In this document: in pieces, positions 1 through 64,000 of the stretch
How positions within the stretch are numbered: the first letter of the stretch is position 1
Layout: every line of letters starts with the position of its first letter
Assembly (NCBI GenBank): GCA_030374765.1
Contig: JARGXX010000016.1
Coordinates: forward strand, 1 to 64,000
Reading direction: 5' to 3'
DNA: 64,000 nucleotides
From: Agarophyton chilense
Lineage: Eukaryota; Rhodophyta; Florideophyceae; Gracilariales; Gracilariaceae
Made by a program: the position numbers and the translations under genes
The notes under the pieces: generated by a model
The model's database searches: none
Told to the model about the DNA's origin: nothing
The model's input: only the letters and a program-made list of their open reading frames with translations

Positions 1-264
1 TCAAACTCCTCAGCATACTCATCCTTCACCATGTTCCAGGCAACCCTCAATATGTCCTCAACAGCCAGTGGCAGAAACCTCTCAAACAGCGTCGAGAACA
101 AAAGTTGCCTTTGGCCTCCCCGCCCAACGTCTCTATCCATCGTGGTCACCACACATCCAATCCATGCATCAAGTCGCACAAGATGCATCACCGTCCCATC
201 CACATACTGCCTTTCTCCATTTCTGTGACTCTCTACCGCATAGCCATAAACTCCTCCAACACTT
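1..264 (-). other. open coding-like stretch running off the window edge
   Basis: On the minus strand a frame different from that of 265-801 is open from about 255 to the window edge and reads like protein (for example YVDGTVMHLVRLDAWIG and RQLLFSTLFERFLPLAV). It is probably a downstream part of the same gene as the minus-strand ORFs up to 2409, reached through an intron or a frame break. The product is not recognised. The gene continues outside the window, so its end cannot be given. Confidence 0.35.
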
Positions 265-801
265 TCAACGACACCTGATTTCGAAAATACATATCTGCCT
301 CACCAAAGTCCTCCAAGTTCTCAGACACCTTCGATCCAGAATAAGTAATATCTTCAATCGCACTCGTTCTCCACGCACACAGTTTACCTCTCCCATCCCC
401 CTCGACCCCATCAACTTCTCCTGCGCCTCCTCAATCTGCTTCTCCAACTCCGCCCAAAGCTCCGTCCCTTCAGTCACCTTAGCTCGTTTCGCGATCAAAT
501 CATATCCAAGCATGCAAAACAGCTTATCACGCGCTGCTCGCTTCCGCACCCCAACCACATCGCTCAATTTCTGCTTCGTCCTCTGTCTCAAGCACCTATC
601 CGCACTTACATTTTCCACGCACTCCTCTCTCCTCCCCGCTTCCCTTATCGATTCCCATTTCTCTCCCATTAACTCAGTCTCTACCACGTGCTTCAACAAC
701 AAATGGCTCCCGCCCTCTGTCGACGGCGTATACGGTCTCATCTCATATGCAACCTCAATTGGACATCTCGGAACCATTTCCTTCTCTACCACCACAAACA
801 T
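265..801 (-). CDS. hypothetical protein fragment, third ORF of a broken or spliced minus-strand gene
   Basis: 178 aa, charged and mostly helical, with an acidic helix (ELWAELEKQIEEAQEKL) near residues 115-135. It lies in the same frame as the ORFs at 844-1872 and 1876-2409, so the three look like pieces of one gene interrupted by stops or carrying short introns. Near its 3' end another frame gives a more protein-like continuation, which suggests the gene is decaying. No known domain was recognised. It shares orientation with the methyltransferase-SET gene upstream of it and may belong to the same accessory block. Confidence 0.35.
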   Translation of the reverse strand: MFVVVEKEMVPRCPIEVAYEMRPYTPSTEGGSHLLLKHVVETELMGEKWESIREAGRREECVENVSADRCLRQRTKQKLSDVVGVRKRAARDKLFCMLGYDLIAKRAKVTEGTELWAELEKQIEEAQEKLMGSRGMGEVNCVRGERVRLKILLILDRRCLRTWRTLVRQICIFEIRCR

Positions 802-843
802 ACTTTCCTTCCTACTCTCCCCAACCGCCTCACTTCTATTCTT

Positions 844-1872
844 CTAGCTTCGACCCACATTCTCGGTATCGAAGCAAAGTTCCGATGCCTCCAGTTTTGC
901 ATAATGAAGAATCCTATCATGCATACGACGTGCAAATCCATAAAAGCATTCCTGCACTCCAATGACATGCTTTCGTCGCCGCGTCACGCCTCCCTCCCCC
1001 CTCCCTTCCCCAGCGATTCTACCTTTCAACGCCTCCCTCAAACTCTCAATCAGCACATTCTGCTGCTTCATTTCCTCCCTCGCCCGATCCAGCTCCGTTT
1101 GGGTCATTTTCAAACTCACCATCACACTGTAGCTGTCTTCCTTCATACTTCCCATTTGTCCCTTCACCACATTCATCTTCTCAATTAGCATCGACCGCGG
1201 CAACAAACCTATGTCATCATCATTTGCTTCATCTTCCACTATACGGACGGCGTTCTCCACGACATTTAAATTCGCATTCTCCCCGTTATCATTATTCCTT
1301 GTGAATACAATGTTTCTCCTTACTCGCATACCTTCCGGCGTCCTTCGCCTTGAGTTCACCTCAAACCCTTCAACTCCCAAACCCACCTCTCTCCTCGGTG
1401 GCAAACGCTCTACATCTTCTCTCTGATGAGAAAAAACAGCTGCTCTTCCATCGCCTTCCTCCCCTGAACCACGTGTTCTCCCTCCAGCAAACCCCCTTCT
1501 CCCCCCCTCACTCACATGCACTTCTCTGCTTTCCGTTCCGTCTATCGCTCTTCTTCCTGTAACTCGAACACTACCCATTCTTTCCCTTGCACGCTCTCTC
1601 CTTTCTTCCACGTAATCTAAGTTCGCCCCCTCCCATCTTTCCGCCTGTTCCCCCGCGGTAACTCCAACACTCTCTCCTTCTGTTCTCTCTCGAACGACTC
1701 TTGCGCCCGCGATTAGACCACTACTGGGTCCACCTATTCTACCCTCCCCACCACGGCTACTGTCTATTCTCCCTTTCTGTATCTCATCATCACCGTCCTC
1801 TTCCCTCATACCCGTAAACGATGCCCCTGCTTCTTCAACGCCTCTGAGGCGGGATCCACGTTCTCCGATCAT
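844..1872 (-). CDS. hypothetical coiled-coil protein fragment
   Basis: 342 aa. The first ~180 residues are low-complexity, rich in Gly, Arg and Glu. Residues ~225-285 form a clear coiled coil (IEKMNVVKGQMGSM, then TELDRAREEMKQQNVLIESL). A basic stretch (RRRKHVIG) and a conserved-looking tail (FYGFARRMHDRILHYAK) follow. It directly follows the ORF at 1876-2409 in the same frame, so the two probably formed one protein with a basic N-terminus and a central coiled coil. That layout suits a structural DNA- or chromatin-associated protein, but no family is recognised and this role is inference. Confidence 0.4.
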   Translation of the reverse strand: MIGERGSRLRGVEEAGASFTGMREEDGDDEIQKGRIDSSRGGEGRIGGPSSGLIAGARVVRERTEGESVGVTAGEQAERWEGANLDYVEERRERARERMGSVRVTGRRAIDGTESREVHVSEGGRRGFAGGRTRGSGEEGDGRAAVFSHQREDVERLPPRREVGLGVEGFEVNSRRRTPEGMRVRRNIVFTRNNDNGENANLNVVENAVRIVEDEANDDDIGLLPRSMLIEKMNVVKGQMGSMKEDSYSVMVSLKMTQTELDRAREEMKQQNVLIESLREALKGRIAGEGRGEGGVTRRRKHVIGVQECFYGFARRMHDRILHYAKLEASELCFDTENVGRS

Positions 1873-1875
1873 TCT

Positions 1876-2409
1876 CTATCCCTCCTTACACCCCTTCGTC
1901 CTCTCATTCGGAATCTCTTCACCTCCTTCAGGCGCAGAGCATAGATTTACCGGCTCCACATCAGCTGAAGACGTGAGTACAGCACTTAGAGTCCGCTCGG
2001 ATGCATCCCCTCTCCTTGTCCTCCCTGGAGCTCTGCTCGCCCTCCCCCGCAATCCACTTCTAGGTACACGCGTGCGGTTGCTTCGCACGCCATCCCGTTT
2101 TCCATCGCCGCTCCGCACCATCTCTCCGGTAGGCGACGTGATTTGCTCCGTACGCGACGTGATTTGCTCCGCACTCTCCTCCGTCACCGTCTCCTTTGCG
2201 CGAACAGCCTTTCCTTTGCCCCCACTCGCCTCTCCTTCCCCACCATCTTGCCTTGATCTACCTCTCAGGCGCACGCCTCCCTTCTCTCCACTCGCGCCCT
2301 GGAGCCTACGCCCCTTGTCCCTTCGGCCCTCCGCATCCCCTCCATGCCGCCGTGATTTTGTACCGCGCCCGCTAGTGTTCTCGCTTCTCGATTTGCGCTT
2401 CGGAGCCAT
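1876..2409 (-). CDS. basic low-complexity protein, N-terminal part of the minus-strand gene
   Basis: 177 aa starting MAPKRKSRSENTSGRGTKSR. It is very rich in Arg, Lys, Gly and Ser, and the KRK/SRR clusters resemble nuclear localisation or DNA-contacting tails. A short tandem duplication (AEQITSR/TEQITSP, ~2130-2175) lies inside. The ORF is followed in the same frame by the coiled-coil ORF 844-1872. The start ATG at 2409 lies 325 bp downstream of the end of the methyltransferase-SET gene on the same strand. There is no recognisable domain. Composition suggests a nuclear protein. Confidence 0.4.
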   Translation of the reverse strand: MAPKRKSRSENTSGRGTKSRRHGGDAEGRRDKGRRLQGASGEKGGVRLRGRSRQDGGEGEASGGKGKAVRAKETVTEESAEQITSRTEQITSPTGEMVRSGDGKRDGVRSNRTRVPRSGLRGRASRAPGRTRRGDASERTLSAVLTSSADVEPVNLCSAPEGGEEIPNERTKGCKEG

Positions 2410-2733
2410 GGTTGAAGAGAGAGAGAGCGATCATGGTATGGTCTTCCACGCGTTGCAATGCGATGGATGGGAGAGAAGCTTCGAAACATTCTGCTTCCAA
2501 AAATATACCTCCACCCTTTTCGTGTTCTCAGAAAACCCCCAAACTTTTCAGATATTTTAAATATGCGCTCGAACGCACCAGATATTGGGAAAGTATTCTC
2601 CTTCGGTGTACATGACTTTCCTTTAGCATATGTACTACGTCACGCTTTGACGTTATATGTAGCGACAAACATAGTAAAAGCCCACAATATCTGGTACACT
2701 ACGATGAAGTAAAGTAACAAAAGCGATGCACTT

Positions 2734-5700
2734 TTAATCGATTACTACGACTGGCGTGTTATTTATACTCCAGATATACTGTGTCCCATAATCTGCGAAC
2801 AGCTCCTCTCCTATTTCTATATCTCGAATTGTTTGCACAGAAAGCAATCTATAGTCTCTCAACTGAAATGGGGTCCGCCCCGTCCCCGGAGTTCTGATGA
2901 CCCGAACATTTGCAGTTCGGCGTCTCATTAACCCGTCTTCAACCGCATTCCTGTCTCTATCCCCTTCCACATACTTGAGGTCGTTAGTTGTTCCCCCCAA
3001 GAAAAATGGAGCAGGGACAACCCACACCGGAATAAGAGACACCCCATTAAATCTTCCTGGTAGCTTGTGAAACACTTCCCCTCGGACGCTTATCTCCATC
3101 GCGTACTGCCGAAAACGATCAGCAGTCGCTTTCAATAGCCCCCCTCCGTATGCCTTATGAACTTCCTTCCGCTTTGAAAGATTATGGTACACCAAAGTCC
3201 CGTAAAAGTAACAAACAGTCTCACCTTGTATCACCCGGCGTGTTGTATACACACCAACTCCAGCATTCGGGTGCCTTATCGTCGACTTTGCAATCCGACA
3301 ACCACATACTGTCGCCTCCACTGCCAGAATAGCATTCCAATCCAACAGTGACATCTTCCCTTGAAAACTTGTTGGCCACTCATACAGCGCCTGCCGTCGC
3401 CCAATCTCCGGTATATTCTTATCCTGCCACATGCAGGAGAGAAAATCCACGATATGGGGTGGAAACATCTGATGCTCGGGAAATCCGGTAGGTGTTTCCC
3501 AGGACTTCGAACGCTTTATGACGACGTCCGGAAACAAGCATGTCACTCGAGTCACAGAGTTCCGAACATCTTGCGTTATATGAATGTCCGTCTCGTTGTT
3601 CCGCATGCATGACGCAAATTTCACTGTAGCGGCGTGCTTCGCATAAGCAAAGCACTGCGGATCTGGCTCACACCCTAGAAACTGACGGTGCTTTTCCAGT
3701 TCCATGCATGCCATGGCCGTTGAAAATGTTCCGGCGAAGAGGTCCACCACTATGTCTCCCGGCTGAGAAAACCTGCTGATGAGCTCCTTCAGCAAAGCGC
3801 GTGACTTCTGTTCCGCCCGCACTTTCTGATACGTAACTGCTCCTTTGGCATTCTTCCTTCTCCATAGAAGTGATTCACCATTCGACATAGGAGGCACTTG
3901 GTCAATCACGCTATGGTAACCCGGATATCGCGATGGTACATAGCTGAAGATCTCATAGTTCACCATGCCATGTTGTTCGGCGTAGGACAACCCGCTGCGA
4001 ACTCCATGAATGGCGTACTCTGTTCCGGGAAACAGGGAGCACGAACTACGTCCGGGATTACGCATCGGATTGCCTTGAGAGCGAATGAAGTGCAGCTGGA
4101 CCTTGTCCACGACAAACGACCTGCTCTTCTGTCCATTCTCATCCTTTGCACCAGTTCGACCCAACACTTCTTTCCATTCGTTCACCTGCTCAATCGCGCA
4201 GAATATAACGAAATGCCCTTCTGGACGCAGAAGTTTAGAGATGAGCTTCGCCGTCTTCACCATGTCTTGCCGGTTAAGAACGTCGTACCAGCTGTTTTTC
4301 CTGTTCTTCTTCGCACGTATATTATACGGCGGGTCCGTGAGAACCAACTGCACTTTCCCTATCGGAGAGACCCCATTGCTGCGCAATGTCTCGTCAATCT
4401 CCACCAGGTTCTCGAAAGTACAATTGTACATTCGACAGTGCTTATCCATCTCCGACTCGCACTTTTGGAGAGACATTATATCATCCAGAGAGGTAAGGTC
4501 GTGAGGCGGCAGAATATCCACCGTCTCAGATTCGACCGACCTTGGTCCAGCTGTGGAAGAATGCTGACCAACACCAATGTTCTCTTCATCATTCCCGGTC
4601 CCACCCTCCACTCTCTCTCCACCCTCCACCGCCGGAGCCTCCGAATCTTTCTCAGGGGGTACAACTTCTATCTCGTCTTCTTCCATAACCATAGTAGGTT
4701 CCGCCTTAGTCGCAGCCACTACTTCCACCTCCACACTCCCTCGCAGCTTTAGTGGCGATATGTATTCCGAGATGGTAGAGATAAGAGAGTTCGAGAAGCA
4801 GTCGAATCTCTCCGCAAACACTCTAGGCAAAGTGTATGTAAACGGTTTTAGAACGTCCCATCTTTCCGGAGCTGATATAGAGTAAAGCTGCTCATTCACC
4901 ACCACTTTGTGCAGGTCAGCAAGAAACTCTTTGGCCAACATACGAAGTGGAGTGTCAACATACTCCGGCAGGTTCCACGCCCATGGGACGACATCCTCCT
5001 CCAATAAAGTACGGTTTCTACCAGGAAGGAGTCGTTGGGCCATGTCCTTGTTAGAGAACCCATCCCTTCTGTTTCCGATTGCCTGGAACTGCATATCAGA
5101 ATATCGTAGATGGATAAAGGGCAAAACCATGAATTCCACGCCAGGGAATCCCAAATACTGGGCGAAACTGTCCCACGCGTTATTGACGAGCTGCACACCA
5201 AAGCCCACACGCTGAGCTACTGGTTTGTCATAAATCGCCACCTTCGAAAATGGCGTATCGTAGGTTCTGTCCCGCTTTCTTCGCTTACGGGAGACTCTTG
5301 TCTTCTCCATAGAGACCGACTGAATACAAATGAGGAACAGCAACCTCTGGAACATTGTCGGGAAGTCGGTCGCGAATGAAGCCCGGCTTTTGCTCGCCTT
5401 CTTTCGGGTTGTATCCAGACCTTTGAAGAACTCTGTCAAAGTGACATTCTTCGGGATGCCCTTGAACTCCACCGCTTCGTACGCGTTCCAAAAGTCCCTC
5501 ACGCGCCTATCTGGGTCCCCATCCCTTATATCCAGCAACCTCGCCGAGAAATAATTCTGACAGTTCGAGCCCCTCATTCCTACAACTCGGAGCTCATCTT
5601 CTGTGTAATTGGTGTGGTCGGGACCTAGGAGAGTATAAAAAAACTTCGCAGTCTCCGGTAGGATGTGGCGATTGGCAATTGCGAAATCGATGAATGCAGT

Positions 5701-5865
5701 GTGCCCCACTTTTCGCGGCTCATCTTCCTCCCACCTCGTTGATGCGTAACGATCACGCAAATCCAGACACGCCCTGATAACTTCATCCCCCGTACCAAAC
5801 AGTTTACCCGTTTCGAAGGTGTCTGCCGCAGGCGATGAAGAAATTCTCGTGGGTTCTGAAGCCAT
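2734..5865 (-). CDS. DNA methyltransferase-SET domain fusion protein
   Basis: 1043 aa, unspliced. Residues 1-370 are an unassigned helical region. Residues ~385-475 are an acidic linker. A methyltransferase domain of the N6_N4_Mtase type follows. Its catalytic DPPY (511-514) comes before the SAM-binding DLFAG (708-712), the order of the beta class of adenine-N6/cytosine-N4 DNA methyltransferases. A SET domain fills the C-terminus (~855-1035), with G869-V-G871 in the SAM loop and EELFADYG ending at Gly1027. The usual NHS-x-x-PN segment is not obvious (nearest: LGGTTNDLKY), so SET activity is uncertain. Such a protein could modify DNA and a protein such as a histone. It is divergent from the ParB-dioxygenase gene across the palindrome at 6040-6725. 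The reading frame is whole. DNA specificity cannot be read from sequence. Confidence 0.8.
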   Translation of the reverse strand: MASEPTRISSSPAADTFETGKLFGTGDEVIRACLDLRDRYASTRWEEDEPRKVGHTAFIDFAIANRHILPETAKFFYTLLGPDHTNYTEDELRVVGMRGSNCQNYFSARLLDIRDGDPDRRVRDFWNAYEAVEFKGIPKNVTLTEFFKGLDTTRKKASKSRASFATDFPTMFQRLLFLICIQSVSMEKTRVSRKRRKRDRTYDTPFSKVAIYDKPVAQRVGFGVQLVNNAWDSFAQYLGFPGVEFMVLPFIHLRYSDMQFQAIGNRRDGFSNKDMAQRLLPGRNRTLLEEDVVPWAWNLPEYVDTPLRMLAKEFLADLHKVVVNEQLYSISAPERWDVLKPFTYTLPRVFAERFDCFSNSLISTISEYISPLKLRGSVEVEVVAATKAEPTMVMEEDEIEVVPPEKDSEAPAVEGGERVEGGTGNDEENIGVGQHSSTAGPRSVESETVDILPPHDLTSLDDIMSLQKCESEMDKHCRMYNCTFENLVEIDETLRSNGVSPIGKVQLVLTDPPYNIRAKKNRKNSWYDVLNRQDMVKTAKLISKLLRPEGHFVIFCAIEQVNEWKEVLGRTGAKDENGQKSRSFVVDKVQLHFIRSQGNPMRNPGRSSCSLFPGTEYAIHGVRSGLSYAEQHGMVNYEIFSYVPSRYPGYHSVIDQVPPMSNGESLLWRRKNAKGAVTYQKVRAEQKSRALLKELISRFSQPGDIVVDLFAGTFSTAMACMELEKHRQFLGCEPDPQCFAYAKHAATVKFASCMRNNETDIHITQDVRNSVTRVTCLFPDVVIKRSKSWETPTGFPEHQMFPPHIVDFLSCMWQDKNIPEIGRRQALYEWPTSFQGKMSLLDWNAILAVEATVCGCRIAKSTIRHPNAGVGVYTTRRVIQGETVCYFYGTLVYHNLSKRKEVHKAYGGGLLKATADRFRQYAMEISVRGEVFHKLPGRFNGVSLIPVWVVPAPFFLGGTTNDLKYVEGDRDRNAVEDGLMRRRTANVRVIRTPGTGRTPFQLRDYRLLSVQTIRDIEIGEELFADYGTQYIWSINNTPVVVID

Positions 5866-5927
5866 TTATGTACATGTTCAAACAACCTCACGGGCAGTCG
5901 TCACGAGAGCCTGAGTGAAAGAGAGCA

Positions 5928-5960
5928 GCGGGTGCGGGTGGGTGCGGGTGGGTACGGAAA
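5928..5960. repeat. G-rich 10-bp tandem repeat
   Basis: Short tandem run of GGGTGCGGGT-like units just upstream of the methyltransferase-SET start, between the gene and the palindrome. It could be a promoter-proximal element or simple-sequence slippage. Confidence 0.6.
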
Positions 5961-6039
5961 GATTGTGAGTACGGTTGAGGAGCGCGCACGGAAGAACGGT
6001 TGTTGCGGAACGACTTCGCAGCTATCCTGGTTGCATTCT

Positions 6040-6725
6040 GTCGGCCGTCAGAGGTGCGCTCCGACTTCATCGGGGGTCCCGATGAAGTCCCCGCGCACCT
6101 CTGTCGACCGTCATAAAACATATAGTTTTGTAATTTTTAGGACGCCCAGGTGTACACGGTGCATTCTGTCGGCCGACAGAGGTGCGCGGGGACTTCATCG
6201 GGACCCCCGATGAGGTTGGAGCGCACCTCTGTTGGCCGACAGTCGACCAACATCTCAGAAACGCATCATGCGTGATGTTATGGCGTATTTGTCGGCCGAC
6301 AGGGGTGCCCTGCGACTTCATCGGTCCACCTATGAAGTCGCAGGACACCTTTGTCGGCAGACAATTCACCAAAATGTTGTAGGGACACCATTCGGGCCAT
6401 TTATGGGCCGCCAGGGGGTGTGCTGCGACTTCATCAGTGGATCGACGAAGTCGCAGCACCCCCCTGGCGGCCGACAAATACGCCATAACATCACGCATGA
6501 TGCGTTTCTGAGATGTTGGTCGACTGTTGGCCGACAGAGGTGCGCTCTGACTTCATCGGGGGTCCCGATGAAGTCCCTGCGCACCTCTGTCGGCCGACAG
6601 AGTGCACCGTGTACACCTGAGCGTTCCAAAAATTACAAAATTATATGTATTATGTCGGCCGAAAGAGGTGCGCGGGGACTTATCGGGACCCCCGATGAAG
6701 TCGGAGCGCATCTCTGTCGGCCGTC
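6040..6725. repeat. hierarchical palindrome of six ~72-bp hairpin units
   Basis: Six units lie at 6040-6112, 6169-6241, 6291-6362, 6404-6475, 6526-6598 and 6654-6725. Each is itself an inverted repeat: an outer GTCGGCCGAC, an AGAGGTGCGC arm, a GACTTCATCGGG inner arm, a ~3-base centre, then the mirror image. The units are paired 1-6, 2-5 and 3-4 about position ~6383, and the spacers are mirrored as well (6113-6168 with 6599-6653; 6242-6290 with 6476-6525). The result is a ~686-bp palindrome with a ~41-bp unique centre. It occupies the intergenic space of the divergent methyltransferase-SET and ParB-dioxygenase genes. It may be a binding platform, a replication or partition site, a foldback transposon, or nested MITE-like insertions. 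Confidence 0.9.
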
Positions 6726-6817
6726 AGGATATTTTTAATTTTTTAATTTTATTTTCTTGTATCGCCTACCAAGCCAATAGGCGTGTTTGCGATGGAAAGA
6801 GACAAGGAGTTTCTTTA

Positions 6818-6872
6818 GTTTGAAACTAAGCGGACGTAGCTCAGGTTGAAACTAAGCGGACGTAGTTCAGGC
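6818..6872. repeat. two tandem copies of a ~26-bp motif
   Basis: Two adjacent copies of a ~26-bp unit containing GAAACTAAGCGGACGTAG lie ~150 bp upstream of the plus-strand ORF at 7017. Position suggests a promoter element for the ParB-dioxygenase gene. This is inference. Confidence 0.6.
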
Positions 6873-7016
6873 TGATTGCAACAAACTGCTCTCGGGAGTG
6901 TTCCGGATAGTCGCCACCAAAGGAGCTCGATCTAATACGTCTTAGTCTGTATACCATAAAAGGCTCAAAGCGCTCTGCGACCATTTGCAACCTCGACCGA
7001 CTACGATCCGATTCAA

Positions 7017-7856
7017 ATGATGACTCGAGGCAAAGCGAAAGCGAGGGGTACTCCGCGGGGTACTCCACGCGCCACTCCGCGAAAAGCTACATCGGGAAAC
7101 AATCTGGCTGGTGGGGATAGGGTGGCGTTGTTCCTGGCGGATGGGACATGGAAGAAGAAGGGTACTATGGTTGGCGCTGCGGAGTTGAGAGGTGTTGGGG
7201 GCAGTGGAGCGGCCGGGAAGGCGCTTTGCAGAGCGATGCATGGCCATTCGTTGCGCGAGTCTGCGAAGCCGGGAGAGGACTTGATGGCCATCTGGAGAAC
7301 TGAAATTAAGGAGGAGATCAACTCCAAGTATCCGTACTCCTTCAAGGGAGCAGAGGAGCCACCGGAGTTGCTGAAGGATATTGTGTCGGCAGGTATATAC
7401 ACATGGGATACCTCGATGATGACACGCGTCTCCTCTGTGCTGACTCCAAGGCCTCCTCGGCCGGAGACTCCCAAAAAACCAACCCCCTCGAAGGAGTATG
7501 CTACGCCTTTGAGGGGGAAGAGGGCACAGCCAACAACAGTGCCGCCGGCCATGAAGCAACCCGTTAAGCCGAAAAAGAGGGTGACGATAGTGGATGATTC
7601 TGATGAAGATGTTGTGGAGGTGGGGTCAGCGGTGAATGTACGCGGGGATTCGCACACCGGTTCCGAGTTGGAGTTGTTCGATGACGGCGATGCCGTTCCT
7701 TCGCAGGAAGTGGATAGGACTCTCGTGGAAAAGAAGATCTCTGTTTCAGACTATGACCAGTGCCGCTTGATTGTGGACATAGATGACATACAAATCCCCA
7801 AGAAGACTGTCAGAAGTGTGAATGCGGAACACAAGGCGGCGACGATGGCAAAGTGA
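7017..7856 (+). CDS. basic N-terminal leader of the ParB-like/dioxygenase protein
   Basis: 279 aa from two adjacent ATGs (7017, 7020). It begins with a basic repeat (GTPRGTPRATPRKATS) of the kind that contacts DNA or carries a nuclear signal. A folded-looking region covers ~40-125, then a Pro-rich linker and a KPKKR cluster. Its last ~35 residues (LIVDIDDIQIPKKTVRSVN, then EHKAATMAK) look like the first strand and helix of a ParB/Srx-type domain. The remainder of that domain, DGHHR, lies in the next ORF in the same frame only 57 bp on. The two ORFs are therefore probably one gene. Read-through, a short intron or a broken copy cannot be told apart here. Confidence 0.6.
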   Translation: MMTRGKAKARGTPRGTPRATPRKATSGNNLAGGDRVALFLADGTWKKKGTMVGAAELRGVGGSGAAGKALCRAMHGHSLRESAKPGEDLMAIWRTEIKEEINSKYPYSFKGAEEPPELLKDIVSAGIYTWDTSMMTRVSSVLTPRPPRPETPKKPTPSKEYATPLRGKRAQPTTVPPAMKQPVKPKKRVTIVDDSDEDVVEVGSAVNVRGDSHTGSELELFDDGDAVPSQEVDRTLVEKKISVSDYDQCRLIVDIDDIQIPKKTVRSVNAEHKAATMAK

Positions 7857-7913
7857 AAAACGTTTGGCTGGCTTGCGTCGGCAGGGTCGATTGCTGTTGC
7901 CATCGTCGGGGGA

Positions 7914-10703
7914 ATGGAATTAGATTTCAGTGAAATTGTTCACAATGGGAGGGTAGTGGTGCCTGTCATACTCATTGACGGTCATCACCGCGTCTTGGTT
8001 CTGCGAGATCTGAAGAATGATCCCTCTGAAGGGAGAAAGTGGTCGGAAACTGTGCGGTCTCTTGATGTCGTTCTTTGGAGACGCAAGGACCGGAAGCCTT
8101 TATCGCTGAACGAAGTGCTCGGTCTTGGTAATGTACTCAATGAAATGAGTTCAAATGTGTTGAAGATGAGTTTCGCCGACAAGGTTCACTCGACAGTGTC
8201 CTTCATTTGCAACTTGATTGACGATAAGAGAACCAAGTTGGCTGACCTTACTCCGACACGGATAGCTGGGGCGCTGAAGACGAGCGAAGCTATAGGAATC
8301 TACAGCTTGCGCCACTTGAATCGCTATGCGACTCTTGGGTTGAAATTCGTCAGGAGCGAAGGTCTCCTGGAGTTCTTTGAGAACGTATGCAAGGAGGGTC
8401 CAGTGCTAACGCTTGCGCATGTGTCGAGTGACTTGTTGTTAGGACTCCAAGACGAAATATTCCGTTTCGCAATCCGTTGTTTGCAGCTACATGTGAGGGT
8501 GAGGATGGGTTCTACGGGGAATATGGGACGTTTCCAGGAGACGCGAAAGCAGTTCTTCCAATGCGCCACAGGAATGTTCCAACTACGCGAAAGGGCGGGA
8601 AAGGAGAAGGGTCTGACGGCGGGGAAGGTTCTAGACAGCACAATCGTGATGGGAAAGAACGAGGTGTCTTTAAGGGAGTACCTTTGCATTCAAACGGCGA
8701 AGATGGAGCTCAGTGGTCCGAAGCGGTTGTGGCCGGGGTTGGTGTCGAAGAGGATGAAAATCGCACAAAGGCGGATTGAAGGCGGTCTGAGAGTGAGTCT
8801 GGCGTCCACAAGTGCGGAGAAGGATGTGGTGGAGGTGCCACCTTCTGTGAATGTTCCTTCGTCTAGTGCTGGGGATTCTGTACCCCACCAGGAAATCGTG
8901 GTTCTCAGACGCATCACACGAACTAGAAAAGGTACTGAGCGCGGGCTGGATGCTGCGGGTGAGAGGGTGATGGAACCTAGACAGAGAAAGGAGAAGAGAA
9001 AGGCTGTGGTCATTAGTGATGATGAACGCGAGTATGAACAGCCTTTAATGCGGAAGAGGAAGAGGAGAAAGACGGTGGGCACATCTGCGGCTCAAATACC
9101 GGCTGACGTGGTGGATGTCTTCAAGAAGATGAGCAGGAAAGAGCTGAAGCGCTTCTTGAAGGAACATGTACTCAATGTTTTCTCATCGAGTGAGGATGAA
9201 CTGGATAATGACGGGGGGCAGGGTGCATTTGTAGGGGACGAAGAGGAGGAAGGTGTGCAAATGCGTGGCTTCGAAGACAGTAATCCGGAGGGTGTTCCGA
9301 AGGGGCTGAAGAGGGCGGGACCGTATGCGGGGGGGTACGGTATGTCGTGGGTGTACTTGGTGAATGCACTTCCGAGCGAGTGGCCGGCGGGTGAAAATGG
9401 AGTGAAGCATCAGCACCTCTGGATGCAGATGATTTACCTACGGAACAAGCACAGGGCGGAGTGCTTGAGGGTAGAAGACTTGAAAAGTGTGCACCATGCG
9501 GTTTATTGGCGTGCTGCTCATAACAGGCACAAGGAACTGGGTTCCACGAAAGAACCGGTTCTTGGGGTGATTCTACCGACGAAGGACCACCCTGTGAATG
9601 AAGAGCAGGCGATATGGATGGCAGAAATGGAGAGGGATGACTTGGCCCGCGAGTACTTCGCGACTAAGAGAAGTGAGCTGATGGAGAAAGGATTTTGTGT
9701 GCTGGAAGAGTTTGCCACGGACGAGGGGATGGCGGATGAGTCGAAGAAGAGGGGGGTAAACTTCGATGGGGATGTGACTGGTACTTTGCTAGAGTTCTTC
9801 CAGACGGATTTCTTGAACCAGCCGGACTTGACGATTGAAGGGAATAGAAGGAAATGGGACCCTATAATCAACGCTGGTGAGGAGAGAGACGCTGGAGATA
9901 GAATGAAGGGAGTTGGGCGGTACATTACGACGAAGGTGGGGATTGTGGATTCTGTGGAGGAGGCCGAGAACAACGTTTTGATGGTGAGGAAAAGGGCATT
10001 GTTGGATGCGAGGTTTGGACAGATTGCGGCCGCTCTTCGGTTGTGCAACAACCGGCCGGGGAAGAAGAGGATGTATGCCCCTGAACCAGGGGGGCGAGTG
10101 CTGTGTACGGCGGAGGGCCGTCCAAGGCAGGTGTTACATACGGACTTTCGAGGACTGACCGATGCCGAGAAGAACGTCGGAGAGGTTCCAGGGTTCTTCA
10201 TGATGGCGTCGGGAGCGAGTTCGTTTATGCTTTGGGTTTGTGAGAGGTCATATAACATGTACGTGCCCGACGACAGGAGCTTGAAGCGGCTGTCTCGGAC
10301 GATGGTAGTGAGGAAGTTCAGGATTCCGCCGTACTCCATTTTTATTGGAAGAGGAGATGTGTTTCATGCTGGAGCTGGATACGAGGATGCATTGGTTAAG
10401 GAAGTTTGCATGAGGTATCTCATGTACTTGGTACCGGAAAGGTACAAGCTACCGGACGCAGTGCATAGGCAACCAGCATTTCGGCCTAAGGTCGAAGAGG
10501 ATGATTCCAACAAGGGTGATGATGAAGACGTCCAGGTAGATGAAGATGAGGAGTTGGATGAAGATTATAAAATGGAAGTTGTTGAAAGTGGGGAAGAGGA
10601 GAATGAAGAAGAGGATGATGAACCTGGGATGGGTCTCAACTCGGCTAACACAGATGGAGACTATGAAGACGGCAGTATGATAATGGATGAAGACGAAGAC
10701 TAG
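7914..10703 (+). CDS. ParB-like domain and 2-oxoglutarate/Fe(II) dioxygenase fusion protein
   Basis: 929 aa. Residues ~10-40 hold VPVILIDGHHRVLVL, the signature of ParB-like nuclease/Srx-fold domains (DGHHR at 22-26). A helical region follows (~60-290), where ParB proteins carry DNA-binding helices. Residues ~300-480 are basic/acidic linker with nuclear-signal clusters (RKRKRRK). The C-terminal ~280 residues match the double-stranded beta-helix of 2OG-Fe(II) dioxygenases: EKGFCVLEEF at the domain start, H742-T-D744, H818 in GRGDVFHAG, and R834 for 2-oxoglutarate. The tail is strongly acidic. Proposed role: palindrome-binding protein that oxidises a nucleic-acid base or protein, paired with the divergent methyltransferase. 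Domains are read from motifs; substrate is unknown. An AATAAA lies just after the stop (~10727). Confidence 0.7.
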   Translation: MELDFSEIVHNGRVVVPVILIDGHHRVLVLRDLKNDPSEGRKWSETVRSLDVVLWRRKDRKPLSLNEVLGLGNVLNEMSSNVLKMSFADKVHSTVSFICNLIDDKRTKLADLTPTRIAGALKTSEAIGIYSLRHLNRYATLGLKFVRSEGLLEFFENVCKEGPVLTLAHVSSDLLLGLQDEIFRFAIRCLQLHVRVRMGSTGNMGRFQETRKQFFQCATGMFQLRERAGKEKGLTAGKVLDSTIVMGKNEVSLREYLCIQTAKMELSGPKRLWPGLVSKRMKIAQRRIEGGLRVSLASTSAEKDVVEVPPSVNVPSSSAGDSVPHQEIVVLRRITRTRKGTERGLDAAGERVMEPRQRKEKRKAVVISDDEREYEQPLMRKRKRRKTVGTSAAQIPADVVDVFKKMSRKELKRFLKEHVLNVFSSSEDELDNDGGQGAFVGDEEEEGVQMRGFEDSNPEGVPKGLKRAGPYAGGYGMSWVYLVNALPSEWPAGENGVKHQHLWMQMIYLRNKHRAECLRVEDLKSVHHAVYWRAAHNRHKELGSTKEPVLGVILPTKDHPVNEEQAIWMAEMERDDLAREYFATKRSELMEKGFCVLEEFATDEGMADESKKRGVNFDGDVTGTLLEFFQTDFLNQPDLTIEGNRRKWDPIINAGEERDAGDRMKGVGRYITTKVGIVDSVEEAENNVLMVRKRALLDARFGQIAAALRLCNNRPGKKRMYAPEPGGRVLCTAEGRPRQVLHTDFRGLTDAEKNVGEVPGFFMMASGASSFMLWVCERSYNMYVPDDRSLKRLSRTMVVRKFRIPPYSIFIGRGDVFHAGAGYEDALVKEVCMRYLMYLVPERYKLPDAVHRQPAFRPKVEEDDSNKGDDEDVQVDEDEELDEDYKMEVVESGEEENEEEDDEPGMGLNSANTDGDYEDGSMIMDEDED

Positions 10704-10784
10704 ATAGTATCTGTTACCTATTGAACAATAAAGAGTACAATTTGAGGTAATATGTGGAGTAGTCCCCTTTTCTTGTAATAGTGA

Positions 10785-11555
10785 TCAGTCGTCTTTCAGT
10801 AGAAACTCCTGAACAATTGGGTTGAAACGCGTGAGAGTAGCACTTGCTTTCACTTTCTCATAGTGAATGAAAACTGTCGAAGATATCAAGATTACGACAT
10901 CCACTGTGTTACCAAGCAGTATAGGAACACCAGGGCCCTCAATGCGAGAGGTGGAGAAGGCGGTTGAAGAGAGTGCAGCGAAAGTGCATGCCGACAGCCT
11001 CATACCGAGTAGTCGGAAGGTTACAGCCGGACTGGATATGAATAAAGCCCGTTGAAAAGAGTGGGAGAGGGCGCCAAGCACGAGGTTCATAAAAGAGGTT
11101 CTCCGTGGTTCCGGGGTCATTGTGAACTTTGTGTTAAGATAGGACTCTGGAAAGAAGGATATAGAAACAAGCTGGAGAAGATATGCCAAAGCGCCAACTG
11201 CGGCCCCTCCTGTGGAGAAGGCGATACAATTTGTCTTCACGTCTGATGAAAGGGTACCGCTGACTGGAATGAAGCGGTGAACGAGGAAAAGTATGGCGTT
11301 GAGGGGGATGAGTAGAGTAAGGAGTAGAGCCCCGAATTCCAGAAAGGCTCGTTTCTTCCAGGTATATCGCTGGTTTGGATTGAACGGCGTAGTTTGTAGA
11401 GACCCGTATAACGCGTTTATACATTGTACGCCTCCTTCGATTATGAGAATGTGTAGCAGGCTTTGGACAGGACACCTCAATAGCGTTATGAGAATGAACC
11501 GAAGGAGAGAGTTGAATCTGAATGGAAGCGTATATTGCAGAGCGGGGTCTATCAC
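10785..11555 (-). CDS. multi-pass membrane protein, unknown function
   Basis: 256 aa as an open frame, with about four or five hydrophobic segments (LLRFILITLL; EFGALLLTLLIPLNAILFLV; AAVGALAYLLQLVSISFF; VDVVILISSTVF). The codon at 11555 is GTG. The frame stays open upstream with another hydrophobic stretch and stops at a TTAG that is preceded by TACTAAG, a good branch-point and acceptor combination. The 5' exon is therefore probably upstream (see 11626-12252). It is tail-to-tail with the ParB-dioxygenase gene, 81 bp apart. No family is recognised. Confidence 0.55.
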   Translation of the reverse strand: MIDPALQYTLPFRFNSLLRFILITLLRCPVQSLLHILIIEGGVQCINALYGSLQTTPFNPNQRYTWKKRAFLEFGALLLTLLIPLNAILFLVHRFIPVSGTLSSDVKTNCIAFSTGGAAVGALAYLLQLVSISFFPESYLNTKFTMTPEPRRTSFMNLVLGALSHSFQRALFISSPAVTFRLLGMRLSACTFAALSSTAFSTSRIEGPGVPILLGNTVDVVILISSTVFIHYEKVKASATLTRFNPIVQEFLLKDD

Positions 11556-11625
11556 TCCGAAGAGTGTAGTTAGTGTGATTGTGAACGTTAAGGTCGATGT
11601 GAGGAGTGTTTGCTAACTGAACATC

Positions 11626-12252
11626 TTAGTAAAAACGTTCCGGTTTGCTAGTCTTCCTTGTACGCTGCACATAGGTAACGATATGATACCGCTCTTTGAA
11701 CAGTTGTTTAAGAGTATCTTGCTGCTGTAGGGAGCTGCGAGTGGGGAGCCTCCTGGTGGTCCTACAAATGTCACGAATCTCGTCCATGAGCTCGTTGGTG
11801 ATATGATTCTGGAACCCTCTGACTTCGACCACATTCTAGGTGGTTGGAAGTTTGATTTGAAGGACTTCGTCGATGGTGATAACCGTTCGTTGTGGAAGAA
11901 TATCCACAGCTGCTGAGCATTGGACAGACGAACCAGGGGGTAGGGAAGGACGTGCTTCGTAGCGCTGCATGCTTGAGAAGGAGAGGAGAGTGTTGTGTAG
12001 AAAGGTATTTGTGAGGGACTGGATACAGTATGTTGAGCGCAATGAAGTAGGGTGGTCATCGGTGGATATATATATGTAGTGATCAAAGTAGTTGTTAGGT
12101 TGTTGCCGTATCTCTGTCGCGGAGTATGAATAATTGTTATGAATGAAAACCTTTGCTGGGCTGTAGGAGCGGTTATTGGGTACAGACTTAATTGAAAAGT
12201 TGGAAGATTTATGAAGAGTGGTTGTAGTGATGATTTGTGATGTACGAAGCAA
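11626..12252 (-). pseudogene. probable 5' exon(s) or remnant, unknown function
   Basis: Two minus-strand frames, 11836-12252 and 11626-11832, are in the same phase and separated only by one stop and one codon. The protein-like stretch runs from MQRYEARPSLPPGSS to HITNELMDEIRDICR and DTLKQLFKERYHIV. It ends beside the TACTAAG...TTAG acceptor of the downstream membrane-protein frame, so it may encode its soluble N-terminus. Whether the gap is an intron, an error or a true break is unresolved. There is no recognised domain. Confidence 0.3.
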
Positions 12253-12562
12253 TTCTTAATATCGTTTCATATATTCTGACGTGGTGTCGTGCGGATAGCA
12301 GTCTTTATCGAGGCAGCGAAGGAGATGGACATATGCTTTAGAAAGGAGGACTTGTTTTTATTAGAAGGGGTATATGAATGAAGTACTACCCATTGAGGAG
12401 GACGTTCAAGAAGTTCGTATGGAAAGGGGCGGGGTCACGGTTTCCAATGGATTTTTGGGCGTTAGAAACGTTGTAGAAGTAGACGTTCCGAAACTAAAAG
12501 CCTGAGAACGAGGTGGGGAACTGTGTAAGTGTTTTTCCGTGGGCCAGAAGTTTTTGGAGTGT
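12253..12562. other. intergenic, no gene seen
   Basis: No supported ORF, RNA gene or repeat was recognised here. It separates the two minus-strand genes at 10785-12252 and 12563-13210. Confidence 0.5.
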
Positions 12563-13210
12563 TTATGTTGTATTGTAGGCGATTCCTGTTTCGGATGTGA
12601 CGATGGCGAGGAGCTCTTTCATTATGGTTGAAACGACTGTGCGGTGTTGTACTGCAACTTCGTGCATTGTGATAAAGCCATAAGAGAAGCCGACGAGACT
12701 AAAAGCTGATATCCATACGAGTTTTTCGTAGTAAGCTTTAGAGAAGGAGGGCTGGCCGACGACATGACAAGTGAGGCCTGCGGTACTGAGGCGATTGGCG
12801 AGTACGGGAGCCCATTTGCCGGTGGCAGTTGTGAGACCATGGGGACTGAGGAGGGTGACACTGTCCTCGGGGGGTGCGTTAAGGGAGGGGACGGCGAGGA
12901 AGAGAACGGCTTTGGTGCAGTTTTGGAGCCCATAGATTGAAAGAAGAGGGAGAATGTTTCCGTTCTGAAGGAAGACCAGATCCTCTCTGCGGGAGGAAGG
13001 GCAGAATTGAATGACGTCTTCGAGTGAATGATTTCTGCCGCAGAAGAAAATGGGGCCGTCGGGGATGTATTGCGCGGAGATGAATTCTTGAGTTGAGAGA
13101 AAAGCATCTTGTGGGGTGCCGTTGTTGCGAAGCAAAGTGCCGATTCGGCCTCTGCCGACAATATCGGCTGGGTCGGAGGTGCAAGGGATGGCAGTGAGAG
13201 AGTCGGTCAT
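12563..13210 (-). CDS. ketopantoate-reductase-like NAD(P)-binding protein
   Basis: 215 aa from an ATG. Residues ~18-30 read VGRGRIGTLLRNN, a shortened Rossmann GxGxxG-type loop. A segment near 55-90 (PIFFCGRNHSLEDVI, then REDLVFLQNG) places a phosphate-loop strand and the QNG motif of ketopantoate-reductase (ApbA/PanE) relatives. The C-terminal YEKLVWISAFSLVGFSYG resembles the helical domain entrance where the catalytic Lys sits (EKL). It is shorter than PanE (~300 aa) and resembles compact algal/plant homologues of unknown substrate; that comparison is from memory. It is not necessarily a pantothenate enzyme. Confidence 0.55.
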   Translation of the reverse strand: MTDSLTAIPCTSDPADIVGRGRIGTLLRNNGTPQDAFLSTQEFISAQYIPDGPIFFCGRNHSLEDVIQFCPSSRREDLVFLQNGNILPLLSIYGLQNCTKAVLFLAVPSLNAPPEDSVTLLSPHGLTTATGKWAPVLANRLSTAGLTCHVVGQPSFSKAYYEKLVWISAFSLVGFSYGFITMHEVAVQHRTVVSTIMKELLAIVTSETGIAYNTT

Positions 13211-13570
13211 GTTGATTGCGAAAGGTGTTTGGAGTGCGGCGTGCTTGGAATTGAAGAAGTGGTGGGGGTGGCGAGTGTGGAGATGTGATTAAATAGAGAA
13301 GGAGTATGGTTGTGGAGGAATGGGTGTTATGGGTTTTTGGGAAGGAGATTAGATTTATGATATTGAATGGTGTTTATCGTGTTAAAAGTGTAGGAGTGTG
13401 TGTTGTTATGGAAGTCATAACGGGAAAGAGGGCTTATGAGTAATCGGCGGTTTGTGTTACGAATGAGTGTGACTTATTATAAATGAGAAGGCTATGAAAT
13501 TTGGAGTAGTGAGGGAGCGCTGAACATGATAGAAGGTGTAGGAATATGGATGGGAGTGTGTGAGTGAGCA
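13211..13570. other. intergenic, polypurine-rich, no gene seen
   Basis: G/A-rich stretch upstream of the ketopantoate-reductase-like gene. Nothing beyond skewed composition was recognised. Confidence 0.5.
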
Positions 13571-14252
13571 ATGAGTGGGGTGAAGGGCATCCGGAGCGTA
13601 GATGCAGGGGTGTACGAGGGTACTGAAATTGGGCGAGCGCGCGCGAAAAGCGGGTCAAAAAAAGGATATAAACGGCCGGAGGTGGGCGAGAGGATTTTCG
13701 AGGGGGGTGCTGTGTGGGGGGCTGCGGGTACTACTGGCCGCACTAAGGTGAGTGCGCTTGCGCTTGCGGTGGCTCTTGTCGATAGCTTTCGCGGGCGTTG
13801 GCGATATCGAGTGGATCCCCATGGGGCTGGAGATGGGGAAGGTGTGGAGGGCGAATGAGGAACTGAAGAGGCGTGTGAAGGTGTTGGAAGTGCACATGGA
13901 AGGGGTGGGGTAGATTTGGGGTGCGCGGAAGGTGTTGAAGGAGGTGGGAGAGGAGAGGGGGAGAGCGAAAGGGTCGCCGGTGACGCCAGGGAGACGCGGG
14001 GAGCCGGCTGGGATGAAGAAGGGGAGAGAGGAATGGAAAGGGGGAGGAGTTGGAGAGAGTCGGCTGAAGAAGAGGAGGGTTGGTAAGGATGTGGAGAAGA
14101 ATGGTGGGAATGTGTGTGGGGTGGGGCAGCCGGGTGTGAGGAACTTGAGCAGGTGGGAGGTGGACGAGGTTGAGAATGCAGTGGTGGACTTCGTCAACCT
14201 CAAATACCCTCCCGGTGGAACGCTGGAGCCTAGTAAGCAAAAGGGCCAGTAA
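13571..14252 (+). pseudogene. basic coiled-coil protein remnant at the left flank of the retroelement
   Basis: Strongly purine-biased stretch with protein-like plus-strand segments: a coiled coil around 13790-13915 (EELKRRVKVLEVHMEG), a basic linker, and a conserved-looking tail at ~14138-14215 (NLSRWEVDEVENAVVDFVNL). The best frame is not continuous. It ends just before the retroelement begins, so the gene may have been cut by that insertion. Long opposite-strand ORFs here are composition artefacts. Product unknown. Confidence 0.3.
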
Positions 14253-14857
14253 GGAGGTAGAAGGTACTGACGACTGCCTTGGTATGGATCTCCACCTAGA
14301 GCGGTCAAAAGTGACCAGTAAACTGCAAATGCAGATTAAACTGCATTAAGTGGTCAAAAAACTAAGATGCATGGAGTTCTTATTTCCAATTTTTTTTTCA
14401 GGTGCCGAACTAGCGCAATCTGCAAAATTCTTAGATTTTTTGGGTTTTTATTTACAAAACTAACTATCTAGCACACTTATTTAGCATTCCGAGAACACAG
14501 ACGCAAGAGGTCCCGGGGAAGGTAGATCCTCAAGACATTTATCTGCCAGCAATTACTGGTTTCGTTCAAAAGGATACCCATGGAGGTGGTCCCAAGGAAA
14601 ATTGGTCTGACTCGTTGGATGAGCGACGAAGAAACCGAAAAGGGAAGAAGCGGAGGACGAAGAGGGGAAAGAATCGAGAGGATGATTCAGACCCCGACTC
14701 GTCAGACTCCGGCTTCGATACGATTTCATCTTCGGATGATGACTGTAAAGGTGAGAAGAAAAAGAAACCGAACAGGTAGACGAAGAAGTCGTCGAGAAAG
14801 ACCCGAAAGGGTAAAAAGCGATACAATGAGTCGCCCGACTCTGAGCCGGACACCGAA

Positions 14858-15328
14858 ATGGACCTGGAGGTGCACCAACCGTTGAACGATATGTTCACCA
14901 AAGCGGTTGATTACAGCACTTATCGGTTGATCAACAAGTCTTCTGAATACACCCAAGAGGTTGCTCAGAAGATCACAAAGAACCACAAGAAGCTCAGCTT
15001 CCAAATGGGTGACACAACCTTCACAAGTACGGATCCTATTGCGGTGATTGAGTTTCTACAGAAGTTCAAGCTTGCATGTGACCAAAATGGTTTTTCTGAG
15101 GGCGCTACTATGTGGCTATTTCAGTTTTACCTGAAAAGACAAGCATACTACTTGCTGCAGGGTAGGCTCCGCGGCAATACCTTAGCGATGGGTGAGGATG
15201 GCACAGAGCTGTTGGAGTCATACCCAGCAGTGGTCAATTTCCTTTTGGAAACATACGCCACCGATGAGGTTATCCAAGAGGCTTATTCGGAAGTCCTCGC
15301 CTACCATCAAAGGTCTGGGCAAACCTAA
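14858..15328 (+). CDS. Gag-like part of the Gypsy element
   Basis: 156-aa helical region resembling retrotransposon Gag (IEFLQKFKLACDQNGFSEG, ALA-type helices). It lies upstream of the protease and RT regions. Fossil element, named by position and helical character. Confidence 0.5.
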   Translation: MDLEVHQPLNDMFTKAVDYSTYRLINKSSEYTQEVAQKITKNHKKLSFQMGDTTFTSTDPIAVIEFLQKFKLACDQNGFSEGATMWLFQFYLKRQAYYLLQGRLRGNTLAMGEDGTELLESYPAVVNFLLETYATDEVIQEAYSEVLAYHQRSGQT

Positions 15329-16727
15329 TCGGAGTTTTCGCTCGCTCTGTGGAATCTGGCAACCCACTGTGGTAGTGTGTTCACTACCTCTAGGTTAAAG
15401 TCGCTATTTTCCGACAATGTCGACAAAGCGATCCGTTCCCAGGTACGCAACTACCTGGCCACTAACCGAAAGGTACACTGCAATGGGCTGGTTCGATACT
15501 CCCAGGGCCTTGGAGATACCCTTCGGCTGTGAAAGAGACCAGCCGTGCCTCCAACCTCGAAGGATAAACCGAAAAGGTCGGTCTTGGAAATTGAAGGTAC
15601 CACATCCTCAGAGGGTGGCTCGCACCTCGAAATACCTACAGGGACCTCTATCCACTTAGTAGCGACCCAGGGGCGGTTCTCGAAACCTTCGACGGTAGGA
15701 AATTGGTCGTCAACGCGTACACCAAACTCGGTTCAATCGCCGTCAAGTTCGGTGAGCTCGCATAGGATGCCGGGAGCGAGCTCCCATAACTCGCCACCCA
15801 CATCCTACGCCACTGCTCTCACCAACCAAGTTTCGAAGCCCCCCTCAATGGAAACGCGAGAACCCCAAACTGGAGGCCTCGTTCGCTGGTTTTGTCTCGC
15901 GACAGACCATTTGGAAAACAATTGCGCTAACTTACCTCCAGGGATGAGAGACCAGTTGATTCAGGCTCGCATGCAGAATCACCAACGCCTCTATGGGTCT
16001 TCAACGCAAGCACCAAATAGGTTCCAACCCCGTACACCGGTACAGGTCAATACCATCGAGGAAACACCAAACTTGGACTCAACCCCTCCGGTACAGGAGG
16101 AAAACACCGAACGGTTGGCGTAATGGCCTGTAGTATCCGCTCTAACGGAGAGAGCAGACACCTGAGACAGCGTTCGGACTGCCGATGGGTCGCTTGCGGC
16201 GAAGGAAAAGGGGTGGTAGAGCTACAACACCAGTGAGCTGGAAGTGGGGTGTAAGGCCACTACTCGCCAGCGAGGGTGAACAGTGCAACTGTAAAACGTT
16301 GGTGGAATGTAGGTACGAGACGGTTTGTGAAGTGGTTGGGGGCTCACTATCTGTTATAGCTCGTCCGGATCTCCGGGTAAGGAATCCTAAGCGAGGAACA
16401 GAATAGTCATGATGCCCATGTTGTCTCCTTTACTTGGAGTCGGCGCTCACCTCTGGTACCCTATATACTGTGTGCCAGGGTGAGTGCCCAAATAATACGT
16501 AAATAATACCCAGTGGTCAGCCACTTAGCCAAACCACTGTATGGGTACGGTCCCTAATGGACGTCTAGCTACAAAGGGTAGTAAAACCAGCCACGTGGAT
16601 CGCCACTACATGCGCCGTTGCAAGCCACTGCACTCGTGATACCGCGTGTTCAAACTATGTACCCTGCCTCCTGGCATCCTACGCGGTGTGCCGTTTCATA
16701 TCACAAGTTTGATGACATCACTCACTT

Positions 16728-17477
16728 ATGAGTTCCAACCGCGACTTCGCGAAAAACCAACATCTCGGATTCCCCGACATAGTAAAATACTACATGGCCG
16801 AACCCAGCCTGCAAGTGGAAGGCCAATCGATACCCAGAACCTTGAAGGTGGAAGAGAACACGTCACAACCAGTTTCGGCTTGTCCTATGAAGTACAACAA
16901 TAATAAAGTACGTGCTTCAATGTGTTTCTTTGATCGCCTTGCGGTTCCGGTCATCTGCGTGTTGGATACGGGGGTCGGCCCAAACGTCCTGAACTCCCGC
17001 GTCATACCAGAGGCGGTACTTCGGATCTTAAGCCGACCTCCCGACAATAACCCGCTGGTGGATGCAAATGAGCGCCCATTAAACCTTCGAGGTATGCTCA
17101 CCACTGTGGTGCAGCTCGGACACCTCAAGGTAAGACTGCAATTCTTTGTTGGCGACCGTTTACCAACAGACTGCCTTCTAGATACGAACTTCATTTACAG
17201 ACATGTGAAAGCAATCCTTCCTGGATCCTATACCTTCGCCCTACGTCAGGGGGGAAGAATTGCCATTTTAGGTAATACGGAAACCAAACGGGGATCTTTC
17301 GTCAAACAGAAGAAGACAATATCCACCGAAACGGTCTCCAACAAAGTGCGCATTACCAAACCGGTTGCTATCCCGCCAATGCACCAAATATTAGTACCGG
17401 TGTCGTGTGCGACCCCTGAAGGACAATGCCCTTCAAGGGGGTTTCTTCTCCGGGACTTAAAGATTTCGCTCGCTTGA
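16728..17477 (+). CDS. retropepsin-like part of the Gypsy element
   Basis: Contains VICVLDTGVGPNVL, the DTG active-site motif of an aspartic retropepsin, followed by the LxFxVGD-type second half (LRLQFFVGDRLPTDCLLDTN region). Part of the fossil element. Confidence 0.65.
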   Translation: MSSNRDFAKNQHLGFPDIVKYYMAEPSLQVEGQSIPRTLKVEENTSQPVSACPMKYNNNKVRASMCFFDRLAVPVICVLDTGVGPNVLNSRVIPEAVLRILSRPPDNNPLVDANERPLNLRGMLTTVVQLGHLKVRLQFFVGDRLPTDCLLDTNFIYRHVKAILPGSYTFALRQGGRIAILGNTETKRGSFVKQKKTISTETVSNKVRITKPVAIPPMHQILVPVSCATPEGQCPSRGFLLRDLKISLA

Positions 17478-18236
17478 GGACTAGCTTGGGCTATGACAAG
17501 CTATACCGCTATTGCGTGCCGACGACCGGTTAGGACCGGAAGTGCACACTGGTGGAACACGTAGACTGCACGGATGCCGACGCTCGAGTGCAAGGCGTGC
17601 CACACGTGGCCCGGATTCTACCTAATGGTCAGTATTATTTAGAATTTTTTAGTATTTATTTAGCCACGCTATCGCTATTTAGTGTCTATTTTTCGGGGAG
17701 CGCCCACTGTCAGGGGCCGCGCGCCACACTACTTAGGAGGTTGAGCAATGCTCCCCAGTAAACACCCTCTTGAGAGATCCCAAGGAGAGAGTCTTGGCTC
17801 TGAACTTTTCGCCTTCGGCGCGTCTTCACCGCATACTGCGTGAGCGCCCGTTGCACGTTAGTTCATCCACCCTTCTGTCAACTAGAGCGCTACCACCACC
17901 GTGGGTTCATGTTTAATCGCCGACACTTGTCGTAGTCTCGCCCCTGTATAGGGTTTCGCCCCCGTTTCCTCTTGTGCTCCTTTTTGGCTCTCGTGAGTGG
18001 CCGCCCCACTCACCCCGCTCGTCCACCTCATACGAGTGTTTCCTCGCTCCTTTTCCGACAATCGCCGTTGTACCGCTCCGCCTAGGATTGTTCACCTCTG
18101 GACTGTGCCGTGCTCACCTAAACACTCTAGGTATATCCCGCCGGATTGGCCTCGGTCTTACACCCGACTCCGACGTTCCTTTCCAGAGTGGCTCTGTTTC
18201 TGTGCTCCGCTGGGACACATCTCCTCCGCCTGAGGC

Positions 18237-20939
18237 GTGTCACTCAAGAGAGGAAGATCCCGAACACCTTCGTGGTGTCTCCGCTCCAAGCGTTGTCCTA
18301 CAACCCCCGGGCTGGTCATACTACAAAAACATTCGAGGTTAGCACATCGACACCTCAACTTGATGGCCAACGGGATTGTCGACAACATCCCAAAGCAACC
18401 CTTTAAGGTGTGTCTCAGTAACTTCAGCAGTCACGACGTGAAGTTGCCGAAAAATACCAATGTTGGCATCGCACTACCCGCACCACAAGGGGTCTTCACC
18501 GTAGCTCACACTGATCTCGGCGAGGTCGCCTTCGATAAGGAAGGGGGGTGCGCAAATGCGTCCACAACCACAAAGGTATCGATAAATACCAACTTCGAAG
18601 CAAAGATAACCGATAAGGCATCGGTAGACCAAGAAAAGGAACCTGACCCTGAAATGCAATGGAAAGTTACAGTCCAGATCGGTGAAGATAATGGGGAACT
18701 GCGGGGCCGTATTCTCGACCTTCTGGAGGAGTTCGAAACCATGTGGTCAGGCCATCTGGGCCAAATTAAGGCCACACAGCATCGCATCGAGCTCCTCCCT
18801 AACTCGAAGCCGTTTTATCAGCAACCATACCGTACAGGTCCGAATGCGAGAGAAGTAGAACTCAAAGAAGTGGAGCGAATGCTCCAAGAAGGTGTAATTG
18901 AACCAGCCAACTCAGATTGGGCTAGTCCCGTGGTTCTGGTTCAGAAGAAAGAGGATAACCGTATGAGGTTCTGTGTGGACTATAGGAGGCTCAATAGAGT
19001 GACCGTCAGGGACTCGTACCCGATACCTAGAATGGATGAGTGCATCGACTCCTTGGGAGATGCGCAGATATTTACCACGTTGGATGCCAATTGTGGTTAT
19101 TGGCAGGTACCTGTAGGTGAGGAAGATCGAGACAAAACGACCTTCACTTGCCATGCAGGTTTGTTTCGCTTCACGCGGATGCCATTCGGGTTGCGTAATG
19201 CTCCAGCCACCTTTCAAAGGGCGCTGGACATAATCCTTTCGAAGGTTAAATGGACAACCGCCTTGGTATACATCGATGATGCAATCATCTATTCCAGATC
19301 AGTTAAAGAGCATTTTGCTCACCTACGCACCATACTAACCCTTTTAGCTGAGGCGGGGGTGACGCTGAAGCTACGCAAATGCGTCTTCTTTACCAGAACG
19401 GTTGAATACCTGGGCCACATCATAGGCCCTGGTACCCTAGAGGTTGCGCCGAGCAACATTAGAGCCGTACAGGAGGTCAAGTTGCCACGATCCCAGACAG
19501 ACGTACGATCCTTTATAGGTTTACGTAACGTCTATCGTCGCTTCGTGAAGGGATTCGCGAAAATAGCGGCTCCCCTCAACAAGAAGCTCCAGAAAGGTGA
19601 CCCTGAACGGTTTGAGAATCTATCGAACGACGAAATGGAGACCTTTGAAGAATTGAAACGAGCGCTGTTGTCGCCGCCAATCGTAGCGTTACCGAAAACA
19701 GGTCTACCGTACAAGCTGGATACAGATGCATCCCATGCGCAAATTGGTTTTTGTCTCATGCAGGAGCAGCACAACGGAGACAAATTATGTATGGGGTACT
19801 GTAGCCGCACTATGAATGAGGCGGAGCAGAACTACACGATAACCGAGAAGGAATGTCTAGAAGTAGTGTGGAGCATGTTGATGCTCCGTCCATACCTTAA
19901 TGGTGAGCGCTTTACGTTGCGCACGGACCATGACGCCTTAAGGTGGATCCTTGGACTCGCATATGCGTCTGGTAAACTTTTCCGTTGGAGGTTGAGACTG
20001 TCGGAGTTTGAATACGACGTACAGTACCGTCCAGGTATCAAGCACAACATAGCTGATGCTATGTCACGCTTAAACACCTCAGGGTTAGAGACAGAACCTG
20101 TGGACCATGATATCCCTTTCTTTTTGGTGTCATCAATCCAAAATGGTACCGGCGAACACCTACAAGGTTGTTGGGACTTACTTGAAGAAGGTGCCTTGCG
20201 GAACACCGACATGGCAACGCAGATTCTGACCCTAGAGGAAACGAACGTCATGCCCGTAACCCGAGAGGAATTTCTACGAGGACAGGCCCAGGATGCGTAC
20301 TGCAGAACCCTGGCTGACCAAAGTGGTTTCAAAGGATCACCATTCGATGTGGACCACAATGGGTGCATCGTGAGAAGGTTAACCTTGGATGGTAGCCTTC
20401 AAAAGGTGGTTCCGAAGGCGCGGCGCCCGAAAGTCTTGTATCTCGCGCACTACCCGCGACAATCGGGACACCCCGGTGCCACCAAGATGTATTACACCTT
20501 GAGGCAACAGTTCTATTGGCCTCATATGGCCCATGCTGTCTATACCTTTGTAGATCAATGCGAATCTTGTGTTCGTACCCGCGGTGGTATTCGAATGCAT
20601 CGAAAGTATCTCAAGCTGTTTCCAGCAGCGGGTCCACTGGAGTTTGTTGCGATAGACCTTCTAAGACCACTTCCCAAGACCAAGACTGGATATCAGCACA
20701 TTCTAGTGATCACCGACAGGTTCTCGAAGCTCACGAGAGCGATACCTTTAAAGGAGACGAAGTCAACAACGCTGGCGATCGCGTTCCTCAACAATTGGGT
20801 CTACCCGTATGGTGCACCACTGTACCTACTCACCCATAATGGTTCAAACCTGGCATCGAAGTTCTTCAAAGCAGTCTGTAACCTCTTGGGTATCGAGCCC
20901 TATTTCCCTACTGCCTACCACCCGCAGACGAACGGATAG
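18237..20939 (+). CDS. RT-RNase H-integrase part of the Gypsy element
   Basis: Reverse transcriptase with FCVDYRRLNRVT, LRNAPATFQRALD and the catalytic YIDD box. RNase H follows with KLDTDASHAQIGF and the ITEKECLEVVW segment. The integrase has an HHCC zinc finger (GHPGATKMYYTLRQQFYWP, CESC) and core motifs around AIDLL and YHPQTNG. The assignment to Ty3/Gypsy is secure. Confidence 0.9.
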   Translation: MSLKRGRSRTPSWCLRSKRCPTTPGLVILQKHSRLAHRHLNLMANGIVDNIPKQPFKVCLSNFSSHDVKLPKNTNVGIALPAPQGVFTVAHTDLGEVAFDKEGGCANASTTTKVSINTNFEAKITDKASVDQEKEPDPEMQWKVTVQIGEDNGELRGRILDLLEEFETMWSGHLGQIKATQHRIELLPNSKPFYQQPYRTGPNAREVELKEVERMLQEGVIEPANSDWASPVVLVQKKEDNRMRFCVDYRRLNRVTVRDSYPIPRMDECIDSLGDAQIFTTLDANCGYWQVPVGEEDRDKTTFTCHAGLFRFTRMPFGLRNAPATFQRALDIILSKVKWTTALVYIDDAIIYSRSVKEHFAHLRTILTLLAEAGVTLKLRKCVFFTRTVEYLGHIIGPGTLEVAPSNIRAVQEVKLPRSQTDVRSFIGLRNVYRRFVKGFAKIAAPLNKKLQKGDPERFENLSNDEMETFEELKRALLSPPIVALPKTGLPYKLDTDASHAQIGFCLMQEQHNGDKLCMGYCSRTMNEAEQNYTITEKECLEVVWSMLMLRPYLNGERFTLRTDHDALRWILGLAYASGKLFRWRLRLSEFEYDVQYRPGIKHNIADAMSRLNTSGLETEPVDHDIPFFLVSSIQNGTGEHLQGCWDLLEEGALRNTDMATQILTLEETNVMPVTREEFLRGQAQDAYCRTLADQSGFKGSPFDVDHNGCIVRRLTLDGSLQKVVPKARRPKVLYLAHYPRQSGHPGATKMYYTLRQQFYWPHMAHAVYTFVDQCESCVRTRGGIRMHRKYLKLFPAAGPLEFVAIDLLRPLPKTKTGYQHILVITDRFSKLTRAIPLKETKSTTLAIAFLNNWVYPYGAPLYLLTHNGSNLASKFFKAVCNLLGIEPYFPTAYHPQTNG

Positions 20940-21188
20940 GTAGAGCGCTTTAACCACACATTGGTATCAAGGCTACGAACCTATACGGAACAGCACCAAA
21001 CTGGGTGCGATGAGCTGAAGAAACCGCTCAACTACTCCTATAACCTTCAGGTACACCGGTCAACACAGACCACTCCCTTTGATTTGGTTCTTTCGCGACA
21101 CTCCCTAGGTATTGTAGTGCAGGGAGATCATACCACCAGCACTGCAACTGGCGCACAGACCCTTGACCAGGTCAAGTGAAATACCCTT

Positions 21189-21977
21189 GTGAGGTTGTGG
21201 AGGGCTCTCAAACATGCAGAGAGCCGCCTCACTGCAGCCCAGAAGCGGTACAAGGCCGACTACGACCGTAGGGTAACCAAAGTGGTCTCCGTATCTTCGG
21301 GACAATATGTCTACATAGACAACCCACCTTCAGGTAAAAGACCACGACCGGGTGATGAAGCGGACGATGAAGCTATTGATAGAGATATCAATTCGAAGCT
21401 TCTACCCAAATCAGTGGGATCTTATAAGGTAATGAACGCATCAGACCACACCGTTACGGTTGACCAAGATGGAATACCGAATACGATATCAATTGACCGT
21501 ATTACGGTAGCACCTGAAACGGTTCAACATCGCATTGAGGTAGTCACCGCAGCCCCAGAGCCCAGAGCGGTAGCTCTGCGCACTCGACCTTCCGAGGACC
21601 CCACCCCAATTGAGGTGAATGATGAACTACAGCGGGATGATCCGGATTACACCCCTCTAACAGGGACGGAAATGGAACCTCACACGGTAACAGCGGAAGC
21701 TCCCGACCCGGCTCCCACGCACGAAGCTCCAAACTCGGAACATATGAACCCTCGAGGTGGCGTTCCCCCGAAAGATCAGGACCAAACCTTAGAGGAATTT
21801 TCCGTTGACCGTCTTGTGAACCACACCCGAACCTATAACGGTCTGAAGTACACCGTCAGATGGTACGGCTGGGGCTCAGAAGGGGACACCCTCGAACCCC
21901 CTGCCGCAATACCCCCACACTTCCGTATCAGGTATTGGCGCCGTCGCAAGGAGCCGATGCCTGCAGACGGCGGCTAA
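21189..21977 (+). CDS. integrase C-terminal and chromodomain-like part of the Gypsy element
   Basis: The first part resembles the integrase C-terminal region (YKADYDRRV). The last ~60 residues (VDRLVNHTRTYNGLKYTVRW, then WGSEGDTLEPP) fit a chromodomain-like module, which in this group targets insertion to chromatin marks. Confidence 0.7.
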   Translation: MRLWRALKHAESRLTAAQKRYKADYDRRVTKVVSVSSGQYVYIDNPPSGKRPRPGDEADDEAIDRDINSKLLPKSVGSYKVMNASDHTVTVDQDGIPNTISIDRITVAPETVQHRIEVVTAAPEPRAVALRTRPSEDPTPIEVNDELQRDDPDYTPLTGTEMEPHTVTAEAPDPAPTHEAPNSEHMNPRGGVPPKDQDQTLEEFSVDRLVNHTRTYNGLKYTVRWYGWGSEGDTLEPPAAIPPHFRIRYWRRRKEPMPADGG

Positions 21978-23188
21978 CCTTAGACCTTGGTGGTACTCAG
22001 GCCTAAGGAAGGGGGAGAAAAGACGTCGTTTTCCGCAGAAGGTGGACGCATAGGCGTGTAGGATTACCTACAAGGGAGGACACGAAAGAAAAACCAAATA
22101 TAACAGTAGAAGAGACAAGAAGAGACAGCAATTTACTTGAAGAAGGAGACACTAAGGAAGTCAAGTGGCAGGCGGCCGCCACAAGAAGCTCATTTGTTAT
22201 ATCGACGCAAGCTCAGGCCCAACAGGTGACACGAATCAATCCTTAAAAGGTAGAAGAACCCTGAAAGGTCGAGAAGCCAGGAAACCTTCAAGGAACGCCA
22301 ACTTGGTTAAACGGTGGGCTATGAGGAAGCAGAATCGCAAGCACGAAGGGGCCCACAACCGAAAAGGTGTCCGCGAGCGCGCTATTGACACTGCATCGTC
22401 CTCATGACAGTCCCTACCTGAATGGTTGTCGCTTTATTCGTGCGCCGCCGTCGTTGCTCGCACTCCCCAACCGACACTGGCACCGAGTTCTGAACCTCAA
22501 GGGATCGCGCGTCGCGCACCGTGAGCAACAACCGGCGGATGCCACTCCGATGCCCGCGCCGCTGTCGCTCGCTATACCTTTATGGTTTGCTGGAAGGAGG
22601 CACGGGGCGTGTCTCACGGGTAGGAAGGAGGTCTGTCGTATAGTGGCAGAAGGGCTGACCTTTGAGGTTGTCAATATACTGCACTGACCTTGTAGGTGAT
22701 GGATGCGAGGGATCATCGGCCATGCAGCTTCAGGCGAGCTACCATCTACTTGTTGTCAGCCACGTGTAGTGTTGAAATGTACCTTCTGGTTGAGTAATTG
22801 TTAGTACTTGTAATTGTAATTATATTTATTTTAGTACAGTAGTGGAGTGGCCACCTGGCACTGTAGCCAGTGCTGGACAGGTCTCTGACACTAGGTCAGA
22901 GACCGTGCCCTGCTGGCACCTCCCGGGTGATCTGGAGAGTGCAGTCCACTTCATATAGGGAACTGCACCTCCTCCATCCTAACCTGATAAAGACAGGCAC
23001 CACTTGGGTCACGACTATACCTTTTGGTTCATTGTTTCTCAACTACCACACAGGCTTTCCCGCGCGTCGACGCCTACCATCGTTCACCTACAAGGTATAG
23101 GCTACTTGCCCCGCCGCTTGCCCCTGCGGGTTTCTGCGGTGCCCTGTTACTATCGAGGTTTACTACGTCTACCTTCTAAGGTTGAGCG

Positions 23189-24418
23189 TCACCACGCTCC
23201 CGAGACAAGACAGTAGCATACCCCAGAGATGGTTGTACGACAATTTTCAGGTTCCTTATCAAGAGCAGTGTATTTTGGAACTCCAATTTTAATCCATTTC
23301 CGTCCAAGTCCATACCAACGTGACATTTTTTCGACCACGCACAAAGTGTGTGACGGAGTCAAGAAAGCTTTCCGATGGTCATTTATAGATTTCAAAAACT
23401 CAGAAACGCATGACCATTTGCATTCATCTGATTTTTAGTCGTTTTAAAAAAGCCACTGAAATCGATAAAGTGACGTATATGTTCGAAACGATTGCGTGAC
23501 ATGATGTTTCTCAGCTGCAGAGATTCAAAATGTTTAGAAAACGTGTCTTTAGACCAAATTGATCTTCTATTTGAAAACTCAAATCGTGTCATTAACACAT
23601 CAAACCGAAAAAATTAAAAAAGTCAATTTCTGGAGTCTGTTTAAAGCTTTTTTCTTTCAGCCGAGAGATAGTAGATCGAACTAGGTTTTCCAAATGAGCT
23701 ACAAGAAATATCCACAAGAAGAAATCATATGTAGAGATTCCCGAGGCGGCATTAATGGCAGAGATGAAATTTCCAACAGGTCCCGTGGCTCTCCGTTGAT
23801 GCATTTGCACTGGAACATTCAGAGTCAAGAATACACTTTCCGGTAACCATTTTGTTGAATGAACTTCCACAAAGCTGTCTTGCGTGGCACTGTTTGTCAC
23901 ATTAGAAAGGCTTAAAGGATTCATTGTGTGACTATCATCACCCTCAGTGACAGTAGACTGCTATACTTTTTTCGAAACGTCTTTAGAAATAGAAGCACGA
24001 TTTATCTCCACGTTCGGATTGATGCCTTCTTGAGCAGTTTCTGAAACCGTGACATGAACCCCGCTTAAACATTAAAAAGTGTGGGAGTGCATTTTTTCTT
24101 GTGACCAGGTAGATCAAAGTTTATAATGAAAAAAGTGTGTCTCCGAGTATTTTTGACAACAACATCTACTTTTGTTACACAGTTTCTGACCAGTTTCGTC
24201 TTCCATTGAGCGTCAAAGAAGCGTTCACAGTCGTTCCCTGATATAACGAGACGCGCGCGGGCATTTACTCTGTTACCTACTACACGACGAGGATCCATAG
24301 ATGATGACATATTTGATAAATTATGAAAGAATGAAGTGAAGATGATGTTGTTTACAGGTTGTGGACGATCATTCGTGATCTTTGAGGTTGACGCCAGAGA
24401 AGAAGAGAGTGTTGACAA
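23189..24418 (-). mobile_element. piggyBac-type DNA transposon remnant
   Basis: Four minus-strand ORF pieces in transposase order. 24065-24418 is an N-terminal barrel-like part (RRVVGNRVNARARLVISGND). 23592-23924 is helical. 23392-23598 holds RFEFSNRRSIWSKDTFSKHF and MSRNRFEHIRHFIDFSG, the hallmark of the piggyBac DDE_Tnp_1_7 N-terminal half. 23189-23395 holds VVEKMSRWYG, then PKYTALDKEPENC, matching the DE-M-S...KP...G block of protist piggyBac transposases; the expected acidic Asp of DE is replaced (VEKMS). The last third of the transposase is missing next to the retroelement. The frame is broken at least three times, so it is not autonomous. Confidence 0.7.
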
Positions 24419-24481
24419 CGTCTAGGCACAAAAATTTAAGAAAATTGACAAAGTTTGCAAAAATTATCGATGTTGTAATTT

Positions 24482-24687
24482 TGGCCTCATATGAGGCCAG
24501 TGGTGGTATAGACACTAGTAATGCATACTTCAAATGCTGAGGCCATCAAAGGAATAGTGTTTGGCAATTTGTTCCGGTTATGCGGAGCTTACAGATTACA
24601 TTTATTGCTTAGTTACAAAGAAATAAAAATGGCCTCATATGAGGCCAATTGACCTCACATGAGGCCATCGGTCGTATAGACACTAGG
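24482..24687. repeat. palindromic GGCCTCATATGAGGCC repeats with flanking direct repeats
   Basis: The perfect 16-bp palindrome GGCCTCATATGAGGCC occurs at ~24482 and ~24631, with a degenerate copy (GACCTCACATGAGGCC) at ~24650. On the minus strand each block follows the same lead CTAGTGTCTATAC. These look like terminal or subterminal repeats of a DNA transposon, probably the piggyBac remnant next door, or a small non-autonomous relative. They lie directly against the truncated 3' end of the SPFH gene. Confidence 0.75.
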
Positions 24688-24689
24688 TC

Positions 24690-25529
24690 TCACATGGCGC
24701 TTGCAATCGCTTCGCTCCGTTCAGAGATGGCATGAGCTTCGCCAATCGCTTGATTCACCATGTCAACTTGTCGTGCTTGTGCACCTTTCATTTGCAACTG
24801 CATCTCGGCTTCCGCGCGATTCACCATGATTTCACACTGCGTTTCGGCGGCTCGAACTTCTTCCCGACGTTGTCGGTCTGCTGCGGCGGCGTTCTCAAGC
24901 GAGATTCTAAGATCTTCTGGTAGCTCCACTTGCTTGATTTCAAAGCGAGTGCAACGAACACCCCACGCTCTCAAAGCTGTGTTGATAATATCTTCGATAA
25001 CTTGGTCCAGATGATATCGTTCTGTACATGCTTGTTCAACCGACAACTTGTTAAAATCTCTCTTGATAGAGCTTTGTACAAGCATGATGATGGCATGATA
25101 AGGGTTGTCAATCTCGTACGATGCAGATACTGGATCATCCACCCGAACAAATAACAGAGCATTCACGTGAATTGGCACTTTCTCACCAGTGAAACATTGC
25201 TGCCAAGCAATAGGCATGCTAGCCTCTTTGAGCGAGTATCGGAACGCAATATGATCCATGCAAGGAATGAGTGTATTTCTTCCAGCATTAAGCTTTCGAT
25301 GAAACCTACCGCCCTTCTCAACGATAAACGCATCGTTCTGAGGAACTTTGACGCTAAACTTGGTCGGCGGCGGAACAAGATTCAATGGATTTGGTCCTAG
25401 ATATATTTCCTCCGAATCAAAAGGTCCCGCTGCACAATACGCTTCAATGGCTTCGTCTTCCTCTCCTTCCTCCTCTTCCTTCTGCTGTTCTTTTCGCTTA
25501 TCCCAGAACTTCTTAGTGACAAACGCCAA
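24690..25529 (-). CDS. stomatin-like SPFH (Band 7) protein, 3'-truncated or spliced
   Basis: About 279 aa. Upstream of the listed frame start, which is TTG, lies a hydrophobic segment (IFTTAAALAGTAALAF) in the same phase, so the protein probably has an N-terminal membrane anchor. The SPFH domain covers ~55-210 (KVPQNDAFIVEKGGRF; PIHVNALLFVRVDDP; LPEDLRISLENAAAADRQRR). A coiled-coil tail (EVRAAETQCEIMVNRAEAEM) follows. This matches stomatin-like membrane scaffold proteins such as SLP2. The protein ends abruptly at AISERSEAIASAM, where relatives continue for ~50-80 aa (AVxLRVAEQY region). The sequence there reads GTGAGA, which fits a splice donor, and transposon repeats begin at once. Either an intron holds the repeats or the 3' end was lost. 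Confidence 0.75.
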   Translation of the reverse strand: MAFVTKKFWDKRKEQQKEEEEGEEDEAIEAYCAAGPFDSEEIYLGPNPLNLVPPPTKFSVKVPQNDAFIVEKGGRFHRKLNAGRNTLIPCMDHIAFRYSLKEASMPIAWQQCFTGEKVPIHVNALLFVRVDDPVSASYEIDNPYHAIIMLVQSSIKRDFNKLSVEQACTERYHLDQVIEDIINTALRAWGVRCTRFEIKQVELPEDLRISLENAAAADRQRREEVRAAETQCEIMVNRAEAEMQLQMKGAQARQVDMVNQAIGEAHAISERSEAIASAM

Positions 25530-25586
25530 GGCTGCAGTTCCGGCAAGAGCGGCAGCCGTCGTAAATATTTTACTCTTTCTTTTCGG

Positions 25587-26153
25587 TTAGTTTGCAGTGA
25601 CAGCCTCAAGCACCTTGCTGTTGGCAAACTTTTTGAGCAGACCACGACCTCCAGCTAACAAATCATCTCCGTCTTCTTCCTCGTTTTCGTCTTGTTGCTC
25701 TTGGGGCTTTTCGCCAGTGGCCTCATTCTCCCCATTTCGTTGCTCAGACGGTCTTGAACGTGCCGAGTGTGGTCGACGTGCGCGTTGGTAGTGAGAGGCA
25801 GCCTGCTCGTCGTCATGGGTCTCTGTGGGCTGAGCATATTCGACAGGCGAGCTATTGAGGGGATGTGGTACAGGATCGTGGAGATAGTCATCATCCACAT
25901 AGCCGCCAGAAGCCGTTTGCTGTCTAACACGCTGGTACTTGGCATTCCGTGAAGATTGTTGTTCAGAGATGGCATCAGCAGCGACTCCCAGCGCAGAATC
26001 CCTGCGACTGTTTCGTTGTTCCTCTTCTCGACGCGCCTTTTCGGCTAGATAGTTCCCATCTTCTTCGAGACGACGCTGCGCTCGGCGGCGACGGTGACGC
26101 TGATCAAACCGGCCACGCCCGAGCAGGCGGAGGAGGTGCATGGGACAGTCCAT
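25587..26153 (-). CDS. charged low-complexity protein upstream of the SPFH gene
   Basis: 188 aa, very rich in Arg, Glu and Gln. A basic amphipathic segment (RRRRAQRRLEEDGNYLAEKARREEEQRN) lies at ~20-48 and an acidic EEEDGDD run near the end. It is in the same phase as the SPFH frame, separated by one stop and a ~57-bp open gap. It could be the 5' part of the same gene joined by a small intron containing CTAAC, or a separate upstream gene. An ATG starts it at 26153. A possible earlier exon with MSDAAFLANVVKDRW lies at ~26110-26190. No domain was recognised. Confidence 0.45.
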   Translation of the reverse strand: MDCPMHLLRLLGRGRFDQRHRRRRAQRRLEEDGNYLAEKARREEEQRNSRRDSALGVAADAISEQQSSRNAKYQRVRQQTASGGYVDDDYLHDPVPHPLNSSPVEYAQPTETHDDEQAASHYQRARRPHSARSRPSEQRNGENEATGEKPQEQQDENEEEDGDDLLAGGRGLLKKFANSKVLEAVTAN

Positions 26154-26383
26154 CTATCTTTAACGACGTTGGCCAAGAATGCAGCATCACTCATCTTAAA
26201 CTGGCTTACTATCTTCTCATGTTCTTCGTACACTATTTCTTTGGGGTACACTGCCCTAGACGTATTCGCCTACCAACAAGTTCCAGTCACCACGCCAGAG
26301 ACGATACCCGGCTTTGATCGAATACGAATGAATGCGCCAACGTCCACCCGTGGCAATCACCAGATGGTACACGAACACTGCGT

Positions 26384-27613
26384 CTATTGGGCTGTAGAAC
26401 GCTGTGACTGAATTAGTGACTCTTCACCGCTGTTTTTCACGTCTCGATATAGGTGGCCAATGACTCGAAGTAGTTTTGTTATATGCAGGCGAACCCAGTC
26501 GATATCAAAAGTGAAGTCTTCACGTTGCGCTATTGCTTGGATAGTACTCGTTAGCTCCGTGGCGAACAATTCCGTAAATTCAGGTATCATGTTTCGCAGC
26601 GTATATGCGGACACTCTAACGCGTTCCCGATTTCCGAACCTCTTTCTACCGTGTTTCCGTCTCGCTATTTTGGCTCCATTGAGAACCGATGTGTGCGCTA
26701 CAACGATTGACTTCTCCAAGACCCTGCTCATCGTATCGTCGTCCATTGTCGTACATGCGGTTGTAAAGTTAGTATCAACGAGTTTCCGCATATTCCCTTC
26801 AACGACTGTTGCAATGTTCGTTTTTAGTGCTTCATAAAAGGTATCCTCTGCACACTGCTTCCCACTCTGAAGAGAAAAAGAAAGACATCTTATAACGTAT
26901 TCTGACACGGCAGTCATGTGGATTGTCAATTGTTGCAGTAAAGCAGAGGATTCCTCTTCAAACCAAGACGAGAAAGGATCTTGGGATGAAACGAGGCAGT
27001 CAAACAACAGGAAAACGTTTAACTCTTCAGGAAAAACGGATTTCAACTCGAAATGTTTCCTTCCATTGCATCCAGGTATGTTCTTGAGTCCTGTGTAAAC
27101 GAGAATAGATGATGGGTATTCTCTCATAACATTAAAAAGACACGTCGCTCTCGAACCTGCTGGCAGTCGGGCTACAAACGAACAAATCCCCTTCCAATAT
27201 GAAATCGGGTTCATATTTATGCCACCAAATTGGTTTGGTGAAGCCATGATTCTAATTAGGGTTTCTTCCTTTAAGGACCTGACCGAAGCAGTTAAACGAC
27301 GTCTTTTCGAGCCACAAACTTGTGGAGTATGTGTCAATAAATCATCCATGATTCGTCGAATCCACTGTAGAACGTCCGGAATTGCAGCCTGAGCCTTCAA
27401 ATTCACCAGACTTCTCGGAAATGGAAAAATGAATCGTGCTTTCACTCGGTGACAAATTGCGCCTCTTCGCTGCCGGCTCGCGAGATGAAGTGTCGTGGAC
27501 CAAGTAAGGGGCTCTCTTTGTCTCGGGTTTCGATTGAACCTGACGAAAACCAAAAAACATTTGGTTTGAAGGTGCGGTTCCGGAGCGACTTTGACGAATT
27601 GTGGTGCTGCCAT
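26384..27613 (-). CDS. hypothetical protein, helical, unknown function
   Basis: About 409 aa if started at the ATG at 27613. The C-terminal ~290 residues look like a real helical protein (IPDVLQWIRRIMDDLLTHT; TFYEALKTNIATVVEGNMRK; IPEFTELFATELTSTIQAIA). The N-terminus is doubtful. An overlapping frame at 27342-27677 starts with a good ATG (MTTGARSVASDVIDGILDMV) and ends where the helical region begins, so the true gene may switch frames there through an intron or an error. No family was recognised. Confidence 0.5.
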   Translation of the reverse strand: MAAPQFVKVAPEPHLQTKCFLVFVRFNRNPRQREPLTWSTTLHLASRQRRGAICHRVKARFIFPFPRSLVNLKAQAAIPDVLQWIRRIMDDLLTHTPQVCGSKRRRLTASVRSLKEETLIRIMASPNQFGGINMNPISYWKGICSFVARLPAGSRATCLFNVMREYPSSILVYTGLKNIPGCNGRKHFELKSVFPEELNVFLLFDCLVSSQDPFSSWFEEESSALLQQLTIHMTAVSEYVIRCLSFSLQSGKQCAEDTFYEALKTNIATVVEGNMRKLVDTNFTTACTTMDDDTMSRVLEKSIVVAHTSVLNGAKIARRKHGRKRFGNRERVRVSAYTLRNMIPEFTELFATELTSTIQAIAQREDFTFDIDWVRLHITKLLRVIGHLYRDVKNSGEESLIQSQRSTAQ

Positions 27614-27677
27614 GAACGACCATATCCAAAATGCCGTCAATCACATCGCTTGCAACAGAACGTGCGCCTGTCGTCAT

Positions 27678-28244
27678 TTCTGGCTTCTTTGTATGACGTA
27701 AAATTACGTTGCGTCAATGGGAGGAGCTATACGGCGTGAAAATTTTATGCGCACGTCGCTTCCACCGAGATGGCGAACCGCAAAAGGTACAAGCACTCTC
27801 AAGACGGGAGCAAGCCGATATTTGGATGAACAGTGGAAAAACGAATGAATGAACGATAGATAGTCTGTTGTCCGCGTTCTCACCATCACAACGACGAGAG
27901 AAAGTTTCTCTCTGAGCAAGAAAGATGGTATTAATTGTGCCTAAACGAACGCACGAAATGCTCTGTTTTTCCAGCGTAAGAGTGTCTCCACCAGTGTGTC
28001 GAAGTTCCAACCCAACTGGGTCAGCCCCTTTCTTGCAAGCATGCCCCTCAGGGAAACTGTTCGACGTCAAAAGTGTCGGGAAATTTTGTAATGCGTCGTA
28101 ATGAAAAATTCTAGAACATACGCGCGCTTGCACCGGTTGTCATTTCTGCTCGTTTGGTGTTCTAGCTAGGAATACTGGTTTGCGTCGCAGGTGGGCATTC
28201 CCAAACCTTCACAGGCAACCCGCAATTGTGATCTGCGGTATCAA
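27678..28244. other. intergenic, no gene seen
   Basis: Stretch between the hypothetical gene at 26384 and the DUF218 gene, both minus strand. A 139-codon minus-strand frame here has no protein-like character. No RNA gene was recognised. Confidence 0.5.
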
Positions 28245-28991
28245 TTACTCCTCCTGTTCAAGCTGTGTAGCCCATGGAACAGCTGAAGAAAGGAGCTCAT
28301 CAGAACCGTTCCAATCCAAGAGCTTCGCCATTAGAGGACAACTGACGGAGTATCCTTGCTGTCTCCTGTATGGGTTTCTCGCTCGCTTCTTTTTCCGAAG
28401 AATGGCCCCGCATCCGGCAGCATCCTTGCGAAAAAGCTCCAGCGTTTTCTCCTCGGCCCGCACTGCAACATCCCTATCTGACGGTTCGCCCACACCTTCG
28501 AACACCAGTTGAGATTGCGGCCATTTAATGCTCTTGGCATGAAAGAGAAAGCGATCGCGCTTGAATGTCCACGAGACTATGGTGAGCCGCGTTGGGTATC
28601 GTCCAACGCACTCGCAGAACCTTCCGATACCAAACAGCACATTGTCATACGAATCGCGGGAGAATTCTTCAGTGGTGGCGCGAGAAGCCACCCCCTTAAA
28701 CCCCCAGAATCGATGCAAAAGAGCGAGATCATGATAGCCCTGCGCTTCGGAAAGAAGATGCGGACGTCGTGTTTGTCCTCCACTGAAGATGAGAAGGCTT
28801 TCATGATCGGCTGCCGCTAGCTCCACGCCCCGACGAATGTGAAGTATGAATTGTGAGGTTTCCTTTACTTGGAAGGGTTGTAAGGCCCATAATGAAGGAT
28901 TAGTTGCGGCGATAGGGCTTACGTCACGTCCTCCAAGGTACACGGCGTGGCCGCAGACGACAATAGCGTGCGTGGCGTTGGTGAACTCCAT
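28245..28991 (-). CDS. DUF218-family protein
   Basis: 248 aa from an ATG (MEFTNATHAIVVCGHAVYLG). The opening strand ending in CGHAV, then LLIFSGGQTR (~67-76), the SEAQGY segment (~82) and VSWTFKRDRF (~140) follow the DUF218/YdcF order: an alpha/beta fold with a conserved SGG loop and Glu. Length fits the eukaryotic (fungal and algal) versions, which are soluble. Biochemical function of the family is not established; bacterial YdcF binds S-adenosylmethionine. The basic stretch KKKRARNP near 200 is a local oddity. Confidence 0.7.
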   Translation of the reverse strand: MEFTNATHAIVVCGHAVYLGGRDVSPIAATNPSLWALQPFQVKETSQFILHIRRGVELAAADHESLLIFSGGQTRRPHLLSEAQGYHDLALLHRFWGFKGVASRATTEEFSRDSYDNVLFGIGRFCECVGRYPTRLTIVSWTFKRDRFLFHAKSIKWPQSQLVFEGVGEPSDRDVAVRAEEKTLELFRKDAAGCGAILRKKKRARNPYRRQQGYSVSCPLMAKLLDWNGSDELLSSAVPWATQLEQEE

Positions 28992-29533
28992 AGATTGGCG
29001 CTCGTGGGGATCTTGAGATTTGCGAAAGAGAGATGATTGCGAAGATCGGCGTGATAAAGTTGTGTAAGCTGCGGATGAGTGTTTCGGGAGCTGTTCAGTT
29101 TTTGAGGATGGTCAAGAGCTTGCCGCAAGATGTTGTGGGCTCGGTTACGGTAGCGGTGCGAAGGCAAGGTGGGTGAGCAAACGTCGCCCGGTAATACGCT
29201 CATGCCCCGTGCACTCTGCCGGCGAGTGCGGCGGGGCCGATACGATGGACAGTTTGCCCTAAGTGTGAACGAGAAACCCAAAAGGCAGTGTTGATTACTA
29301 GTTTGCCAGTTCAAGCGCTTCAAAGTTATGGCGCCGCGGTGAGCGCATGAGGTAGTCACTAGTTTGATAGGCAAGAGGTATTTTAACAAAAGTTAGTGCA
29401 TGAGGCAAGTCCGTGATCTAGCGAAGCGGAGTCAGTATGGTTGTGGCGCGCCAAGAACAATAATGCAAACGACGTTGTGCAAAAATTGCGGTTAAGAAGT
29501 AAGAGCAGACAGGGGCGGGCAGAGTCTGAAGAA
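28992..29533. other. intergenic, no gene seen
   Basis: Upstream of the DUF218 gene. Overlapping minus-strand frames here are not protein-like. It probably holds the DUF218 promoter. Confidence 0.5.
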
Positions 29534-30412
29534 TCATTGCATGCGACAGGCAGTATCGGCGGTGTGGTAAGAGTTGTGAGAGGTGATTAAATCGCTTGTA
29601 AGCATTCCAGCCACTGGTACAGCAAGAACTCTGGCGGTGCGGCGCAGCTCGTCAATGGCGTTGAGGAGGTGTTTACGGTGTTCATACGGGCCACATACTG
29701 CGAAAACTACAGCGCCGGCATCGAAGCCGTGGTGAAATGTAGCAATACCCTTTCCAAAGCCGCCGGCAGACACATAATCGACAGAAATTTCTTGCTGCGC
29801 AATGAAGACAGGCGATGAAAGCGCGGAAACCTCTGATATCACTTGTAACCGAGCTGTGTCCAAAAGAGCAGCCGAAGCCAGATTGGCGTGGACAGCGCGG
29901 ACGTAGCCCACGCACGGCCCACAGAAGAGCGCAAAGCAATCGGAAATGTGCGAGGCGCACCAATCGGGCGGCACGACAAACGAAACATAGGCATCATTGA
30001 CGCGGTGTTTGTGATTTGTGGGCGTGGAACCAGCGCACACGATGGGCGTAACAATCCTGTCCGGGGCGGCGTCACTACGATCAACGCTAGCTTCCGAAAG
30101 TTGCGAGCGCTCCATCTTGTCCTGCGCGGCAAAGTCGGCGATTCGCTGCAGCGCGATGGAGCAATTCCGCTTGAGGGTGGGCGCGGGCGAAGCATCTTTT
30201 ACGGCGGCACGACGGAAACGCAGCTTGCGCGAAGCAGCGCGCGCGGCGGACACACGGGGCGAGGGGGTGGAATCGGTAGCGGACGCAGGCGACGGCCGCA
30301 GCGCGGAGATGATGCGCTTACGGAAGGGCATGGTGGCGACGGCGGGAGCGGCGCGCCGCTGACGATGGCGGCGCGCGCTGGCTTGCTTGCGTTTCGCTTG
30401 CTTGCGTTTCAT
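29534..30412 (-). CDS. hypothetical protein, basic N-terminus
   Basis: 292 aa from the ATG at 30412, or ~265 aa from MPFRKRIISAL. The first ~80 residues are Arg/Ala/Ser-rich and resemble an organelle-targeting or disordered leader. The rest looks folded, alternating short strands and helices (YVSFVVPPDWCASH; VISEVSALSSPVFIAQQEIS; GAVVFAVCGPYEHRKHLLNAI). No family was recognised. The gene is head-to-head with URB1 and the two 5' ends nearly touch, so they probably share a bidirectional promoter. Confidence 0.5.
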   Translation of the reverse strand: MKRKQAKRKQASARRHRQRRAAPAVATMPFRKRIISALRPSPASATDSTPSPRVSAARAASRKLRFRRAAVKDASPAPTLKRNCSIALQRIADFAAQDKMERSQLSEASVDRSDAAPDRIVTPIVCAGSTPTNHKHRVNDAYVSFVVPPDWCASHISDCFALFCGPCVGYVRAVHANLASAALLDTARLQVISEVSALSSPVFIAQQEISVDYVSAGGFGKGIATFHHGFDAGAVVFAVCGPYEHRKHLLNAIDELRRTARVLAVPVAGMLTSDLITSHNSYHTADTACRMQ

Positions 30413-30440
30413 TCACTTGCTTGCGTTTCGCATGAGCGCG
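30377..30440. repeat. short tandem GCTTGCGTTTC repeat
   Basis: Three near copies of GCTTGCGTTTC between the divergent hypothetical gene and URB1. They encode the KRKQAKRKQ start of the hypothetical protein if its first ATG is used, but they may simply be leader sequence. Confidence 0.55.
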
Positions 30441-30450
30441 GCAGCGCAAG

Positions 30451-33400
30451 TTGGCGAGCATGCTGTCAGAAAGGTGCTGTTGCCATCTGGCCGCTGATGT
30501 CCCCAGGCTGCTGATGCTTTCCAAACGCGCCGTGGCACATGCCCGCCACCGATGCTCTGTAAGCATTTCGCATTACACTTCTAGATCCCCCCCCGCCGTC
30601 CCATCGGCAACTTGCGACTCAAATCTGGAGCGCGATATCTTTCCTCAGCCGCTTGTCGCCTCGCTGCTTTCTCCCAACGCTCATGGGATGGCGTACGTCG
30701 ATGATCTCAAGCTCACCTTCGACGCGGCGCACTTCTGCGAGCAGTTAACTGCAGCTATTGGCCATGGACGCGTTTCAAGCGAAGCCGCGCTCAAGGATCC
30801 GTCCGCGCTGCCCGCCGCCTCCACAGCGCTTCACAAGTTCCTAGCGCAGGCAAAGTCTGAAGACCCGCCGGATGTCATCGCCGCATATGTGTCGTATAGC
30901 CCACGCGCCGTAGAGCTCTTCAACTCACTGCGAACTGTCACTGTTGATCCGTCCGTTGCATCCGTCGCGCTTGAGTGCCTCATGGAGGTCGTGCGATACT
31001 CCCTCAAGACCGACCACCCGCCCGCTGCGCTCGAAGCCGCTAGATCTGTGGTGCGATGCATTGTTCGGACATATGTGCATCTCATAACTGATGTCCTCGT
31101 TACTGACAAGCGTGCTTGCGCAAGGAAAGCGCTGGAGCTATTGCGCTTGACCGCTTTGTGTCACCCGCTTCTGGCCAAGGAAATACTCAACAAATACGAT
31201 CTCTTCTCCAAGCGCTTGGCGTCCGTTCTCTGCTCCAAGGGAAACAACTACTGCAGAATGCCCTTCTTGGACCTTCTTTTTTCCGTCATCACCAGTTGCA
31301 ATCGAGATGTGCATCTTTCCCTTTCGTTAAACGCGCGAGAGTTGTTTATTACATGTCTCAGTACTATCACCCAACGCCTCGTGGAGGAAGCCAATGCGAC
31401 CTCTCCAATGGAATTGCAGTCTTCTTCGAAAGCGAAGAACAGCCCTTTTGAACAAAAAGCTCTACCTTCCTATGTTCAGAAGAGGGAGCTCGTTGCATCC
31501 GTTAACTTTTTGTTAGCACTTCACAAGCATCTATTCGACGAGATGCCAAAACACGCTCGTCGCAACACATTTGCGCCTCCGATATGTAACATGCTGGCCA
31601 AAATTGCGTGCACAGAGCTTCCGCGAATTACCGTTGCACCCCGCCAGGTGCAAGGCGATCAACAAGCACTGAGAGAGACTGCTGGAAAGTTGTTCATTGC
31701 GTTTACAACAGATATTAATGGGTTTATGCTCAAGCAAGCTGGTGATGCCTTGCTTGCAACAGACGTTGTCAACGGCTCCCCGGCTGCTACTTCATTCACG
31801 TTAAAGGTCATTGAAAAGCAACCTCTATTGTCTCACCACCTCCTGGACTTTGGTCCATTTCTTTCTACAACCCCGCAGCCTTCCACCAAGTGGTTTTCAT
31901 ACTGTTCAATACTTTCCGCAAGCTTGATGAGAATGAACACTCTGCCGCCATCATTCTCGAAGCGCACCTTCCTTGAAAAATGCTTAAGTCATAGCTCTTC
32001 AATTGTGCGGCACTTTGGACACCTTTTCACCCTGTCGTGCTGCCGCATTGTTTTGGAGAATGACAAGTATTTGGAGTTCCCTGATATGTATCTTCCATCT
32101 GTAGACTTTCTCAAACAGAGTCTTCGGAAAGAGAAATCAGGGGACGCATTAGTGCAAAAACTTCTCGCCCAATACCAACTTATTTTCTCACGGAAGGCTG
32201 ACAAGCGGAAAACCATTTTGATGAGCGCAGCAGTAAGCAAAAGTATTGGAAGCATCTTAGAAGCCGAAAAATCAATAAGAGCGGGCCTCAGAGTTGCTCC
32301 GAATGAAACAGTAATCATGATCATGAATCACAAGCTCTTTTCTCGACTGATCTTGCAAGCGTGTACTGCGAACGATCCACATATGTCCCAAAGGTTATGG
32401 AATCTTTGTGCTGAAGTACTAAGTCAGTCTTTTTTATTTCCTCAGAACACAAAGTACGAAGTGGAACTGTTTCTATTTGTCATTTCTGGCCTTGGAAACG
32501 AAAGAGAAATATGCATCAACACCCTCGAGAATATGATTTCTACGGCAATAGCAAATCCGTATGGTCTTTATGACCAACTAAACATGATGTTGTCTCTCAA
32601 GGATGATGCCTCGCCCCCGGTGTCCTTGTTCTTCGTCGCTGTTTTGCTGCGCATTCGGAAGATCAAAGATGGTAGCAAACCCATGCAAGGAATGTCAGAC
32701 TCTGAGCTGGAAATCTTTGAAAGGACGCTCGTTCGTATCATCGAAATAATTCTAGCAACCATGGTTGCTTTGGACCCCGTGACGGAGAAAAAGTTTTCGC
32801 TAATGTCCACTGTTTCAAGCTTTGTGACAGCAGATATGTTTTGGTGGAACTCAGAGGGCATTGCCGATGAGATGCAGGGTAAGGGGCACTTTATCAAGGC
32901 TTGCGCGTACCTCAGAGAGTTACCGCTTCGTCTTCAAAGTTACCCGAAAACCCCTTTGTTGGCGCTTTTGTCGTATCTGTGTTTGTGCGTTCAACAGTGT
33001 TCTTCTTCCTATAAGCACGAGGCCGTCAGAAGTCGTTCCGAATTAGAAGGAATAGACCTTTGTTGGGACACATGGCAGGATTTCAGGAGCGGGGAACTGT
33101 CATGGTATCATGACAGAGGTTTCTCAGATGCAGACCTGGAAACTGCGGCAGTGCCGAGGTTCTTTCTCAAGCTCTGCTGTACGACGGAAATTTCTGGATT
33201 CACGTTTGAGGACCAGTTCAAGTCTCTCAAGTGTTCACTACCTAAGAGGGATTATATTGTCCTTCTCAGCGCTTTGTTTAGCACGAGTTCTCCACAAATA
33301 CGGGAGATGCTTTTGCCTGAAGTCCTTGGGGAGGTTGCACAGGACTGTAATTTAAGCTCTGAATCGAGAGAAAGATTGTATTGCATAGGCAATGCTCTCA

Positions 33401-36400
33401 CTACTTCTGTACGAGTTGAGGAACATTGGAATCAAGATTCGGTCGGGGTGATCGTATCTTCTTGTCTAAATTTGTTGGAAGTTTGTGGCGATGACTCTCA
33501 CTCTAGGCAGAAATTGGCCTTTTGTTCTACGGTGCTATATAATTTGACTCAGCACCGTTACCCATCTGTTTCAGTTTGTAGCTATCTCCTTCTTGACAAT
33601 GTTAAGCACCTAAATGCAACCTTCCTCCCCTTATTAACAGTTCATTGCGCTAAACAACTCGTCGATCTTATTCCTTATTTTCCTGCCTTGGTGGAAGCGC
33701 TTATAGAGCACATTATGACTTGGGATGATGGAGACAGGCGACCGCTGCCCATCCCTTTGCTGATCCTGGTTCAGGGCTTGCTGGAGAGCAGACCTTCCCT
33801 TTTGACCAGCAGCATTGGTGAGCACAAGTGGAAATCATGTTCACTGCATGTTGCTATGTCCTTGAGCACTCTTCCATATTGTTCAAGTGGCAGAGGAGAA
33901 AGTCTCAAAGATCCAGTTGTCGTTCACGCCCTTCGAAAACTTGGAGAGTACTTCATCGTAAATCTTTCCCTTGCGAAGGAATTGGCAGAGGGAGTGAAGA
34001 AGCACTGGGATTCATCACGGACGCTTTCGAAGTTTGCATGGATTCTATGGCGAAATATTTTTTCGCCAGATCGAAGTGTTAGATTGGAATCAGTTTCAAG
34101 AGAAATGATTGCTGAACTATTCAGAGTCTTTGTGGATTTCATCGCCCATGCTCCGCATGCATTAAAAGAGCTCTCAATCCTCGAAGTTTTCAGCAGCATC
34201 CTTTCTTATGTTCGCACACGGAAATGCATTTCTTTTGTTGGAGAAACTGATCCTAAAGGCACAGAGGGAACGTTACTCAGCATCTCAATGAGCTTAATAC
34301 GGCTGGCTGTGAATCACAAGGACAGAATATATTTCGGAACACCCTCGCCAGTAGCCGAGAGATTTTCATCGGACCATTACGAACTTTTGTGTACGTGTGT
34401 ATCGGGAATTCTAGAATTTGACATGCTGGTTGATGAAGTTGCCAGGGACTCTGTAATTCTCTTATGCAATGAGAAACATTCAATTGCTTCTCTTGTTGGC
34501 GCAAGTTCAGGCGATGTTCCTAGTTTCGGTATTGAAGCACAGGTCTTCCACACTCCATTGTCAACTCAGTTGCGCAGTACAACTAACCTCCTTAGAGTTG
34601 CGTTGAACCACTTGGACCAGAGCAGCGTTTCTGAAGAAGTGTTGAGCAGTATGCTAATTATAGAAGAAGTATTCTCCTGTCCTTCGGTGTACAGAGCCTC
34701 CACCAGTGTCACTGATGGGAACATTCGAGGAATTATGGACAGAATCACACACATCCGCCGGATTTCATCTCAACAGCAGCCCCCACTTCAAGTCCGCCGC
34801 GGTTATTTCCAAGTTAATGCGGCGGATGTGCTTCCCATATTTCACAAGAGGTTGTTAGAAGATGCCTGCCACCTTTTGCTGACTCCAAAAGCAGAAGCAA
34901 AGAGGGTCAACAACACTGGCGACCCCGGAACAGCACTTGATCCCATATTTGTTTTGCAGCTGTTCCTGCGAGGTTGTGGGGAAGCTCTTGGAAGACCATC
35001 ACAACCAGTTGTCGACATTAATCACATCGTCAGGGAGGGTCTTCTGGATCTGGCACTCACAGGATTGGCTTCTCACGAAGAAACCACGCGAAGTCTTGCG
35101 TATGCGTGTGTAGAACTGCTAAGCAAACTACTTGGTCCAATTCGTCAGAAGGTGCAAGGTGCTGCAGCCTCACTCTATAAGGACAGAAAGCAGTTGGCTT
35201 TCCTGATCGAATTATTGCGTAATTCAGTAACCGAGCCCTTGACTCAATGCCTATCCCTTTTTGTCGTGTGGTTCCGAATGTCGCTCAATGTGGCTCTTAA
35301 ACCAAGACACCCGGCGAATAAGATTGTAACGACGTTCTTCTTGCGATCCCCGACGGTTGATATTCACGATTGTTTAGGTCTGAATCATCTTCTCCATTGC
35401 AGTGCACGGAGTGATGAGTTGTTGCCAGTACGATCGCTGGCTTTGGAAATACTTAGAAAAGGAGTACGCACAAAGAAGGATGTTACTGTGTTGAAAAGGC
35501 GAAGAGTGTTTAACACTATATTCATGTTTGGTTTAAGAAAAAGTTTGTTCAACTCTTCCCTGAGCTTCATGGCGTTGAGGACGCTATCAACACTTATAGA
35601 GCGAGACTTCGAAGTCGACGTGGCGTACGGATTGGTTTCCAAACACGGAATTGTGCATTGGATTATCCAGGATATATTGGAAGGAACGGAGCGTGAAAGA
35701 CAGTTGGTAGCAAAGCTCGAAATAGTATCGAAGCTAGCGAGGGCTTTGCGAGAACGGCGGGATACAGAACATCATATGGCAATGCTTTCTACTGCCCTAA
35801 AACATTTGGGTGGAGCGGCACTTAGACAGTCGAAGCATTTACCCTACGCTTTGCTTCGTTCTCTATTGGAATGTGGAGCTGAGGTTTGCGATATGAAGCC
35901 AGAGCTCCGTCGCTGCATACGTTTTGACTTCTCAGCGGTTTTTAACAGCGCCACGTTTCAAGACATAGACCAAAACAATTCAGAAGTGCGGTCCATGATG
36001 GCAAATCTATCGAAGTGTATCGTTCGTCAATTTAATGTCTTTATCTCGCAGGAAACATGTAGAATGATCTTGACGAAAACTATTCTGCTTTTTCCGAGTG
36101 TGACTGATGAAAATGCGGACAATGATGTACTTGAGAGAACCATGTACCATGCTTTCATTGCCGAATGTTTTCTTAATCAGAATGTTCGCAAGCACGATGC
36201 TGTGATTGACTCGAACGCTTTCGAACTTTTGGCCAAGATTTTGTACATGCAGCCATCCATTTGGATACTCTTAGCAGCATATGCTGCATTAGATTCATGT
36301 GACGGTCTTGGAGACTCGCTTTTAGGGCTTTCGGACTTCCTTCCTAGCGCACCACCCGACGTGATCAGCATTGGCATGGAACCCAAGTACGATTCTTTGG

Positions 36401-36513
36401 TGAAAGACAAGAAGCTAGTGCGAACAATTTGCTCGAGGCTGCTTTCCATCTCACAGAAGTGGAAGAACGGCGATGCTACTTGTGAACCAAAGAGTTCGTC
36501 GTCATCTGAATGA
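30451..36513 (+). CDS. URB1: URB1/Npa1-like 60S ribosome biogenesis factor
   Basis: Up to 2020 aa, unspliced; the ATG at 30688 (MAYVDDLKLTF) is a more likely start because the first 79 residues overlap the promoter of the divergent neighbour and are low in conserved character. The protein is helical (HEAT-like) throughout. The N-terminal region (~110-300) matches the Npa1 N-terminal domain layout. The clearest match is the NopRA1-like region at about nt 34920-35560: LDPIFVLQLFLRGCGE, REGLLDLALTGLASHEETTR, then FFLRSPTVDIHDC and LRKGVRTKKDVTVLKRRRVF. URB1/Npa1 acts in the nucleolus in early pre-60S assembly and 25S/28S rRNA maturation. Length fits the family (1.7-2.3 thousand aa). Confidence 0.8.
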   Translation: MASMLSERCCCHLAADVPRLLMLSKRAVAHARHRCSVSISHYTSRSPPAVPSATCDSNLERDIFPQPLVASLLSPNAHGMAYVDDLKLTFDAAHFCEQLTAAIGHGRVSSEAALKDPSALPAASTALHKFLAQAKSEDPPDVIAAYVSYSPRAVELFNSLRTVTVDPSVASVALECLMEVVRYSLKTDHPPAALEAARSVVRCIVRTYVHLITDVLVTDKRACARKALELLRLTALCHPLLAKEILNKYDLFSKRLASVLCSKGNNYCRMPFLDLLFSVITSCNRDVHLSLSLNARELFITCLSTITQRLVEEANATSPMELQSSSKAKNSPFEQKALPSYVQKRELVASVNFLLALHKHLFDEMPKHARRNTFAPPICNMLAKIACTELPRITVAPRQVQGDQQALRETAGKLFIAFTTDINGFMLKQAGDALLATDVVNGSPAATSFTLKVIEKQPLLSHHLLDFGPFLSTTPQPSTKWFSYCSILSASLMRMNTLPPSFSKRTFLEKCLSHSSSIVRHFGHLFTLSCCRIVLENDKYLEFPDMYLPSVDFLKQSLRKEKSGDALVQKLLAQYQLIFSRKADKRKTILMSAAVSKSIGSILEAEKSIRAGLRVAPNETVIMIMNHKLFSRLILQACTANDPHMSQRLWNLCAEVLSQSFLFPQNTKYEVELFLFVISGLGNEREICINTLENMISTAIANPYGLYDQLNMMLSLKDDASPPVSLFFVAVLLRIRKIKDGSKPMQGMSDSELEIFERTLVRIIEIILATMVALDPVTEKKFSLMSTVSSFVTADMFWWNSEGIADEMQGKGHFIKACAYLRELPLRLQSYPKTPLLALLSYLCLCVQQCSSSYKHEAVRSRSELEGIDLCWDTWQDFRSGELSWYHDRGFSDADLETAAVPRFFLKLCCTTEISGFTFEDQFKSLKCSLPKRDYIVLLSALFSTSSPQIREMLLPEVLGEVAQDCNLSSESRERLYCIGNALTTSVRVEEHWNQDSVGVIVSSCLNLLEVCGDDSHSRQKLAFCSTVLYNLTQHRYPSVSVCSYLLLDNVKHLNATFLPLLTVHCAKQLVDLIPYFPALVEALIEHIMTWDDGDRRPLPIPLLILVQGLLESRPSLLTSSIGEHKWKSCSLHVAMSLSTLPYCSSGRGESLKDPVVVHALRKLGEYFIVNLSLAKELAEGVKKHWDSSRTLSKFAWILWRNIFSPDRSVRLESVSREMIAELFRVFVDFIAHAPHALKELSILEVFSSILSYVRTRKCISFVGETDPKGTEGTLLSISMSLIRLAVNHKDRIYFGTPSPVAERFSSDHYELLCTCVSGILEFDMLVDEVARDSVILLCNEKHSIASLVGASSGDVPSFGIEAQVFHTPLSTQLRSTTNLLRVALNHLDQSSVSEEVLSSMLIIEEVFSCPSVYRASTSVTDGNIRGIMDRITHIRRISSQQQPPLQVRRGYFQVNAADVLPIFHKRLLEDACHLLLTPKAEAKRVNNTGDPGTALDPIFVLQLFLRGCGEALGRPSQPVVDINHIVREGLLDLALTGLASHEETTRSLAYACVELLSKLLGPIRQKVQGAAASLYKDRKQLAFLIELLRNSVTEPLTQCLSLFVVWFRMSLNVALKPRHPANKIVTTFFLRSPTVDIHDCLGLNHLLHCSARSDELLPVRSLALEILRKGVRTKKDVTVLKRRRVFNTIFMFGLRKSLFNSSLSFMALRTLSTLIERDFEVDVAYGLVSKHGIVHWIIQDILEGTERERQLVAKLEIVSKLARALRERRDTEHHMAMLSTALKHLGGAALRQSKHLPYALLRSLLECGAEVCDMKPELRRCIRFDFSAVFNSATFQDIDQNNSEVRSMMANLSKCIVRQFNVFISQETCRMILTKTILLFPSVTDENADNDVLERTMYHAFIAECFLNQNVRKHDAVIDSNAFELLAKILYMQPSIWILLAAYAALDSCDGLGDSLLGLSDFLPSAPPDVISIGMEPKYDSLVKDKKLVRTICSRLLSISQKWKNGDATCEPKSSSSSE

Positions 36514-37037
36514 AAAAGGCAGAGCAAATAAGGACAATCTCATCATCGTTCAGAACAGCGCACGTCTCATCTGCGCTACACGACTGTCCGCCGTAAATTT
36601 TTGGCTACCCTTCGTACTTTTTTGGCAAACGTGAGCTCGAGTTGATGTCTCCACAAACGCGAAACCGTGCGAAGTCGTAGAGGATGTCAGTTTTGGGTGA
36701 AATTTTGCACCTCCCAGCCTTTCTGTCTGCGAACGACTGTTGGTACCGACATTACCAACGGTACGTTCGTACCGATCGTACCATTGCACTTGTGAAAAGC
36801 CTTGACCGGGAGATAGCGTTGGGACATCGTGTGTCTTCAAAATATTTCTGAATTTGAACCACATGTTCCCAACGACCTGGACACGTTGATGCAGACAGGC
36901 TTTTTGTCCCACAAGCGCAGGGCTTTTTGGATGAGATGCCTCAAATTCCGAGCACCGCATTTGATGTCTCGCACGTCTGAGTGCTCTGGCGGGTAAGTGT
37001 CTGCCGTCTCTCTCCTTCTGTTGTTTCGAGCGCAATA
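36514..37037. other. intergenic, promoter region of the small two-exon gene
   Basis: Lies between URB1 and the small plus-strand gene. A GGTACGTTCGTACC palindrome and a nearby CGTACCGATCGTACC sit at ~36760-36785. A 161-codon minus-strand frame here is not protein-like. Confidence 0.45.
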
Positions 37038-37450
37038 ATGTCAGACGCGGTAAAGTCGGGCGGAAGCTCCGGTGGGATGTTCAACGGCCGAAATACAGTG
37101 TTCGACCAGATCAAAAAGTTCCAGGCTGCCAAGGGCACTGGGAAGTTCACTTTCCAAGCCGGTCGGTAAGTTCGCGAGTATGCGGCAGATTGCTTGTTGG
37201 AATATGCTCGTCTGGCTTTCAAGTGAAGAGCACCTTCATTTGAGACTTCAGAAAGCCTTGCTCTTCTTGATGGACCTGTATTCATAACTTCATACGACTG
37301 ACGCGACTCTATTATTATGTCATGTATATCGTTAGCGCGGATCGCATGTTGAACTTGGCGGTGGGCATCGGTATGTGCTTCGTCTTGTTCAACACCGCTC
37401 GCGGCGTGCATCAGCTTGCGAATGGGTACGGTCGGAAGGAAGGGTTTTAA
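37038..37450 (+). CDS. small single-pass membrane protein, COX7a-like, two exons
   Basis: Exons 37038-37165 and 37336-37450 join to an 80-aa protein. The 170-bp intron starts GTAAGT and ends GTTAG, and splicing keeps the frame (CG+C = Arg). Exon 1 gives MSDAVKSGGSSGG, then FDQIKKFQAAKGTGKFTFQ. Exon 2 gives a membrane helix (MLNLAVGIGMCFVLFN) and a short polar tail ending GYGRKEGF. Size and layout (FQ-x-K segment, G-R-x-D before the helix) resemble cytochrome c oxidase subunit 7a, an inner-mitochondrial-membrane protein, but the similarity is weak and another small respiratory or ATP-synthase subunit is possible. It is too short to stand out as an ORF, and the splice is read directly from the sequence. 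Confidence 0.65.
37166..37335 (+). other. spliceosomal intron
   Basis: 170 bp, GTAAGT donor and TCGTTAG acceptor, in the small COX7a-like gene. It is the only intron in the window for which both ends and frame are convincing. Confidence 0.75.
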
Positions 37451-37727
37451 CGTCAGAGTTGCAATGGTTGCCCAATGAGATGTACTGCGTTCATTAAAGA
37501 ATTCTTCTTAGTGGAGGGACTTTGTTTTCATTGTTTTAATTGATATCTTGATTCGCCGCCACCTTCAATGTTCCGCGTACATGGCATTCATGTGGGACGC
37601 ATCAGCGCAACGAGCATGCAACTTTCTTTTGTTGGAAACTATCATTGTGTGTACCGTACATGATTATCACACTTCCATTCTTCTTGTAAGATCAATAGTT
37701 AATACGGACGCTCGTAAGTGATAAGAC

Positions 37728-38375
37728 TCATTCAAAAGACTCATTGCATATTTTCACGACCATTGCATCCAATATTGTTGCATGTGCCGAGGCGATCTGT
37801 CGCAAAGAAATAACTTGCTTCACAACGCATACTGGAACTGCGCACCAAAGAATAACAGAATACAACGAAAACCCTACAAACAACTCAGGTCCCTTCGTAA
37901 ACGCTTGCAAGTACAATATAAGGAAACACATTTCATTCAACGAACAAACAAACGTCAAACATGGCCGCCAATAGTACAGATTAAGCAACCAGCCACGGCC
38001 GGCTTGTTTATGTGAGGACGTCCCAGCACACATGCCAGCTACCATTTGCATCCAATGCGAGTAACCATCAAGAAATATGAGAGAATAGCAGAGGTATGCA
38101 TGCACTGGATAAAGCTTTGACAGGACCATTAGCAGAGCTGCCGTAGCGCAACGATCCGTGAGCATGTCCAATTGAGCTCCAAAGTCGGATTGTTGGTCCA
38201 GCTGCCGAGCGGCAAGCCCATCAGCGGCGTCCAATACAAACCCTGTGAAGTAGTAGGCGAAGAAAACGCGGGGTTTGAGGTAGTTGGCGAAGGCAATTAT
38301 AGAGAGAATGATGCGCATGTATCCAATTATATTGGGGATGTACAGCCAGACAGACCATTGCTTTGCGGGCTTCAT
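37728..38375 (-). CDS. PIS1: phosphatidylinositol synthase (CDP-diacylglycerol-inositol 3-phosphatidyltransferase)
   Basis: 215 aa, the usual size. The CDP-alcohol phosphatidyltransferase signature reads DAADGLAARQLDQQSDFGAQ, then LDMLTDR (residues ~49-75), with all metal/CDP-binding Asp residues in place. The PI-synthase-specific segment DGYSHWMQMV (~102-111), the SHK at ~120 and the NLYYWRPCL stretch distinguish it from CDP-choline and PG-phosphate enzymes. Several membrane helices are visible. It makes phosphatidylinositol from CDP-diacylglycerol and inositol in the ER, the precursor of the phosphoinositides that the OCRL-like enzyme at 59642 would act on. It is head-to-head with PNPase. 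Confidence 0.9.
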   Translation of the reverse strand: MKPAKQWSVWLYIPNIIGYMRIILSIIAFANYLKPRVFFAYYFTGFVLDAADGLAARQLDQQSDFGAQLDMLTDRCATAALLMVLSKLYPVHAYLCYSLIFLDGYSHWMQMVAGMCAGTSSHKQAGRGWLLNLYYWRPCLTFVCSLNEMCFLILYLQAFTKGPELFVGFSLYSVILWCAVPVCVVKQVISLRQIASAHATILDAMVVKICNESFE

Positions 38376-39402
38376 TGCACTGTTTAGATGGCGCGAATGT
38401 AGTTGGTTGTTGTCGAGAACAAGTTGTGTTGTCGGGGTATTGACAGTCGTCTATGTCTACGGACGACCCACGAAGAGTTTTGGATGAAAACCGACTACGA
38501 CTTGGGGAGAATCTGGACAGCGCATGACGAACAAATCCCTCTGCATGGACAGCCGAAATTTGCATTTTGCATTTTCTTGTTCTTTTGGGACTTCTTCCGA
38601 ACCAATATGCCTTGCTGTGCAGGTCTAACAGGGGCAATCAATCCATGAGCAGTGTGAAAGGAAAAGTTACGAAGAAACTAGTAGGAAGTTGTCGTCTTGC
38701 ATCATTTGACTCACGACTGTACTTTGCATGGATTCAACACACATTGCCTCTCCCCATGCAGTGTCTTCTTCTACGTAAGACAAACTGAAACGAAAGAACT
38801 AGGAATTTAGCGATGGAAACGAAATCCCCATCTTTCCATGACTTCCCTTCGCCATGAATGGGCACCAACAGAAAAGAGAATCAAGAGCAACAAATTCTTC
38901 AAAATCAACCCGAAAGAGCTTGGAGCAGGGGAAGAAACGAGGAATGTTGGAGTCACGCAGCCACAAAACATGTGCTATCTTTGCATCCCGCTGGTTTGTG
39001 CACGGGTTAGAAACAACCCGCAGAGAATGCGACACAGTGGCAAAGAAGGATGTAGAAGACGTTTTGCTTCCGAGGTTTTTGATGAATGTGTCAAGGCGTA
39101 ACGAGCTGCCTGTATTTATACAACAAGAGATATAGTGTCTAGTAGAATTGACTAAGCCATAGCCGTCAAAGCTTTGGTCTTCTTTGAGATAGAGAATTGT
39201 CGTGGATTAGATTTCCTCCCTCTGGAAAGTAAAAGGGCGAGGCCGATTAAAGAAGAAGAAGACTGCTGTAAAAGCGTATAAGAAGGACGAGTTAGCCAAA
39301 TGCAAAAACTGTTTTCAGATCTGTACAACAGCGCGCATAAATCTAAAGAAAGCATTGACTCCTGCTTGACAAGATCGGTCCCGAATTGAACCTAGCCATC
39401 TA
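38376..39402. other. intergenic between divergent PIS1 and PNPase genes
   Basis: About 1 kb with several short open frames and no protein-like one. It probably contains both promoters. No RNA gene was recognised. Confidence 0.5.
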
Positions 39403-41643
39403 ATGTGGGGTCGCACCACCGCCGCGCGCGCCGTAAGCGCCTCGGTGCAGCTCTCCTCCTCTCACTTACCCCTCGGCGCCACACTCACTCTTTCCACTAA
39501 CCGTCTGGCTCGCCTTGCCCCTTCATCAACTCTCCTCCGCTGTTCCGATGCCAGCATCCTGGCAACGGCTGCTACTCACTCATATCTCACCATCGATTTC
39601 CGTTCGAAAGCTGCTGCCGTCGGAGTAATACCCCTCACATGGACTCGTAGGGAACAACAGCCGGCGCTTCGTGAAACGATCACGGCACGACTGATTGATC
39701 GCTCGTTACGTCCTGTGTCGCCTCCCGCACATATCTGTGTGAACGTTTTCGGAACTCGACGTGAGTCGGATCCGCCTTTGGATGCACTTGCAGTGAATGT
39801 TGCTGCAGCTGCTACTGCCGGTTTACCAAATTGGAACGGTCCGATTGCGGCTGCGCGCGTTTCGTATGTTGGTGGCCGCTTCATTCCGTTTGCGTCGGAA
39901 TCTGTAGCATCGGAAGCACTGCTTTCCACATTTGTCGCCATTAATGAGAAGCAACGTGTGCTTTGCCTTTCCATCCAGGGTGCTAATGTGCACGACTCTG
40001 TTGTCAGCGATAGCATAGTAGAGGCCATACAAGCGGCTGCTCCTATTATTCAGCTGCAGAAGGACTATCATGAAATGCTATTGGATTTGCGAGAGCGTGA
40101 AGGTTTTTCCTCTTTCCCGAGGCAAGAACCACAGCAGCAGCAACCACCACAAGAAGCTCACCTACTGGTGCCAGATGAAGTGATTATGGGTCAAATCCAG
40201 CAATACGCTACTGAGATTTACGGTAAAGCCTTCATTCAATGCAGAGATCATCCGGGTAAAGCACACCGTGCACATATCCTAACGATCGCCCAGCAACAAA
40301 TCCTCAACCAATATCAATCATACAGTCTCCCACATGTTCTCCGTGGGGCCGACATCGCTGCTCGCGAAGCCTTTCGGTTCATGATTTTCTCCGACGGACT
40401 CAGGCTAGATGGGCGTTCACCTGGGCAAGTGCGCCCCTTGCGGGCTGAGGCAGCTGTTCTACCTGGCGATGTGCACGGCTCGGCCTTATTTGAGCGAGGC
40501 GATACACAAGTGCTCGCTCATGCAACTATCGGACTTCTGGCTCGAGCCGCAAAGGTAGAAGAATACATTGATGGTGCTGACCACAGGCCTTTCTTTGTCC
40601 ATTATTCCTTTCCATCTTATGCCACTGGCGAGCCTGGCCGTCCAACTTCATATTCAAGCAGGCGAGAAATCGGACATGGTATGCTTGCAGAGGACGCCCT
40701 TGCCCCAGTTTTAGGGCCGTGCTCCTACGCCCTTCGAGTGTCAGCGGAGGTGCTGTCATCTGATGGAAGCAGTTCTATGGCGGCAGTATGTGCTGGATCC
40801 ATGGCGCTCCGAGACGCTGGTGCTCCCATCACGCAAGATGTTGCCGGTGTCGCTATGGGTCTCGTTACAAACGGGGATCAAGAAATCATCCTTACAGACA
40901 TATTGGGGGCGGAGGATCACTTTGGGGAAATGGATATGAAAGTCACAGGCACTAAGGAAGGTATTACAGCATGTCAGCTTGATACCAAAAATCCTGAAGG
41001 ACTTTCTCAACAAACGCTAAGCAAAGCACTATCAAAGGCAAGAGTGGCGCATGAGCACATTTTGGATCACATGCATGGACAAGAAACGCGTAGTATGCCC
41101 AAACATGCGCCAAGAGTTGCTGAAATTCCCGTAGAAGCAAATGGCGCGCGAACTTTACTCAGGGATCGGGCATCGATTCTAAAGGAAATAGAAGAGCAAA
41201 CCGACTCAAAACTTTGGTACGACCAACGAAAGCAAGTAGTTTCAGTCGAAGCTCCAAATGAGGGAGCTGCTCAGTTGGCATGTAAACTCGTTGGAGAGGC
41301 TGCCGGGGATTTGGAGGTTGGCAGAAAGGTCAATGCTACTGTGATAGAGGTCAGACAATCGTTTGCAGTGGTTCAAATCGATAATGGTGTTCAAGGTGTA
41401 TTGCATGTTTCCAAGATGATGGTTAACCCTGTCGCTGGAGGGGAACGCTTTCCGGACGCGCGAAGAATTGTTGCAAAAGGCGACAAGCTGGAAGCGGTTG
41501 TAGTGGAAGCAAATCAGGTTCGAGGCGTCCTTCGATTCGGACTCACGAAACTACCAGAGCGCGCGTCTCGTCTGGTAAGTGGTGTGGATGATGTTCTCGC
41601 AGCAGTTGCATTATCCGTTAATTCTCAACAAGCCAAAGGTTGA
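39403..41643 (+). CDS. PNPT1: polyribonucleotide nucleotidyltransferase (PNPase), organellar type
   Basis: 746 aa, near the usual 700-780. Domains in order: first RNase PH (~15-215), helical linker, second RNase PH (~325-560), KH (~570-625) and S1 (~635-705). The active-site block is intact: DGSSSMAAVCAGSMALRDAG binds phosphate, and AEDHFGEMDMKVTGT carries the two metal-binding Asp residues. The KH loop is degenerate (no GxxG: VEANGARTLLRDRASILKEI), while the S1 is typical (VQGVLHVSKM). It degrades RNA 3' to 5' by phosphorolysis in mitochondria or chloroplasts. The Arg/Ala-rich first ~15 residues could be a short targeting signal, but no long presequence is visible, so the organelle is undecided. 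Confidence 0.9.
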   Translation: MWGRTTAARAVSASVQLSSSHLPLGATLTLSTNRLARLAPSSTLLRCSDASILATAATHSYLTIDFRSKAAAVGVIPLTWTRREQQPALRETITARLIDRSLRPVSPPAHICVNVFGTRRESDPPLDALAVNVAAAATAGLPNWNGPIAAARVSYVGGRFIPFASESVASEALLSTFVAINEKQRVLCLSIQGANVHDSVVSDSIVEAIQAAAPIIQLQKDYHEMLLDLREREGFSSFPRQEPQQQQPPQEAHLLVPDEVIMGQIQQYATEIYGKAFIQCRDHPGKAHRAHILTIAQQQILNQYQSYSLPHVLRGADIAAREAFRFMIFSDGLRLDGRSPGQVRPLRAEAAVLPGDVHGSALFERGDTQVLAHATIGLLARAAKVEEYIDGADHRPFFVHYSFPSYATGEPGRPTSYSSRREIGHGMLAEDALAPVLGPCSYALRVSAEVLSSDGSSSMAAVCAGSMALRDAGAPITQDVAGVAMGLVTNGDQEIILTDILGAEDHFGEMDMKVTGTKEGITACQLDTKNPEGLSQQTLSKALSKARVAHEHILDHMHGQETRSMPKHAPRVAEIPVEANGARTLLRDRASILKEIEEQTDSKLWYDQRKQVVSVEAPNEGAAQLACKLVGEAAGDLEVGRKVNATVIEVRQSFAVVQIDNGVQGVLHVSKMMVNPVAGGERFPDARRIVAKGDKLEAVVVEANQVRGVLRFGLTKLPERASRLVSGVDDVLAAVALSVNSQQAKG

Positions 41644-42568
41644 TATTTGAACAATTCGAAAGTGTTGTTATAAGTAGAGCCTCTGGCGGCTCTTCGTCGG
41701 TCGAAGTTTTGACTTTCGCTGTACGCGCAGCCGATGACCAGGTTCAGAAGACACTCCCGAGGTAGTTAACGGTCGTTGGAGAGGAACGGCGATAGCTCAA
41801 GTTTGTGTGGTGTTCACACCATTGGATACCCTTACACCATTGTAGTTTCCACACGTCTTTCAAGATGACTGTGGAGCCACTCACCATATCGATAGGAAAC
41901 AGGGATTTCGCTGAAGTGGGGCCTGCATTAAAGCTTTTAACGACGCTGTAACAGTTAATGTCAAGCTGTGTTACTGTCAACTCTTTAAACATCCTTCGCA
42001 ACGTTTTCAGGAACCGTACAATGAAGCTCCGATATCCTCGATTGTGTGGCTTGGCTACGCTCAAACGACAGCGATCGCGAAGCTCCAATCCTCTGTTTCA
42101 GATGCTGTACGGGAAGAGCGAGTATCGTAGACAAAACTCAAACTGACTAACACTTGCAACACTCGCGTAAGCTTCAGACCCCCTAGTTAAATATTGTGAC
42201 GTAGAAAAGAGCGGTATGCTCCGCTTGAGTGAGCGCGCGATGAGTTCACGGGTTCCCATTAGAGACGATGTTGCATGAGAATGAAAGCCTTCCCCAATCA
42301 CAACAAAAGTGGAGACATGCCGTTTGCAGATTAACTGTTGCACTTGGAAGGGTTTGGGCTAAACTTCCCCATTTGGGAGACCACAATTGCTCGAGTTAAT
42401 TATTTTCATTCTCCGGCCCTCCATGAGGATGTCAAAGCGTATTGCAATTCGTTTGATTTCATGAGAAACAACAGGATAAGCACGCACGCATAGATAGCTG
42501 CTTGTTACATTGGTTGTCGACAGCCAACTATTGACAGGAGAAACACAAGTTGTGTTCCTCTTTCCTTT
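41644..42568. other. intergenic between convergent PNPase and eIF2B-epsilon genes
   Basis: 925 bp of tail-to-tail spacer. A 114-codon minus-strand frame at 41744-42088 has no recognisable protein character. No RNA gene or repeat was recognised. Confidence 0.45.
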
Positions 42569-44863
42569 CTATTGTTCAGCATCTTCAGATTCCTCTTCAT
42601 CATCAGATTTTTCCAACCATTCCAAAAAATCTGCCATTATCTCCAAAAGCGAGCCATCTATTTCCTGTGCTTCGACCTTCGTTCGTTCGTTTGCAGCCCA
42701 GTTTAGAATGCCGGAATCTTCCAGAAATTCTTTATCAAACATGGCCTTGAACATGTACATTAGTAAAACTCCATTTCTACCAATAACCCGAGCCATGTGC
42801 GTCGCGGTCTGCGTACTGTGTTCGGTATCTTCAGAGGTGAACGATTGAAGGAGGGACTCAAACCTGTCGAGCCCACGAAGGACACGACTGTAGAGCATCG
42901 CCGGATCATCCTCCGATGCCTCCACTGATTTGGCAATGGCAATAGCAATGGCCGCCAATGTCTCTGCAAAAGAGCTATGATACGCAAGTTTCAGCGAGTT
43001 GATTTCTAGAGCTGTATTCTCCACAGCAATGTTTTCTTGAAACGCACGATTGATTGTTTCAAACGTTTCCTTCACGAATTCTTGCATTCGATGATCATCT
43101 TCGCCTACACCAGCATCGTCGTTCAGATCCACACTATGCAACCCAGCCGAAATTATATCAACGCCTCCATTCAACCCATTCTGGGTCTGCTCCCCTAATT
43201 GGTCTCTGACACCAATATATTCATCATCTTCGTCATCATCCTCTTCGAGTTCATCTCGTTCATCGCTTTCATAATTGCATGTTGCTGGATACTCAATAAA
43301 GAACGGATCCAATGCTACAGCATAAGAATACTCAACCAGACGTCCACTGCAAATATTGCTCACGTCAGCCTCGCTCCACTCGTGACTTAGATGAACCATG
43401 TGCTTGAGTTCAGCGTCCCGAACCCTATGTTCCTCAGCCTCCCGCTCCATCACATTCTTTGGGTTTTCATTGGCAAGGGTTGTTTCCTCATGATGCTCTT
43501 CGTCCAGAGCGTTTTCAACACGAACCACCTCCCCATGTTCTTGTTCACTTCCATCCTCTTCGTGCTCTTCTTCGGCTTCGTCGTCATTGTTCGAATCGTC
43601 CTCGCTATTTCGTTCTTCGTCTTGTTCCTCCTCATCAGTGTCTTGTCTCGTAGTCTGATCTTCATCATGTGCGAAGAAAGAGTAGTTCTGTAGAGTGCTA
43701 CATGCCGGCCCTATTCTCAACCCGCTCTTAAAATAGCAATTATCGGGAATGATCGAGTCCACAAGGACCTTGCACTCCTTCTCTAAAATACTTCTTCGCA
43801 CGTACGAGCGGTCTGCAATCTCAGTACCATCCATAATGATGCTGCGTACGATAGTTACGTCGTTGCCAATCTTAACGTTGTGACCAATAACACTATCGAC
43901 GATATGACTGCCAATATCGATGGTAACGTTCTCGCCGACAGCACAATTCTCAACGACGTATGCACTCTGAAGTTCGTGACTTAAAGTATTCTTTGCGTGT
44001 TCATTAAATGTCTGCTCGTCGTAAGGTATCATCCAACCATTGAGAACGTCCAGGGTTGTTTGTGCCAGAGATGCCAGTGAAGTAATGCGAGACGCGTACT
44101 CTTGTTTTTTTGAATCAGCAAAATGCGCATACATTCGGTTTCCAAAAACCTCTGCTTCACCTCCATCGAGCTTCTCTTTGATATAGGAACGCACCTGATC
44201 GTAGTAGAAATTTTCTCTGAACTCAAGCAGAATCTCTGGTGAACACACATCAAGGCCACAGTCCATCACATTAGATACGACTTCAAGCTGAGCACCGCTT
44301 TGAAGTTCAGTGTTGCGCTCAAGAACATCAATACAGATAGGGGATGCATACTCAGAAGTGTACTTGATCAAAGTGCCAGTTCGGGTCTCGACAACAGCAA
44401 TTAGTCCTTTCCACGCAGTTCCAGCACCGCGACGAAGCACAGTTGTGATAAGCCAATTATGATCGTCCTTCCGACGTCTCTTATGCTGATCAACTAGTTT
44501 GGAAACATCAATGTTAAAAACGGATCCAGCCGTAATCAAGACAAAGTCATCGGTGGGACGAAGATCATCACGACGGTCAAGATCGCGCAACGCATCACCC
44601 TCTCCATTCCACGAGGAAGACGATAGGGTCTTTACTTGGAGTCGCTGCAGTGGATCAGAGTAGTGATGTGATATGGGCTTTGAGGACAGGATAATCGCTT
44701 CCTTTACGCCTGATCGTGCGAGTACGGCGAGCTGCCAAGTGAGCAAGGAAGTGTTGAGTAGCTTTTTCCCAAAAGCAAGATTCGGAACTTCACTGGCATT
44801 GCAAGAATCGGCGAAGATAATAGCCTTCAATGGCTCATCGGAATTGTCAATTGCTGACGCCAT
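42569..44863 (-). CDS. EIF2B5: translation initiation factor eIF2B subunit epsilon
   Basis: About 764 aa from MASAIDNSDEPL (ATG at 44863); an upstream in-frame ATG at 44905 adds 14 residues. The nucleotidyltransferase-like domain opens with LKAIIFADSCN and keeps the DFVLITAGSVFNID segment. A left-handed beta-helix of hexapeptide repeats follows at ~310-395 (IDIGSHIVDSVIGHNVKIGN). The C-terminal W2/eIF5C domain (~640-760) ends in the acidic-aromatic EIMADFLEWLEKSDDEEE. Epsilon is the catalytic exchange-factor subunit that reloads eIF2 with GTP. An unusually long acidic insertion (~400-560, runs of Glu/Asp) separates the beta-helix from W2. Confidence 0.88.
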   Translation of the reverse strand: MASAIDNSDEPLKAIIFADSCNASEVPNLAFGKKLLNTSLLTWQLAVLARSGVKEAIILSSKPISHHYSDPLQRLQVKTLSSSSWNGEGDALRDLDRRDDLRPTDDFVLITAGSVFNIDVSKLVDQHKRRRKDDHNWLITTVLRRGAGTAWKGLIAVVETRTGTLIKYTSEYASPICIDVLERNTELQSGAQLEVVSNVMDCGLDVCSPEILLEFRENFYYDQVRSYIKEKLDGGEAEVFGNRMYAHFADSKKQEYASRITSLASLAQTTLDVLNGWMIPYDEQTFNEHAKNTLSHELQSAYVVENCAVGENVTIDIGSHIVDSVIGHNVKIGNDVTIVRSIIMDGTEIADRSYVRRSILEKECKVLVDSIIPDNCYFKSGLRIGPACSTLQNYSFFAHDEDQTTRQDTDEEEQDEERNSEDDSNNDDEAEEEHEEDGSEQEHGEVVRVENALDEEHHEETTLANENPKNVMEREAEEHRVRDAELKHMVHLSHEWSEADVSNICSGRLVEYSYAVALDPFFIEYPATCNYESDERDELEEDDDEDDEYIGVRDQLGEQTQNGLNGGVDIISAGLHSVDLNDDAGVGEDDHRMQEFVKETFETINRAFQENIAVENTALEINSLKLAYHSSFAETLAAIAIAIAKSVEASEDDPAMLYSRVLRGLDRFESLLQSFTSEDTEHSTQTATHMARVIGRNGVLLMYMFKAMFDKEFLEDSGILNWAANERTKVEAQEIDGSLLEIMADFLEWLEKSDDEEESEDAEQ

Positions 44864-45654
44864 AGTTCTCCTCCGACAAGTATCACTAGCACCACAAGTA
44901 CGCAAATATCAGGGGATGAGCCAAGCGCACACGAGAAATGCAAAGGATCTAACGGGTGGAAAGAGGTGTGCAAAAAAAAAGACTTAACGAGTCGTGACCG
45001 CGAGCAAACAGTGTGCAAAACGACAACGCAAGTGACAAGAAACACACGCCTGCCTCATACCGCCGTGACCAAGCTCGGACGCCGTTCACTTGAAACACAA
45101 CTCCACGATCGCCAAGTAGTGATGCAGCACAGTAAAAGCGCTCGACCGCGGGAACTAGCGACAATCTTGGTCAGACGGCAGGCGGAGATGGACGTTGGTC
45201 ACACGGGAGGCTCCAAGTTGAGTAGTCTCGAGAGCCGGGTACGTCCACCCAAACTGCAGTCACACGACGGCGCGCACACTGCAAGGTGATTCGCCGTGTC
45301 TCCCACCGGCTTCTCACAATGATCGAGCACACACATCTTCGCACAGCGCAGCAAAGCTCTCATTGAATCTCCACGTGGCCACTATGCTCCGTTGTATGCG
45401 CTGGAACCACCAGCGGTTTGCAATCAACGAAAGGTGCTGTGCCGCGCTCACTGGGCGCAGAGGCCCATCGCGTCGCTCGCTGCTGCGAGTGTCTTCCTCA
45501 ATGACGCGTAGCGCCCGCTTCCCCTCCGCCTCGCCCTCTCTGCCGCTAACTGCGTTAACCAACCATCCACTCTTTTAACTCATCCCAAATTTATCTTCGG
45601 CGCTATCTTCTCTCTCTCTACGATTCGTATTGCCGTCCTTTAGATCATCCCAAC
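44864..45654. other. shared promoter region of divergent eIF2B-epsilon and YIF1
   Basis: Head-to-head spacer of ~790 bp. The YIF1 side carries pyrimidine-rich CTCTCTCTC at ~45610. No gene was recognised. Confidence 0.45.
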
Positions 45655-47109
45655 ATGTACAACAACTCAGCCGGCCACGATCACGACATGCAGCGTCGGA
45701 AGCGCGACTCCTCTTCGTTTTTCACCACCCCCAACCCGCCCAACTATCATCCAAACGCGTATCAAACCCCTCATGAGACACAAACGCCTTCAGAAAACTC
45801 CAATTTCGTTTCAATGAGCAAACCGCCGCAGCCGCCGTCTCACCCTTCGTATGCGCCGCAACGAAATATGTCTTCCACTACGTCTGCTTACTCTAATGGG
45901 TTTGCACAGCCCATTAATAACTCTCCAAACGGTGTTTCGCAGCCGCATACATCGTCAGAGACCCAGTTCTACGCTCCCACCCAATACACACCGTCGCCGT
46001 CTGATGCTGCTTCTACTCCCTACTCTTTCATCCCCCAACAAACCTATCGTTCCAGTTCGAATCAACCCATTCCACACCCTCCGATTTCAAATGACAGCTC
46101 CACAAGTTTCGTACCTCTAACTTCCGCCCCGCATTCGACATCACAGTCTTCATACTTTGAACCCCCACAGCAGCAGTTCCATCCATCAAGCATGACAGAG
46201 CAGCATGTGCAGCGCGCGCCACCCCCAGTTCAACCCCATCAATTTCGTCAAGCTGAGATGAGCCAGCCGCAATCATCCCATGCTGATCCCTTGCAAAACG
46301 GTATGGCATTTGTGTTTGCTGGAATGCAACAGATGGCCAGTGGAAGCGCACCAGCTGCTAATGTTGGTGCTCAACTGTTTCAAACTTTAGCGCCAGGTGC
46401 TATGGGGTACGGAAATCAGCTGTTCGGCCAAGGACAAGAGCGCGTCAGTAGCTTCATGAAGATGCCAAAGTATTACTTTGCTGTCAATCACAAGTACGTC
46501 TTGAAAAAGCTCATACTACTGCTTGCCCCGTTTAGAAATCGAACTTGGGCAAGACAGAGGGGGATTGACGCAGCACAATTTGAGGTGTCGGGCAGTGATG
46601 GTGCTACATCATACCTTCCCCCTCGCGATGATGTCAATGCTCCAGATCTGTACATACCTGTGATGTCCTTCCTTACATACGTTCTCTTGGTCGGTTTTGT
46701 TTTTGGTATGCAAGAAAAGTTCAAGGCAGAGATATTAGCTCGCTACTTTTCCAGAGGTCTTGGTGTCCTTACATTGGAAGTTCTGATCATCAAGCTCGGA
46801 TTGTATCTGATAAATGCCCGCCCAACGCCGTGGTTGGATGTCATTGCGTATAGAGGTTACAAATTCGTCGGTGTCGTGCTCACAATGTCAACAGGGATAC
46901 TTGTGCGAAGATTATATTACCCTGTACTACTTTATTCGGCAACCGCAATGGGCATTTTCCTTATGAGATCGCACAGGAGAATCATTCTGCCGCGAGATAT
47001 GGATTCCCATCAAGCTCATGATCTTGCGCGCCGTAATTTTTTCCTATTGTTTCTAAGCGTACTGCAGTACCCAGTATATTGGGTTCTTGTTCTCGATCCA
47101 AGGCATTAA
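45655..47109 (+). CDS. YIF1: YIF1 family ER-Golgi transport protein
   Basis: 484 aa. Residues 1-210 are disordered, rich in Pro, Ser, Gln and Asn. A conserved stretch (GMAFVFAGMQQMASG ... PGAMGYGNQLFGQGQ) leads into the Hrf1/YIF1 core. KYYFAVNHKYVLKKLILLLAPF and PDLYIPVMSFLTYVLLVG are classic family motifs. Four to five membrane helices follow, to residue 480. YIF1 partners with YIP1-family proteins and Rab GTPases at the ER-Golgi interface. The N-terminal tail is longer than in yeast or human proteins (~300 aa). The start at 45655 is the first ATG after a pyrimidine-rich leader. Confidence 0.88.
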   Translation: MYNNSAGHDHDMQRRKRDSSSFFTTPNPPNYHPNAYQTPHETQTPSENSNFVSMSKPPQPPSHPSYAPQRNMSSTTSAYSNGFAQPINNSPNGVSQPHTSSETQFYAPTQYTPSPSDAASTPYSFIPQQTYRSSSNQPIPHPPISNDSSTSFVPLTSAPHSTSQSSYFEPPQQQFHPSSMTEQHVQRAPPPVQPHQFRQAEMSQPQSSHADPLQNGMAFVFAGMQQMASGSAPAANVGAQLFQTLAPGAMGYGNQLFGQGQERVSSFMKMPKYYFAVNHKYVLKKLILLLAPFRNRTWARQRGIDAAQFEVSGSDGATSYLPPRDDVNAPDLYIPVMSFLTYVLLVGFVFGMQEKFKAEILARYFSRGLGVLTLEVLIIKLGLYLINARPTPWLDVIAYRGYKFVGVVLTMSTGILVRRLYYPVLLYSATAMGIFLMRSHRRIILPRDMDSHQAHDLARRNFFLLFLSVLQYPVYWVLVLDPRH

Positions 47110-47410
47110 ACTTGTGAAGTACTCTGTACTCAGGTTTCTCCGGTGGTTGCGTTAACCTCCCCCGGTGTTATGAATGTGCGATGTTCATGAATCAAATGGC
47201 CGAATGGGGAAGCAAGCACGATATCCCTTGCGACAAGTTTTGCTCTTGCGTAAGAATGAGACACCTTCATTTCTTACGTCGATGAAATACTTGACATAAA
47301 GCTCGACTCTTCAACTCTTAGAGCCGTTTGGCTGTAGATGCTTAAAGCCGCTTTGGTGCTGAACCAGCTATTCGTATCAATCCTCTCAGCGACTACGCCA
47401 TTTCTTGCGT

Positions 47411-48652
47411 TCACAGGATGACGCTTTCACACTCATCGGACTTTGACATATCAGGTACCAGGCCAATTCGTCGTCCTACGGCTGCTTCTCCCCCAAGAAG
47501 CTCGGTTGCCTCCGCTAAGTTGAACTTGCCATTCTGTACCAGAAAGTTAATAGATGGCATCGCAAGATTCCCATCCATCGAAACGAGGACCTCGCTGATC
47601 GCGAAGCCCAGAATATCCGCTGCAAAATGTACGGAGAACGGTTCCATTCGAAGGCCATTTATCCCGCAATTTGGGGAAAATCCAAGACGAAGCGCAAGAT
47701 ATCGCCGTCCGCCACATCGGGCGAGATTCGTTTCCATTCCCCATTTATGTACTTCCCGGGATGAAGGGAACTGAGGTGGGTTCTCCATTTGTAAACGGAC
47801 GAGATCGATGTACGGGCAATCATTAGGATTGGACGTCTGGACCATTTGGTCCAACCATCTCACTACAGAAGCAAACCTGATCATCTTCAGCATGTCCTTC
47901 TCAAGAATCAAGTTCGTCTGTTGTGCAAACTGCGCCGCGCCACCTTTTCGCTGAATGGCACATGCAATGCTGCTTGGCAAAGAGCACAAGCGAGGCATGA
48001 TCCGCGGATGACTCTGGTGTTGCCTTAATTCTTTCAAGATTAAATCTGTTGAAGTCCAAATACCCCATGTTCCCAATGTATGCTGCTCTTCACTTGAATA
48101 AAAGAAGTCCCCAGTTGATGTTGAAGAAGAGCTTTTTATGTACTCAGCTAATTTTCCATAACCACCTCGGCCCGGGAATGCCGCAATACGATTCGCAAGA
48201 GTCGGTGATAACTGCCTAATCTGATGTCGAGTTGGAAACCGCTCTTCTGGGGGAGGAAAACCGTTTGCCTGACAGGCTGTACTCAATAAACATGCCATTT
48301 CCCTTACCTCTTGCTCTTGATAGCTCTTTACGGCAGTACTAGGAGGGTCGAGGTTTAGCATATGCTGAACGTAGCGATGCCCTCCCGCTTTCGTGATCAG
48401 AGTATTGAGATGTAGATCTCTGGCTACTTCACAACGCCGCACAATGGAGTTCGAAGGAAGCCAGTTTGAAGGAGAGTTCGTCCGAATTTGCCACATCTCC
48501 ACAGCTTTGGAGACCTCCTCGAGAAGATCTGAATGCTCACCTCCATGTTCAGGAATTCGTCTGTTCGGGCCAAGCCTTGTTGGACTCGCGGAATGCCCGA
48601 TGGGGTTGGAGCTTGAGCACAAAGCAAATGGGATGATAAATGCCTGGAACAT
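47411..48652 (-). CDS. five-repeat protein with conserved Pro/Gly-Gly motif, unknown function
   Basis: 413 aa. Five copies of a ~35-residue helical unit are visible at ~65-102, ~139-173, ~219-250, ~295-326 and ~365-400. The pattern is (F/L/M)P-S-x(n)-L-x-x-x-I-x-x-x-GG-x-x-x-h-A-x-x-LG-h, e.g. ITKAGGHRYVQHMLNL, CAIQRKGGAAQFAQQ, LARCGGRRYLALRLGF, LLGGEAAVGRRIGL. From memory, similar repeats occur in algal and plant organellar proteins, but I cannot name the family. The first ~30 residues are hydrophobic then Ser/Arg-bearing and could be a targeting signal. It faces YIF1 tail-to-tail. Confidence 0.6.
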   Translation of the reverse strand: MFQAFIIPFALCSSSNPIGHSASPTRLGPNRRIPEHGGEHSDLLEEVSKAVEMWQIRTNSPSNWLPSNSIVRRCEVARDLHLNTLITKAGGHRYVQHMLNLDPPSTAVKSYQEQEVREMACLLSTACQANGFPPPEERFPTRHQIRQLSPTLANRIAAFPGRGGYGKLAEYIKSSSSTSTGDFFYSSEEQHTLGTWGIWTSTDLILKELRQHQSHPRIMPRLCSLPSSIACAIQRKGGAAQFAQQTNLILEKDMLKMIRFASVVRWLDQMVQTSNPNDCPYIDLVRLQMENPPQFPSSREVHKWGMETNLARCGGRRYLALRLGFSPNCGINGLRMEPFSVHFAADILGFAISEVLVSMDGNLAMPSINFLVQNGKFNLAEATELLGGEAAVGRRIGLVPDMSKSDECESVIL

Positions 48653-49167
48653 TTACTAGACTGGAGTTTTTCTTGTTGCAGTACAAACGCATGAGCAATG
48701 TATTTGAACAAGACAATCGAATCTTAAACAGCCGCTTCAGAGTAAGCCTTTGAACGTGTGACCTGTGCACCTACCAAGACCGAAAAGGACGAAAGTCTTG
48801 GTTCCTGTCACACGGCCCTCGGTGCGGAACGAGAATCGTGTCCACCCCCTTCGCCAAGCTTGTGCAGATGCATGCCGTAGATACCACTAGTCGCAGTCGC
48901 ATAGATATTTCCGGAAATATAGGAAGGCGGATACGGGAACCATGAGGCTGCTTTTGGGACTACCATTGATACATGTCAAGTCAATTTAACCCGTTTCTTC
49001 GCAAAGCAGATAATTCTGCGGTGATGAGTACAAAAGTACAGGTAGTACACGTGGCTCCCAGCTCGCTCATTACGTACCCAGAACCCTATCTACTATACAC
49101 ACACGGTCTGCATGTCGTCACGAGTTCGCGGAACCGGACAAGGCAATCTGATTTCCAACACAAGATT
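48653..49167. other. intergenic, no gene seen
   Basis: Upstream region of the five-repeat gene and downstream of the armadillo gene. Nothing else was recognised. Confidence 0.5.
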
Positions 49168-50853
49168 TCATATGTTGTCCAAAGCGTCTGCATATCCGCT
49201 ATATCGCTCCTCTCCAGACGTCGGAGTCACTACCGTACAATATAATATATCCAACAACCGCTCCACTCCTCCACATTGCCTAAGGTCGACAAGAGCTTGC
49301 TCAAAACCCACCAATAAAACCTTAACGAGACGGGAACCAGTCAGTAGTATTCCTCTTCTATTGACGAATCTATACATTGCTGATAAAGCAGCCTTGACGG
49401 CACCAACTTGAATTAGGCGCTCCCGGGTGTGCTCTGTTCCAGCACTCGCTACACTACCCGCTACCGCAAGCGCTAACACCTGAACGTTTGGCTTGCTGCT
49501 ATGTCTCTTTGCGGTGCCGATAATTATGTGTTCCCAAGAATCGTAGCGAAGGATTCGCTTGATACTCTCCGTAGAGCTTGTCAGATGATGCAATGCTGCC
49601 AACGCATGTATCGCAGTAGTGGATGCTTGTCCATGACGTTTCAGTGTATCCATCAAGGACTCTACACTTTCGAGTATCTCCGCCTGAGCTACAACATCAG
49701 GACGACTTACAGTAATGTTTCTCAGCGTTGTACATAAGTGTGTGTGTAGCGCACGACTGGTCGGAAACTCACGGGCAGCGCGAAGAGCACGACGAAGCCC
49801 ACCATGCATCGCAATGTGTGACTTATTAGTCTCTGAGTGGAGTGATGCATGCGAGAAAAACCTTGCACCTTCGTTCTGCACGTCTTGATCACCTGCGTGG
49901 AGTTCCATGCACCCGGCCGTAACGCCGATTGCATTACAAGTGGGGATAATCCTCGTTCGCACATCATTCATTCTGGATAATGCAGTTAGCGCACGGATGC
50001 CTTCTCGACATATGCTAGCAATTCGTCCATGTTCTCTCAGGCATTGAACAACTGCGTCGACTGTCTGCATCATACCGAGCTTGACACCGCCTATGCTTTC
50101 ATCTATGCGCAATGATCCAAGAATTGTGCACGCAAGCTTCTGTATTCCCGCGTGTTCAAGGTACGAGTGTTGAACGTCCACCATCTTTCGAAATGCACCG
50201 AAGTCATCAAGCGCTTGTTGCCGTTCCAGTATTGTCGTAAATTCAACAAGACCAAAGGCAAACTCCATCATTTCTTTCAAGACAGAGTAGGCAGTGTACG
50301 GAGTTTCACATCCCCCCAGGTCCTTTGAAATCTCCTTTGCGCGATCTCGAACTGCTTCCTGGGTTCCGTGCCGGCGGGTTTCACGAGCTCGATCTAACAG
50401 TGCAGATGGTGTGTTTCCTGCCAGCTCCAGCAGGGATGATATATTTGCGACTTGGCTCGGAACCACTTGTGGTTCATTTCGATGCCTCGGAAACCCAGTA
50501 TTGTACAAGTTTGGAGATGAAGGCTGTGACTTCGGCTCAAACTCTCGCGCGAGTCTTCTCGAAGAAAAGATTCCTGGTGATGAAGAGCCAGAAGAGTGGA
50601 TTTCTTGGGATTCATACAAAAACTGAACGTCGTCATTGTACAAGTCCGTAGAACTCCCCATTGTGGAAGAAAGATGAGGAGGGGAACTTGGCGAAGTGGT
50701 TCTCGTGCGCGGGTTCAGCCCGCGAGGTCTGTCTGGCATGCGACGGGAGTCGTCTAGAACGGGCACGTCTTGTTCAGTTGTAGGCAGATAGAACCTTTGT
50801 GTACGACTGTCGGAGCGACTACCGATACCAATATCCCGCTTAGAGCGTCTCAT
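49168..50853 (-). CDS. armadillo/HEAT-repeat protein
   Basis: 561 aa from an ATG at 50853. The first ~165 residues are disordered and Ser/Pro/Arg-rich. The rest is a run of helical repeats typical of an ARM fold: QKLACTILGSLRIDES, AVVQCLREHG, EGIRALTALSRMNDVRTRII, THLCTTLRNITVSRPDVVAQ, AIHALAALHHLTSSTESIKR, LALAVAGSVASAGTEHTRER and VERLLDILYC. There is no catalytic domain. Such proteins usually act as protein-binding scaffolds, and the partner cannot be told. It is divergent from CLF1. Confidence 0.6.
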   Translation of the reverse strand: MRRSKRDIGIGSRSDSRTQRFYLPTTEQDVPVLDDSRRMPDRPRGLNPRTRTTSPSSPPHLSSTMGSSTDLYNDDVQFLYESQEIHSSGSSSPGIFSSRRLAREFEPKSQPSSPNLYNTGFPRHRNEPQVVPSQVANISSLLELAGNTPSALLDRARETRRHGTQEAVRDRAKEISKDLGGCETPYTAYSVLKEMMEFAFGLVEFTTILERQQALDDFGAFRKMVDVQHSYLEHAGIQKLACTILGSLRIDESIGGVKLGMMQTVDAVVQCLREHGRIASICREGIRALTALSRMNDVRTRIIPTCNAIGVTAGCMELHAGDQDVQNEGARFFSHASLHSETNKSHIAMHGGLRRALRAAREFPTSRALHTHLCTTLRNITVSRPDVVAQAEILESVESLMDTLKRHGQASTTAIHALAALHHLTSSTESIKRILRYDSWEHIIIGTAKRHSSKPNVQVLALAVAGSVASAGTEHTRERLIQVGAVKAALSAMYRFVNRRGILLTGSRLVKVLLVGFEQALVDLRQCGGVERLLDILYCTVVTPTSGEERYSGYADALDNI

Positions 50854-51923
50854 GGCGAAAAAAACAGGGTTGACAATATCGGCGGGCGATAGTTCGATGC
50901 TTTAAACCACTTCGTGGTCTCTGGGTCGCTGTGAAATGTTCAACTGGCATCGAACTCAAGTTCGATTGGCAACGCAGGTTTCGATTTCGATTTCGATTTC
51001 GATTTCGATATCTCCGTCGTTCTGTCACAGCATATGCAACTTCTGAAACAGGAAAATTTCTTCTTTCGGGAAAGAAATGCACTACCACAACAGGATTGAA
51101 ATATGTGGAGCTGTACGAATAGTGTATTGGGTTGGTACGAACTGTTTCTGTACCTGATATCCGTGAAGGTAGACAGGAGATTAACCAACTTGTTTTCGGC
51201 CTAGTACTCCTCGCCACAAAGCTGCTAGCAGCCGTGGCAGTGGAGTGTCAATAGCAGTGTCTATGATGCACCGCGCCGCGCATTCTTCACACGCGGCTTA
51301 ATTGCCGGTGGGGACGTATGGCATGTAAACATGGTGAGGATCAATTGTGTAGCCATTTTGAAACGAACTCAATTCAAGGTGGCGCTGAACCAAATTGGCC
51401 CACAAATTCATCTGGTTTTACAGTCCACAAAGATGTGTTGGTAGAATGGATGATCGTGCGTCATGCTTGCCAAGAGCAGCAAACACGGAAGAATAGTTGA
51501 AAAGAAGGATTTGTATGAAGGGTAGCATTGCTACTGTCGTATTTTACGAGTCGTATGCGCCAAGATAGCAAATTAGCTATTCCTACTTGCGATTTGGTCC
51601 TGAGCCGTCTGGCAACTGCCAGCATTGCTTGTAGACAGTACAGACCCACCGAGGGTCTCATCGTCTCCATTCGCCAAGAAAGAAAGACCGAGACGAGGCA
51701 TTATATCTACGGAGGGCAGATCCTCGAAGTTTGACAGTTCGAACCGCGCTGTTCATGTCATTGAATGCAGCAGGCTGCTATGAAAGCACTGCAGCCTACA
51801 TTTTTCCGAATCGCAATTCCCACTAAGCTTGGCTCAAAAAGAAGAGTTTAGCCATAAAGATTTCGCTATCTTCCCCCTTCTTAATCTAATCTGTCGTGGT
51901 GCAAGAAAAGGATTATCGTCATC
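50854..51923. other. divergent promoter region with a hexanucleotide repeat
   Basis: About 1.07 kb between the armadillo gene and CLF1. A TTTCGA tandem run (~5-6 units) lies at ~50975-51010. No gene or RNA was recognised; a TTCGAACC near 51737 is not part of a tRNA-like fold I could draw. Confidence 0.5.
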
Positions 51924-53957
51924 ATGGACCAAGTTCCATCCCACGCACGAGCTCAAAATGCAATTCGAGTAAAAAGCAAGGCTCCGGCCACAATTCAGAT
52001 TACAGCCGAGCAGCTTCTTCGAGAAGCTTGGGAACGCAAAGAGCCAGCCGTTCCGATCCCGAAACAGCACATCGCCGACGCCGAAGAGCTTCTCGAATAT
52101 CAAAGAAATGAGCGAAAGCAGTATGAAATGCGAATTGTTCGCAATCGCTCACATACTTCTCTTTGGATGCGCTACGCAAAGTGGGAGGAAGAACAAAACG
52201 AGATCGTGCGCGCACGTTCCATCTGGGAGCGAGCTATTGACAACGACTACCGCAACCCCGTGATATGGCTTAATTATGCTGAAATGGAAATGCGACACCG
52301 CTTTATCAATCATGCAAGAAATATATTTGACAGAGCTGTTGCTCTGTTACCCAGAGTGGACCAAATCTGGCTCAAGTATGCTCATATGGAAGAAATGCTT
52401 GGACAACTCAGCCAGGCCCGATTGGTATACGACCGTTGGATGAAATGGCTTCCCGAAGCCACCGCGTACTTCGCGTTTATTCGCTTTGAGCTCCGTCATG
52501 GTCGTAGCGAAAAGGCTAGAATGGTGTATGAATTACTTATAAATGCGCATCCGACCTCGCATTCTTACATCAAATACGCAAAGTTTGAGGAACGCCATGA
52601 GCAATTGGCGCATGCTCGTCATGTATATGAGCGCGGATCTGAACGACTGCCGTCTACGCAAATAACATCAGGGTTTTTTCTCTCCTTTGCAAAGTTTGAG
52701 GAACGTCGAAAACAGGTAAAACGGGCCAGAGCCATCTACCTGTACGCGACTACAAAGTTTTCTGAGTCCGAATCTCCTGGGTTGCATCAAGCTTTCACCA
52801 ACTTTGAAAAACAGCATGGAGATCGAGAGGCTCTAGACAAATTATTATCGTCGAAGAAGAGAAGCAAGTATGAGGCTGCCCTGGCCGAAAATCCCACTGA
52901 TTATGATACATGGTTTGACCTTCTTCAATTAGAGGAGTTCACCTCATCCACTGAACATGTTCGGAAAACATATGAACGGGCTGTTGCACACTTACCCCCC
53001 GTTGCTACAAAGCCTTCATGGAGTCGATACGTTTACCTTTGGGTTTCGTATGCGATTTGGGAAGAGCTCTCTTGCGATGACTTGCAAACATCTATCAACG
53101 TGTACAAAAGATGTATGGCCTTAGTACCCAAGCGCCATCGGAAGTTTTCATTTGGGAAACTTTGGATTTACTACGCGCAAGCCGAAATACGGAACAAGAA
53201 TGTACAAGCAGCTCGCAAGATCTTTGGCACAGGTCTTGGTGTACTTCCTCACAAGCATGTTTTATATGAATCATACATTGATTTCGAGATGTGTCTTGGA
53301 GAGTTCGAGCGTGTTCGAGAGATATATGAGAACTGGCTCACAAGAAATCCAACCCACGAGCCTGGATTTCTCTCGTTTGCAGACTTCGAACTAAGGCTCG
53401 GCGAATTTGAGAGAGGCAGATTGGTGCTAGAAATTGCAACTTCAGTTGATGAACTGAAATCCTCGTTAGGACTATGGAAAAAACTCGCAGATGTTGTGAA
53501 ACTCGAAGATGAAACTTCAGCTGTTCGTCGTTTTGAAGGCTACGTTATCAGCCAAGCTCACGAAGCTGTCTGGCTTGCATATATCTACTTAATGAAAGAC
53601 CTGTATGCTGCAGATGAAGCTATACGACGAGTCTATGAACGAAGTGTAGATGCTTTGAAAGGAGAAGCTATCGCTGCAAAGGAGAACGGCACACAACTCA
53701 GAAAACAAGCTTTTGATATGGCGCACATGTGGTTATCCTGGGAAACAGAGCGGTCTGATGAAACCGAAGACAAGAGTGCTCATGTAGCTCAAGCGAAGAA
53801 TGCGATTCCAAGAAGAGTGAAGAAGATACGAAAGACCGAAGGTGGTGATGAAGAGTTTTGGGAAATTGTGTTCTCACAAGAAGAAACCGCTGTCGGAGGC
53901 ATTGGGAATCTTCTCGAGGCAGCTCGGCAATGGAAGAAACAACAAGAAAAGGGATGA
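51924..53957 (+). CDS. CLF1: pre-mRNA splicing factor CLF1/Crooked neck-like
   Basis: 677 aa, close to yeast Clf1 (687 aa). HAT repeats run almost end to end: WMRYAKWEEEQNEIVRARSI, WLNYAEMEMRHRFINHARNI, IWLKYAHMEEMLGQLSQARL, SYIKYAKFEERHEQLAHARH and KLWIYYAQAEIRNKNVQAAR. The N-terminal segment (NAIRVKSKAPATIQITAEQL, then LLREAWERKE) is the family signature before the repeats. Clf1/CRNKL1 is a Prp19-complex (NTC) scaffold in the spliceosome. Its presence shows that splicing is active although most genes here lack introns. Confidence 0.93.
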   Translation: MDQVPSHARAQNAIRVKSKAPATIQITAEQLLREAWERKEPAVPIPKQHIADAEELLEYQRNERKQYEMRIVRNRSHTSLWMRYAKWEEEQNEIVRARSIWERAIDNDYRNPVIWLNYAEMEMRHRFINHARNIFDRAVALLPRVDQIWLKYAHMEEMLGQLSQARLVYDRWMKWLPEATAYFAFIRFELRHGRSEKARMVYELLINAHPTSHSYIKYAKFEERHEQLAHARHVYERGSERLPSTQITSGFFLSFAKFEERRKQVKRARAIYLYATTKFSESESPGLHQAFTNFEKQHGDREALDKLLSSKKRSKYEAALAENPTDYDTWFDLLQLEEFTSSTEHVRKTYERAVAHLPPVATKPSWSRYVYLWVSYAIWEELSCDDLQTSINVYKRCMALVPKRHRKFSFGKLWIYYAQAEIRNKNVQAARKIFGTGLGVLPHKHVLYESYIDFEMCLGEFERVREIYENWLTRNPTHEPGFLSFADFELRLGEFERGRLVLEIATSVDELKSSLGLWKKLADVVKLEDETSAVRRFEGYVISQAHEAVWLAYIYLMKDLYAADEAIRRVYERSVDALKGEAIAAKENGTQLRKQAFDMAHMWLSWETERSDETEDKSAHVAQAKNAIPRRVKKIRKTEGGDEEFWEIVFSQEETAVGGIGNLLEAARQWKKQQEKG

Positions 53958-54613
53958 AGGCAATTTCCAAATCTCATCTAGTTGTCGCTCATAGACATGG
54001 TGTTTCAAATATTTTGACAATGTCTATATTTATTTTATTGCCTTTGTGGATCTTCTACAACAATTTTCCTTTTTTTGGCGAGGCACATGTAAGCTGCACA
54101 GGTGAGCCGCCCGCGGGCTTCCTTGCCTGCCATTAGGAATAACATAGCATTGCGGGGCAACATAACTATGGAGAAGTGCGGTATGTGTAAGACCGTTGGT
54201 AGCAGAGAGAACACAAAAATCGTGAAATATCATCCGCGGGGTGGAAGAAGTCGAATCATCATTCTTGTACGGTATCATTCAAAGCCCTGTGTTTTAATGG
54301 ACTACGCTCGTAGAAGTTCGTTGCTGATGTACGTGGGGGTGAGCTTTGGTTGTTTTAGTTGGTCAGTAAAACGAAAATACTTTGTACATAAAATTAAGGA
54401 GTGAGAATAAGCTGGAACGAAAACATGGGCAAAGTTTGATATTCGTGCTCTTGTAGGCGCACATGAGGATCTGTTGAATCCGCATGCATTCTGAAATGAA
54501 GAAAATATCCGAAAAACATGAGAGCACTAACAGTGGCTCTATCCGACTCCGATTCTGCTTCAAACGAGTAGTATGACAGTGGTGGTAACCGGCACTTATG
54601 GCTGTTCAAATGA
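53958..54613. other. intergenic between convergent genes, no gene seen
   Basis: Tail-to-tail spacer with only short frames. Poly-adenylation-type A/T-rich sequence near both gene ends. Confidence 0.45.
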
Positions 54614-57600
54614 TTAAAATGCAGAATCGTGAGCGTCTTTCTCACCGAAAACTTTGTCTATTTCATTGAGAAATGACGCCTTATCTCCAGGGGCAAGCTC
54701 TTGAGCCGCAGATTGTGCAGCCGCTACGGGACGCATGCCCTGCATTATGTTGAGCTGTCCATTCTCCTCTGCAAATTGCTGTGGATGCATGGAATTACTC
54801 AAATTTGCACCCAAACCTTTGGCTCCAAAAATCTGTTGAAGAATGGGATTGCTAGACAAAAGACTCATAGACTGCCCTTGACCGACTCCTTTTCCGGTTA
54901 CATTATGACCCATTGCATTGCTTAGTGCGGGGTTCTGCATTCCCGGGGCAGTAGCCGCAGGAGGCATGAAGTTCATCACGTTGTTTCCATGAGACTGTCC
55001 TGGCATCCCCATAAAAAGCGGAAGCCCCGTGATGTTAGACATATCCCTCATGTTCTGCAACATTGCAAGATTTGATGGAGCGGCTGCTAGTGAGTTTGGA
55101 GCCATTCGCAGGAACTGTTGATTCTTCATAGCAAGAGCATTCGGCGCCATCGCATTGGAAGCTGCTGCCGCCGCCGCCAGCGCAGCATCGTACGCATCTT
55201 GAGACATATTTGGAACTCCAAGTTGCGGTGGACTGGTACGCTTTGCATAGCCGCCATTCAAAGCTCCCCCCAAGTTGGCTGCTTTTAAATTCGCAACAGC
55301 ATTAGAGTTCAACATGAAGCTTCCCTGACGAAGCTGTTGCTCGAGCTCCCTCGCTCGTTGGGACATATTTTGGTCAGTGTTCTGAATTGGAATTCGTGGT
55401 GTCACGTTTGGTTTAAGTAGAGATGGATCCCTCATTTGAGATACCTGTTGAGTATTATGGACAGACCCACCCGGCTTCACACTACTTAACGGAGTCATTC
55501 CCTGCATGTTTCTTCCCACTACGTCACCAACATCGCCTGGAAGGCCTGGGTTTGGGCCATTCCCCAATGCAGATAGATCATCTCGTTGGCGATTTGCGCC
55601 CGCGAGTTGAGCCAACATGTGTTGAAATTCAAGATTCTGATTGTTGTACATGGAATGTGGCGCATGCACCCTCGGCATCTGTTGTGCAGCAGACGCCAAA
55701 AGCCCAGCGTCATATGGTCTGGCAGCTGCTGCAGCTGCAACTTCCGCTGGAATCGGTACTCGGGGCACACGATCAGCGCTTCGAGAGCTTCCTTGACTGG
55801 GTGACTGGTTTCTTAGAGATATAGCTCCAGCTGGCCTCATGCCCGGAGAAACACCAGCAAGTTGATTAGCTATTGGATGCCTTGCTATGCTTCCTCTTGA
55901 ACCGGTGGATTTTGTTCCTTGGATTGGAGTTACACTCATCGTTGTCGGTAGATGGGCAGAAGGATGCACTGCAGGGTTGACCGTCTGTGTATGCATACCA
56001 GGTATGCTTGGAGGCAAATGGTTTAAATACATATTTCTTTGAGGAGGTTGATGCACGTTCGCATAATTGGAGGCCGCAATCGCCGCCGAAGTAACAGAGC
56101 CATTTATAGCGGCTTTGGCAGCAACTTTGCTCATTTGTCGCGCCTGGAAAAATTGTCTTTGTAGTTCGGGAGTAATACGGGCTGGATTCAAAGGCGGCTG
56201 AGTTCTTGGGCCTGACCGAGCTACACCATTTCCTGCTGTAGCTTGTGCATGTTTTGGGGTCAGTGTTGGGAAAGCGTGACCATTGGCGTGCATTGGTTGC
56301 AGCTTTGGAACCTTTGGCTTCTTGGGCGGCATGGTACCATTCGCCGGAGCTGGAGCCGCTTTTGGAGGAACGCCCCTTTGCTCCTTATCAACGTGACCTG
56401 TTGCTAAACTGGGCAATGTCGTAAGAGCTCTAGCAACTGAAACTTTCGATTTTCTTGTGACACTAGACGGAAGTTTGATCGTGGAGATGGGTCGAGGATC
56501 TGTCTCGAAAGTTCCGACCTTAGACACAACAGTTTGACCATGAAATAAAGTTGGGTTTCTGGCATAAAGAGATGACGGGACATCCATGTGTTGAAGCGGT
56601 GTACCGAATATTTCACGCGAGACGTGCCCTCGAAGCCAAAGTAGCGCCCCAATAAGTGAAGGATGTTGTTGTTGCTGAGCCATGGTTTGACACCGGTCAA
56701 AGCCTTCGCTTGGTTTGAGATTCTTTACGTTTCCGTTGGTATTGGTGGGGTGAAAAGATGACCCATCGGTATCCAGTGACACTGTCCCAATTGCGCGGGA
56801 AAACTTCCGCTTCCTTGGAGTAAGTTTAGTTCTAAGAGGCAGAGGCAGAGCCGTATGCATTAGCTTTGCCCAGGGGATTCGTGCGGAACATTTGCGTGCG
56901 ACCTCACGAATCGGATCCGGGTGCTTTGATGTAATCCCTGACGAATGCCTCGGATTTGACGGTGGATAAAGCCCAGTCGTGTTAGCAGCGGTAATTGCTT
57001 TCTTTTCTGACTGAAGGCGCTTTCTTTGAGTATCAGGAATGTGCGGAAGAAGCACTCGTCGCTTTCGATACGAGCTGCACCTTGGCATGGATTCCGAAAT
57101 CGGTGTAAGGGATGTTTCCCAATCATCTTCATCTCTCGGAATGGATACTTTTCGAACCTTAGAAGATGTTCGCACGGATTCCTTTTTTTCGTTCTGACTA
57201 TGATTGGAGCCTCGAACAGCCGGTGTTGCCGAAGACTGGCTACAATCATTTGATTTTCCATCCTGTTTCGCATCTACATATGGAGCGCAGATAAGACTTT
57301 TTTTCTCCTCGTCACTAACGGAAGTTGGAGTTGAGGGCATGTGGTCTTGTGTGAAACCAGATGTATCATTCGCACTGCGGCATGACTTCATGTGTGAAAC
57401 TGCTCGGGTGAATAAGATTGGGCGATAACAAATACAGCATTGCACAAGAGGAAGTGCAGTATTCTTATACAGCGCAGCTTTGTCAGAAGAGAAGCAAGGC
57501 GTTGGCTCTGCGAAGATATCGGCCATTTCCGCATCTACCTCGACTGAGCCGGATGCTCTTGAAAACTTAAGGCTTTTCGCCTCGGGTGACTTTGGACCTA

Positions 57601-57814
57601 TCTCCGCCGGAAGTGAAAGATGGAAAGCATCCAAGACGGCATCGGCAGCGACAGAGTCCCATTCAGAACCTATTTGAAAGACAGTGCGCTGTACGGGTCT
57701 AGAAAGAAGTTGGCTTTGAGCTTCTGGTAATGTGATTGGTCTGCAGTCTTCGGAAGTGAGGTCTGTAGTTGCGCATAAAAAGTTGAGAGATGCGGGAGTG
57801 GTATGCTCAGCCAT
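54614..57814 (-). CDS. large zinc-finger and low-complexity protein, SAGA-like ZnF
   Basis: About 1066 aa from MAEHTTPASLN (ATG at 57814); nine more residues if an upstream ATG is used. A zinc finger of C-x2-C-x11-H-x3-C form (CCICYRPILF ... SHMKSC, ~135-155) has the same spacing as SGF11/ATXN7L3-type fingers of the SAGA deubiquitinase module. Basic clusters (KRKFSRAIG, PPKKPKVPK) suggest a nuclear protein. Residues ~480-1040 are Pro/Gln/Asn/Met/Ala-rich, with long Ala runs and repeated MPG/NAMAP-like patches, like a transcriptional co-activator tail. The family assignment is weak; no second SAGA domain is visible. Confidence 0.5.
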   Translation of the reverse strand: MAEHTTPASLNFLCATTDLTSEDCRPITLPEAQSQLLSRPVQRTVFQIGSEWDSVAADAVLDAFHLSLPAEIGPKSPEAKSLKFSRASGSVEVDAEMADIFAEPTPCFSSDKAALYKNTALPLVQCCICYRPILFTRAVSHMKSCRSANDTSGFTQDHMPSTPTSVSDEEKKSLICAPYVDAKQDGKSNDCSQSSATPAVRGSNHSQNEKKESVRTSSKVRKVSIPRDEDDWETSLTPISESMPRCSSYRKRRVLLPHIPDTQRKRLQSEKKAITAANTTGLYPPSNPRHSSGITSKHPDPIREVARKCSARIPWAKLMHTALPLPLRTKLTPRKRKFSRAIGTVSLDTDGSSFHPTNTNGNVKNLKPSEGFDRCQTMAQQQQHPSLIGALLWLRGHVSREIFGTPLQHMDVPSSLYARNPTLFHGQTVVSKVGTFETDPRPISTIKLPSSVTRKSKVSVARALTTLPSLATGHVDKEQRGVPPKAAPAPANGTMPPKKPKVPKLQPMHANGHAFPTLTPKHAQATAGNGVARSGPRTQPPLNPARITPELQRQFFQARQMSKVAAKAAINGSVTSAAIAASNYANVHQPPQRNMYLNHLPPSIPGMHTQTVNPAVHPSAHLPTTMSVTPIQGTKSTGSRGSIARHPIANQLAGVSPGMRPAGAISLRNQSPSQGSSRSADRVPRVPIPAEVAAAAAARPYDAGLLASAAQQMPRVHAPHSMYNNQNLEFQHMLAQLAGANRQRDDLSALGNGPNPGLPGDVGDVVGRNMQGMTPLSSVKPGGSVHNTQQVSQMRDPSLLKPNVTPRIPIQNTDQNMSQRARELEQQLRQGSFMLNSNAVANLKAANLGGALNGGYAKRTSPPQLGVPNMSQDAYDAALAAAAAASNAMAPNALAMKNQQFLRMAPNSLAAAPSNLAMLQNMRDMSNITGLPLFMGMPGQSHGNNVMNFMPPAATAPGMQNPALSNAMGHNVTGKGVGQGQSMSLLSSNPILQQIFGAKGLGANLSNSMHPQQFAEENGQLNIMQGMRPVAAAQSAAQELAPGDKASFLNEIDKVFGEKDAHDSAF

Positions 57815-58410
57815 GGCAAGTCGAAGTAAGACAAAGAGCACTAAACTTCCGGAAGCTACCGGACTACCAGAATCGCGCCCCTCGGTGTGTCTGGTTGAGT
57901 GTCAGAGTTGCGTTTTAAGAAGTGGTAGACGCGGGGCAAAAGAATTTCAGATGAACTATACGCAGTCCGCGCTTTGGTCCATGTTCAGAGTGAATACTGA
58001 GAACTTGTTGTCGGGAGGCTCGGCAAGCAGCAGCAACTTCACATCACCGGTATAGATTCCGAAAGTTGGGGTTGACTACGGTTTTATTAAAATATGCCCC
58101 AGTCACAAAAGAATTTTTAAAGTTTTCGATATTGCAAGAAAGGGTCGTGCATACGTAGAGGTACGAAGGTAGCAATTGGTAGCAATTCCTAACTACTGTA
58201 CTCTTAGAGCCACTAGCTAGAGCGAGACTCTTTCAAGTTAACCTCTCTCTACTCTAGAGAGAGCCTACACGAAGGGCACACTGCATTACGCTCTTGTACA
58301 CTTCTGTATTCTTTGATCTTGATTTGTGGTCTCTCAGAAGATTCTGAAGTTTTTTGTAGGCCATCCATTATCTCGGTCGTAAGAATTAAAGCTTGAAAAC
58401 AATTATCAGC
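57815..58410. other. divergent promoter region of the zinc-finger gene and TsaE
   Basis: Head-to-head spacer of ~600 bp. Contains a short tandem (GGTAGCAATT twice at ~58168) and a CTCTAGAGAGAG palindrome at ~58253. No gene was recognised. Confidence 0.45.
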
Positions 58411-59331
58411 ATGTTTGAAGAACGCCTAGCTTGGAGTTTTTCAACGACATCGGTGTTTGTGAGGCGAAGCCACTGCAAGGCTCGTGATGAATTCGCGTCT
58501 ACGCTGGTCAACAAGCTCGGGCTGTTCAAGAACGACGTTCACTCCCATACTCAAAGGGTGTCTAACCTATGGCCCCATTTCACGCTCCCGCGATTACTGA
58601 CCTTAGGGTTTAACCAAAAAAGCTCCCGACTGCTACCATTCGAGGAAGTAAATGCTATAACACGACACCGTCGCTTCAGCACAGCGACCTCCATACCGAT
58701 CAGTCAGATTAACGCCCCCCGTGTGAATTATAGATTGTGGCTGCCAACTGGGATTCATACATACAAGCTTGGGCGTTTGCTTGGTCAAGATTGCAGAGCA
58801 GGTGATGTCATTCTTCTGTTCGGTGATTTGGGGGTGGGAAAGACGGCATTGGCGCGGGGATATATTCATTCTGCCCATTCCGACGAAAGTTTAGAGATAA
58901 CCTCTCCTACGTATCTGCTACTTAACAGTTACCCGACCCCTCGCGAACATGCTCATCTGGGAATTCCAGAAATCTTGCACATGGATTTATGGCGTCTAGA
59001 AGATGCGTCCCACCGGCCTATCGTTGACTTCAAGACTGCATTCGATCAAGCTGCATGTTTAATCGAGTGGCCTGATCGTTTACATTCTATCACACCCCGC
59101 ACGCGTCTCGAAATACATATGTCGTACATCAATGACGCCCCAGGTGTCGAGCCCTCAGAAGATGATCCGTGGGGTTTTGGAATTGAGGATTCAGACAATT
59201 TGCGACAACAATGTGGGCGATATGTTTCACTTAGACCACATGGAAGGAAATGGTCTGAAAGAGTGAAAACCCTGATTGACGACTTCACTTGCGTGGATGA
59301 AGCCAACCGCGTTACTCTTGTTAACGATTGA
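58411..59331 (+). CDS. tsaE: TsaE, tRNA N6-threonylcarbamoyladenosine (t6A) synthesis ATPase, organellar
   Basis: 306 aa from the ATG at 58411. The open frame begins at a TTG at 58393, but ATG is preferred. The last ~170 residues form the TsaE domain: GDLGVGKTALARGYI is the Walker A (~138-150), ITSPTYLLLNSYP the conserved switch, HMDLWRLED (~192) the Walker B Asp, and LIEWPDRL the closing motif. Bacterial TsaE is ~150 aa, so the ~120-residue basic N-terminal extension fits an organelle-targeting leader. TsaE drives t6A37 formation on ANN-decoding tRNAs with TsaB and TsaD in bacteria and chloroplasts or mitochondria. Nuclear eukaryotic t6A machinery does not use it, so an organellar role is likely. 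Confidence 0.85.
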   Translation: MFEERLAWSFSTTSVFVRRSHCKARDEFASTLVNKLGLFKNDVHSHTQRVSNLWPHFTLPRLLTLGFNQKSSRLLPFEEVNAITRHRRFSTATSIPISQINAPRVNYRLWLPTGIHTYKLGRLLGQDCRAGDVILLFGDLGVGKTALARGYIHSAHSDESLEITSPTYLLLNSYPTPREHAHLGIPEILHMDLWRLEDASHRPIVDFKTAFDQAACLIEWPDRLHSITPRTRLEIHMSYINDAPGVEPSEDDPWGFGIEDSDNLRQQCGRYVSLRPHGRKWSERVKTLIDDFTCVDEANRVTLVND

Positions 59332-59641
59332 CTCTTGAACTTGCGATGGTTCTGCCTCACACTCACGAAATTTCTCGCTCAGAGTTTGTATAAGAGTAAC
59401 AGATGCAATATGTCCCATTGTATCCACCGGCATGCATCCAGTCGAAAACTCTTGTGCTGCCTATAAAGTGCATGTATGTACAAAATGGTCGTGTATGCCG
59501 ATACCGGAAAACGGCTACGGTTTCTTGGATTTTGGAGGTTTCATGTTGCCAGTGCAGAGCCATTGCTCCCCGATATCTCTTCGGCTCTCTGCTGACCGTT
59601 CTCTAGTCTTTTTCTCTGCTTTTTTCTCTATCTTTTTCTAT

Positions 59642-62131
59642 TTAATCAGATCGTAACAATACAGACTGCCTCGCTCTAAGTTTCCTTGGATGAGATGTTG
59701 GTCGTTTGAGATCAATAACGGTTTTATGTCTCGGTGGGCTTAGTCTTTGGCAGAATTTAATCGCGGTTAGAATGAAGGATGTTCTTCCCCGTGATTCGTT
59801 TTGCACAGTGGAAACTGAACGTGGGAGAAGTATATCACCGAAAAGTTTTGCGATTTGTACCGCCTCATTTGTTTCCTTCTTAAAGGCTCGATGCTGACAA
59901 AGAAAACCAATAATATACCAAAAGATGTTTCCATTCAATGGCGGTAACAATCCCACAGTCCCATAAACCGCCAGTGGATCCTCTCTCATGCCTACCTCAA
60001 GTACTCGGCGGTAAAATGACCGGGGAATGACTGTGTCTTCCAGGTTGCTCAAAACTTTCAACAGGCATCCTGCCACATCATGACCATCGAAATCATCTGG
60101 AATAGATTTCCCGTTGTCGATTAGAGACAAAATGTCATCTATCTGCGCGTCATTTCCTTTCTGCAGAAACAAATCGGGGAAGCGGTGCATGTATGTCTCT
60201 GTGTCACCTTCGTGGACTCTATGTAATGCATCTACAAGCAGCCAGATTTCTTTCGGTACTGCCAACGGAAGGGCGTCAGGATGGCTTCTATCCTCTAGTT
60301 CATTGTCAAAGGACCGCCGGTCGTCTGAGAAGCCGAAATCCAAATGCTTTGGATACTTCAAAGAGCGAACAGGATCCGAGAGCATTGACAACATTTCAAG
60401 AGAAAGACCGAGCGTCGTAGGCGAGTAATGCCCACTTATTTCTATCGTTCTACGCTCCCGCCCAGGCTCGATCTGCACCGTGAGCTCTGTTTTTAATATA
60501 CAGCCCTCTTTGCAAACTCGAGTTGCCAGACCGTTTTCATGGCCAACTCGAGCAGATAATTCCAGTTCCACGGATTTGCCGGGGGGTATAACAACGTTTT
60601 GCCACCGAGACGAATCAAAACGTAGCCATTCAGGTGGGTGCTTTGGTGCTTCAATCCGGACATGCGCAGCCCCATGTTCTGACATGTTTCTCAGCAGGAC
60701 TACGGAATTTTTTAGATCATCGAACACAACTTTGCCCATTGGAACAGGGCACGGATCAATGAGCACTTTCGGCAAATATCTCTCTATCTGGCGGGCTAAG
60801 ACTGCGTGTACCTCGGCTTCGATTTTCTTCTTCCGCAGAGCATTTTCCACTCCGAACCTCATTCCAAAATGAGCGTACACCGGACGATGATCGGATGAAT
60901 GCACCTTTGAGCAATCATAACATTTAAGCCTCACCTGGAGTTCATTTCCTTTTTCATCTGTTCCGGGCTTCCACAAAATGCGATCTGTGTACGCTGGAGT
61001 CCGTTTCACATCGCCGTTTTCATCAGTGGCGTACTTATCGCTGAATCTTTCGAGCTTGTAGGTTGGTGGGAATTGTATGAGTCCTTCTTTGAAACCTTTG
61101 AAGATTTCATTTTGTTTCATTTGATACTGGAGCTCGTCCGCATTTCGCAAGGCCATCCAATTTTTATCTCTGATCCACTCCATTACTCGCTCCAGAGGGG
61201 CATCAATTCTATAGTTCAAGTCACCCAGCCAGAAAACAACGTCATGGGCAAGAATTCCGGATGACATGGAAACGTGGTTCAAAGTAGTGGTCGAACCGTT
61301 TCCTAGCTCTGCAATAGCGGATGCGGCGATGGCACGAACGTATTTCATGTTCTCGAGCCATGCGCCGGCAGCGCTGTTGGTGCTCGTGTTAGGGGGATAC
61401 GCGATGGGCGCCGAGCGCAAGTTCCTGCTATCGGAAGAATACCTGTTCCAACTTGGCCGTGATTCTGACAAAGCGGATTCTGGTAACGATGATGTGGACA
61501 CGGAAGGAGGATCGTCGAGTAAATCCGGTTGATTGAAAACGGCTTTTCTGACCACATCTCTAAAATCCTGATTGCGGCGCTCTACGTTGCCCGTGTGTGC
61601 CGTCAAATGACAAGATACGCATGCAATGGTTCGGTCATACAGCTTAAAACGAACGGCTACTGCACCTTTGTTACCGACGGCATTTAGAAAGCCAGTAGCA
61701 GCGGTTGATATCTTGACGTCGGAAAGGAAAGCGGAATGGTTCTTTCGCACAAATACTAAAATCATAATGCCGACGAGCTGTTTCTCCGCAACTATATCGT
61801 AGTCGTCATCTAGTAGTTGATGAATTGTTTTTCGCCATTCGACGCCTCTGATAGTGTCTGAACGAACTGCATCCATGCCTGTTAAGGACTGCACTTCTTG
61901 CAGACCAAGCATATAAACATCAAAGGGACGTCTGACAGATTGCTGTGACGGAAATAACCAGGGGTCGAGGTTTAAGTTTTGTTGAGGCGAGCGACCGTTT
62001 ACGTTCCATGTTCCGGCAAACATGTTAAGCTCTTTGTCGGTTGTGAATTCATGACGACGTTCGGAAATATACTCATCGTACCATCTGCTGCGTTTACTGG
62101 CCAGCGCGGCATTGAGCGCTTCAGCGTTCAT
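59642..62131 (-). CDS. OCRL/INPP5B-type inositol polyphosphate 5-phosphatase with ASH and RhoGAP-like domains
   Basis: 829 aa from an ATG. The 5-phosphatase catalytic domain spans ~30-420: FAGTWNVNGRSPQ, FDVYMLGLQE, AVGNKGAVAVRF, CVSCHLTAH, VVFWLGDLNYRID, RTPAYTDRILWKP and SSDHRPVYAHFG give the full active site. An ASH-type beta domain (~470-590) is followed by a RhoGAP-like helical domain (~650-800), the architecture of OCRL and INPP5B, without their N-terminal PH domain. Family enzymes remove the 5-phosphate of PI(4,5)P2 and related lipids on Golgi and endosomal membranes. The RhoGAP-like part lacks a recognisable catalytic Arg finger by eye, as in OCRL. An insertion (~210-260) loops out of the catalytic domain. 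Confidence 0.9.
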   Translation of the reverse strand: MNAEALNAALASKRSRWYDEYISERRHEFTTDKELNMFAGTWNVNGRSPQQNLNLDPWLFPSQQSVRRPFDVYMLGLQEVQSLTGMDAVRSDTIRGVEWRKTIHQLLDDDYDIVAEKQLVGIMILVFVRKNHSAFLSDVKISTAATGFLNAVGNKGAVAVRFKLYDRTIACVSCHLTAHTGNVERRNQDFRDVVRKAVFNQPDLLDDPPSVSTSSLPESALSESRPSWNRYSSDSRNLRSAPIAYPPNTSTNSAAGAWLENMKYVRAIAASAIAELGNGSTTTLNHVSMSSGILAHDVVFWLGDLNYRIDAPLERVMEWIRDKNWMALRNADELQYQMKQNEIFKGFKEGLIQFPPTYKLERFSDKYATDENGDVKRTPAYTDRILWKPGTDEKGNELQVRLKCYDCSKVHSSDHRPVYAHFGMRFGVENALRKKKIEAEVHAVLARQIERYLPKVLIDPCPVPMGKVVFDDLKNSVVLLRNMSEHGAAHVRIEAPKHPPEWLRFDSSRWQNVVIPPGKSVELELSARVGHENGLATRVCKEGCILKTELTVQIEPGRERRTIEISGHYSPTTLGLSLEMLSMLSDPVRSLKYPKHLDFGFSDDRRSFDNELEDRSHPDALPLAVPKEIWLLVDALHRVHEGDTETYMHRFPDLFLQKGNDAQIDDILSLIDNGKSIPDDFDGHDVAGCLLKVLSNLEDTVIPRSFYRRVLEVGMREDPLAVYGTVGLLPPLNGNIFWYIIGFLCQHRAFKKETNEAVQIAKLFGDILLPRSVSTVQNESRGRTSFILTAIKFCQRLSPPRHKTVIDLKRPTSHPRKLRARQSVLLRSD

Positions 62132-62653
62132 AACGTTCGTTTGGCGAAAACCTGTGACGGTGTGATGCGTGTGCTCGTTAGAGGATGACTGGAGGCTTGC
62201 GAAAAGAAATAAAACGAAAGCATTAAGTGAAGAGGGCAGTCATTCGAAGATAATATGCGCAACAGTTGTGGGGTTGTGGTGAGAGAAAGTTATGAAGGCG
62301 AGGCAGATTGACGGCGTGGTTTGGCACGGGTAGTGCGATGAAGAAGACGGGCGGGGTGTGTAAGGAAGAGGGGAGTATTGCAACGGCATCAACGGGTACT
62401 GCAGCGGTTGCGATGAGTGGGTGCCGGGCGGTCGCGTGCCGTGCATCTCAACTTGGGCGCTCTTGTGGACACGTGTGAGTGCTGAATTGGGTTGGCACGC
62501 AGCGCACCTTGCGCTGTGGGCGGATGTCCGCAACGAAGTGCCAACCAACTTGATGCAGCTTGCGAACGCACCCGCCGACTGCAACCACTCGCCAAGCCTC
62601 TCGTCATCGCTGTGGACGCCCTTCTTCAGCCCTCCCTTGGATAGTCTTCCGTC
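62132..62653. other. divergent promoter region of the OCRL-like and NYN genes
   Basis: Head-to-head spacer of ~520 bp. A long minus-strand open frame (62240-63106) crosses it and the NYN gene, but has no protein-like features, so it is treated as a shadow. Confidence 0.5.
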
Positions 62654-63718
62654 ATGGCCGACGCCATGGACGTTGACACAGTCGACTTTTCGCCTCACAC
62701 CCCTAAACCAGACGTCGTCACACCCGTCAATCCTGACCACATCGTCGATGCTGCCTTTGCTCTCCTTCGCACCCACCTGTACAATTTCATCATTCGCCAA
62801 CTCACTGTTTCGGTGGGCGAGGAGTTTCTCTCCGACGTAGCCCCACCTCCCCAGTCTTCTCTTTTGCATTTGTTGCGTTTCGTTCTTGACAAATGGATTT
62901 CCACGTTTGCCGATTCTAAACTGCGTCATCACAAGCCCACTATTGAGCGTTTTATTGCGCTTGTCAAATCCGTCTGTCCTACGGACGTTGTTCTTGTGAC
63001 CTCTTCCACTACTGCAAAAGAAGCGCTTCAAATAGCAGAATGTTTGCTCATCGACTTTCACCCTGCTGCTTCGGCCCGCGTTTCTGCCTTGGGAAGAGCG
63101 CTGCATTCAAATTCTTCATGTACACCTGTTCATATCAATCCCAAGCCTGTTGCAACAGTCAATGTTTCTCAAAAATCAACCCCACAACAACAGTTTCCCG
63201 CCGTAACTCCCGTGCAGCATCTCTCTCAGCATCTAGCAAACCGAATCCTTCCAGTCATACTTGATGGATCCAATATTGCCTGGCGTCACGGCCAATCTAA
63301 ATTCTCAATACGTGGTGTCGTCCTAGCTTTGCACTACTTTTCAGAACGAAACCACCCTGTAGTTCTCTTTCTTCCCGAAGCTCGATTGCGAAACACTTCA
63401 CAAGATAGCGAATATGCTCTTGTAAAATCATTACGCGGTACTCCAAATCTCGTCCTGACGCCCGATGATGACTATGACGATGCCTATATTTGTCATTTTG
63501 CACGAGCGAATTGTGCACTTATTGTCAGCAATGATGCATTCAAGGATCATGTGTATCAGGCGTCCGCGGTGTCAGAGCAGGCTGCAAAGGAATGGAAGAC
63601 GTGGTTTTCCGCTTGTCGAGTTTCGTTCACATTTCGAGGTGATCAATTCCTGCCGAATCCGGCGTTTAATTACGACCGAGCGGTTCAAGTTGCTATGCGT
63701 CTTGTTGTTCCGCTCTGA
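62654..63718 (+). CDS. NYN-domain ribonuclease, Zc3h12a-like
   Basis: 354 aa from MADAMDVDTVDFSP. Residues ~30-190 are helical with a Ser/Gln-rich linker. The C-terminal ~160 residues are a Zc3h12a-like NYN (PIN-fold) nuclease: PVILDGSNIAWRHGQSKFSI (~200) with the first catalytic Asp, VVLFLPEARLR, LTPDDDYDDAYICHFA (~270) with the acidic cluster, and ALIVSNDAFKDH (~293) with the SND motif. All four acidic metal-binding positions appear present. No CCCH zinc finger is visible, unlike regnase-1. It is likely an endonuclease in mRNA turnover or organellar RNA processing; the target is unknown. Confidence 0.8.
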   Translation: MADAMDVDTVDFSPHTPKPDVVTPVNPDHIVDAAFALLRTHLYNFIIRQLTVSVGEEFLSDVAPPPQSSLLHLLRFVLDKWISTFADSKLRHHKPTIERFIALVKSVCPTDVVLVTSSTTAKEALQIAECLLIDFHPAASARVSALGRALHSNSSCTPVHINPKPVATVNVSQKSTPQQQFPAVTPVQHLSQHLANRILPVILDGSNIAWRHGQSKFSIRGVVLALHYFSERNHPVVLFLPEARLRNTSQDSEYALVKSLRGTPNLVLTPDDDYDDAYICHFARANCALIVSNDAFKDHVYQASAVSEQAAKEWKTWFSACRVSFTFRGDQFLPNPAFNYDRAVQVAMRLVVPL

Positions 63719-64000
63719 GCTTGCTAACTTCCTGCCTGTCTTTTTCAAGTTTTACAACACATTCCAGGAGGGCCGTCCAAGCGACCGTCGTGTGAAAGGT
63801 GAATACGTGCAGCCAGAAACAATCCCCTTTGTAGTTCATGCGATCAACTGCCGCTAACTCTTGCCCCAATTTGTCGCCGTTTTGCTTTATTTTATGCATG
63901 ACACCAAATTCCAGTGCACATCTTTCATCATACGAAAACTCTTCGCCTTGTCCATGGCACCAAGAACAAAAGACGTTGAATAACGAGGAAGATGAATTCG
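63719..64000. other. window end, no gene seen
   Basis: Downstream of the NYN gene. Short overlapping frames only. Confidence 0.45.

Follow-up and report, generated by a model that had tools for sequence, protein, structure and literature searches.

A DNA methyltransferase-SET gene and a divergent gene with ParB-like and dioxygenase-like motifs inside a Plavaka-type transposon of Agarophyton chilense

In the red alga Agarophyton chilense, a divergent pair of large genes and the long palindrome between them all lie inside an approximately 18.6-kb multicopy DNA transposon of the Plavaka type. One gene encodes a DNA methyltransferase joined to a SET domain (MT-SET), and the other a protein with ParB-like and 2OG-Fe(II) dioxygenase-like motifs (ParB-2OG). 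We analyzed a 64,000-nucleotide stretch of contig JARGXX010000016.1 (the window), in which an earlier note had seen a selfish or chromatin-marking system. Its selfish character is now strongly supported, both by the terminal inverted repeats (TIRs) and target site duplications (TSDs) of the transposon and by a diverged pair at a chromosome end. That note missed the context, a multicopy DNA transposon, in which the module lies. MT-SET and ParB-2OG are best read as a chromatin-modifying module of a mobile element, a variation on the theme of TET-carrying Plavaka and SET-carrying Harbinger elements.

Results

The gene pair lies inside a Plavaka-type transposon

Eight other copies match the window at 96–98% from its first base to about position 14,503, with gaps at the palindrome, and continue further to the left. 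As the contig starts partway into the element, the window holds the right ~14.5 kb (1–14503, plus strand) and lacks the left ~4.1 kb, where the left TIR and the transposase reside. The transposase encoded by copy C12 matches the Plavaka profile PF18759 with an E-value of 1.1e-21 (77.9 bits against a cut-off of 26.3; profile positions 110–316 of 325), and the 80-Mb genome contains at least 123 such matches. According to passages of PMC12730594, Plavaka transposases have a C(2)C and an H(3-4)H motif; the transposase of the element carries both, as CHRC and as HLLDH with further H(3)H matches.

Comparison with both ends of other copies places the right TIR at 14481–14503 (minus strand). The TIRs (CGTCAGTGTTCTCGGAATGCTAG and CGTCTGTGTTCTCGGAATGCTAG) are 23 bp long and match at 22 of 23 positions, with one mismatch. 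All seven long copies with both ends read are flanked by 2-bp TSDs (TA, TA, TG, TT, TA, CA, and AA), and the single short copy has identical 2-bp flanks (AG); the TSDs reported in passages of PMC12730594 are 2 bp for Plavaka subgroup A and 2–3 bp for subgroup B. Genome-wide, the exact TIR pattern occurs at 164 sites (83 forward and 81 reverse), and a reversed-pattern control at none. The termini, CGTCA..CAGACG, match neither of the published Plavaka forms, TGT..ACA (A) or CATCA..TGATG (B), and agree with subgroup B, without being identical, at four of the five left positions. We assign the element to Plavaka without a subgroup and, judging by its transposase family, would expect it to transpose by cut-and-paste. 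A virus or provirus reading was dropped in view of the transposase, TIRs, and TSDs; the Pfam matches of the ten ORFs scanned, some of which are matchless, include no viral hallmark.

The transposon encodes further ORFs, seen in the ORF list and in other copies. The remnant of a ~930-aa gene (265–2430, minus strand) is broken in the window into ORFs 265–843, 844–1875, and 1876–2430 and forms a single open 930-aa frame in copy C92; a Pfam scan of its product found no family over cut-off. A 275-aa ORF at 10785–11612 (minus strand) appears hydrophobic by eye, and an ORF at 12563–13288 (minus strand; 300 aa in copy C12) has a weak, non-significant ketopantoate-reductase C-terminal match (E 0.09).

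The palindrome is a feature of the transposon

The divergent arrangement described in the earlier note is real, with MT-SET at 2737–5865 (minus strand) and ParB-2OG at 7017–10703 (plus strand). The giant palindrome between them is likewise genuine and measures 696 bp (6035–6730), compared with the 686 bp first given. It is hierarchical, with ~80-bp hairpin units (TGTCGGCCGACA...GACTTCATCGGG); a repeat search found nested units and longest arms of 265 nt that are 91% complementary. Aligned with its own reverse complement, the palindrome is 87.4% identical with gaps and 74.0% without; 2000 random 696-bp stretches from 15–64 kb of the window averaged 25.0% ungapped and reached 33.6% at most. A 26-bp tandem repeat of 2.2 copies (6820–6875) separates it from the ParB-2OG gene.

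Other Plavaka elements of the genome carry the same sequence family. A Plavaka match lies within 20 kb of 34 of the 40 palindrome loci listed, about 6% being expected; the exceptions are the window and C37, both on contigs that start in or at the element, together with C116:683177, C16:541395, C3:196680, and C3:184592. This count led us to reject the idea that the palindrome is an independent foldback element, nested solely between the two genes. One short, deletion-form copy of the transposon keeps the palindrome and has lost both enzyme genes, and further short forms look similar by coordinates. Because it is retained without the enzymes, the palindrome belongs to the transposon and is not proof of ParB binding, and the proposal that the ParB part reads it finds no specific support. 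In copy c105, MT-SET and a ParB-2OG frame of 1047 aa remain beside a palindrome of only 83 bp. The palindrome is a cis element of the transposon and probably serves as a binding site, a site related to transposition, or a promoter working in both directions.

MT-SET joins a methyltransferase domain of beta-class motif order to a SET domain

MT-SET (1043 aa) comprises an N-terminal region, a beta-class N6/N4 DNA methyltransferase domain, and a SET domain. The methyltransferase domain (3634–4365, minus strand) matches PF01555 (E 1.1e-17) and phrog_67 (E 1.4e-24, residues 501–742), and its motif IV, DPPYNIR, precedes the FxGxG position, which is the beta-class motif order. The SET domain (2785–3261, minus strand) scores 26.0 bits against PF00856 in the genome profile search, over the cut-off; hmmscan of the window protein gives 22.3 bits (E 1.9e-4), just below the cut-off of 22.4, and the chromosome-end homologue reaches 25.9 bits. 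The fusion that the earlier note had recognized is borne out by these matches. Such domains could methylate DNA, probably at N6-adenine by the DPPY motif, plus a histone tail. In every one of the nine transposon copies read, motif I is FAGTF, the second Gly of FxGxG being replaced, which makes the DNA methyltransferase activity of the transposon protein doubtful; the chromosome-end copy C95 has FAGTG. For the proposed writer, both methyltransferase domains are thus backed by profile matches, though DNA methylation by the transposon protein is in question.

ParB-2OG carries ParB-like and dioxygenase-like motifs

In uninterrupted copies, the ParB-2OG gene has a stop-to-stop frame of 1247 aa. The window copy is broken by an in-frame TGA at 7854–7856; three of the eight other transposon copies fetched have the open 1247-aa frame, and copy c73 has one of 1224 aa. 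An intron spanning the TGA was rejected: three other copies carry a Cys codon there and stay open across it, and the homologue at the chromosome end is encoded in a single frame. The ParB-like N-terminal region (7773–8012, plus strand; VDIxxI...R...G...LLIDGHHR) is recognized at the motif level only and spans the TGA. The 2OG-Fe(II) dioxygenase-like core (10137–10442, plus strand; HTD ... GRGDVFHAG ... RYxMY) is conserved between the transposon and chromosome-end families, in which its HxD...H and distal Arg (H1126/D1128/H1202/R1218 in the chromosome-end homologue) are identical. The HxD...H...R pattern, devised after viewing the sequence, also occurs in 85 of 20,000 shuffles and in 1 of 910 phage/E. 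coli ORFs.

Against Pfam, the window protein gave only a chance-level match to DUF6887 (E 0.17; 12.6 bits against 24.2), with no ParB, TET/JBP, or any other 2OG family; its sub-regions gave one chance-level match, Peptidase_C93, at E ≤ 10, and the chromosome-end homologue gave none. NCBIfam and PHROGs contained no match at E ≤ 1, and at E ≤ 10 neither a ParB nor a 2OG entry came up in the PDB. By hhalign, the ParB region aligned in a plausible register to a set made of 51 phage ParB sequences and the query itself, but at a non-significant probability of 0.6%; when the whole protein was used, the top alignment to phage ParB domains landed elsewhere. At the sensitivity used, viral contigs contained no relatives of ParB-2OG and bacterial/archaeal genomes none of its dioxygenase part, and a 2OG alignment seeded with YbiX gathered no relatives. 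A single-sequence AlphaFold model covering 401 aa of the dioxygenase-like part was unusable (pLDDT 32). A ParB regular expression, devised after viewing the sequences, matched both families and 0 of 910 phage/E. coli ORFs; it was set aside as over-fitted, missing even set members from ParB-carrying loci. The ParB and 2OG identities are therefore motif assignments only. The earlier note had counted a lack of profile matches, to ParB or to 2OG dioxygenase, as grounds against its proposal, and formally this is what the searches found; its eraser and ParB reader retain the motifs, with HxD...H...R conserved in a 41% identical homologue, but not a profile match.

The pair recurs in a diverged chromosome-end family

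The 80-Mb genome holds at least 48 ParB-2OG loci. Among the matches listed, 41 of the 48 are preceded on their own strand by a Plavaka match no more than 16 kb upstream, 30 have a divergent SET match within 8 kb, and 3 have neither nearby. A lack of adjacency between the homologues, or between them and palindromes, had also been named as telling against the proposal, and these 30 loci show the opposite. A diverged MT-SET/ParB-2OG pair occupies one chromosome end, adjoining telomere-like repeats, beside a RecQ-like helicase, and also occurs in one degenerate internal copy. The chromosome-end proteins are 35% (MT-SET) and 41% (ParB-2OG) identical to those of the transposon, keep the catalytic-type motifs, and flank palindromic repeats unrelated to the transposon palindrome. 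The repeat unit at the chromosome end measures 773 bp. Since the pair is found in a second selfish-looking setting, it appears to be a portable module rather than two chance neighbors.

Most transposon copies of the genes are broken

Frames of 1043 aa for MT-SET are seen in the fetched transposon copies, but these eight were chosen partly for that open frame and are thus no sample. By hand count among the matches listed, a frame of at least 1036 aa without a stop in the match is present at 12 of 45 non-chromosome-end MT-SET places, one of at least 1193 aa at 10 of 48 ParB-2OG loci, and one of at least 1130 aa at 20 of 29 chromosome-end-type MT-SET places. With few differences in either set, dN/dS is about 0.84 for MT-SET (28 pairs of eight recent copies; copy c73 was omitted because an exact DPPYNI was required), whereas ParB-2OG, compared in 3 pairs of three recent copies, gives about 1.3, and there is therefore no sign of current purifying selection.

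These values bear on whether the genes are passive cargo, captured by chance or left as relics, decaying and now useless to the transposon, with a shared ancestor accounting for the pairing in two families. The scarcity of near-full frames, dN/dS near 1, the FAGTF motif, and the short forms all point that way. However, identities of 35–41% with conserved catalytic-type motifs across two families are hard to maintain without long-term selection, the chromosome-end ParB-2OG is an open frame of 1335 aa, and long frames prevail at the chromosome-end MT-SET places listed, though recent homogenization could explain the latter. On balance, we consider passive carriage rather unlikely.

Discussion

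Tentatively, we favor the explanation that the pair travels as accessory cargo on a large transposon of the Plavaka type and acts on the chromatin of the element, possibly also of the host. Both proteins would most likely target the element's own chromatin: MT-SET could methylate DNA, probably at N6-adenine, along with a histone tail, and ParB-2OG, once bound to DNA, would hydroxylate a methyl mark or take it off. The net effect may be to shield the element from silencing by the host (anti-silencing) or to tell its copies apart from host DNA (self-marking). Several observations count against this explanation, namely the broken state of most transposon copies among the matches listed, the FAGTF motif, the dN/dS values, ParB and 2OG assignments without profile support, a palindrome that persists without the pair, and copy c105, where the pair is accompanied by 83 bp of palindrome.

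A broader version lies on the unlikely side. It makes the pair a portable two-gene epigenetic system at work in at least two unrelated selfish settings, the 18.6-kb transposon and the telomere-adjacent repeats beside the RecQ helicase, and placed in each astride a different palindromic array that it recognizes. One polypeptide would write DNA and histone methylation and the other would edit it, the selfish DNA thereby building its own chromatin domain.

The module might instead restrain its own element by writing silencing marks (DNA and repressive histone methylation) on the copies, limiting transposition or host damage in the manner of plasmid copy-number control, with the dioxygenase reversing them at times. 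A SET domain and a methyltransferase in a single polypeptide would be a dual writer, and passages of PMC8885841 link transposon-associated amino-methylation in bdelloid rotifers to H3K9/27me3. We nevertheless find self-restraint unlikely, as a self-silencer is unexpected in a selfish element unless it serves copy-number control. A restriction-modification-like or marking-for-cutting system, in which MT-SET methylation protects element DNA and the ParB-like domain is a nuclease on unmodified DNA (in transposition or against rival elements), is highly improbable: ParB_N and N6_N4_Mtase do share one protein in two of seven viral-contig proteins scanned (one ParB_N below cut-off), and the pair shares one element at 30 of 48 ParB-2OG loci among the matches listed, but no nuclease motif is shown, the partner has a dioxygenase-like motif rather than a restriction domain, and the ParB-like region is not significant by hhalign.

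Accessory chromatin enzymes have precedents in mobile DNA. TET/JBP-carrying Plavaka and KDZ transposons are known in fungi (Kojima 2025, PMC12730594); the passages describing them report a Plavaka transposase, TIRs, 2–3 bp TSDs, and an accessory dioxygenase, and propose escape from silencing, as we do here. Compared with the fungal TET-Plavaka elements in those passages, the present element has no TET/JBP profile match, its dioxygenase-like region is fused to a ParB-like one and faces a methyltransferase-SET gene, it spans ~18.6 kb with several more ORFs, and its termini are CGTCA..CAGACG rather than CATCA..TGATG; the main text of PMC12730594 makes no mention of ParB. The HarbingerS and MuDR families of Phytophthora, cited there, are also DNA transposons encoding a SET histone methyltransferase, but they belong to another transposase superfamily, and the passage names no DNA-methyltransferase fusion or partner gene. 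The genes named for the Plavaka giant repeats of Amoebidium are tyrosine recombinases, unlike those here, and the main text of PMC11244446 mentions neither 'SET domain' nor 'dioxygenase'. Like MT-SET, bdelloid N4CMT combines a bacterial-type beta amino-methyltransferase with a eukaryotic chromatin domain and is transposon-linked, but it is a host gene with a chromodomain reader in place of a SET writer, deposits 4mC, and is nowhere presented as cargo of transposons in those passages of PMC8885841 that deal with it. Phage ParB-methyltransferase fusions (PF02195 + PF01555) likewise bring a ParB-like domain and a beta-class methyltransferase together in mobile DNA, but in one polypeptide with no SET or dioxygenase match, and the ParB likeness of ParB-2OG is statistically unsupported. 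In fungi, telomere-linked RecQ helicase genes lie near chromosome ends, as does the RecQ-like helicase here, which unlike its fungal counterparts adjoins MT-SET, plus ParB-2OG at the one end seen whole.

Transposons are usually viewed as targets of DNA and histone methylation. The pair described here suggests that selfish DNA brings along its own means to mark chromatin. If this is true, a transposon and telomere-adjacent repeats equipped with a methyltransferase/SET fusion and a putative dioxygenase would reverse the usual view, and enzyme-carrying Plavaka elements would extend past the TET cargo known in fungi. Whether mobile DNA defines its own chromatin would then become testable, with many closely related natural copies whose marks could be read by long-read sequencing.

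Genes and the element that carries them

The window is the 64-kb start of contig C16, in a genome of 79.8 Mb and 135 contigs whose genes look eukaryotic. On the minus strand, a 1043-aa ORF at 2737-5865 matches the N6/N4 DNA methyltransferase profile PF01555 (E 1.1e-17) and carries a C-terminal SET domain that scores 22.3 bits in hmmscan, slightly below the cut-off, and 26.0 bits in the genome search; its top PHROGs match is phrog_67, a DNA methyltransferase family (E 1.4e-24). The fusion described in the earlier note is thereby confirmed, and we call this protein MT-SET. The divergent plus-strand gene, ParB-2OG, begins at an ATG (7017) and extends to 10703, interrupted by a single in-frame TGA at 7854-7856. 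The ParB and 2OG-Fe(II) dioxygenase identity proposed for it is partly confirmed: motifs resembling both domains are present, and profile and PDB searches of the protein returned neither match.

Sequence was retrieved for ten loci with MT-SET matches. Eight belong to one type and were picked mostly for a 1043-aa frame in the genome search. All eight align with the window from base 1 to ~14503 at 96-98% identity, with gaps at the palindrome between the two genes, and their flanks diverge past the common last bases ...GAGAACACAGACG. All eight also reach further left than the window start, which lies ~4.1 kb inside the element. In copy c12a, roughly 264 bp are missing at the start; each of the remaining seven has CGTCAGTGTTCTCGGAATGCTAG at its left end, which repeats the right end in inverted orientation apart from one mismatch, and carries the same dinucleotide on either side of the element (TA, TA, TG, TT, TA, CA, and AA). 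The copy on C92 is ~18.6 kb long, and a gene for a Plavaka transposase (PF18759, E 1.1e-21) lies in the left part of the C12 copy. The common ends, dinucleotide flanks, and transposase therefore identify the gene pair as cargo of what is very probably a Plavaka-type DNA transposon, in keeping with the earlier suggestion of a selfish system.

Other features were seen along the window. A transposon gene of ~930 aa at 265-2430 is one open frame in the C92 copy and broken in the window. Several further minus-strand transposon ORFs occupy 10785-14345, including a 275-aa ORF that is hydrophobic by eye and another with a weak NAD-enzyme-like match (E 0.09); none of these ORFs could be placed in a family. 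The region 17620-20939 holds, by eye, a Ty3/gypsy-like polyprotein ORF (18234-20939), and its segment 17620-18302 matches at 92% the sequence immediately right of transposon copy c10, which thus lies beside or within related sequence, possibly an LTR.

The palindrome

The palindrome noted between the two genes is genuine and far over chance level: a 696-bp array (6035-6730) of hairpin units of ~80 bp each. The window copy (87%), c12a (88%), c12b (94%), and c73 (85%) are highly symmetric, and c70 (72%), c117 (64%), c10 (61%), and c92 (53%) less so; only 83 bp are left in c105. Among the matches listed, 34 of 40 distinct palindrome loci have a Plavaka match within 20 kb. A short element at C16:982452-986708 (4257 bp, target duplication AG) has kept its two ends, a transposase fragment, the palindrome (51% symmetric between hand-set bounds), and the final 687 bp, with both enzyme genes missing, and is an internal deletion derivative. 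Three more short pairs of terminal inverted repeats (TIRs) have palindrome and Plavaka matches by coordinates (C3:97010, C25:1014693, and C79:834534), and other TIR pairs of ~3-5 kb may resemble this element. Its proximity to Plavaka matches and its retention without the enzymes therefore make the palindrome a wider transposon feature, which ParB-2OG may bind in trans.

Copy number and decay

The exact TIR pattern occurs at 83 + 81 genome sites (reversed control, 0). Pairing 100 listed sites by hand gave 30 pairs, with spans of 18.0-18.9 kb (nine), 3.0-17.0 kb (twenty), and 39.7 kb (one). The longest, C12:334864-374563, lies between outward TIR matches and contains c12a; since that copy has no left end, the pair is probably mis-paired, and its ends probably come from two separate insertions or from a nested one.

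With the window ParB-2OG as query, the genome yields at least 49 matches at at least 48 loci (48 of 234 candidates scored). In 30 of the 48 loci listed, a SET match lies in divergent orientation no more than 8 kb away, against the possibility, raised in the earlier note, that the homologues are never adjacent; in 41, the same strand carries a Plavaka match up to 16 kb upstream, and three have neither. From 86 SET matches we took 74 as MT-SET-like, excluding 12 by judgement as host-like or partial (the top eight, L001-L008, and C2:224262, C77:48297, C80:85786, and C7:556791). The 74 comprise 29 of a chromosome-end type and 45 others. A ParB-2OG partner is absent for 15 of these 45 among the matches listed, and two of the 15 (C92:706631 and C68:69628) do have one on reading.

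By hand count, a near-full MT-SET frame is present at 12 of the 45 places (at least 1036 aa) and at 20 of the 29 chromosome-end places (at least 1130 aa), and 10 of the 48 ParB-2OG loci listed have a frame of at least 1193 aa with no stop within the match. Most transposon copies are therefore decayed. Among the eight fetched copies, three have an open ParB-2OG frame of 1247 aa and a fourth has one of 1224 aa.

A related pair at a chromosome end

The 29 chromosome-end-type SET matches have near-equal scores, and most are found near the ends of contigs. On their contigs, 17 are no further than 50 kb from base 1 (14 on the plus strand and 3 on the minus), and the remaining 12, at high coordinates, are all on the minus strand. 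Only one of the 29 has a Plavaka match within 15 kb. The three loci read (C95, C16, and C10) are 99% identical in overlaps outside a repeat array. From base 986, C95 carries CCCCTAAA-like telomere repeats and part of the array, an uninterrupted minus-strand ParB-2OG frame of 1335 aa, the array itself (units of ~773 bp), a plus-strand MT-SET of 1141 aa, and a frame for a RecQ-like helicase (PF00270, E 4.7e-12; OrsD, E 2.4e-6) that also matches TIGR01389 at E 1.6e-27, yet far below that model's cut-off. This frame looks like a telomere-linked helicase. It adjoins MT-SET, has the OrsD region in its N-terminal part, and spans at least 1686 aa (14943-20000 of the joined stretches L026 and L025, C95:986-20985) before running off the fetched sequence.

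Identity between the C95 and transposon versions is 35% for MT-SET and 41% for ParB-2OG. ParB-2OG of this family was found at one chromosome end (C95) and as a degenerate internal copy (L124); it is not visible at C10 and C16 because the fetched stretches start at the contig end inside MT-SET or repeats. The ~773-bp repeats contain palindromes (arms of 57-64 bp, 84-88% complementary) that share five 10-mers with the transposon palindrome, with no blastn match between window and locus; by this comparison the two are unrelated in sequence.

Possible function and known systems

MT-SET would methylate DNA and histones, ParB-2OG would oxidise or demethylate, and the pair would serve anti-silencing or self-marking. 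A DPPY motif favours adenine. We put such a role for the cargo pair tentatively at slightly short of even; the open MT-SET frames of the fetched copies, being a selected set, lend it no weight. Counted against it are the motif I sequence FAGTF (9/9 transposon MT-SET copies read), the broken state of most frames (window copy included), a dN/dS close to 1 among recent transposon copies, and the lack of a ParB or 2OG profile match.

Kojima 2025 (PMC12730594) describes TET/JBP dioxygenases in eleven fungal transposon lineages, including Plavaka, proposes silencing escape, and cites SET genes carried by HarbingerS and MuDR elements. Two other papers describe Amoebidium gene clusters of up to 50 kb flanked by Plavaka (PMC11244446) and a bacterial amino-methyltransferase fused to a chromodomain in bdelloid rotifers (PMC8885841). 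Among open-access titles and abstract openings, with subscription journals mostly outside this scope, we found no report of an MTase-SET and ParB-2OG pair in a transposon. DNA transposons with epigenetic enzymes are already known; what is unusual here is the enzyme pair and its second, chromosome-end home.
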